Part shown: in pieces, positions 1 through 30,220 of the stretch
Layout: every line of letters starts with the position of its first letter
How positions within the stretch are numbered: the first letter of the stretch is position 1
DNA from: a virus
DNA: 30,220 nucleotides
Strand: one strand, 5' to 3'
Virus record (IMG/VR): IMGVR_UViG_3300046836_000582
Span: 1-30,220 of that record
The notes under the pieces: model-generated
Databases searched by the model: none
What the model was told of the DNA's origin: nothing
Seen by the model: the letters and a program-made list of their open reading frames with translations, nothing else
Program-made: the position numbers and the translations under genes

Positions 1-77
1 CCGTTAGTCTCGCAGATGTGATGCGCATCAGCTGCCGCGCGTAGCTCGTTCGCCAGTCTAGTCATTTCAGATGTCAT
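1..77 (-). CDS. Small leftward ORF, partial, function unknown
   Basis: The reading frame starts at the ATG complementary to 75-77 and runs off the left edge of the window, so only 25 codons are visible. The translation begins MTSEMTRLANEL and is helical and charged, with no motif I recognise. The start is supported by a good ribosome binding site (AGGAG, complementary to about 84-88) 5-6 nt upstream. It lies downstream of the 129-308 gene on the same strand, separated by a hairpin, so the two are probably co-transcribed early genes. Confidence 0.55.
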   Translation of the reverse strand, partial: MTSEMTRLANELRAAADAHHICETN

Positions 78-93
78 AAAATTCTCCTATGAG

Positions 94-120
94 CCCTGCC
101 GTAGTTTGGCTACGGCAGGG
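94..120. repeat. Perfect 11-bp inverted repeat between two leftward genes
   Basis: Arms at 94-104 and 110-120 are perfectly complementary around a 5-nt loop. The hairpin lies between the stop of the 129-308 gene and the ribosome binding site of the next gene. A T-rich run lies on the wrong side for a leftward intrinsic terminator (it precedes the stem), and no U-tract follows on either strand. It could be a processing or attenuation hairpin, or a protein-binding palindrome. Confidence 0.7.
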
Positions 121-128
121 GAAAAAGG

Positions 129-308
129 TTAGATGCTCGGAGTAGTCAATCCGTCGAACGTACGACGATTGTAGAATTCGTGCAGCGCTTGGCGCACGAT
201 ACCGTCGGGTGTAGTGTCATGTTGGGATTTGAGTTTGAGAATGGCGCTGATAAACTCAGCGCGATCGTTAGGATTGTCAAGAGACTTGCGTGATGTTACT
301 TCGTTCAT
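129..308 (-). CDS. Small acidic/basic leftward protein, unknown (59 aa)
   Basis: ATG complementary to 306-308, stop at 129-131; 59 residues beginning MNEVTSRKSLDNPND. A GAGG stretch lies 4 nt upstream of the start. The middle and end (AEFISAILKL, GIVRQALHEFYNRR) look like two amphipathic helices, which would suit a small DNA-binding or regulatory protein, but no family is recognised. It is the first gene left of the control region, and a sigma70-like promoter (368-396) sits about 55 nt upstream, so it is probably the first gene of the leftward early transcript. Confidence 0.55.
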   Translation of the reverse strand: MNEVTSRKSLDNPNDRAEFISAILKLKSQHDTTPDGIVRQALHEFYNRRTFDGLTTPSI

Positions 309-367
309 GTGGCCTCACAATGTTGTTGTGCGGTTATGTCCGCACGGCAGGAACAATCGACTAGTGA

Positions 368-396
368 ACTATACGAAATGGATAACCGATAGTCCA
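368..396 (-). promoter_or_regulatory. Leftward sigma70-like promoter
   Basis: Read on the minus strand: -35 TGGACT (complement of 391-396), 17-bp spacer, -10 TATAGT (complement of 368-373). Matches to the sigma70 consensus are 4/6 and 5/6. It points toward the 129-308 gene. The -35 directly abuts the TACGTA palindrome at 397-412, so a bound regulator could touch polymerase. Confidence 0.5.
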
Positions 397-436
397 TACG
401 TAGAACTACGTAATTTTCGGTACGTATAACTACGTA
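397..436. promoter_or_regulatory. Pair of TACGTA palindromes, candidate operators
   Basis: Site 1 (397-412) is TACGTAG-AA-CTACGTA, a perfect inverted repeat. Site 2 (421-436) is TACGTA-TAAC-TACGTA. The two begin 24 bp apart. A related half-site lies at about 468-480. They sit immediately upstream of the leftward -35, the place where a class I/II activator or an upstream repressor would bind. The binding protein is not identified in this window. Confidence 0.5.
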
Positions 437-489
437 GTTAACCGCATGCTGCAACAACATAATAGAGCATAACTACATAACGAAATGGA

Positions 490-529
490 ATGCAGTTAGA
501 ATGTCGTGCATTCATGCAGTTAGCGACAT
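490..529. repeat. 24-bp-spaced direct repeat with an embedded inverted repeat
   Basis: ATGCAGTTAG occurs at 490-499 and again at 514-523, the same 24-bp spacing as the TACGTA sites. ATGTCG (501-506) and CGACAT (524-529) form an inverted repeat around the second copy. This may be a further binding site of the same control region. Confidence 0.4.
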
Positions 530-530
530 A

Positions 531-594
531 ATGCTGAAACATGCATGCTTACCCTTCCCTAGAAGGGTAAGCAGTAGCATGTTTGGTCCAGCAT
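531..594. repeat. 64-base three-tier hairpin
   Basis: Three nested stems share one axis. The outer stem is ATGCTG (531-536) with CAGCAT (589-594). The middle stem is AAACATGC (537-544) with GCATGTTT (577-584). The inner stem is 11 perfect base pairs (547-557 with 562-572) around the loop CCTA. In all, 25 pairs form; small internal bulges lie mostly on the 3' side (573-576 and 585-588). No U-tract follows, so it is not an ordinary terminator. It could be an origin or nicking element, or a structured small RNA. Confidence 0.65.
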
Positions 595-782
595 GCCTCG
601 GATGTTGTTTGAGACTGGCAAAAATCGATTTTCTATTGTTTTCAACGATTTAGCGATATGGCCTTATTTTGGCCATAAACAGGCCATAGCACGTTAGATT
701 TCCGGAACTGGGCTCTATACATAGCTTGCATGTCGAAGGCATGTCCTTGGCGAAAGGCCACTGAAATGCGTTGGGTAGAAAA

Positions 783-811
783 TGAATAATATTCACCTAT
801 TATCAATAGGT
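783..811. repeat. Two adjoining short palindromes
   Basis: TGAATA-A-TATTCA (783-795) shares its last base with ACCTATT-ATC-AATAGGT (795-811). Both are perfect. They lie in AT-rich non-coding DNA between the large hairpin and the TGTTA sites, so they are candidate protein-binding sites of the control region. Confidence 0.4.
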
Positions 812-873
812 TACGGACACCTATGCATAAAGATGCATTGGACTTTGGTATTCGAATTGCCCAGGGCTTGAGA

Positions 874-910
874 TGTTAGAAAAATAACACCTGATGTTAC
901 TTTTATAACA
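874..910. promoter_or_regulatory. Tandem TGTTA-N6-TAACA operator-like sites
   Basis: Two copies with identical half-sites occur at 874-889 (spacer GAAAAA) and 895-910 (spacer CTTTTA). They start 21 bp apart, two turns of B-DNA, so bound dimers would lie on the same helix face. The TGTnA-N6-TnACA layout resembles sites for dimeric helix-turn-helix regulators. No convincing promoter hexamers overlap them. Confidence 0.5.
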
Positions 911-1247
911 TGCGGGATTTGGTCGCCTCCCGATACGTTATTCCAGTATCCCAATCCCCATATCGAGCCCAGCAATTCGCAATGTACGACGGCTATCGTA
1001 CTTCCCGAGGCGCTATTCGCGATTCGCGATGCTCGACTCTGCGATGCGAAGTACTTTGTCCCAGCAAGTTGCTGATTCGCCTAGACTTAGGCCCGGTAGG
1101 CCCTTTGGGGGGCGGGTGGCTTCGATATCGATATTCCTGCACCCAAATCCCAATAAAATTACTTGCATGCTGTTTCCATGTACATCTCGCTATTCGCATG
1201 TAGTTATGCGGAGGAAAAGTTCAGCATTCTCCGCAAGTTGCAAGTTG

Positions 1248-1256
1248 TGGTAGGCT
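1248..1256 (+). promoter_or_regulatory. Extended -10 element, predicted leaderless start of the 1263 gene
   Basis: TGG-TAGGCT with the hexamer at 1251-1256 leaves exactly 6 nt (GAATCT) before the ATG at 1263. The hexamer is a weak -10 (3/6), but the TGG extension and the spacing match stronger copies at 22824 and 10671. No Shine-Dalgarno sequence is present. Confidence 0.35.
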
Positions 1257-1262
1257 GAATCT

Positions 1263-1661
1263 ATGAGCGATACAACCGATCTCCTCGGCTTCACGCCAGA
1301 AGGCAGCGGAGAGTTCGATCTGGCAAAATCCGACAATCCCGATCCGCCATACATCCGCGGCGATCGTTTCAGCGTTGACCAATGGCGCGACAAGAAAAAG
1401 ATGATTACCTGGATGAACCAGATGCGCAAGGCGCCGATCGATGGAATCGACGACACGATCGTCAACGAATCCTATTCGGCTGCAGTCTGGTTATTCCGGC
1501 AGGCGGCGATCGATGGAGACCTGAAGGCGACCACCGCTTTGAAGATGTGGCTCGAATGGGCGAAGCCGATTACGAATCGCAAGAAACCGCCGCGGGAGAT
1601 TCCACAGAGCCCTGGGTCGATTGCATTCCTTCCGCGCGAGGTAACTCCCGATGAAGAGTGA
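1263..1661 (+). CDS. First late gene, unknown (132 aa); possible small-terminase role
   Basis: The protein starts MSDTTDLLGF, has an unstructured acidic first 40 residues, then a helical core (about 42-105) rich in Trp (WMNQMRKAP, AAVWLFRQAAIDGD, ALKMWLEWAKPI), and ends in a Pro-rich basic/acidic tail. I do not recognise the family. Its size, helical core and position at the head of the late operon would suit a small terminase or DNA-binding adaptor, but the large terminase is 5.5 kb away and no helix-turn-helix is evident, so that stays a guess. The start lacks a ribosome binding site and carries the leaderless promoter layout. Confidence 0.75.
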   Translation: MSDTTDLLGFTPEGSGEFDLAKSDNPDPPYIRGDRFSVDQWRDKKKMITWMNQMRKAPIDGIDDTIVNESYSAAVWLFRQAAIDGDLKATTALKMWLEWAKPITNRKKPPREIPQSPGSIAFLPREVTPDEE

Positions 1662-1667
1662 TATAGT
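1659..1667 (+). promoter_or_regulatory. Extended -10 element, predicted leaderless start of the 1674 gene
   Basis: TGA-TATAGT with the hexamer at 1662-1667 (5/6 to TATAAT) is followed by 6 nt (GAGGCT) and then ATG at 1674. The element overlaps the stop codon of the preceding gene. The GAGG lies only 2 nt from the ATG, too close for normal Shine-Dalgarno use. Confidence 0.5.
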
Positions 1668-1673
1668 GAGGCT

Positions 1674-2081
1674 ATGCAATTCATTCACGTTCTGATGGCG
1701 ATCCTCGGCTCCTGGCGTCTTGTTGAAGTTGCGATGTTCGATGAGATCTTTGCGCCGATCCGGAAACTGTGCTCGCGTTTTCAGTGGCTGAAACTTTTCT
1801 GGCAATGCCCGAAGTGCGTTTCAGTTTGGGTAGGCGCCGCGTCAACGATCGCATTCTTCTACTTCCCGTTTCTCAATTGGCCATTCGCTCTGTCGTTTCT
1901 CTATTTACTTTCGTATCGGATTATTGATAGTTGGGCCGCGACGAAACGCCACGGAGTATTTTTTGAAATCGTGAACGGACAAGTGCGAATCGATTGGGGG
2001 GGATTTGATCCGACAGTCAGCATCGAGAATATTTCTAAAGTCCTCGACCAATTACGAACTCCGGTTAAAGGGAATGAATAG
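1674..2081 (+). CDS. Small membrane protein with CPxC motif, DUF1360-like (135 aa)
   Basis: The N-terminal half carries a hydrophobic helix (about 3-22), then a two-cysteine motif CPKC (about 45-48) directly before SVWVG, then a strongly hydrophobic stretch (about 50-82, STIAFFYFPFLNWPFALSFL). The C-terminal third is soluble. The order hydrophobic helix, C-P-x-C followed by a Trp, hydrophobic helix, and YR before the tail resembles the DUF1360 family of small phage and Bacillus membrane proteins, whose function is not established. It would sit in the inner membrane. It could take part in superinfection exclusion or lysis, but nothing here shows that. Confidence 0.7.
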   Translation: MQFIHVLMAILGSWRLVEVAMFDEIFAPIRKLCSRFQWLKLFWQCPKCVSVWVGAASTIAFFYFPFLNWPFALSFLYLLSYRIIDSWAATKRHGVFFEIVNGQVRIDWGGFDPTVSIENISKVLDQLRTPVKGNE

Positions 2082-3658
2082 TGTCTTGCACAGGATCAAC
2101 TCCGAATTATGTAGCCTCTGCTGATGCCGCCAGTATCCAGAGTTGCTTTAACAACGCAACTCATGCCAACGACACAATCACAATCGCGTCTGGGACAATT
2201 CATTTTACGACACCGCTCCATTGGGACACGATGGGCGCAAATGCAAGTCTGTTTGGATCAGGAAGTCTAAGCACAGACGGCGGCGGGGATGTCACAATTC
2301 TAATTGACGATGATACGAGTAACGAGGCGAAGATCCAATTTACTCCCGCTGCCACTGGAACATTTCGCCTAGCCGGTCTGACAGTGAAAGGTGGTTTAGG
2401 TTCCTTTTCCGATCAAGGGATTCTCAAAATAGGCGCTACCTCTGCAACAGTCCGGATAGATCATTTCCATTGGGACGGTACAACCTATTCTTCTCCAAAC
2501 ACACAGAAGTGGATTAACATTACCGGCAAAATTTATGGCGTAATGGATCACTGCGTTATCAAGACCCAGGATATTAGCTGGATCCACATGCAAAACGGAA
2601 GTGATAGCACCGGGGACGCGGATTGGGCAGCAGCAACTGGATTTGGCGGAGCGAACTTTTTCTTCATCGAGGACAACTCATTTGATTCAGTTCAAGCAGG
2701 ACCAAAAGATCAAGGGAGTGTCGTCGACTGCGCCACCGGTGGGCGTTTCGTTATTCGGTTTAATACTCTTGCTGGGAATAACATTGGCCAGACGCACCCA
2801 ACGGGTCACTCTAGTGATAATCGAGGATGTCGTGCAAGTGAGCAATACGGAAACCTGATTACAACATCTACAAGCGGATTCGAACCTGGATTCTGTATGG
2901 TCTGCAGCAATTCCGGCGCCGGACTTTACTGGAATAATACAGCTTCGAATGTTTTCAAAAACGTTTTCGATTTCTACGACGTTCGTATCGGCAACCAAGC
3001 AGACGGTCAGCCATATAACCAGACCGCTACTCCTGGCGGTTGGGGTAATCTGGGAACAGCACACGGTCCATCGAATTGGGACCGTAATGACGATGCTTCT
3101 GGTTATTACGGTATCGATATGCCAGGACGCGGAATTGGTGATTTACTGACCGGCCTTTTTCCATCAAAACTGAATAGCACGACATCCTCAATCCATCATC
3201 CAAATCAGGCTCTTGAACCAATCTATACATGGATGAATACCGCGTCAGTAGTTGCCGGATGGGGTGGAAGTTATTACAGTACCAGTAGCCCAGTTAACTC
3301 CGACCGAGACTATTATCAACAAGCCAGCGGTATCCAGACAAACGCGACGACGCCATTCAATGGCACCACCGGAACCGGCTGGGGAACACTTGCAAATCGC
3401 CCAACAACTTGTACGACAAGTAGCGAAAGCGGTGGCGGCGTCAGCTATTTTGCTACAGATCAAGGATCCTGGAATACGAGTCTATCTAACTCTCACGGAG
3501 TACAAATGAGCGGTGCCAGTGGCGTTCTCTATAAATGCACCGCAACAAACACGTGGTCACTCTACTACACACCATATACGTATCCACATCCGTTACAAGG
3601 AGTAGTCCCTGAAACGCAAGCACTTGCTAAGATGATTCCTATGAGGATGGTTTTGTAA
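2081..3658 (+). CDS. Right-handed beta-helix protein, probable tailspike (525 aa)
   Basis: The start is GTG, sharing one base with the preceding TAG, with AAAGGGA upstream. The sequence opens with a pattern typical of parallel beta-helix (pectate-lyase-like) proteins: an Asn/Ala/Thr-rich run, then short turns with repeated hydrophobic-x-hydrophobic strands (VTILIDDD, FRLAGLTVKGG, VRIDHFHWDG, YGVMDHCVIKTQ, FFIEDNSFDS, FVIRFNTLAGNN). Roughly residues 10-330 fit this fold. The remaining 190 residues are Ser/Thr/Gly/Trp-rich. Such proteins usually form trimeric tailspikes that bind or cleave surface polysaccharide. No catalytic residues can be assigned by eye. It heads a block of beta-rich genes, which supports a receptor-binding role. 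Confidence 0.75.
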   Translation: MSCTGSTPNYVASADAASIQSCFNNATHANDTITIASGTIHFTTPLHWDTMGANASLFGSGSLSTDGGGDVTILIDDDTSNEAKIQFTPAATGTFRLAGLTVKGGLGSFSDQGILKIGATSATVRIDHFHWDGTTYSSPNTQKWINITGKIYGVMDHCVIKTQDISWIHMQNGSDSTGDADWAAATGFGGANFFFIEDNSFDSVQAGPKDQGSVVDCATGGRFVIRFNTLAGNNIGQTHPTGHSSDNRGCRASEQYGNLITTSTSGFEPGFCMVCSNSGAGLYWNNTASNVFKNVFDFYDVRIGNQADGQPYNQTATPGGWGNLGTAHGPSNWDRNDDASGYYGIDMPGRGIGDLLTGLFPSKLNSTTSSIHHPNQALEPIYTWMNTASVVAGWGGSYYSTSSPVNSDRDYYQQASGIQTNATTPFNGTTGTGWGTLANRPTTCTTSSESGGGVSYFATDQGSWNTSLSNSHGVQMSGASGVLYKCTATNTWSLYYTPYTYPHPLQGVVPETQALAKMIPMRMVL

Positions 3659-4359
3659 TGGCAACAGCACGAGTTCAAACCGTAACCGGAGATTGGTCTA
3701 CAGGATCGACGTTAACTGCATCGATAACTGCGACGAACGGAAATCTTCTTGCAGTATCGATTCATTTTATCGCCAATAATTCTTCAAACAGTTTTGCAAC
3801 CTTCAGTGATGGAACAAATACCTATACCGAGATTGATCGTTCTGAGGCGGTACTTGGAGGCGATAACACCGGACTGGTAACAGGGTATGCGAAAAACATA
3901 ACAGGCGGCGCGTTGACCGTTACTGCGACGATGAATACTTCGGTCATTGACCGGGCTCGGCTAGTTGTCGAAGAAATAAGTGGATGTGATACGACAGCAC
4001 CGCTAAACGTTCACGCTATTCAACACCAAGCCGCTCCTGGAACCGGAACTGATGCTGTCACATCCGGAGCAGTTACCGCTTCTGCAGGAGATTATGTCTA
4101 TGCAGCCTGCATCGACTTTTTTAGCGGCTCGCCTGTCCTAGCTCACGGCACTGGATTTACGGATGGTATGAACGCTGCAGTTTGGGCTACTGAGTTTATT
4201 GCAAATTTTGCCGGAGGGTCGAAAGCCGGAACGTTTACGACTTCTTCTGGATCTTTAGATTTTTTTACAGCGGTTGCAATGTTCAAAGCGGCAGCAGGTG
4301 GTGGAGGAAGTGTTCTTGGATCCTATTACTACGAGAAAGTCGCAGGGATGATACCATAG
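3658..4359 (+). CDS. Beta-sandwich virion protein, probable tail accessory (233 aa)
   Basis: The ATG overlaps the stop of the tailspike gene (TAATG), so translation is coupled. The protein is all-beta in appearance, with alternating Thr/Ser/Val strands, no long helix, few charges and a Gly-rich linker (AAAGGGGS, about 213-220) before a short C-terminal tail ending GMIP. It resembles the generic beta-sandwich proteins common next to fibre genes. No specific family is recognised. Its position suggests a part of the spike or fibre complex, or a surface-binding domain. The last codons double as part of the promoter-like sequence before the 4364 gene. Confidence 0.65.
   Translation: MATARVQTVTGDWSTGSTLTASITATNGNLLAVSIHFIANNSSNSFATFSDGTNTYTEIDRSEAVLGGDNTGLVTGYAKNITGGALTVTATMNTSVIDRARLVVEEISGCDTTAPLNVHAIQHQAAPGTGTDAVTSGAVTASAGDYVYAACIDFFSGSPVLAHGTGFTDGMNAAVWATEFIANFAGGSKAGTFTTSSGSLDFFTAVAMFKAAAGGGGSVLGSYYYEKVAGMIP
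4349..4357 (+). promoter_or_regulatory. Extended -10-like element before the 4364 gene
   Basis: TGA-TACCAT with the hexamer at 4352-4357 (4/6) stands 6 nt (AGGCTT) before the ATG at 4364. It contains ATGATACC, also found before 6279 and 10686. Intermediate quality; an AGG close to the start may help translation. Confidence 0.35.
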
Positions 4360-4363
4360 GCTT

Positions 4364-6070
4364 ATGTTCAAGAACACGGCATCTCAAAAAGTAATTGTCT
4401 TCGCTTTCGATGCGACAACCAATGTTCCAAAGACCGGAGATGCGGCGAACATTACCGCTTATGTTTCGAAGGATTTCGGAGCGGTCACTGTACTTGGTGA
4501 CACAAGCGCAACGGAGATGGATGCGACGAATGCGCCAGGGTATTATCTCTTCGACATCACACAGACAGAAACAAACGCCGATACGATTCTCGTCTCTGGA
4601 AAATCGTCAACGGCGAATATAAAGATTCTTGGAGCACCGGCAGCGATCTTCACAGAACCTGCGAACTTCACATCCACATCGATCGATAGCAACGGACGCC
4701 TAGATATTATTAAGGTTAACGGGACAAGCCAAACGGCAGGCGATATTTTCTCTAAAGTATCGGGCCTGACATACACAGTTGGTAGTCAAGTTGACGTGAA
4801 TCTTAAGAGTTGGCGCGGAACAGCTGCGGCTGCAGAAAACACACCAGGTGTACCCATAGTCGATGTTGCCCGTATAAACAACATCGTAACGACTTCCGTA
4901 GTAACCGTCAGTGCCAAGATAGGAACAACAAGTGCGATCCTGTTTGACGGAAACGGAAACGTCAAAGCGGATGCTGAGTCGTGGTTAGGAACAACGATTG
5001 TTACCCCGGCATCAGCCGGAACACCAGATATAAATGTAAAGAGCTTCACAAACGGTTCTCTTCATCAAGCGACGTTTGCATCGGATGTACCGAGTCTCGC
5101 AACCCGAACCGGCACAGCCCAGGCCGGAGGCGCATCTACAATTACACTCGATTCTGGCGCGAGTGCAACGGATAACTTCTATAAATTTCAAACTGTAGAA
5201 CTTACTGGAGGAACGGGTGCAGGGCAGACCAATGTCATTGCCAGTTATGTTGGCGCCACAAAGATTGCGACCTTGGATCATGCCTGGGCAACCAATCCCG
5301 ATAATACGTCCACGTTTATACTGCTGCTCTCTTCGGCACTCCCAAGCGCAACTGCTTTAACCGGAGCCCAAATCGCGACAGCGATCTTTACAGACACGGT
5401 TGCCGGAGATTTCACAGTTGCGAATAGTGTTGGAAAGTCGATTATGAATGGGATTGCACTTGGAACCGGACTTACGATCGTTTCGGTTTCCGGTTCTGTT
5501 GGAAGTGTCACCGGGCTCACAGCATCAAATCTCGATACGACTGTCTCCTCCAGAATGGCAACCTATACACAGCCAACCGGATTTCTTGCGGCGACATTCC
5601 CGTCTGGCACGATCGCGAATACGACGAATATAACAGCTGGGATAATCACAACTGTAACGAACTTGACGAACGCTCCAACTGCCGGTGACTTCACCGCGAC
5701 AATGAAGACGAGTTTGAATGCATCAACACCGGCCTCAATTACTGGTGCTGTTGGATCCGTGACTGCAGGTGTAACCTTGGCCGCAAGTCAGCTCTTTGCA
5801 AAGAAGAATACACAACTGACTGCCTTCATGTTCAAGATGGTCCTGGCATCAGACCATATCACTGCCGCCACTGGAAAAACCGTTGTCTGCCAAAGAAGTA
5901 TTGATGGCGGCGCATTTGCGAATTGTACGAACACTCCTGCAACGGAAGTTTCGGCTGGGTGGTATAAAGTTACGCTCTCCGCGGCTGATATGAACGGCAC
6001 AACGATTGCGCTGAAATTCACAGAAGCCTCTTGCGATCAGCGAGACATTCTGATAATCACCCAGGCATGA
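4364..6070 (+). CDS. Large Thr/Ala-rich structural protein with duplicated end modules (568 aa)
   Basis: The N-terminal module (about 8-93) and the C-terminal module (about 480-568) look homologous. Both begin with KNT, carry a T-E-(M/V) then G-(Y/W)-Y pattern (TEMDATNAPGYYLFDIT versus TEVSAGWYKVTLS), and end in a strand followed by D-x-I-L. Between them lies a long, repetitive Thr/Ser/Ala/Asn-rich region with short beta repeats (LTNAPTAGDFTATM, SSRMATYTQPTGF) of fibre-like composition. I infer a virion surface protein or fibre with two capping beta-sandwich domains. No enzymatic motif is visible. It is followed by an ATGA overlap with the 6067 gene. Confidence 0.65.
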   Translation: MFKNTASQKVIVFAFDATTNVPKTGDAANITAYVSKDFGAVTVLGDTSATEMDATNAPGYYLFDITQTETNADTILVSGKSSTANIKILGAPAAIFTEPANFTSTSIDSNGRLDIIKVNGTSQTAGDIFSKVSGLTYTVGSQVDVNLKSWRGTAAAAENTPGVPIVDVARINNIVTTSVVTVSAKIGTTSAILFDGNGNVKADAESWLGTTIVTPASAGTPDINVKSFTNGSLHQATFASDVPSLATRTGTAQAGGASTITLDSGASATDNFYKFQTVELTGGTGAGQTNVIASYVGATKIATLDHAWATNPDNTSTFILLLSSALPSATALTGAQIATAIFTDTVAGDFTVANSVGKSIMNGIALGTGLTIVSVSGSVGSVTGLTASNLDTTVSSRMATYTQPTGFLAATFPSGTIANTTNITAGIITTVTNLTNAPTAGDFTATMKTSLNASTPASITGAVGSVTAGVTLAASQLFAKKNTQLTAFMFKMVLASDHITAATGKTVVCQRSIDGGAFANCTNTPATEVSAGWYKVTLSAADMNGTTIALKFTEASCDQRDILIITQA

Positions 6071-6282
6071 TAATCGATTACGGCAAAGGTGGTTTATATC
6101 CCGGCGTCGAGATTATCGAATTTCCGCAGATCTATGGGTGGTTCGGAATCTCCGCTCCAGATGTTTTTATCGCAAAGATCACAGCACGGGTTTCAACACC
6201 GGAAATTGACTTTTCGGTTTCGACTCCGAGAATCGATGCATTCGTCCAGGTCATTTCGGGAAGTGGTACAATGATACCGTGA
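6067..6282 (+). CDS. Small beta-rich protein, unknown (71 aa)
   Basis: The ATG at 6067 overlaps the preceding TGA (ATGA), which decides the start over an in-frame upstream ATG at 6031. The protein opens MIIDYGKGGLYPGVEIIEF and contains a short internal repeat (STPEIDFSV, STPRIDAFV). It ends in MIP, like the 3658 gene, because the last codons overlap a promoter-like element. It is probably a small virion component translated together with its neighbours. No family recognised. Confidence 0.6.
   Translation: MIIDYGKGGLYPGVEIIEFPQIYGWFGISAPDVFIAKITARVSTPEIDFSVSTPRIDAFVQVISGSGTMIP
6264..6272 (+). promoter_or_regulatory. Extended -10 element, predicted leaderless start of the 6279 gene
   Basis: TGG-TACAAT with the hexamer at 6267-6272 (5/6) is followed by 6 nt (GATACC) and then GTG at 6279. 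The 4-nt GTGA overlap with the upstream gene offers translational coupling as an alternative way to start. Confidence 0.45.
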
Positions 6283-6578
6283 AAAACGTTTTTCAAGGAC
6301 AGAACGTCCGTGTTGCTGTTACCTTCAGAGATTTTAATGACGGGCTTATCGATCCGACCGCGGTTACGGCATATACGCAGCGCGAAGCCGATACTGCATG
6401 GACCGACGTCAGCGGGTCCGTTGTTCATGACTCCACAGGGAAATACCACGTCGATATCGCAACAGAAGCAAAGAGCGGAGTCTACGAATGGCGGTTCCGC
6501 GGAACCGGCGCTTCAGCCAACGCAATCCAGGATCGGTTTTATGTGATTCCGATGGCTCCAGGAGAAACTGCTCCGTAG
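6279..6578 (+). CDS. Ig-like/beta-sandwich domain protein (99 aa)
   Basis: GTG start overlapping the previous TGA. The sequence follows a pattern seen in small phage structural proteins: VRVAVTFRDFNDGLIDPT, a middle segment, then VVHDSTGKYHVDI, then GVYEWRFRGTGAS and a final strand RFYVIPM. The spacing of hydrophobic strands suggests a single immunoglobulin-like sandwich of the kind that decorates heads or caps tails. The pattern D-P-T, G-K-Y, G-x-Y-x-W is loosely like the end modules of the 4364 protein, so they may share an origin. Precise role unknown. Confidence 0.65.
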   Translation: MKNVFQGQNVRVAVTFRDFNDGLIDPTAVTAYTQREADTAWTDVSGSVVHDSTGKYHVDIATEAKSGVYEWRFRGTGASANAIQDRFYVIPMAPGETAP

Positions 6579-6581
6579 TTG

Positions 6582-6590
6582 GGGTAGAAT
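6582..6590 (+). promoter_or_regulatory. Extended -10-like element with short leader
   Basis: GGG-TAGAAT with the hexamer at 6585-6590 (5/6). A start about 6597 would give a 15-nt leader before the ATG at 6612, with a weak AGAGG. Lies just after the stop of the 6279 gene. Confidence 0.4.
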
Positions 6591-6611
6591 ACGAAGTAGA
6601 GGATTAGAGAC

Positions 6612-7154
6612 ATGTATACCGAAGGTGGAGCTGGACGATACGAAGGGGCAACACGCCAGGGGTTAGTTTTTGCTGCAGCAAATCAGGCAGCGAAGACTTA
6701 TACTCTTTTCGGAAATACAACTGCGACAGGACTTATTCTTTCCAATCCTCCGAATTCTGGGAAACTGCTTTCTGTTGTCTCTATCGAATTTATGAAGGCG
6801 GCAGTTGCTGCTGCTCAGTTCGAAGATCTGGTTATTAGCGTTGGAGCAATGGGTGGAAGTTTTGCCCATACAACTCCGCTTACGGTTCAACCTTGCAATG
6901 TCGGAAAGGCTCCGTCGATCGGAGTAGGTCTCTGCGACGAAGCTGCAACGTTAACGGCTGCAGGACTTGTCATCGCCCCTTTCGCAGTTCCATCAGCTTC
7001 CGCAACAGCAAACGTCTCTGTTCCTCCGGTTACGATCTGGGAAGTAAGCGGTCGATTTGCAATTCAACCTGGATCATTTCTTCAACTCGCTGGTGGATTT
7101 ACGAACACCGTTTCTGGCGTTGGCGGAATTATCTGGCGCGAGATTGACATCTAA
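6612..7154 (+). CDS. Beta-rich structural protein, unknown (180 aa)
   Basis: The protein is nearly all short beta strands with Ala/Gly/Thr/Val composition: MYTEGGAGRYEGATRQ, LVFAAANQAAKTYTLF, SGKLLSVVSIEF, and a C-terminal pair WEVSGRFAIQPGSFLQLAG then GIIWREIDI. The layout (N-terminal arm, jelly-roll-like strands, final hydrophobic strand) suits a head-decoration or tail-surface protein. It closes the spike/fibre block and comes directly before the terminase genes. I do not recognise a family. Confidence 0.65.
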   Translation: MYTEGGAGRYEGATRQGLVFAAANQAAKTYTLFGNTTATGLILSNPPNSGKLLSVVSIEFMKAAVAAAQFEDLVISVGAMGGSFAHTTPLTVQPCNVGKAPSIGVGLCDEAATLTAAGLVIAPFAVPSASATANVSVPPVTIWEVSGRFAIQPGSFLQLAGGFTNTVSGVGGIIWREIDI

Positions 7155-7172
7155 GAAAGACGCGGAGGCGCG

Positions 7173-8042
7173 ATGATTTGGAAAGATCCGATTCTACCGA
7201 AGATCGTCATTCCGTCTGATCTGAAGTCGAAATGGTTTCAACTTGGTAGTGCAAAATATCAACTCCTTCCCCATCAGTATGAGTTCCTGGCTGCAAAAGA
7301 GACTGAAGTCTGTAGCATGGGTGGATACGGTTCTGCGAAAACGTTCGGCGGGGTTCTTAAGGTCGCACATCTCGCAATGTTCCCGAACAACCGCGGGATC
7401 GTTGGCCGATTCGCTTCGACCGACCTGGAAGACACCACTGAACGCGATCTCTTAGACTTCCTTCACTCCGCGGAACTATTACACACAGCGCCAAATCAGC
7501 ACACCAAAAAAGCAATTGTGCGATGCGTGGATCCAGTCACGCAACGAAATCTTGGTTACTTTAGTGAGATCTCGTTTCAGCATATGGACGATCCGAAGCA
7601 TCTGCGCGGTCGACATATCGGTTACTATTGGATAGATGAAGCAAGTGAGGTTCACCCTGATGCGAAGAAAAATCTTGACGGTCGTACTCGTTGGAAGGCT
7701 TTTGCTGGCCGATACCAAAAGCTTTTTACAGGCAATCCAGAGGGCCATAACTATCTATATGATCGTTTCTTCAATAAAGACGAAATTCTTAAAGCAGTGT
7801 GCGGCCATCCAGAATGCACCCTCTCTCAAGAGCAATGCAACATCCAGCATATACGTCTTAAACGCCGAGGAATTCACGCGAAGACGTTCGACAACTACTT
7901 CTTAGCGAAAGACTACATTGAAGATATGCTTGCATCGTATAGCCCGAACGAGCGGCAGCGCTATATGGATGGCGACTTTGATATTTTTGAAGGCGCTGCC
8001 TTCCGTGAATTTGATCGCAACACACATGTACTGGCCATATGA
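7173..8042 (+). CDS. terL: Large terminase, ATPase subunit/domain (289 aa)
   Basis: This is the DNA-packaging motor ATPase. Walker A is GGYGSAKT (50-57), an unusual but known terminase form with Ala before the Lys. Walker B is YYWIDE (151-156), with catalytic Glu156, and the coupling motif LFTGNP follows (185-190). RBS GGAGG stands 6 nt before the ATG. A Cys/His cluster (C210, H212, C215, C222, H226) sits after the ATPase core and may bind a metal. The ORF stops right after FREFDRNTHVLAI, where ordinary large terminases continue into the RNase H-like nuclease. Here that part is a separate ORF overlapping by ATGA. Typical large terminases are 450-600 aa, and the two ORFs together give 546. Confidence 0.9.
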   Translation: MIWKDPILPKIVIPSDLKSKWFQLGSAKYQLLPHQYEFLAAKETEVCSMGGYGSAKTFGGVLKVAHLAMFPNNRGIVGRFASTDLEDTTERDLLDFLHSAELLHTAPNQHTKKAIVRCVDPVTQRNLGYFSEISFQHMDDPKHLRGRHIGYYWIDEASEVHPDAKKNLDGRTRWKAFAGRYQKLFTGNPEGHNYLYDRFFNKDEILKAVCGHPECTLSQEQCNIQHIRLKRRGIHAKTFDNYFLAKDYIEDMLASYSPNERQRYMDGDFDIFEGAAFREFDRNTHVLAI

Positions 8043-8812
8043 GCGAAACTTTTAAGGATTGGGAAAACGATATTCCGCCTCGATACTGGAAGCGGATCCT
8101 GGCAATGGACGTCGGAGGCGCCACAGCGAACGTCTTGGAATGGGCGGCACTGTGCCCAGAGACGCAATCGCTGGTGTTCTACGATGAAGTCCACAAAGTA
8201 ACGACAGACATGTCTGAAGTCGCGAAACTCGCGCTTCCGAAGATGAAACCGGAAGGATCACAGAATGAATACGAATTCATCGCTAAAGCCGGAGACTACG
8301 AGAACAAGATTGCCCTGGATGACATGGCCCGTCACGGGATCCGATTCACCAATGCGGTGAAGCAGAACAAGATTTTCAGTGTGCATCGCTTCGCTGGATA
8401 TCTTCATCCGAATCCGAAACGCCCGTATCCATCCTGGCACCCAATGGCGGGTCAGTACGGAGCCCCGCTGTTCTTTTCGACTCCGCGCTGTAAACATCTG
8501 AATGACGAGATCCCCCAGCAGAAGTGGAAGAACGAAGCGAAAGGAACGAGCGTCAAGGATGAACTCGATCGAACGGTAAAACATGATGCTGTCGACTGCG
8601 CTCTTTACATCGCGCGAATCATGCCAGCCCCGATTACAATTCCGATTTTAGTTCCGAAAATCCAAACCGAGACTCGCAGTTTGCAGAGTCAGATATATTG
8701 GGAGAACGTCAGGATGCAGGAAGAACGGAAGTCCAATGTGCAATCCAGGACTCCATACACGCCCGGACACGTAGGAGGCAACGATCAATGGCGATCATTA
8801 TTGGGATTTTAG
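8039..8812 (+). CDS. Large terminase, nuclease domain as a separate ORF (257 aa)
   Basis: This supplies the headful/end-cutting nuclease of the packaging motor. The RNase H-like fold is suggested by the first strand RILAMDVGG with Asp24, a second acidic site near GDYENK (Asp86), and the last acidic motif KHDAVDCALYIAR (Asp183/Asp186) in the place of the third catalytic Asp. It starts at an ATG overlapping the ATPase stop (ATGA) with no separate Shine-Dalgarno, so it is probably made by termination-reinitiation at a ratio near 1:1. It lies in the -1 frame relative to the ATPase ORF. A sequencing error, or a programmed frameshift giving a fused protein, cannot be excluded, but there is no X-XXY-YYZ slippery heptamer at the junction. 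Confidence 0.85.
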   Translation: MSETFKDWENDIPPRYWKRILAMDVGGATANVLEWAALCPETQSLVFYDEVHKVTTDMSEVAKLALPKMKPEGSQNEYEFIAKAGDYENKIALDDMARHGIRFTNAVKQNKIFSVHRFAGYLHPNPKRPYPSWHPMAGQYGAPLFFSTPRCKHLNDEIPQQKWKNEAKGTSVKDELDRTVKHDAVDCALYIARIMPAPITIPILVPKIQTETRSLQSQIYWENVRMQEERKSNVQSRTPYTPGHVGGNDQWRSLLGF

Positions 8813-8988
8813 TTCTAGTCATCGCGTTTCAGGAATATCGAATTCACAAGTTAATCGAGCGGTTACTATTGCAAGCGAATGTGCCAGATGTTTTCAAGCC
8901 GACTCCAGTACGAGCCCCGGCTTCAGACTCTGAGCGAACAGCGCCCGAAAACCGAAAGAAATTATTTAGCCTACAGATTCCGAGTTAG
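8788..8988 (+). CDS. Small single-pass membrane protein, holin/spanin candidate (66 aa)
   Basis: The ATG at 8788 has AGGAGG upstream (about 8773-8778), which decides it over an in-frame ATG at 8698. Residues 2-14 (AIIIGILVLVIAF) form one N-terminal membrane segment. The rest is a charged helix (EYRIHKLIERLLLQAN) and a Pro/basic tail. The gene overlaps the terminase nuclease by 25 bases. With the secreted protease and lysozyme just downstream it fits a lysis cassette, as a class III-like holin or an inner spanin, but size and topology alone do not settle which. No lipobox partner is visible. Confidence 0.65.
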   Translation: MAIIIGILVLVIAFQEYRIHKLIERLLLQANVPDVFKPTPVRAPASDSERTAPENRKKLFSLQIPS

Positions 8989-8994
8989 AATCAT

Positions 8995-9012
8995 CATAGG
9001 AGATTTCCTATG
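8995..9012 (+). promoter_or_regulatory. Hairpin pairing the ribosome binding site with the start codon
   Basis: CATAGGA (8995-9001) is the exact complement of TCCTATG (9006-9012), around the loop GATT. The left arm contains the AGGA of the ribosome binding site and the right arm contains the ATG of the protease gene. In the mRNA this would hide both signals, so protease translation may need unfolding or ribosomes arriving from upstream. Confidence 0.5.
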
Positions 9013-9612
9013 AAGAAGTTTATCGCTTGTCTGTGCATGGTCCTGATTTGCAGTTTGAGTTTCGCTGAAAAATCGCAGAGCGTTGCTCAGCAACTCTATG
9101 TTCCGGTTTTCTGCGCCGGTCAGCCAATGGGGACAGGATTCCCTGTTGATACGAATCTTCTAATGACTGCCGGTCATGTGCGATGTCCTGAAGGCGAAGC
9201 CACAACGATAAGCATCGACCACGGCAAGACATGGATTAGCGAGGAAGACTGGCTTGTGAGCGGCGATTTCGATGTGGCGATTCTGACGGTCACAGGGAAA
9301 CCCTTCAAAGAGTTTGCGCACTTCCGGGATCCGAAACTCGGAGAAACTGTATCCGGTTATGGAATTCCTTATGACGGTCTCCTGTCGACCGGAATCATTG
9401 CCCACCTGGAGGATTATTTCGTTTTCACAACGAATATTCCGATCGGCGGAATGAGCGGATCCGCAGTTGTCGGAACTGACGGAAAAGTTGTTGGAATGGT
9501 GAATTTCGGACTTCCGGATCAGCGAGTCGGTGGTACACTTTCTGGTGGGTATCAGGCAAAAGTCTTGACCGACCTAATCAAAAGTTTCAAAGAATTTAAG
9601 GGAGCAAAATAA
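9010..9612 (+). CDS. Secreted trypsin-like serine protease (200 aa)
   Basis: The protein starts with a Sec signal peptide (MKK, hydrophobic IACLCMVLICSLSF, cleavage likely after FA at residue 19). The chymotrypsin-fold triad is visible: His56 in MTAGHV, Asp88 in GDFDVAIL, Ser149 in GGMSGSAV (the G-x-S-G-S form seen in glutamyl-endopeptidase and HtrA-like enzymes). Strands around GTGFPVDTNLLMTAGH and the final VVGMVNFG also fit. The protein would act in the periplasm or outside the cell. It lies between a membrane protein and the lysozyme genes, so a role in lysis, envelope degradation or inactivation of host surface proteins is plausible. It is unlikely to be the capsid maturation protease because of the signal peptide. 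Confidence 0.85.
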   Translation: MKKFIACLCMVLICSLSFAEKSQSVAQQLYVPVFCAGQPMGTGFPVDTNLLMTAGHVRCPEGEATTISIDHGKTWISEEDWLVSGDFDVAILTVTGKPFKEFAHFRDPKLGETVSGYGIPYDGLLSTGIIAHLEDYFVFTTNIPIGGMSGSAVVGTDGKVVGMVNFGLPDQRVGGTLSGGYQAKVLTDLIKSFKEFKGAK

Positions 9613-9758
9613 TGGAAGATCTCTATGTTTCAATGGCAGTTTCGGTTTTGCTGAGCACGATCAAAAATCCGGACAAGAAAGCAAAGCTGAAGACCGTGTT
9701 TCTGAAAGTCTATCAGACAATCAAAACCGTCTACGCTGGTGATCCGGATTTTGCCTAA
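9612..9758 (+). CDS. Small lysis-cassette ORF, unknown (48 aa)
   Basis: The ATG overlaps the protease stop (TAATG) with GGAG 8 nt upstream, and the stop overlaps the next ATG in the same way, so three genes are translationally coupled. The product begins MEDLYVSMAVSVLLSTIKNP, an amphipathic to hydrophobic N-terminal helix, followed by a Lys-rich helix. It could be a small membrane-active or regulatory peptide of the lysis module. No family recognised. Confidence 0.65.
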   Translation: MEDLYVSMAVSVLLSTIKNPDKKAKLKTVFLKVYQTIKTVYAGDPDFA

Positions 9759-10180
9759 TGGATATCGGACGTCTGGATCAGTCAATCGAATTAGGTGAAG
9801 GTTGCAAACTCACCGCGTACAAAGATACTGAAGGAATCTGGACGATTGGATGGGGAACCAATCTCCAGAGCCTTCGCATCGACCAGGAACTTGCCGATAA
9901 GTGGAAGACTGAGAAGATCAAGAGCGTGATCGTCTCTGCAAAGATGTTCCCGGAGTGGCAATTCCTGGATACCGACGCGCGGCAGAATGTCTTCATCGAA
10001 ATGGTCTATAACATGGGACCAATGCGCGTGAGCGGGTTTACCGAAATGCGCAAGGCGATTACCAAGCAGGATTGGGAAACCGCGGCAAAGGAAGGACTCA
10101 GTTCGAAGTGGGCGACTCAGGTCGGCCAACGCGCGAATCGCTTGATGGAAATGCTTAGGACCGGACAGTTTCAGGCATAA
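9758..10180 (+). CDS. Lysozyme, glycoside hydrolase family 24 (140 aa)
   Basis: This T4-lysozyme-type muramidase cuts the glycan strands of peptidoglycan. The catalytic residues line up with T4 lysozyme: Glu14 in GEG, Asp23 in YKDTEG and Thr29 in WTIGWG, with the same spacing (9 and 6 residues) as E11, D20 and T26. The family's C-terminal helices follow (NVFIEMVYNMG, WATQVGQRANRL). There is no signal peptide, so export would depend on a holin. The start is coupled to the upstream ORF by TAATG. The last 10 bases overlap the end of the convergent JAMM gene. Confidence 0.92.
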   Translation: MDIGRLDQSIELGEGCKLTAYKDTEGIWTIGWGTNLQSLRIDQELADKWKTEKIKSVIVSAKMFPEWQFLDTDARQNVFIEMVYNMGPMRVSGFTEMRKAITKQDWETAAKEGLSSKWATQVGQRANRLMEMLRTGQFQA

Positions 10181-10599
10181 TCGACTTCTGGAAGAGGAGA
10201 AGGCACATACCAATGGACAGAACTTCTATGCCCGTCGTTGTCGACATAAACAATCCCGCAGATAGCTTCTCCCCACTGGAGAGCACTCTTAATGTCGTCA
10301 TCGGAGAGATGCCAGCAACATTCGTCACCTTCAGCGGAGCAATGAGAGTGAATCGTTCCGAGAAAATCTTCTTCCTTTCGAAGCGCGGCCTTTTTAGAAC
10401 GGATGATCCCACGGCTTCCTCCTGTGATCTTGATTCCATCGGGGTCGGCGCTATGCTCGACCGCAGCGATTCGGGTAATGAGGAAGTTACCCTCGTCGGA
10501 CCTGAGTCCGTGGAGGGCAGCGAAATGCTCATTTGGGAACCTCTTCCGGCATTCCCGCCTGAATTCAGCTAACATTTTTCTTGGGCAGATAATCTTCAT
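10171..10599 (-). CDS. JAMM/JAB-family metallopeptidase on the minus strand (142 aa)
   Basis: The protein shows the JAMM zinc signature: Glu24 (NEHF), then H84-S-H86 in GTIHSH, then S99-x-x-D102 in LSDDD. The Gly-Thr-Ile-His-Ser-His strand and the preceding basic helix match the JAB/MPN fold. Such enzymes cleave isopeptide or peptide bonds next to ubiquitin-like Gly-Gly tails; in phages a JAB domain also occurs in lambda-type tail protein K. Here it stands alone, opposite in strand to all neighbours. The ATG complementary to 10597-10599 overlaps the stop of a 20-codon leader ORF, which decides the start. It is probably an accessory (moron) gene. Its target is unknown. Confidence 0.8.
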   Translation of the reverse strand: MKIICPRKMLAEFRRECRKRFPNEHFAALHGLRSDEGNFLITRIAAVEHSADPDGIKITGGSRGIIRSKKAALRKEEDFLGTIHSHCSAEGDECCWHLSDDDIKSALQWGEAICGIVYVDNDGHRSSVHWYVPSPLPEVDYA

Positions 10600-10658
10600 G
10601 CTGGTATAACCGAATGGTCGGGAAACCACCTTAACCAGAATTCGACGAAAAACTTCAT
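10596..10658 (-). CDS. 20-residue leader ORF coupled to the JAMM gene
   Basis: ATG complementary to 10656-10658, stop overlapping the JAMM start (ATGA). It has the best ribosome binding site in the area, AGGAGG, 4 nt from its ATG, while the JAMM gene has none of its own. The peptide begins MKFFVEFWLRWF and is rich in aromatic residues. It probably brings ribosomes to the JAMM start by reinitiation. An attenuator or toxin-like peptide role is possible but unsupported. Confidence 0.55.
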   Translation of the reverse strand: MKFFVEFWLRWFPDHSVIPA

Positions 10659-10670
10659 GCCGCCTCCTAG

Positions 10671-10679
10671 TGGTATGAT
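10671..10679 (+). promoter_or_regulatory. Extended -10 element, predicted leaderless portal mRNA
   Basis: TGG-TATGAT with the hexamer at 10674-10679 (5/6) is followed by 6 nt (ACCAGT) and then the portal ATG at 10686. The upstream plus strand carries the complement of the minus-strand ribosome binding site and no Shine-Dalgarno for portal. Confidence 0.6.
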
Positions 10680-10683
10680 ACCA
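10675..10683 (-). promoter_or_regulatory. Extended -10 element of the JAMM operon, overlapping the portal promoter
   Basis: Read leftward, the palindrome TGGTATGATACCA gives TGG-TATCAT (hexamer complementary to 10675-10680, 5/6). A start at 10668 would begin the mRNA exactly with AGGAGG, 10 nt before the leader ATG. The two predicted starts, 10668 leftward and 10686 rightward, are 18 bp apart. Confidence 0.55.
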
Positions 10684-10685
10684 GT

Positions 10686-12884
10686 ATGGCGGCAAACGCG
10701 ATACAAAATAAACGAGGCGTTCCTGGTCCAAAAATGTACGACAACAAACCGGCTCCAGATTCCTTTGCCGGGATGTCGGAGAAGGAGAAGCTGCAGTCGA
10801 TCTGCGGTTATATTCGTAACACCGATCGGGAGCAGAAGATCCGCCGCAACACCGTGTTCTATCTCATGGCTCTGTACTATCAGGGCTACCAGAACGTTGA
10901 GCTTAGCCCCGGAACCGCAACCTTCGATATCTATGAGCGCGATGATTTTTACGTAGAGAATCAATTCCGCCACCACATCGATGCGGTGGTGAACTCCCTC
11001 TCGAAAAACGAAGGCGAGATCGTCATCCGGCCAGCTTCCGCAAATCAGCAGGATATGACAAAGGCGCGGGTCGCAGGACCGGTCCTGGATATGCAGAAGG
11101 CGACAATCGGCTATCCTCGAGTCCGAGATCTGAAGAACCTTTACAAATGCCTGTTCGGGAACGCCTTTATTTTTGTGGACTATGTGCGCGATGCAAAACA
11201 CGGCTCGATCGTGACGCCAAAGTTCACCTACACAGAAGTTCCGGATGAATCGGATCCGACTGCTGAGCCTTTCATGTCGAAAGTTCCGAATGGGTTTAGC
11301 ACCGTTAACAAAGGACAAGAAGTGTGCGTCGTTTGCTCTCCGCTGGAAATCAGTGTTAGGGCGGATACTAAAGGGTTCGAAAACATCACGTCGCTCCAGT
11401 GGAATAGTCGACAAGATGCGGACCTGATGAATTACGCATATCCAGGGCTCGGCGCCGAGAACGGAGCATGGAACGATGATCTTTCGAAGCAATATATGGA
11501 AATCCTCGCGAACCTGCCGGGAGCGGTCCTTGTCGATTCCGAATCGATCAACATTGGAACGATCCAGGTCAAGAAAGTTGAATACTCGCGCACGTGGCTG
11601 CTTCCGAGCACATTCGCTGGCGATAAGGCTCTTGAAAAAAAGTTCCCTGATGGTGTTCATGTCGCAACGGTGAACGGAGTCGTTGTCGACTACTATCCGG
11701 AAAATCTCTTCGACCGGTGGACCCATGAAGTTCTGATTCCGCTGCCGCATTCCCTACTCGGGGATGGCTTATACGATGCGATGCTGCTGCAGGACATCAT
11801 CAACGAAGCAAATTCGCTCATCCTGCAGCACGTGCGCTATTCCACGGTCGGTCACAACATTTACGATTCGAACGTGATTGATCCGAAGGATATTGTGAAC
11901 GATCCGAAAAATGGTTGGGTTCCGGGGAAACCAGGACTCGAAAAGAATATCCGCGATTCAGTCTTCCAGATTCAGCCGCAGCAATTGAGCGGTGACGTCG
12001 CTGCGTGGCTTGGAGCGAAGATGAATGCGATGGAGGATATGACCAGTGCATATGCTTCTTCAATCGGAAAAAGCATAGGCGCGAACACTCCGTACTCCCA
12101 GAGCGTGTTCTTGAACGAACGAGCACAAAGCCGGTGGCAGGGATCGCTCTCCTTCAATAGGCCAGAGATGATTCGATTCCATCAACAGCTTCTGAAGATC
12201 GCACAGACGGAGTGGATGGAAGATCGTTCGAACGCGATCATCGCGAATACCGGCGCCTGGAGTTTCCAGCAATTCTCGCAGGCCGATTTAGGCGGCGAGA
12301 TCGATATCTCGTTCAGCAACGCGGATCTCGCGCCGAAGAGTCGGTCAGAGCAGGTTCAAGCACTCGGAATGCTTCAGCAGTTATATCCACTGGTATCACA
12401 ACTTCCGCCGAAGCAGAAATTGCGTGTCGAAGAAATACTTGGAATGCCATCAGATTCGAATCCAATGAGCACCCAGATTTCTCGGGCATATCGGCAGATT
12501 GATCGGCTTATTAAAGGCCAGACTCTTGCTCCGCTTGCCGGAGTCGACGATCCGAACATTCAGGCGCCGGTAATTGTGGACTTCCTGGCGAGTGAAGACG
12601 GCGAAGATTTAGCACTCAGCAATCCGCAAGCATTCTCGGCCTGCTATGTTTATTGGGCAGCGCTGATGCACATGCTTCAGATGCAGCAGGGATTCATTCA
12701 GCCGGGGCAACAGGCCCAAGCGCAACCCGGACAGCAGCAACAGCCAGGGCAGCAGAAACAACCAGCTGGCGGTCAACCAGGACAGCAAGGCGGCGGTCCC
12801 AAAGGTGGTCCAGGAGGAACGCAGCAGCCGAATGCTCAGACGCCAGCGCAACCCGCACCACCGGTTGCACCACCAGCAGCGTAA
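10686..12884 (+). CDS. Portal protein, P22-like (732 aa)
   Basis: This is the dodecameric portal through which DNA enters and leaves the head. Length (732, close to P22 gp1 at 725) and layout fit: an N-terminal helical arm, a body with KNLYKCLFGNAFIFVDYVRD, a long helical segment around LGDGLYDAMLLQDIINEANSL, and TPYSQSVFLNERAQSRWQGSLSF with RFHQQLLKIAQTEWM typical of the crown/stem region. The last 70 residues are an unstructured Gln/Pro/Gly-rich tail (from about 663), longer than usual. The start is set by the ATG at 10686, six bases after a -10 element. Followed by its own downstream promoter at 12887. Confidence 0.85.
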   Translation: MAANAIQNKRGVPGPKMYDNKPAPDSFAGMSEKEKLQSICGYIRNTDREQKIRRNTVFYLMALYYQGYQNVELSPGTATFDIYERDDFYVENQFRHHIDAVVNSLSKNEGEIVIRPASANQQDMTKARVAGPVLDMQKATIGYPRVRDLKNLYKCLFGNAFIFVDYVRDAKHGSIVTPKFTYTEVPDESDPTAEPFMSKVPNGFSTVNKGQEVCVVCSPLEISVRADTKGFENITSLQWNSRQDADLMNYAYPGLGAENGAWNDDLSKQYMEILANLPGAVLVDSESINIGTIQVKKVEYSRTWLLPSTFAGDKALEKKFPDGVHVATVNGVVVDYYPENLFDRWTHEVLIPLPHSLLGDGLYDAMLLQDIINEANSLILQHVRYSTVGHNIYDSNVIDPKDIVNDPKNGWVPGKPGLEKNIRDSVFQIQPQQLSGDVAAWLGAKMNAMEDMTSAYASSIGKSIGANTPYSQSVFLNERAQSRWQGSLSFNRPEMIRFHQQLLKIAQTEWMEDRSNAIIANTGAWSFQQFSQADLGGEIDISFSNADLAPKSRSEQVQALGMLQQLYPLVSQLPPKQKLRVEEILGMPSDSNPMSTQISRAYRQIDRLIKGQTLAPLAGVDDPNIQAPVIVDFLASEDGEDLALSNPQAFSACYVYWAALMHMLQMQQGFIQPGQQAQAQPGQQQQPGQQKQPAGGQPGQQGGGPKGGPGGTQQPNAQTPAQPAPPVAPPAA

Positions 12885-12886
12885 CG

Positions 12887-12895
12887 TGGTATATT
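12887..12895 (+). promoter_or_regulatory. Extended -10 promoter after portal
   Basis: TGG-TATATT with the hexamer at 12890-12895 (5/6). A TTGCAC at 12865-12870 could act as -35 at 19 bp. A start near 12902 gives a short leader with AGGAGG before the ATG at 12915. Confidence 0.55.
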
Positions 12896-12914
12896 TGAAA
12901 AATAGGAGGCTCCA

Positions 12915-13214
12915 ATGGAACCAGAGACAGTTGTAAACGAATTGAAGGCCGTGATTGACGAAATTTCCGCAACTCAAGCACCCCCGGAAGCACCACCGGT
13001 CCCAGTCCCCCCGACCTATCAGGATCGAGTTCGAACCGAGAAAGCGGAACTCGATGCAAAGATCGAAAAACTTCAGGCGTTCATCGACGGAGACGTCTTC
13101 AAAAATATGAGTACCAACGTCGAGGGTGCCGACGAGCGCGGAAGACTCAAAAGTCAATTGAATTTCATGCGTGGGTATTCCGATATTCTCGGAGAACGCA
13201 TTATCCGATTCTAA
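12915..13214 (+). CDS. Acb2/Tad1-hairpin-like protein, candidate anti-CBASS sponge (99 aa)
   Basis: The C-terminal two thirds (about 34-99) match the pattern I know from Acb2-family proteins: YQDRVRTEKAELDAKIEKL, FIDGDVF, LKSQLNFMRGYSDILGERI. That is two long helices in a hairpin with YQxRV, E-x2-EL, K-x2-KL-x2-FI and Y-x2-ILGxRI. Acb2 proteins form hexamers that soak up the cyclic nucleotides that activate CBASS effectors. The first 33 residues are an extra helix and a Pro-rich linker, not part of the hairpin. RBS AGGAGG. It lies between portal and scaffold, a common place for this small family in phages. Binding activity is inferred from family resemblance only; a structural role is the alternative. 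Confidence 0.75.
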   Translation: MEPETVVNELKAVIDEISATQAPPEAPPVPVPPTYQDRVRTEKAELDAKIEKLQAFIDGDVFKNMSTNVEGADERGRLKSQLNFMRGYSDILGERIIRF

Positions 13215-13234
13215 GTTTCTAGGAGGCAACAATT

Positions 13235-14239
13235 ATGGCAGATACAGTACAAACACCAACACTTGAACAGACGACTGCGGCAGAGCTGGATGCTTTGCTT
13301 GGAACACCAGGATCTGCTGCTCCCGCAGCAGTAGTCGAGGATGGGTCCAAACCCAAACCCGACGCCAAGAGCCCTCCGGTTGCCTCCCCGGAGGGTTCTG
13401 AAACTCCCTCGGAGGAAGATACTCTTATCGCAGCACTCGAAGCGATCGAGGAAGAGAAACCGGTAGAAGTAAAACCAGACGAGAAACCTGCTCTGAGCGA
13501 AGAGCAAAAAGCGGTTCTCGATGTGATCCCAACGGCGACAGAAGCCGTTCGACTGCATAACGTCGAGCAGAACTACAACAACTTCACCGGCGCCTTGGCA
13601 AACGGCCAATTCGACAACGTTCAGAAGATGATTGAACAATGGAATCCCGACGTATGGGAGGGTTTGCTTGAACACATCTACGAGCAGAAGGTTGCTTCTG
13701 GCGAATGGGTGGATCGTTTTATTGCAGTCGCTGATGGCAAAGGCCCAACAAAAGAATTCACGAAACTCCAGAAGGAAGTGAATGAGTTAAAGAATCAACT
13801 CGTCGATAAGAAGACCGGAGAAGCGCAAACAAATGCTCAGCAACAGCTCAGCGATAACTTGAAGAAATACAGCACTCACGTTGGAGAACTATTCGATCAG
13901 CTGAATTTCAACAAAGCGGATCGGCGTTGGATTGTGGCGGATTTGAATCTTCGAATTGCTGCGGATCCCAAAGTTCTTGCCGCGGTGCGCGGAGGAAATG
14001 CGAAGGCTGTGAACGCGCTTTTCAAAGCGACCTGTAAGGACTATATCAATCGCGACAAGGAAGTCGTTGAGCAGACCACAGAGAAAATAGATGCTCAGAG
14101 CAAGAAGAAACTTCCGCTCGGCGGCGCGGCTGCTGTTGCCGAAGGCGCATTACCAGAAGACTTCAAGAACGTTCCGGCGAAGGATGCCGAGAGCGTCGCA
14201 TCGCGGATGCTCGACAAATTGCTTGGTAAGAAAAAGTAA
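13235..14239 (+). CDS. Scaffolding protein (334 aa)
   Basis: Position between portal and major capsid, length and composition fit a scaffolding protein, which directs procapsid assembly and leaves the shell. The first 95 residues are acidic, Pro/Glu/Ala-rich and disordered. A helical middle follows (EAVRLHNVEQNYNNFTGAL, DNVQKMIEQWNPDVWEGLLEHIYEQKV), then a coiled-coil region (about 165-215, FTKLQKEVNELKNQL). The end is basic (LDKLLGKKK), as in P22-type scaffolds whose C-terminus binds the coat. RBS AGGAGG 8 nt upstream. A GC-rich 8-bp inverted repeat (13372-13379 with 13388-13395) lies in the disordered coding part. Confidence 0.8.
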   Translation: MADTVQTPTLEQTTAAELDALLGTPGSAAPAAVVEDGSKPKPDAKSPPVASPEGSETPSEEDTLIAALEAIEEEKPVEVKPDEKPALSEEQKAVLDVIPTATEAVRLHNVEQNYNNFTGALANGQFDNVQKMIEQWNPDVWEGLLEHIYEQKVASGEWVDRFIAVADGKGPTKEFTKLQKEVNELKNQLVDKKTGEAQTNAQQQLSDNLKKYSTHVGELFDQLNFNKADRRWIVADLNLRIAADPKVLAAVRGGNAKAVNALFKATCKDYINRDKEVVEQTTEKIDAQSKKKLPLGGAAAVAEGALPEDFKNVPAKDAESVASRMLDKLLGKKK

Positions 14240-14240
14240 T

Positions 14241-14259
14241 ATTCACAGTTGCTGTGAAT
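14241..14259. repeat. Perfect 8-bp hairpin at the scaffold/endonuclease junction
   Basis: ATTCACAG and CTGTGAAT pair around TTG, directly after the scaffold stop codon. It contains the stop codon of the convergent endonuclease gene. Together with the terminator that follows it makes a two-hairpin 3' end. Confidence 0.5.
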
Positions 14260-14743
14260 TTGGGCCGGAAGGTGAATATCTTCCGGCTTTTTCTATGTAA
14301 TCGGCAAGAGCGCGAAGAATTGTGGGATTCTCGTTGGCGTGACCAACTGCGAGATTGCAGCCACTGCAAAGGATGCCACGAATCATGCCTGTCGAATGGT
14401 CGTGATCGATGCTCGGCTTGTTTTTGGATCCGCAGATTTCGCAACCGTTCTTTTTTCGCTCAAGAAGACTCGCCGCTTCTTCGAGAGAAACTTTATAACG
14501 ATTTCGAATTTCATAAATAGCGTGTCTATCCGGGTTTGCCTTTCGGTATTGTCTTTGATAGGCAGGGTTTGACCCGTTTTGGACTCTCCGTAATCTTGCT
14601 AATTCGCGATTTGCAGCCATCCATTCTGGATCGGCCTTCTTTTTATCGTAGTATCTTCTGCCAGAAATACGCCGATTTTCTTTGTGGTCCTTCTGCCATT
14701 GACTACGATACGCTCGTGCTTTTTCTAAATCTGTATACGCCAT
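14243..14743 (-). CDS. Endonuclease VII-like HNH nuclease on the minus strand (166 aa)
   Basis: The C-terminal half carries the recombination-endonuclease-VII pattern: C101-x2-C104, then the DHDH motif (113-116), then C126-x2-C129 with N130, that is two zinc-binding pairs framing the catalytic His. The first 90 residues are Arg/Lys/Tyr-rich repeats (RRYYDKKKADPEWMAANRELARLRR), probably DNA-binding. Family members resolve branched DNA during packaging or act as free-standing homing nucleases. Its reversed orientation between scaffold and capsid suggests a selfish or accessory insertion. Its last 16 codons read antisense through the scaffold terminator. The start shows a -10-like hexamer 6 nt upstream. 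Confidence 0.88.
   Translation of the reverse strand: MAYTDLEKARAYRSQWQKDHKENRRISGRRYYDKKKADPEWMAANRELARLRRVQNGSNPAYQRQYRKANPDRHAIYEIRNRYKVSLEEAASLLERKKNGCEICGSKNKPSIDHDHSTGMIRGILCSGCNLAVGHANENPTILRALADYIEKAGRYSPSGPNSQQL
14264..14292 (+). terminator. Intrinsic terminator after scaffold
   Basis: GCCGGAAG (14264-14271) pairs with CTTCCGGC (14280-14287) and is followed by five T. It ends the portal-scaffold transcript before the capsid promoter. It lies inside the 3' coding end of the convergent endonuclease gene. Confidence 0.8.
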
Positions 14744-14749
14744 TCCTGA

Positions 14750-14755
14750 ATTCTA
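14750..14755 (-). promoter_or_regulatory. -10-like element before the endonuclease gene
   Basis: TAGAAT on the minus strand (5/6) is followed by 6 nt (TCAGGA) and then the ATG, the same layout as the leaderless starts on the plus strand. CAGGA 1 nt from the ATG is too close for normal Shine-Dalgarno use. Confidence 0.45.
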
Positions 14756-14819
14756 CAAAGCTAAAACACAAAGTGCCACATAAATTATTTGCTTGACTTA
14801 GCATTTCTTTTCTGAGGCG

Positions 14820-14828
14820 TGGTATATT
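14820..14828 (+). promoter_or_regulatory. Extended -10 promoter of the capsid operon
   Basis: TGG-TATATT with the hexamer at 14823-14828 (5/6). A TTGACT lies at 14793-14798 but 24 bp away, too far for a normal -35. A start near 14835 gives a leader of about 65 nt, the longest of the set. Confidence 0.55.
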
Positions 14829-14868
14829 TTGTATAGACAGAAGCACAAGGCAGAAGTCAAGACAAATC

Positions 14869-14880
14869 GGGCTACGGCCC
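14869..14880 (+). promoter_or_regulatory. UNCG-tetraloop hairpin in the capsid leader
   Basis: GGGC-TACG-GCCC folds into a short stem closed by C(UACG)G, a member of the very stable UNCG tetraloop class. It lies between the predicted start and the GAAGGA ribosome binding site, so it may protect the capsid mRNA 5' end. Confidence 0.5.
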
Positions 14881-14899
14881 TTAACGAAGGAAAAAACTT

Positions 14900-16123
14900 A
14901 TGGCTCTCGGAGATTTGGCCCAGCTTAACGGCGTGGTAAAGATCATAGGAGGGAAACTTACTAAGGTCTACGAGGAAAAAGCGCTTCTGCACAATCGCCT
15001 CCAAAAAGGAAAGGGCACTTCGATCAGCGATCGAGGCGTTGAGATTCCAACTCAGCTTTCTCCCAACTTCAACCATGCTTTCATGGCTGACGGTGGTGAG
15101 TTTCCGGTTGGCGGATCGGTCCTGGTGAAAAGGGCATCCGTCTATTTCAAGAACATCGCGCACACCGCTCGTCTGACCGGCGCTGCGCTTGACGCGATCA
15201 AAGGCGGGGATCGAGCCTATATCGATAACTCGCTGTCCTGGACTCTTGAGGAAACGGTGAAGTCCGCTGCGAAGGCCGGAAACATTTACGCTCACGGCGT
15301 TGGGGACGGTCGCTTGGCGACGATCTCTGCCGGTGCTAATTCCGCCACGCAGACTGTAAACAACAACGATAAGAATCGGTTTCTGCGAGACGGTTTGGTG
15401 GTTCAGAGCGTCACGCCTGGAACCGGTGCAGTTACCGCGACTGGTACGATTCTGAATTCGAAGGCTTCTGCGACTACGTTTACGACTGTGGCTGCGATGA
15501 CGACTACGCTGACCAGCGATATTATCGTCGCTTCTGGATCTTTCAATCTGGCGATCGCCGGAATGAAGTTGATGATCGACGACACGACCAACGGAGCGGT
15601 TACGTTCCAGGGGTTGAGCCGAACGACTTTCCCGAGCTACAAGGCATTCCGAGTCAACGCCGGTTCTACCGGTATGGATCCTGCCTTCCTGCGAAGAGCG
15701 CTGAGCGCCGGTATCCACATCAATGTTGGAGAACTGGACAGGGACAATCTGGAAATCTGGGCGCATCCCGCACAGGTCTCCGCGTATCATGCTCTGGGTT
15801 GGAATCTGAAACGATTCGAGGGGACCAGCAAATCGGTGGATCTCGGTTTCGTCACCAGCGAGTATGAGGGAATTGCGATGGTCCAGGACGTCGACTGCGA
15901 CAAGGATCGGGTCGAGTTCATCGATTTCTCCACGATGGGGAAATACGTTGCCAAGGATTATGGCTGGGATGATCGCTCTGGCGCCGTGCTGAGCCGCGTT
16001 GTGGGAACGAATTCCTACAAGGATCAGTTCGAAGCCTATTACACGGGTCGGTTCAACTACGGTTGCACTGCTCCGAATCGCAACGCTTTCGTGGATGGTT
16101 TGACTATCCCGACCGGATTCTAA
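14900..16123 (+). CDS. Major capsid protein, HK97 fold (407 aa)
   Basis: This forms the icosahedral shell. The opening (MALGDLAQLNGVVKIIGGKL, VYEEKALLHNRLQ) is an N-arm. SPNFNHAFMADGGEFPVGG is followed by KRASVYFKNIAHTARLTGAALDAIKGGDRAYIDNSLSWTLEE, the E-loop/spine-helix pattern of HK97-like capsids. LDRDNLEIWAHPAQVSAYHAL and the late FEAYYTGRFNYGC strand fit the P and A domains. Length 407 is typical. The Thr/Ala-rich stretch at about 165-215 may be an inserted surface domain. The gene has its own promoter and a long leader, as expected for the most abundant protein. RBS GAAGGA. Confidence 0.85.
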   Translation: MALGDLAQLNGVVKIIGGKLTKVYEEKALLHNRLQKGKGTSISDRGVEIPTQLSPNFNHAFMADGGEFPVGGSVLVKRASVYFKNIAHTARLTGAALDAIKGGDRAYIDNSLSWTLEETVKSAAKAGNIYAHGVGDGRLATISAGANSATQTVNNNDKNRFLRDGLVVQSVTPGTGAVTATGTILNSKASATTFTTVAAMTTTLTSDIIVASGSFNLAIAGMKLMIDDTTNGAVTFQGLSRTTFPSYKAFRVNAGSTGMDPAFLRRALSAGIHINVGELDRDNLEIWAHPAQVSAYHALGWNLKRFEGTSKSVDLGFVTSEYEGIAMVQDVDCDKDRVEFIDFSTMGKYVAKDYGWDDRSGAVLSRVVGTNSYKDQFEAYYTGRFNYGCTAPNRNAFVDGLTIPTGF

Positions 16124-16137
16124 TCAGGAGAAAACGA

Positions 16138-16491
16138 ATGTCAGTTAAAGCAGCTCGCGGACAGTCAGACGGAAATCTGGCTGTCATGTTCAAGATTCTC
16201 GATACCGCTGGAACACCTTCAATTGTGGATGTCTCGCCAGCGTCGATGCTGGCAGATATCTCAGTTGTGGATACTGGAGTTGGTATCTACGATGTGACGG
16301 TCAAGAATTTCCAGGGGCCGCAGCAAAAAGTGAATATCCAGGTTACGCCTTATGTGATCGGGAACTTTGGAACTGTGACGGCTCGAAGTTATTCCGGCGC
16401 AGACTTTTCGTTGACAGTCAAAACTGGAACGGCAGTCACAGACTTCACAGCTGCAGATACGTCTAGTGACGTTCGATTGGAGGCTTTCTAA
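16138..16491 (+). CDS. Small beta-rich protein after capsid, probable decoration protein (117 aa)
   Basis: AGGAG 8 nt before the ATG at 16138 sets the start; an in-frame upstream ATG at 16063 lies inside the capsid gene. The protein opens MSVKAARGQSDGNLAVMFKI and is built of short beta strands with few helices (IVDVSPASMLADISVVDTG, YDVTVKNF, VNIQVTPYVIG, DFSLTVKTG). Its place directly after the capsid gene and its size fit a head-decoration protein. No family recognised. Confidence 0.7.
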   Translation: MSVKAARGQSDGNLAVMFKILDTAGTPSIVDVSPASMLADISVVDTGVGIYDVTVKNFQGPQQKVNIQVTPYVIGNFGTVTARSYSGADFSLTVKTGTAVTDFTAADTSSDVRLEAF

Positions 16492-16676
16492 TGGCAGCGA
16501 TTACAGCGGCACCGACTCCTCCGAAGACCAAGATGGGAAAAGGCTTCTACCAGGATCTGGATTGGGCCTTGAAAACAATGGTCGCAGCCCTGGCCGACGA
16601 TACGTCGAACGGGACAACGGCAAACACGATTGCGGAATTGCAGACATACATCGCTGCAGTTATTCTGGTACTGTAA
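16491..16676 (+). CDS. Small helical protein in capsid operon (61 aa)
   Basis: The ATG overlaps the previous stop (TAATG). A Pro/Thr/Lys-rich first 15 residues (MAAITAAPTPPKTKMG) are followed by one long helix (FYQDLDWALKTMVAAL) and a hydrophobic C-terminus (AELQTYIAAVILVL) that could be amphipathic or membrane-touching. Together with the next gene it forms a pair of very small coupled proteins of the head operon. Function unknown. Confidence 0.65.
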   Translation: MAAITAAPTPPKTKMGKGFYQDLDWALKTMVAALADDTSNGTTANTIAELQTYIAAVILVL

Positions 16677-16689
16677 AGGAGAATAGAAC

Positions 16690-16854
16690 ATGGCAGCAGC
16701 AACACAGGTTCCCGCGGGGACATGGCACGGCAAGGGTTGGATTGTCCAGCTCACTGCAGATATCAATACGGCAGTCGCTGAAGGTATCTTCGCCGGATCC
16801 GATACGGTCACAACTGCGCTTGCGAATCTGGCAACAGAACAAGCCACTCGTTAA
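16690..16854 (+). CDS. Small protein closing the capsid operon (54 aa)
   Basis: ATG at 16690 with GGAG 8-9 nt upstream; stop at 16852-16854. The product (MAAATQVPAGTWHGKGWIV, then LTADINTAVAEGIF and TTALANLATEQATR) resembles the preceding 61-residue protein in composition and N-terminus (MAA-T-P), so the two may be diverged copies. It is followed at once by the structured terminator at 16863. Confidence 0.65.
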   Translation: MAAATQVPAGTWHGKGWIVQLTADINTAVAEGIFAGSDTVTTALANLATEQATR

Positions 16855-16862
16855 TACCGATA

Positions 16863-16930
16863 GGGCGTCGATTAGATATAGGTAGCCAAAGCGAAATGCA
16901 GGGCTCCAATCTTCGACGCCCTTATTTTTT
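16863..16930 (+). terminator. Structured intrinsic terminator of the capsid operon
   Basis: GGGCGTCGA (16863-16871) pairs perfectly with TCGACGCCC (16913-16921), followed by TTATTTTTT. The enclosed 41 nt fold further: AGAT (16874-16877) with ATCT (16909-16912) and AGCC (16884-16887) with GGCT (16902-16905). This is a long, three-tier terminator rather than a simple hairpin. Confidence 0.75.
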
Positions 16931-16931
16931 A

Positions 16932-16940
16932 TGATAGGAT
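16932..16940 (+). promoter_or_regulatory. Extended -10-like element after the capsid terminator
   Basis: TGA-TAGGAT with the hexamer at 16935-16940 (4/6). A start near 16947 would give a 9-nt leader just downstream of the TTGGAGG core. Lies right after the terminator U-tract, so transcription restarts here. Confidence 0.35.
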
Positions 16941-16955
16941 TAGTTGGAGGCAGTT

Positions 16956-17516
16956 ATGAAATGGTTACAGGCCGCTGATGCACCACAACCGCCAGATTGG
17001 TTCGTTCGCGAACTAAAACTAATTGACCCAACTCTGCGTGCCGTCTGGGGGCTCGAACGATATCTCAGAGAGGAATGGGCTATCGAGCGAAAAACCCCTG
17101 CAGAAAACTACTGGCTCATGTATGAATCACTACTTACTAGCGATGAACCACGATTCGTCGATCAGCCAGTCTATGACTGCGAGCAGAGAGAAACGGATCC
17201 TATCACTGGAATCTTTATCGGTTACAAGCAAGTAGGAATTCGAAAATACGATCTGGCTCCAGAATTCGAATGGGTTGCGTTCCGTCCTACCTTAGATCAA
17301 GCCTTACTGACGCTTATCAAGAAACTTTATTGGGAACGAGATCATCCGGAAGAAGTTGCTGCAGCCGCAACCGCAGAAGCAGAAGCAAAAGAAAAATCCG
17401 ATCAGACAAAGATCGACGACGCAAAACGAGAAGGCATTGACGAAGCTTTCTTAGAGGTAGAAAAAGTTCGTCAATTCGGATACGGAAAAACAAGGAAGGA
17501 GCAGTTCGACAAATGA
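16956..17516 (+). CDS. Unknown structural-region protein (186 aa)
   Basis: The ATG at 16956 follows GGAGG by 5 nt and is preferred over a TTG at 16944, which lies inside that ribosome binding site. The protein is mixed alpha/beta with many Trp and Tyr (MKWLQAADAPQPPDWFVREL, RYLREEWAIERKTPAENYWLMYESLL), then FEWVAFRPTLDQALLTLIKKLYWERDHP, then a charged Ala/Glu coiled coil (about 136-175). It is the first gene after the capsid terminator and may be a tail completion or assembly factor, but nothing identifies it. Confidence 0.75.
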   Translation: MKWLQAADAPQPPDWFVRELKLIDPTLRAVWGLERYLREEWAIERKTPAENYWLMYESLLTSDEPRFVDQPVYDCEQRETDPITGIFIGYKQVGIRKYDLAPEFEWVAFRPTLDQALLTLIKKLYWERDHPEEVAAAATAEAEAKEKSDQTKIDDAKREGIDEAFLEVEKVRQFGYGKTRKEQFDK

Positions 17517-17689
17517 GTTGCTGCTGGCCTCTTGTCCCAAACTCACATGACCAGTCTTGTCCAAAATATCCCGCTGACGGGGTATTTGAAAAATGCACCT
17601 GCGGGGCGGTGGAAAGATTTGCGGCAGAAATTGCTGAAATGCGAAAAAACAGAGAAGATACAGAAAAGGAAAAAGAGGAGAAACAATGA
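17513..17689 (+). CDS. Small Cys-rich protein, possible zinc-binding (58 aa)
   Basis: The ORF begins at ATGA overlapping the upstream stop and ends with ATGA overlapping the next start, so it sits in a coupled trio. Cysteines are at 3, 4, 16, 28 and 30 with His12, in the order CC, H, C, CTC, which could hold a metal ion. The second half is a highly charged helix (EMRKNREDTEKEKEEKQ). No known family. The tight coupling on both sides argues that it is a real gene. Confidence 0.65.
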   Translation: MSCCWPLVPNSHDQSCPKYPADGVFEKCTCGAVERFAAEIAEMRKNREDTEKEKEEKQ

Positions 17690-18432
17690 GCACTATTGCA
17701 GTCTTCAACGGCTTTGGAAAATACGAGCAGACCCAGGATGGCCAGAAAGGAATCACACTGAAATTCGGTGGCGTTCCGTTCTGGTTACCATACGATAAGA
17801 TCACTTATTTCCCGGATTACACAATGCGGGAAGTCGATCAAGATAAGAGTTCTCCTGGTGGCCAGGTTCAGGGAGAGCTGGTGTACCACACCTTCCGCGT
17901 CTCCGGCGATACGATCGTCGATATTCTTTTGGAGAACGGAGATACGCATAAGAATAGCGACAAAGGGATTATCGTGATCCCGAGCGAAGGCCACCGAAAA
18001 GACTCCTATATCAAGGTTTCATCCGGGTATGAAATCGATGGTCGTCCAATTTTTGAGAGTATCCAGGAAATCGTTCCTACAGCGTTGGAGATCCAGGAAG
18101 CCCATCGACTTGCAGATATTTACAAGCAAACCGTTGTGCAGGAGTATCTTCAGTCGAAACGGGAACGAATTAACGGCGGAGTCGGGCAAACAACTCCCTC
18201 TGGCCTTACCCGCGTTTACATGGATGAACTTGGCATCAAGGATCTGGATGATGTTTCGAAGAGTCTTGAGCAGTCAGGCGCCAACGGGTTAACCCTGGAG
18301 ATCCTGCAGGAAGCCGTCAAGGCTTTGCAGGCGTTGAACCCAAAGCCGCAGACCACAGTTCCGGAGCCAACTAAAAGCGGCCCTCCGGGAAAAGCGACTG
18401 GTTTGAAGGAAGTTCAGCCAAGCATCGTATAA
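17686..18432 (+). CDS. Unknown virion-region protein (248 aa)
   Basis: The N-terminal half is beta-rich (AVFNGFGKYEQTQDGQKGITLKFGG, FWLPYDKITYFPDYT, GELVYHTFRVSG, SYIKVSSGYEIDGRP). The second half is helical (AHRLADIYKQTVVQEYLQSKRERI, LDDVSKSLEQSG, LEILQEAVKALQAL) and ends in a Pro/Lys-rich disordered tail. No motif recognised. It lies immediately before the adaptor gene, so a head-tail interface or chaperone role is plausible. Its stop codon is part of the TATAAT of the next gene's promoter. Confidence 0.75.
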   Translation: MSTIAVFNGFGKYEQTQDGQKGITLKFGGVPFWLPYDKITYFPDYTMREVDQDKSSPGGQVQGELVYHTFRVSGDTIVDILLENGDTHKNSDKGIIVIPSEGHRKDSYIKVSSGYEIDGRPIFESIQEIVPTALEIQEAHRLADIYKQTVVQEYLQSKRERINGGVGQTTPSGLTRVYMDELGIKDLDDVSKSLEQSGANGLTLEILQEAVKALQALNPKPQTTVPEPTKSGPPGKATGLKEVQPSIV

Positions 18433-18433
18433 T
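18428..18433 (+). promoter_or_regulatory. Perfect TATAAT, predicted leaderless start of the 18440 gene
   Basis: TATAAT (6/6) overlaps the upstream stop codon and is followed by 6 nt (GGTGGT) and then the ATG. TTGAAG at 18403-18408 could be a -35 at 19 bp. Confidence 0.6.
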
Positions 18434-18439
18434 GGTGGT

Positions 18440-19153
18440 ATGACCACCGTTGAAATGATGGATCTTCTGACTCAAAGAACGAAGATCACGGATCAGACAA
18501 AGCTTTTGCGCGAATTGCGAGACGCCTATGATTGGGCCGTCAACGAGATCTTTATCTCTGCTGACGGCCCTCAACTTTTGATGACTGTCGGAGAAGAGCT
18601 TCCGGTTCTTGCAGCAACAACTCGCGATTACGATCTGGAAACCAATCTGGTTGGTGGAAGTATCCTCGGCCTGCAGACTCTCTGGGCAAAGTTTCCGACA
18701 GGATTAAACTTCACGCCTTTGATTCCACGCGCGGTAGCGAGCCAGGATTTCATTGCAATGGACTCATCCGCAATTGCAACACCGCTTATTGCAACGAATT
18801 TCCCGGTGTTCTACTCGATTGTAAACGACGGGAAAGTTAGATTCGCTCCGGCACTTCCAGCAGGAACCTTCCTTCGGGCAGATTATGCCAGGGTGGGACC
18901 GGCGCCAGATCCGACGACCAACCCGACGCAGCAGGATGGTACAGATATGCCTAGCATCTTCCACAGAGCTATTTTGGCGAAGGCAACTGCACATCTCTTC
19001 AACACCCTGGACGATAGCCGGGAAGGTGGATGGGAGACCCGCGCCATTCAGTTTAAGAACAGCGCTATATACGCCGCGGGAAAAGGAACTCGATCGCAGC
19101 GGCCAGTTGAGACGCGGCCATTCAGACGCGGGAATCGCAGGAGAGGGGTTTAG
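18440..19153 (+). CDS. Head-tail adaptor-like protein (237 aa)
   Basis: The N-terminus (VEMMDLLTQRTKITDQTKLLRELRDAYDWAVNEI) is the helical opening common to small connector proteins that sit under the portal. A beta core follows (LMTVGEELPVLAATTRDYDL, NFPVFYSIVNDGKVRFAPALPAGTFLRADYARVGP), then FHRAILAKATAHLFNTLDDSREGGWETRAIQFKNSAI, the usual final helices. The tail is strongly Arg-rich. The order adaptor, then nozzle, matches podoviral connectors. The assignment rests on pattern and position. Confidence 0.65.
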   Translation: MTTVEMMDLLTQRTKITDQTKLLRELRDAYDWAVNEIFISADGPQLLMTVGEELPVLAATTRDYDLETNLVGGSILGLQTLWAKFPTGLNFTPLIPRAVASQDFIAMDSSAIATPLIATNFPVFYSIVNDGKVRFAPALPAGTFLRADYARVGPAPDPTTNPTQQDGTDMPSIFHRAILAKATAHLFNTLDDSREGGWETRAIQFKNSAIYAAGKGTRSQRPVETRPFRRGNRRRGV

Positions 19154-19154
19154 T

Positions 19155-19358
19155 ATGCCAGCAACATCAGTAGCACAGAGACGTCTGTTTGCAATTGCCG
19201 AACATAATCCGAGCAAGTTGCATAAAGACAACAAGAAGATCCTTGGGAGTATGTCTCAGGATCAGATGCACGATTTCGCCGCAACACCGGAAAAGTCATT
19301 GCCGATGCACGTTGCGAAAAGCAAAGCCGAAAAACTCAAAACGTTAAGGAAAAAATAA
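19155..19358 (+). CDS. Small basic phage protein, DUF3008-like (67 aa)
   Basis: ATG at 19155 with AGGAGAGGGG upstream. The opening MPATSVAQRRLFAIAEHNP and the later GSMSQDQMHDFAATP follow the pattern of a widespread small phage/bacterial family (MPAxSxxQRRLF ... MSxxQLxDFA) of unknown function, which I associate with DUF3008. It is basic at the end (KSKAEKLKTLRKK). Coupled to the next gene by TAATG. It may be a small virion or nucleic-acid-associated protein. Confidence 0.7.
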   Translation: MPATSVAQRRLFAIAEHNPSKLHKDNKKILGSMSQDQMHDFAATPEKSLPMHVAKSKAEKLKTLRKK

Positions 19359-21214
19359 TGGGAGCGCGAGGCGTTACCCCGCACATCATTTCTTCGTGGC
19401 GTGGGTTGAACACATTCATATCTGAAACGAATGTCGATGAACAATCCTGGATTGATTCAGATAACGTTCTGGTCAACGCCAAGGGTGAGGCCGAAGTTCT
19501 GCGTTCTCCGAAGACATTCGGCAATGCAATCCCGTCTGGCCCATTGACGATTGTCAGTATGGATGAATACCAGCGCACTGCCGGGAATGCGCTTATCATC
19601 GATCACGGAACGCGCACAGACTATCTCCTCGCTGCCGCTGGCGCAGTGACGAACATTCGTACAGGAAGTAACGGCGCAGCTTGGACTTCTCTTTCTATGA
19701 AGGATACTCTTCAGCGCATCGACAGCCACGAGTTTATCCAGATCTTAAATGATTTCTCGATTCGCAGAAACGGAATCGATCCTCCCGCCGCAGCCCCGAC
19801 GATCTCTTATGTCGCCAATGGTGGGGATACAACAGTCATTGCATCGAGTCTCCAAGGTAGCTACTGCTACATGAATAGCGTGACCGGCCACGTAAGTCAG
19901 CCGAGCGATTTAAGCAATATCCTGGGGCCAAAGGCTGCGGGATTCGATGTGCGATTCGCCGTGACTGCAAGTGCGCAGACCGGAGTTGACAAAATCATTT
20001 TCTTTCTGACTGAAGATGGCGGATCGATTCCGTATCTAGTCATCGATAACTCTACGTCAAATCCGCATACGGTTGCCAATGCGACAACGAACTACGACAT
20101 CGTTCAGTCCAGTGTTGGACGCGATACACTAACCCCAGAGCCTATATATAATAGCGTTCCGATCACGAATGCGACACACATGTTCGAATACAAGGATCGC
20201 ATCTTCCTGGTTGCGAATGGAGGACTTCAGTATTCCGGATTCGAGACTTGCTACATCGGAAATACCTACGAGAGTTGGCCGTTTCTGAATCAGCTCAATT
20301 TGAAAAACGATAAAGCAGTCGGCGGAATCGGCACCCAATCTGGCGCCTTGATCTTCGGAGAAAAGGATTGCCATCTATTATCTGGATTTCCGTCGGACAA
20401 AGTAAGTTCTCCAAACAACGTCGTCGCAGTGACAGAACACCTGGATCCGCTGCAGTGGAACATCGGCATCACATATCCAAAGACCGCAGTTAAGACACCG
20501 TTTGGAGTTATATGGACCGATCAAACAAAACGGATTCGACTCTGGACTCAACAAGGATTCCCGTCAGAAATTGCGCAGCCTTTGCGCACAGAACTTGACG
20601 GGATGACCGGAGCCCTTACCGCGCGATGGTTCCAGCACGGGAAGAACGGCGGATACTACGTGCTGACGAACGGAGTCACGACGTTAATCCTTATGGTCTA
20701 TCTCTCACCGGCTAATGGCCAGATGCAGTTTGGTTACGGGAAGAGCACAACCCTGGATCCGGAAGCGATGGCGGTGGTGACCTTCAATAGCGAAGAGCGA
20801 TTCTTCTTCGGAAAGACAGATCAGATCTGGGAGACACTGGATCCAGACCTGGCTGGCGGTGGATGGGCCGCAGGAACTCCGATCTTTTTCAAAATGCTGA
20901 TTGGCGGAATGGATGTTCTGAATTTCACGAGCCTCCATAGCATAAACATCAACGGGGGTCTGAATACCTTAGTTGTTACGCACGATCGCCTGAACAAGAA
21001 CCAGAGCGGGGTCATTATTGATGGAGAGCCGCAGACTGTCGATCTGTCAACAGATCTCGAAGAAGCCGATACAGGCGGAACTGTGTACGGAATCGTCGAT
21101 TCACCGGAACGCGCATTCCATATTGTGAAATTCACTTTTGGCCTGGACGATACCCAATACCGAAACATTAGCGGGTTTACAGTGAATGTGAAACCACTGA
21201 AGAGGCTAATCTAA
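19358..21214 (+). CDS. Large tail nozzle/stabilisation-like protein (618 aa)
   Basis: The size, the position after the adaptor and the rhythm of beta strands resemble the tail nozzle or "stabilisation" proteins of podoviruses (P22 gp10, T7 gp12), which form a beta-propeller-like tube below the portal. Blade-like repeats can be seen: FEYKDRIFLVANGGLQYSGF, IGTQSGALIFGEKDCHLLSGF, TPFGVIWTDQTKRIRLWTQQ, FQHGKNGGYYVLTNGVTTLI, FNSEERFFFGKTDQIWETLD. The N-terminus (ISSWRGLNTFISETNVDEQSWIDSDNVLVNAKGEAEVLRSP) is typical of this class. Identification is by pattern, not motif. TAATG coupling on both sides. Confidence 0.65.
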   Translation: MGARGVTPHIISSWRGLNTFISETNVDEQSWIDSDNVLVNAKGEAEVLRSPKTFGNAIPSGPLTIVSMDEYQRTAGNALIIDHGTRTDYLLAAAGAVTNIRTGSNGAAWTSLSMKDTLQRIDSHEFIQILNDFSIRRNGIDPPAAAPTISYVANGGDTTVIASSLQGSYCYMNSVTGHVSQPSDLSNILGPKAAGFDVRFAVTASAQTGVDKIIFFLTEDGGSIPYLVIDNSTSNPHTVANATTNYDIVQSSVGRDTLTPEPIYNSVPITNATHMFEYKDRIFLVANGGLQYSGFETCYIGNTYESWPFLNQLNLKNDKAVGGIGTQSGALIFGEKDCHLLSGFPSDKVSSPNNVVAVTEHLDPLQWNIGITYPKTAVKTPFGVIWTDQTKRIRLWTQQGFPSEIAQPLRTELDGMTGALTARWFQHGKNGGYYVLTNGVTTLILMVYLSPANGQMQFGYGKSTTLDPEAMAVVTFNSEERFFFGKTDQIWETLDPDLAGGGWAAGTPIFFKMLIGGMDVLNFTSLHSININGGLNTLVVTHDRLNKNQSGVIIDGEPQTVDLSTDLEEADTGGTVYGIVDSPERAFHIVKFTFGLDDTQYRNISGFTVNVKPLKRLI

Positions 21215-22467
21215 TGGGACGCGAAATTTTCAGGAGCTATCTTCCGACACCAAACTTGATTCAGGATGGCGCAAGTCTTCCAACAACTCCAATCCAACTC
21301 TCAGATGGTGATTGGGAAGGATTGCGGCGACTTCTGGAATCTATTCGCCAGGTTGTAAATGGAACTGGCGGTACGATTACCGGCAAGACGTTTCAGACTG
21401 CAGTAGAGCCAGATCAGCGCGTCAAGATTTCCACAGCTAGTGGGATTCAGATCTTCAATGCGAAGAACCAAATCACGGCCACGTTTGACGGAGACGAGTT
21501 AACCATTCTTGGTGGCACCATTACCGGCGCAACATTCCAAACAGCATTGAGCCCGAATCAGCGAGTCGAGATCACTACCGCAAACGGGATTCGAATTTAC
21601 GACAATACGAATACACTAACCGCGCAGTTCAATGGCACAACACTCACTCTTATCGGCGGGACGATTACAGGCGGAACCATTACCGGATCTACTATCAAAA
21701 CCGCAGTTAGCCCAAACGCACGAACAGAAATTACTACCGCGGATGGTGTTCGGATTTACGATTCGACAAACGCGCTTGTGGCTCAACTTGCTTCTGCAAA
21801 TGCAGGCGGCGTTTCCGGATCGTTTCTTTTTGCGAGTAAGGCATCGATCACAACTGAGCTTCGTACAAATAGCATCGTTAGTGGAAGCGGCGCTGGAAAT
21901 CCGATCACAATCGATTCCCTAACCGGTGCAACTCTTGGGGGCCAAGCGGATATCAAAATCGACGGATCCGCAGCTCAGGGGAAAGTAAAATTCGAAACGC
22001 AAGGCGTCACCCGAGTCACGATCGATAACACAGGGCTAGTTATAAATTCCGGGGTCGTAACCGGAAACTTGACCGGGAACGTCACAGGAAATGTGACCGG
22101 CAATCTTACCGGCGACAGTACAGGTACGCATAATGGTGCTGTTGCAGGGTCTGGCAGCATTCGTGGGTCGTTCGTAGAGGCGTCATCATATCTCCAAAGC
22201 GACACCGGGGATGTCTATCTTGGTCCAAGTGCTTCGAGTATTTATTCCATGATTAAAACGAACGGCGGAACAACTATTAAAGCGAGAAAAGCGGATAACA
22301 GTGGCTATGCGAGTTTTGAGGCTGGGGATATCACGTCCAGTGGTCTAGTCTCCTGCTCGACCATCACGGCAGGATCTACCGCCTTTGGCGGCATTACTGG
22401 AACGTTCAATCCAACTTTGGCTACCAGTGTTACCTTTGTTGATGGTATATTATTTGCATTCAGCTAG
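21214..22467 (+). CDS. Tail fibre with 48-residue repeats (417 aa)
   Basis: After an N-terminal anchoring region (1-50), three repeats of about 48 residues follow (starting near 52, 100 and 148), each with GGTITG, then QTA-x-(S/E)P-x2-R, then a GI-x-I strand and a short loop ending in LTIL or LTLI. The third copy has an extra GGTITG. Further on are triple Asn-(Val/Leu)-Thr-Gly turns (about 281-298), an SGSIRG motif and a smooth C-terminal domain. This is typical of a thin trimeric beta-rich fibre shaft with a distal tip. It probably binds the host surface, alongside the tailspike at 2081. Confidence 0.8.
   Translation: MGREIFRSYLPTPNLIQDGASLPTTPIQLSDGDWEGLRRLLESIRQVVNGTGGTITGKTFQTAVEPDQRVKISTASGIQIFNAKNQITATFDGDELTILGGTITGATFQTALSPNQRVEITTANGIRIYDNTNTLTAQFNGTTLTLIGGTITGGTITGSTIKTAVSPNARTEITTADGVRIYDSTNALVAQLASANAGGVSGSFLFASKASITTELRTNSIVSGSGAGNPITIDSLTGATLGGQADIKIDGSAAQGKVKFETQGVTRVTIDNTGLVINSGVVTGNLTGNVTGNVTGNLTGDSTGTHNGAVAGSGSIRGSFVEASSYLQSDTGDVYLGPSASSIYSMIKTNGGTTIKARKADNSGYASFEAGDITSSGLVSCSTITAGSTAFGGITGTFNPTLATSVTFVDGILFAFS
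21367..21800 (+). repeat. Three diverged 144-bp coding repeats in the fibre gene
   Basis: Units begin near 21367, 21511 and 21655. They are clearly related in protein but well diverged in DNA, so this is an old in-frame duplication and not a recent slippage event. Confidence 0.7.
22443..22451 (+). promoter_or_regulatory. Extended -10 element inside the fibre 3' end
   Basis: TGG-TATATT with the hexamer at 22446-22451 (5/6). A start near 22458 gives a leader of about 60 nt before the ATG at 22518; a small hairpin GGCT-AAAC-AGCC (22470-22481) lies in it. Confidence 0.4.
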
Positions 22468-22517
22468 ACGGCTAAACAGCCAGTTAAAAAGTTAGACAGT
22501 TAAAGGAGGTTCACACA

Positions 22518-22808
22518 ATGCTTGGACATGTTCCCGTAGATCCGCTCGATTATGAACTGATTCGACTCGCTTATCTCTCACAGCAAGAGGCAACTGCAAA
22601 ATTGCAAGAACGATATACAGTTGTTCAGCAGCAACTCGCACGCATGGCTGAGAAGGCTGGCGTTAGGTTGGAGGATTACACCTTCAGTCTGGATACCCAT
22701 ATGTTTGAGCCAATTCCCAAACCAACAACAATTGAAAAAGCACCGGTCGAAGAGGCAAAGACGGATGCGGCACTGTCGAATGTTGTTGACTTTCCAACCA
22801 CTTCATAA
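22518..22808 (+). CDS. Small coiled-coil protein (96 aa)
   Basis: AAAGGAGG stands upstream of the ATG, one of the strongest ribosome binding sites in the window. Residues 12-48 form a long helix with heptad-like spacing (ELIRLAYLSQQEATAKLQERYTVVQQQLARMAEKAG), followed by a Pro/Glu/Lys-rich tail. It lies between the fibre and the internal-protein block. It could be a fibre chaperone or a minor virion protein. No family recognised. Confidence 0.7.
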   Translation: MLGHVPVDPLDYELIRLAYLSQQEATAKLQERYTVVQQQLARMAEKAGVRLEDYTFSLDTHMFEPIPKPTTIEKAPVEEAKTDAALSNVVDFPTTS

Positions 22809-22823
22809 AGCAATTCCGGCCTG

Positions 22824-22832
22824 GGGTATAAT
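22824..22832 (+). promoter_or_regulatory. Perfect TATAAT, predicted leaderless start of the 22839 gene
   Basis: GGG-TATAAT with the hexamer at 22827-22832 (6/6), then 6 nt (GACTCT), then ATG at 22839. No Shine-Dalgarno lies in reach. The cleanest member of the set. Confidence 0.65.
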
Positions 22833-22838
22833 GACTCT

Positions 22839-23699
22839 ATGGCCGGAATTCCTACACCTTTCGATTGGCAATCTCTGATAACGCCTGCCGCCGCTTTCGG
22901 TGGCAAGCTTCTTGGGGATACCCTTGCTCCAGCACCAGACTTAATGCAGGCGCGAACTAATCAGCAAACCGCACAAGTCAATAACGAAATTGCAAAACAG
23001 AAGATGGCAAACGCGAATGCGATTCGTGGCATTGCTCTGCCCGGAATGATGACCCAGCTTGGGTATTCTCCTGCGCAAGGCTCTCAAGCAGCGTCGAACT
23101 ACGGATTCTCAGCAAACAATCCAAACCCAACTTACGGACCTACTGACTCAACGTCGACTCCAGGGACCGGATCCAAAGTCGGAAAAGCAATTCTCGGCGC
23201 CGGAATGAGCGTTGCTCCAGCAGTCGCGGGAAGCCTTCTTAAAGGTGGCGCAATAGCCGCTGGGAAACTTGGTGGTACAACAATGCTCGGCACTGCTCCG
23301 GTAGCAAGTGGAGGAATCGGTGGCGCATTAGGTTTCGGGGCTCCAGGGATTCTTGGACTCGGAGCTGCAACTCTACCGGTACTCGGCGGTGCCGCCCTAG
23401 CTGCAGATCTGATTTGGAAACATACCCAGGTTCATCCGACTGCTGATAAATGGGTTCAAAGTGCGCAGAATCCATTCGATGCAAAATGGAAACAAGTCGA
23501 ACAGGCACAGCAATCGGGCCAGATCTCGGCGCAGCAGGCTCAGCAAACAAAGGTGCAGAATGCGCAGAACTATCTGAATGCTCTGCAAAGTTTCGCAGGT
23601 CAGGGGAGCAAAAATCTGACTGTTGCGAAACAGGCTGCAACAACGTTCCGACAATACTACGGTGACCCATCGCAATATGGAGTCCAGCTTTCGTTTTAG
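22839..23699 (+). CDS. Internal virion/ejection protein candidate with Gly/Ala hydrophobic core (286 aa)
   Basis: A helical N-terminus (LMQARTNQQTAQVNNEIAKQKMANANAIRG) and a low-complexity linker are followed by a long Gly/Ala/Leu-rich hydrophobic stretch (about 108-190, GKAILGAGMSVAPAVAGSLLKGG, GAPGILGLGAATLPVLGGAALA) that could insert in membranes. The C-terminus is Gln/Ala-rich helix (VEQAQQSGQISAQQAQQTKVQNAQNYL). This composition is typical of podoviral proteins ejected with the DNA to cross the envelope. It is the first of four such genes in a row. Confidence 0.65.
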   Translation: MAGIPTPFDWQSLITPAAAFGGKLLGDTLAPAPDLMQARTNQQTAQVNNEIAKQKMANANAIRGIALPGMMTQLGYSPAQGSQAASNYGFSANNPNPTYGPTDSTSTPGTGSKVGKAILGAGMSVAPAVAGSLLKGGAIAAGKLGGTTMLGTAPVASGGIGGALGFGAPGILGLGAATLPVLGGAALAADLIWKHTQVHPTADKWVQSAQNPFDAKWKQVEQAQQSGQISAQQAQQTKVQNAQNYLNALQSFAGQGSKNLTVAKQAATTFRQYYGDPSQYGVQLSF

Positions 23700-23708
23700 G
23701 AGACAACA

Positions 23709-24716
23709 GTGGGAATCATGAATCCGAATATCAATCCTTTAACAGGGAAACTCCTGACTCAGGACGAAATCGATTATTACAACGCCAACGGGTATCTACC
23801 GACCCCTGCTGGTGGAGCTCCGTTCATGAATTCTCCGGCACCGATTGATTCGTCTGCTGCTATGTTTTCAGACGGAGAAGGAATTCCGAATCCCTACCTG
23901 GCGCCTCCCGCTGCAACGCCGACTACCGCAGCCGCTCCAGCAGCTGCTCCAGCAGCCGCTCCAGCAGCTGCTCCAGCAGCCGCTCCAGCAGCCGCTCCCG
24001 TAGCTGCGCAGGATCCGTGGACTGATATCGCGAATGCGTATGGGCTCGGAGCGCCACCTGCAGTCGGGATGCCAGCAACTATGTCGCCGGTCAAAATTGG
24101 GCCAGCACCGCAGGCGCAACCGGCATTGATCGATCCTGCTTCGATCCCACAGCCGACTGCGCAACAGATGTCTGTCAGTCCAGAGATTCAGGCAATGGCA
24201 AGCGGTCAGGGCTATTCGCCAGATGTTGTGGCGCAGATGAAAGCCAATGCGATTCAGGATGCCGCATCTGCTGGCCAGCAAGAACTTTCTCAGACAAAGC
24301 GAATGCTTGGTGCGAACGGAATTCAGGGTGGCGCCGCGGCTGGGGTTGTTGGTGATGTCGCTCGACGCACTGGCGAGACACAACGCACTGCCACAGGGCA
24401 GATCGATGTGAACAATGCGCAAGTCGGAAACGAGAATGCAAAATTCGGTATCGGTCAGGAGACAACGATCGGCCAGAATAATATGCAGGCCACGAACGCT
24501 ATGGCTCTGGCGAATGCCAGCGCTCTGTATCAGGGTCTTCGTTCGAATCAGGATGCAACGAATACGACAAACCAGATGAATACCGGTTTGACGTTCCAAC
24601 GGCAGAACGATCAGGCGACAATGGACTACAACAATCAGAAGAGCCAATGGGATGAGCTGAACAAGCGATTCGGGCAGTCACAGAATATTCTCGGAGCGTG
24701 GGGGGCTGCAGCATGA
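23709..24716 (+). CDS. Internal virion protein candidate with Ala-Pro repeat (335 aa)
   Basis: GTG at 23709 is preferred because AGGAG stands 7 nt upstream; the ATG at 23718 is too far from it. A Pro-rich N-terminus leads to six copies of AAAP (about 74-97), a disordered region, and then a helical Gln/Asn/Ala-rich half (PEIQAMASGQGYSPDVVAQMKANAIQDAASAG, MQATNAMALANASALYQGLRSNQ). It follows a pattern like that of the preceding gene, so I infer a second ejected or inner-head protein. Its stop overlaps the next ATG (ATGA). Confidence 0.65.
   Translation: MGIMNPNINPLTGKLLTQDEIDYYNANGYLPTPAGGAPFMNSPAPIDSSAAMFSDGEGIPNPYLAPPAATPTTAAAPAAAPAAAPAAAPAAAPAAAPVAAQDPWTDIANAYGLGAPPAVGMPATMSPVKIGPAPQAQPALIDPASIPQPTAQQMSVSPEIQAMASGQGYSPDVVAQMKANAIQDAASAGQQELSQTKRMLGANGIQGGAAAGVVGDVARRTGETQRTATGQIDVNNAQVGNENAKFGIGQETTIGQNNMQATNAMALANASALYQGLRSNQDATNTTNQMNTGLTFQRQNDQATMDYNNQKSQWDELNKRFGQSQNILGAWGAAA
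23928..23999 (+). repeat. Six tandem 12-bp units coding AAAP
   Basis: Unit GCAGCYGCTCCA repeats six times in frame, with C and T alternating at the fifth-codon-base position in the order C, T, C, T, C, C and a final CCC. The alternation suggests duplication of a 24-bp double unit. The copy number is likely to vary between related phages or be misassembled. Confidence 0.8.
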
Positions 24717-26038
24717 CACCAGAGGAATTAGATGTTTTGGAACAGCTTGTAGCGAATCACAAACAGAATGCCGCAGGTGCGGATGTCGCATACTCGAATG
24801 CGAATCCCGTGCCGCCACAAGCAAATCCTGCTGCGCCTTATCAAGCACAAGCTGCGCAGTACAAGACTCAAGCGGATGCCTTGGATACGCAGGCACAGAC
24901 TCCTTATCCGCAGCCGGTAGGCGCAAAGCAACATGCAGTCGCTGCGACTCAGGCAGCGATGGAGAACTTCGGTCGACTCGGGGCTCCTGGTGGCTACTAT
25001 GGCCAGGAAGATCAAAGGCAGAAGGACTTCATTGCAGAAAACGATAAGCGCGTGGCGCAGGCAAAGGCGCTTCGCGGTGAGTCGGCGCAGCAGCAACAGA
25101 TGGGGCAGACAGCGACATATCAGGCTGGTGAGTTGGCGGATCGGAATCGCAATGCGGACATCAATCAGGGCGAATTGGATTTGAAGAACAAAATTGCGAA
25201 CAGACCGGTGCGTGCGAATGAGACGACCGGATCCTCGTCGCAGGCTGTCGATCCGAATACGCAAATGCCAATTCCCGGAACGGAAGTCAAAGGACCGCCA
25301 CGACCGGAAGTTCCGAATAAACTTCCAACTAAAGTTATCGATGAGGGAAACGGGAAGTTTGGGATGTGGGCGTATGATCCAACTGAGGGAAGTCTCGTAC
25401 ATCGTGTTGGCGATGCGCCTGCTCCTGGCGCCGGAGGAGCGGGTGGTGCTCCAGCAGTTCAGCAATATACAGCTCCTGACGGGACAACGCACGTCGCTGT
25501 TGTGGATAAGAAATCTGCAACCGGTCGTGATGTAACGATGCAAGGAGACACCGCTAAAACTCCAATTCAAGGACCAGCAGCAGGTAATGCAAATGCAAAG
25601 GCTCTGAATACGGCACAGGTTAGTACAAGCGCAGCTCGAAACATGGTTGCCAGTATGCAGGATACGCTGGCTCGAATCAAATCTGGAAAATCGACTGCTA
25701 TAGGTGCAGACGACATGAATCTGTTATCTCAGCATTTGGCGATGACGTTTGGAACCGTCAAAGGGGCTCGTACAGGTCGAGACTTAATTCAAGAACACGT
25801 GAACGCGAGAGACCTTGGCGACAAGATGCAGGTCATTATGGAAAGCGTCCTGCACGGCGATCAGTTAGCTCCAGGGCAACGTGAAGAGTTTGTTCACTTG
25901 GCCCAGCAACGTTATGCCGAACTTCTCAGCGAACAGAAAAATTTGCAGCAGGATTTCGGAACCGCACCAGATTCAGGGAATGACGGGTTTGTTAAACCCG
26001 GGGGAGCCTTGGATAGTGTTTTGAAGGGTAAGCACTAA
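24713..26038 (+). CDS. Internal virion protein candidate (441 aa)
   Basis: The ATG at 24713 overlaps the previous stop (ATGA) and is preferred over a GTG at 24698. The product begins MTPEELDVLEQLVANHK and is Gln/Ala-rich and mostly helical, with a disordered Gly/Ala/Pro segment at about 225-255. The last third (VSTSAARNMVASMQDTLARIKSGKSTAIGADDMNLLSQHLAMTFG, REEFVHLAQQRYAEL) resembles the structured end of large ejection proteins. The same MTPEEL opening occurs in the 70-residue protein at 28073, perhaps by chance. No catalytic motif visible. Confidence 0.65.
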   Translation: MTPEELDVLEQLVANHKQNAAGADVAYSNANPVPPQANPAAPYQAQAAQYKTQADALDTQAQTPYPQPVGAKQHAVAATQAAMENFGRLGAPGGYYGQEDQRQKDFIAENDKRVAQAKALRGESAQQQQMGQTATYQAGELADRNRNADINQGELDLKNKIANRPVRANETTGSSSQAVDPNTQMPIPGTEVKGPPRPEVPNKLPTKVIDEGNGKFGMWAYDPTEGSLVHRVGDAPAPGAGGAGGAPAVQQYTAPDGTTHVAVVDKKSATGRDVTMQGDTAKTPIQGPAAGNANAKALNTAQVSTSAARNMVASMQDTLARIKSGKSTAIGADDMNLLSQHLAMTFGTVKGARTGRDLIQEHVNARDLGDKMQVIMESVLHGDQLAPGQREEFVHLAQQRYAELLSEQKNLQQDFGTAPDSGNDGFVKPGGALDSVLKGKH

Positions 26039-26039
26039 C

Positions 26040-28076
26040 ATGGCAGATTATACGATTGCAGAACTGCTTGCAGCAGTTAAGCAAGACCATCCTGAATTTG
26101 CGAATGTAGATGATAAAACTCTTCTCCATGCCGTATCTGTTGACCATCCGGATATGGTCAAAGGCGCAAAAGAATTTCAGACTCCAGCCGCTGTCGCAGA
26201 TCCTGGTATTTTTTCCAGATATGTAACCGGCTTAAAGGATGCGGTTGTCGGTGCGGGTACAAGTCTTTACCATGCATTTGCGGATCCGCAAACCGCAGCC
26301 GAAAAAGCCTCTGGCGTTCCTATAGTCTCAACGCAAGCTCCGTTCTTTCCGCAAGCGGCAAAACGTATGCTTGTCGACCCGCAGATCGAACAATACCACC
26401 AAGCAAAAGAAGCGGAGAAACAAGGTCGCACATCGGAAATGGTTGGTCATGCTGTAGCCGCTGCTGTCCCTGGCGCGGGGCCAGTCGCTGCGGCAATTGG
26501 GCAACGCGCGGGGACCGGTGACTTCGCTGGAGCCGCTGGAATGGCAACTCCGGTGGTCGCGGCGGAACTGGCCGGTCCTGTCGTTGGCGCAGCGGATAAG
26601 CTGACGGCGCCTGATGCGATGATGATGAGAGCTGCAAAGCTTCGCGAGATTCAGAATGCCGGATTCAACAAGAAAGCAGCGGGATTTGGAATGGCGGTTG
26701 GTGGTGTCGCCGGTTACAAAATGGGTGGACCCTACGAAGCTGCCGCAGGTGCCGCAACAGGCGGGGCTCTTGCTGGTGAAGGTGTGCCAGTAGTCGCAGG
26801 CAAACTAGCGGATCTCGCAGAGCGAGTTGCGAAAATCCGTGCTGGAAGACCGGAACCAGTTCAGCAAGCAAATCCAATTCCGGATGCGACAGCCCAGGCG
26901 CAGAGCACAATTCCGTCTCCTGCTCCGCAGACTGCACCTGCCACTATCCCGATGCCGCAGGCGCCGATTGCGTCAAGCCGCGGATCGGATACCGGATATG
27001 TGCCTAAGTTTGGCGAAGGCGAAGTTGGAGCGCCAGCAACGGCGCCTCCACCAGCAGGCGAATTCTCGCCAGTTGCGAAGGGTCCAAATGACGCAGCGCA
27101 TTACGATGCCCTGAACAACGCAACGATGAACCGCGTTCTTGGGATTCGCGAACCGGAAGATATTACCGGACAGGCAACAACTCCTCCTGGTGAGGCGCCA
27201 GCGGCTCAGCCTGCGGTGCCAGAGAATGTGCAGAACCTGGCATATGCCATCATCCGTCGCGGCAAAGGGAAGATCGGTGCGGATCTTGCGCTCACCAATG
27301 CGCAATACCTCCTGAAGATGATGCCGGAACTGGATGGCCTTTCCGAAGTGCCGGATTCCACTGGCGTCTCTCCGTTGGATCGTCATCTTACAGAACGTCT
27401 GAACCAGACGGGTCACGAGATCAACGCCGAACTACAGCAGAATGCCGACAAGCAAGTCAGCACGGTAAATGCAAAATCTGAGCTGAATGTTCTTGCAGAA
27501 ATGGCTCGAACATCAAATCAGACATCGCTGTTTAACAACATCAACAAACTCGGAAAACTCTTCGCAGATAAGAATACAGTTTCGGGTCAGGAAGTGGCGG
27601 ATATTCGGCAGCATCTGAACGATTCGCCAATTGATATCTCAGAAGGAATCGGGAAGAACGTTTATGAAGTTTTCAAGCAGCTCACCGAACAGGTCAGTCC
27701 GAAACTCGCAGATCTGAACAAGGACTACTTCACGATCAAAACTGCTACGGAACTAGCAGAGATTCGAACCGGTGGCAAGACTGCTGAATCCCAGGTTGGA
27801 GCAGGAACTCGTCCAAAGCAGAACTACTCCGACTTCGAGAAGGCGAGAATCGATAAGCTGAAAGAGATCCAGGCCGCGAATGACGCTGCAGCAAAGGGCG
27901 AAGCGAAAGCCGGAACCGCAGCGGAGAAAGCCGCGCAGAAGGCAACCGATAAGGCTGCAGCCGATAAAGCCGCGGCGGATAAGAAGGCTTTGGCTGACAA
28001 AGCTGCGGAAACACTTCGTCGACAGCGACTGGACAAAGCGAATCAGGAATCAAAAGCGAAAGGATTGAACCTGTGA
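26040..28076 (+). CDS. Large internal virion/ejection protein candidate (678 aa)
   Basis: The N-terminus (ADYTIAELLAAVKQDHPEFANVDDKTLLHAVSVDHPDM) is a small helical domain. An Ala/Gly-rich hydrophobic part follows (about 140-255, VAAAVPGAGPVAAAIGQRAGTG and GGVAGYKMGGPYEAAAGAATGG), then a Pro-rich linker, a helical domain (about 395-600) and a Lys/Ala-rich coiled coil at the end (EKAAQKATDKAAADKAAADKK). The layout fits the largest ejected protein of podoviruses. No lytic transglycosylase motif was seen, so it may act as channel rather than enzyme. RBS AAGGG; coupled to the next gene by GTGA. Confidence 0.68.
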   Translation: MADYTIAELLAAVKQDHPEFANVDDKTLLHAVSVDHPDMVKGAKEFQTPAAVADPGIFSRYVTGLKDAVVGAGTSLYHAFADPQTAAEKASGVPIVSTQAPFFPQAAKRMLVDPQIEQYHQAKEAEKQGRTSEMVGHAVAAAVPGAGPVAAAIGQRAGTGDFAGAAGMATPVVAAELAGPVVGAADKLTAPDAMMMRAAKLREIQNAGFNKKAAGFGMAVGGVAGYKMGGPYEAAAGAATGGALAGEGVPVVAGKLADLAERVAKIRAGRPEPVQQANPIPDATAQAQSTIPSPAPQTAPATIPMPQAPIASSRGSDTGYVPKFGEGEVGAPATAPPPAGEFSPVAKGPNDAAHYDALNNATMNRVLGIREPEDITGQATTPPGEAPAAQPAVPENVQNLAYAIIRRGKGKIGADLALTNAQYLLKMMPELDGLSEVPDSTGVSPLDRHLTERLNQTGHEINAELQQNADKQVSTVNAKSELNVLAEMARTSNQTSLFNNINKLGKLFADKNTVSGQEVADIRQHLNDSPIDISEGIGKNVYEVFKQLTEQVSPKLADLNKDYFTIKTATELAEIRTGGKTAESQVGAGTRPKQNYSDFEKARIDKLKEIQAANDAAAKGEAKAGTAAEKAAQKATDKAAADKAAADKKALADKAAETLRRQRLDKANQESKAKGLNL

Positions 28077-28285
28077 CCCCCGAAGAACTGAACGCGCATA
28101 TCGATTCCAGGATCAAAGAGAACATGCAGGCGATCGCAGAACTTGCTGCGCAGAAGGCCATCGATAAGGTCTATGCCGACATCGGCGCCAGCATGGTCAA
28201 GAAGCTAATTTGGGGCCTCGGGGTTCTCGCGGTGGCTTTACTGATTTACCTTGCGGGTCGGGGTGCGAAGATTCCTCTTCCGTAA
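28073..28285 (+). CDS. Holin-like small membrane protein (70 aa)
   Basis: GTG start overlapping the preceding TGA. A charged helix (about 1-38, MTPEELNAHIDSRIKENMQAIAEL) is followed by one strong membrane segment (about 44-62, LIWGLGVLAVALLIYLAG) and a short basic tail. This is the build of phage holin-like or small membrane-anchor proteins with cytoplasmic N-terminus. Two holin candidates therefore exist (the other at 8788), and neither is proven. It is the last rightward gene, and its 3' end overlaps the leftward 28197-28391 ORF by 89 bases. Confidence 0.65.
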   Translation: MTPEELNAHIDSRIKENMQAIAELAAQKAIDKVYADIGASMVKKLIWGLGVLAVALLIYLAGRGAKIPLP

Positions 28286-28391
28286 CTTCGTCGATCCAAA
28301 ACCACTCAAGTTCAGTTCCGCGAAACTTATCAGGATTATCACCTTTCGGATAGATACACGGACATCCAGGGTAGTGTTGTATATGACTCAC
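28197..28391 (-). CDS. Small Pro-rich leftward protein (64 aa)
   Basis: GTG complementary to 28389-28391 overlaps the stop of the primase gene (GTGA), with GGAG 5 nt upstream. A GTG 6 bases earlier is an alternative. The product starts with SHIQHYPGCPCIYPKGDNPDKF and has a CxC and a highly charged and Pro-rich tail. Its last 30 codons are antisense to the holin-like gene, which weakens the case, but the coupling, ribosome binding site and non-random composition favour it. Function unknown. Confidence 0.5.
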   Translation of the reverse strand: MSHIQHYPGCPCIYPKGDNPDKFRGTELEWFWIDEVTEEESSHPDPQGKSVKPPREPRGPKLAS

Positions 28392-29977
28392 AACCACTCC
28401 ACAATACAGGAATTCGCAACCGGCAACAAGCGAAACTGAAAGACGTCGCCCTTCGCGGCATTCTTGACTTTCTCAATCTCCAATTCGTGCTTCAGCTCGT
28501 CCGCGCTGACCTTCCAAATAATCTCAAAGGCGCCTCCCATACCGCTCCACCCTCTCGGGCCACGCCCATCGGTCTTCCCTTCGTGGTGGATCAGCATAAT
28601 CATCGCGCCGGTAGCCTCGTACAGCTTATGGCAATACCCCAGCAGCTCACCCATCTCTTTGCCGGAATTCTCGTCCGCTCCTGGGGTTACCGCGGCCAAG
28701 GTGTCGAAGAAGATGATCGATGGCCGTTTTTCGCGTTTAATGGCCTTCAGGAGCGCCGTCTGGTGAGCCCTATCGATCAGTACCGGGGCGGTCGGAAGCA
28801 CCTTAATAGGTGCCGCTGAGGCTCCGCGTGCGGCTAATCCTGCGGCTAATCGTATCTGGATCCCACGATCGTCTTCCGCTGCCACATAGAGAATTGAGCC
28901 TTGCTTCACCGGTTGCCCCCTCCACGATTGGCCAAGGCTAATGGATAGAGCAAGATCCACCGCGGTAAAGGTCTTTCCAGCGCTGTGCTGGCCGTAAATG
29001 ACCCCAATTGCCGCCTCCGGCAGGACTCCTGGGATGATCCATTCGGGCTCCGGGCGCTTGAATAGCTCGTCGAGATTGAGGAATCGGAAGTCCAGCTCCA
29101 TTTTTTCAACCGGTTTCGATTCGAATAAGGTGGCTAATCCCTGTGAAACATCTTCAAAATCATCAACTGAAGCCTTGCTACCGCGTCTAAGAGAATCGAT
29201 AGTGATAGGAGTGTCAGACCGACCAAAAGATAGCCAATGGCTCTCAAGATCTTGACGCCCCTCATATTTATGACTCGTCGCACTCCATTCATCCCAGATT
29301 GCAAAACCGTCATTCGATCCTCCAGTGGCGTCGTGTATCGCCATTCCGATCTTTATCCATTCGTCGTATCCGCAGTTCGGATCCCGTTTAGACAAGAAGT
29401 TGACGATTTCAGGATTCGATGATTTCTGTGCCAAAACTCGGTCATCCCGTTGCTGTATATCTGATCCGAGTACCGATTTCCATAAGGCCAAAAGAGCATC
29501 CGGGATTGGCGGAAGATTCCTCCAGTCGCCAACCCATTCATAAGGTTTGCCGGTGTCCGGGTGGATGCTTGGAGGAAGTACATCTTGTACTGATGTGGAC
29601 TTGGATGTACCACAACGAAGTTCGAAGGCAGCGGGGCTACCGCAAAGAGAGATTGACGGTAATGGAGTCGCGAGCGCATAAATTAGTTTCCCCCTATTCG
29701 ATCTTCCGCTTTTGATTTGCACCGCGGCAGGATCGGCCAAAAGATCGGCCAAAACGATGCCGTGCTGCACCAAATAAGCAGCGGCTTCGTCCATCCGGTC
29801 CAAGTCCAATGAGCAAGTCCCGCTGTAGGCATGCAGCAAGCCTGCTCCGACAAGACCTTCCGGATTGGTAATAGCGTTCTTCTGCTCACTCCAGCCGGTA
29901 GTTCTTGGGCCTTTGGTTCCAGGAGGGATGGCACAAATCTTCCAGCCGTGCTGAATGTATTCCGCGAATTGTGTCAT
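28388..29977 (-). CDS. Replication protein: PrimPol domain plus RepA-like AAA helicase (529 aa)
   Basis: This is a primase-helicase for phage DNA replication. The N-terminal PrimPol domain (about 1-170) shows the LDLD catalytic acidic pair (58, 60) and the QDVLPPSIHPDTGKPYEW motif (131-148). The second PrimPol motif reads SGRSNRGKLIY (90-100) and lacks the usual His, a variant I believe occurs in other phage primases. A PriCT-2-like linker follows (about 190-265, DPNCGYDEWIKIGMAIHDATGG). The C-terminal ATPase has Walker A GQHSAGKT (329-336) and Walker B IIFFDT (Asp425), and a downstream HHEGKTDGRGPRGWSGMGG, as in RepA-type hexameric helicases. It is translated by TAATG coupling from the upstream gene. 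Confidence 0.88.
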   Translation of the reverse strand: MTQFAEYIQHGWKICAIPPGTKGPRTTGWSEQKNAITNPEGLVGAGLLHAYSGTCSLDLDRMDEAAAYLVQHGIVLADLLADPAAVQIKSGRSNRGKLIYALATPLPSISLCGSPAAFELRCGTSKSTSVQDVLPPSIHPDTGKPYEWVGDWRNLPPIPDALLALWKSVLGSDIQQRDDRVLAQKSSNPEIVNFLSKRDPNCGYDEWIKIGMAIHDATGGSNDGFAIWDEWSATSHKYEGRQDLESHWLSFGRSDTPITIDSLRRGSKASVDDFEDVSQGLATLFESKPVEKMELDFRFLNLDELFKRPEPEWIIPGVLPEAAIGVIYGQHSAGKTFTAVDLALSISLGQSWRGQPVKQGSILYVAAEDDRGIQIRLAAGLAARGASAAPIKVLPTAPVLIDRAHQTALLKAIKREKRPSIIFFDTLAAVTPGADENSGKEMGELLGYCHKLYEATGAMIMLIHHEGKTDGRGPRGWSGMGGAFEIIWKVSADELKHELEIEKVKNAAKGDVFQFRLLPVANSCIVEWL

Positions 29978-30213
29978 TATTTCGTTTCAGGATATGGCAG
30001 TAAACCACCGTCTTCAACTTCGACCATTCCTTCGGGACCGTTTTCGTCGCATTTCATGAATTCGTGAAACAGTTTTAGAAGTCCGGCACCAGAATCGCGT
30101 TCGGTTCCCGATATAGAAACATGCTTGAAATACTGCTTTCCGTGTTCGGTAAGCACAATCCAAACATTCCAACGATCACGATATGACTGATACCCAATGT
30201 CCATATGCCACAT
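29977..30213 (-). CDS. Small leftward protein, unknown, possibly partial (78 aa visible)
   Basis: The frame is open to the right edge; ATGs complementary to 30211-30213 and 30202-30204 are possible starts, so the true N-terminus may lie outside the window. The protein has many aromatic and charged residues (MDIGYQSYRDRWNVWIVLTEHGKQYFKH, LLKLFHEFMKCDENGPEGM). Its stop overlaps the primase start (TAATG), so it is the upstream member of the early replication operon and may be a replication accessory protein. No family recognised. Confidence 0.6.
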   Translation of the reverse strand: MWHMDIGYQSYRDRWNVWIVLTEHGKQYFKHVSISGTERDSGAGLLKLFHEFMKCDENGPEGMVEVEDGGLLPYPETK

Positions 30214-30220
30214 CGAGCCG

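Follow-up and report, generated by a model that had tools for sequence, protein, structure and literature searches.

A palindromic candidate for a two-way promoter between the JAMM unit and the portal gene of a phage

The portal gene and the antisense JAMM unit of this phage diverge from a perfect odd palindrome, TGGTATGATACCA (10671-10683), which probably serves as the core of a bidirectional promoter for the host housekeeping RNA polymerase. Judging from the sequence, we put the probability of this reading, with the site active both portal-ward and JAMM-ward, at about three in four. For the portal-ward, leaderless half taken alone, promoter function is very likely. The window referred to below is the whole 30,220-nucleotide stretch of DNA that was analyzed, an IMG/VR record of an uncultured phage. 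The first-pass annotation had proposed the palindrome as a bidirectional promoter, and the proposal is supported: the sequence conforms in both directions to the promoter grammar seen elsewhere in this phage and to the published symmetric geometry.

The palindrome and its two transcription units

The palindrome has arms of 6 bp and contains two overlapping extended -10 elements. It reads TGG-TATGAT rightward (10671-10679, + strand) and TGG-TATCAT leftward (10675-10683, - strand), as first annotated, with the -10 elements ending at 10679 and 10675, respectively. The rightward element lies 6 nucleotides before the portal ATG. The center common to both elements is the 7-bp TATGATA at 10674-10680, within which -11A and -7T are reciprocally paired. 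The two starts predicted earlier, 10686 (the portal ATG) and 10668 (the first base of AGGAGG), do lie 18 bp apart and are both A; in the window, both -18 positions are T.

In symmetric bidirectional promoters, -11A and -7T pair reciprocally, the starts are 18 bp apart, and an A at +1 gives a T at -18 of the opposite strand (PMC10268837). Start spacings of 10 or 23 bp are also common. The phage site resembles the symmetric promoters of Warman and Grainger (PMC12825309; PMC10268837), as had been claimed, in its shared -10, paired -11A/-7T, 18-bp spacing, and A at +1 with T at -18 in each direction. It differs in that the TGn extension is present both ways, one product would be leaderless, the site lies at the junction of a phage antisense module, and it is known here from sequence. 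No TTGACA-like -35 hexamer was found 16-18 nucleotides upstream of the -10, and a general promoter scan omits the palindrome site, which fits the extended -10 type and not the classical -35/-10 sigma-70 promoter.

The portal gene (10686-12884, + strand) encodes a protein of 732 amino acids, assigned by a match to phrog_156 portal (E=0.003), by the terminase-portal-head gene order, and by homologues that are 98, 78, 77, and 52% identical. Because an in-frame TAG occupies 10668-10670 and no start codon exists between it and 10686, the first possible start of the ORF is 10686. In the relatives the codons are conserved from this ATG onward, with changes mostly in the third position. The start has no Shine-Dalgarno (SD) sequence in the window. 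The predicted rightward transcription start is the A of the same ATG, a placement that draws on the -10 spacing, the missing SD, and the enrichment of TAnnnT at exactly 6 nucleotides described below.

The leftward start is predicted at 10668 (- strand), 18 bp from the rightward one according to the PMC10268837 geometry. It would leave a 10-nucleotide 5' UTR, AGGAGGCGGC (10659-10668, - strand), with the SD at its extreme 5' end; this SD is kept in all three related JAMM-bearing contigs (G001, G002, and G003). The JAMM leader of the earlier description, the first gene of the leftward unit, consists of a 20-codon ORF, MKFFVEFWLRWFPDHSVIPA (10658-10596, - strand), which appears as MRFFVDFWLRWFPDHDLVAA in G002 and MKFLLDFWLRWFPNDTLVLA in G003. 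Its TGA overlaps the ATG of the JAMM gene at 10599. The JAMM/Prok-JAB metalloprotease-like gene (10171-10599, - strand) encodes 142 amino acids and matches PF14464 Prok-JAB (E=1e-7); residues E24, H84, H86, S99, and D102 are invariant across three homologues.

The mechanism proposed here begins with the shared center TATGATA, on which the two extended -10 elements would allow polymerase to bind in either orientation. Rightward binding would start transcription with the first base of the portal ATG, giving a leaderless mRNA and re-starting late transcription past the accessory module. Leftward binding would start at 10668 and give an mRNA with a 5'-terminal SD, from which the 20-amino-acid peptide and then, through the ATGA overlap, the JAMM protein would be translated. 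We infer that the site fires in both directions and that a host sigma factor reads both -10 elements; no gene for a phage RNA polymerase or sigma factor stood out on reading the sequence.

Some features of the leftward genes are recorded here as separate observations. Canonical JAMM motifs have 7 residues between the second His and the Ser, fewer than the 12 that separate them in this protein. The 20-amino-acid peptide, whose ORF overlaps the JAMM start by ATGA, contains FWLRWFP and is conserved, with counterparts at L014:3059, L015:3739, and L010:19081. Conservation holds in G001 too, where the peptide has a different start (MSNFFVEFWLRWFP). Among other viral contigs, FWLRWFP turned up nothing else like the JAMM leader, as judged by local reading frames only. 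G001 (L010) carries an extra leftward ORF, starting MSIENVVQGLQILRRYYKTGYN, inserted between the promoter with its SD and the JAMM leader. A different gene is now first in the leftward unit of G001, and the palindrome and SD are still intact, a point in favor of the two-way promoter.

Predicted start-codon-adjacent promoters in the phage

Eight of the 34 curated starts in the window have TAnnnT exactly 6 nucleotides upstream, compared with at most three at any other spacing. When the window and the three related contigs, four genomes that are not independent, are pooled, TAnnnT at exactly 6 nucleotides is found for 24 genes versus 0-13 (mean about 5) for each other spacing in the range 0-30, and TGnTAnnnT at 6 nucleotides for 10 genes versus mostly 0-1 (no more than 3) at other spacings. 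By a simple SD pattern applied to curated starts, an SD is present at none of the 8 starts with the 6-nucleotide -10 and at 22 of the 26 others (Fisher p = 2.7e-5); none of the 22 SD-led starts has a -10 at 6 nucleotides. The portal gene and seven other genes combine TAnnnT 6-7 nucleotides before the start with the lack of an SD, the combination looked for in leaderless genes. The -10 and its 6-nucleotide spacing persist amid base turnover at the portal gene and at the genes at 1263, 4364, 6279, 18440, and 22839, whose homologues are about 40-80% identical. SD-less starts with TAnnnT at 6 nucleotides also occur in G001-G003 and in the more distant contig L046 (gene at 2408).

Predicted leaderless promoters on the + strand are TGGTAGGCT (1248-1256) for the gene at 1263, TGATATAGT (1659-1667) for the gene at 1674, TGATACCAT (4349-4357; TGCTAAGAT in G001) for the gene at 4364, and TGGTACAAT (6264-6272; TACAAT in G002) for the gene at 6279. 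The genes at 18440 and 22839, also on the + strand, are preceded by the predicted leaderless promoter TATAAT at 18428-18433 (also TATAAT in G002 and G003) and 22827-22832 (TATAAT in G003), respectively. On the - strand, TAGAAT (14750-14755) is the putative leaderless promoter of an antisense HNH-like gene (14743-14243). The extended -10 TGGTATATT occurs at 12887-12895 (+ strand), where it would produce a 13-nucleotide SD leader for the gene at 12915, and again at 14820-14828 (+ strand; TGGTACGAT in G002 and TGTTACGAT in G003), upstream of the head gene at 14900, as a separate divergent promoter. This second antisense gene, HNH-like by sequence, also has a divergent promoter pair composed of two separate sites, 14750 and 14828, and the pair is predicted to restart transcription of the head gene. 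A TTGACA-like word lies about 21-24 nucleotides upstream of the head-gene promoter (TGGTATATT/TGGTACGAT/TGTTACGAT), a distance greater than the usual 17 (window, about 14794-14835; L014, about 6961-7001; L015, about 7585-7625).

In Deinococcus-Thermus, leaderless genes have an ORF-adjacent -10, TANNNT, about 6-7 bp ahead of the start codon (PMC12340547), and in Actinobacteria leaderless genes are frequent (PMC3160421). The phage is like these bacteria in that the TANNNT element about 6-7 bp upstream replaces the ribosome binding site (RBS) and in that RBS-led genes exist in the same genome. It differs from them in that the genes are structural and accessory phage genes, the TGn extension is frequent, and about one quarter of the curated starts are involved. 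Two-way promoters are a known kind; start-codon-adjacent promoters ahead of many genes in one phage are less usual. Their share of the starts suggests that the host tolerates leaderless mRNAs. For annotation, a -10 standing in for an RBS can fix the gene start in such phages.

Relatives and alternative readings

The window contains 15 odd palindromes whose arms are 6 bp or longer, where about 7 would be expected, and symmetry by itself is unremarkable. The -10 content of this palindrome is beyond chance. The -10 elements were scored with a nine-column matrix whose training set consisted of 15 leaderless sites belonging to other genes and excluded the portal junction. The portal-ward half ranks 5th and the JAMM-ward half 9th among the 60,422 positions of the window.

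JAMM-bearing genomes in the collections searched number only four. In G001 (L002), a sister contig, the palindrome is identical and its halves rank 4 (portal-ward) and 5 (JAMM-ward) of 39,982 positions; the palindrome is shared by recent descent and so is not an independent case. G002 (L003) has AAGTATAATACTT, which is again perfectly palindromic, with the rightward -10 (TATAAT) at rank 6 and a weaker leftward partner at rank 129; an alternative leftward -10 with 21-bp spacing ranks 14. In G003 the rightward TGC-TAAACT ranks 11, the leftward half is lost (rank 6554), and with it the symmetry. A leftward CATAAT at the 10-bp geometry in G003 scores poorly (rank 313) and is not claimed. The rightward -10 holds the same spacing in G002 and G003, and the +1/-18 A:T pair is absent from G001 and G002.

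Conservation of the portal-ward promoter and its 6-nucleotide spacing thus extends to each of the three JAMM-bearing lineages and that of the leftward half to two, which favors a one-way promoter: the portal direction alone would be used, the leftward match would be weak or due to chance, and the JAMM unit would be transcribed from elsewhere. The -11A and -7T of the opposite strand also come free with any TAnnnT. This reading is nevertheless doubtful. A reverse partner as good as that of the palindrome has a probability of 2.4e-4 on random flanks, or 4e-3 when TGGTATGAT is taken as given for the rightward site. At the 15 other leaderless promoters no reverse partner exceeds 1 bit; the palindrome site scores 9.9. 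These values tie the symmetry to the divergent junction, though not every relative requires it. A matrix scan found no better leftward -10 within about 200 bp of the palindrome, and a properly placed SD directly follows the leftward start. G003 retains the leader peptide and JAMM despite having lost the leftward -10, so that element is not indispensable.

That the palindrome is an operator bound by a dimeric regulator is quite unlikely. The symmetry is perfect, and the flanks co-vary in G002 (TGG/CCA to AAG/CTT, a change with a chance probability of about 1 in 16), as an operator would predict. However, the word is found once in the window, where 0.28 matches are expected at up to two mismatches, and a half-site conserved and repeated at regulated sites was not seen. 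Each half is the ordinary -10 motif of the phage. Among the relatives the outer letters of the half-sites vary while TATnATA and its spacing to the ATG stay, the symmetry is lost in G003, and no adjacent regulator gene was recognized.

An RNA hairpin, by which read-through transcripts would fold beside the portal AUG and control translation, can be set aside: the + strand of the window folds well at 10650-10705 (-22.3 kcal/mol, z -4.1), but the fold is not conserved in the three relatives (z -1.5, -0.9, and +0.6), the stem forms between the leader region and the palindrome and not between the two arms, and the palindrome is absent from the predicted transcripts. Operator and hairpin alike explain less than the promoter reading.

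Searches of viral contigs with the portal, JAMM, terminase, and head proteins returned the same three contigs, L046 (head 55%, portal 52%), and the remote L047. Among 50,697 phage records, neither a protein search with the portal nor a DNA search with 9000-16900 gave a match. In bacterial genomes no portal relative was found, and the terminase had only a weak partial match of 32% in Rhizobium. The gene order of L046 is terminase ATPase, terminase nuclease, small ORF, and portal, with no lysozyme or JAMM gene between. Its portal is SD-led (GAGG, 6 nucleotides before the ATG) with no -10 at 6 nucleotides, whereas the four JAMM-bearing contigs have a portal with the -10 and no SD. From this single contrast, L046 against the four JAMM-bearing contigs, it seems that the promoter was acquired with the antisense module or was needed because of it.

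Possible roles of the junction

Phage morons are accessory genes with their own promoter. The JAMM unit is like them in being an antisense accessory gene amid late genes with a promoter of its own, and differs from them in that its promoter would have the second task of re-starting late transcription where the module interrupts it; a clear terminator was not recognized. A tentative extension sees the symmetric promoter as an exit device for the antisense accessory module: one minimal palindrome would drive the foreign gene, restore the interrupted transcription of the late operon, and turn a portal that is SD-led, as in L046, into a leaderless one.

In a bidirectional promoter, one polymerase binding event excludes the other (PMC12825309). 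Of the five E. coli bidirectional promoters tested, none was active enough at its basal level for the two directions to compete; competition emerged only after one of them had been strengthened (PMC12825309). That the two directions compete at the phage site is for this reason given only as a possibility; the two extended -10 elements might be strong enough for it. The palindrome could show a phage balancing an essential late gene against an accessory gene. As a candidate for a natural two-way promoter it is also compact, and its products would differ in translation initiation, one leaderless and the other with a 5'-terminal SD.

Upstream of the junction, the terminase large subunit looks split into an ATPase ORF (7173-8042, + strand) and a nuclease-like ORF (8039-8812, + strand) that overlap by a few bases. 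The same split pair is present in G001-G003 and in L046.
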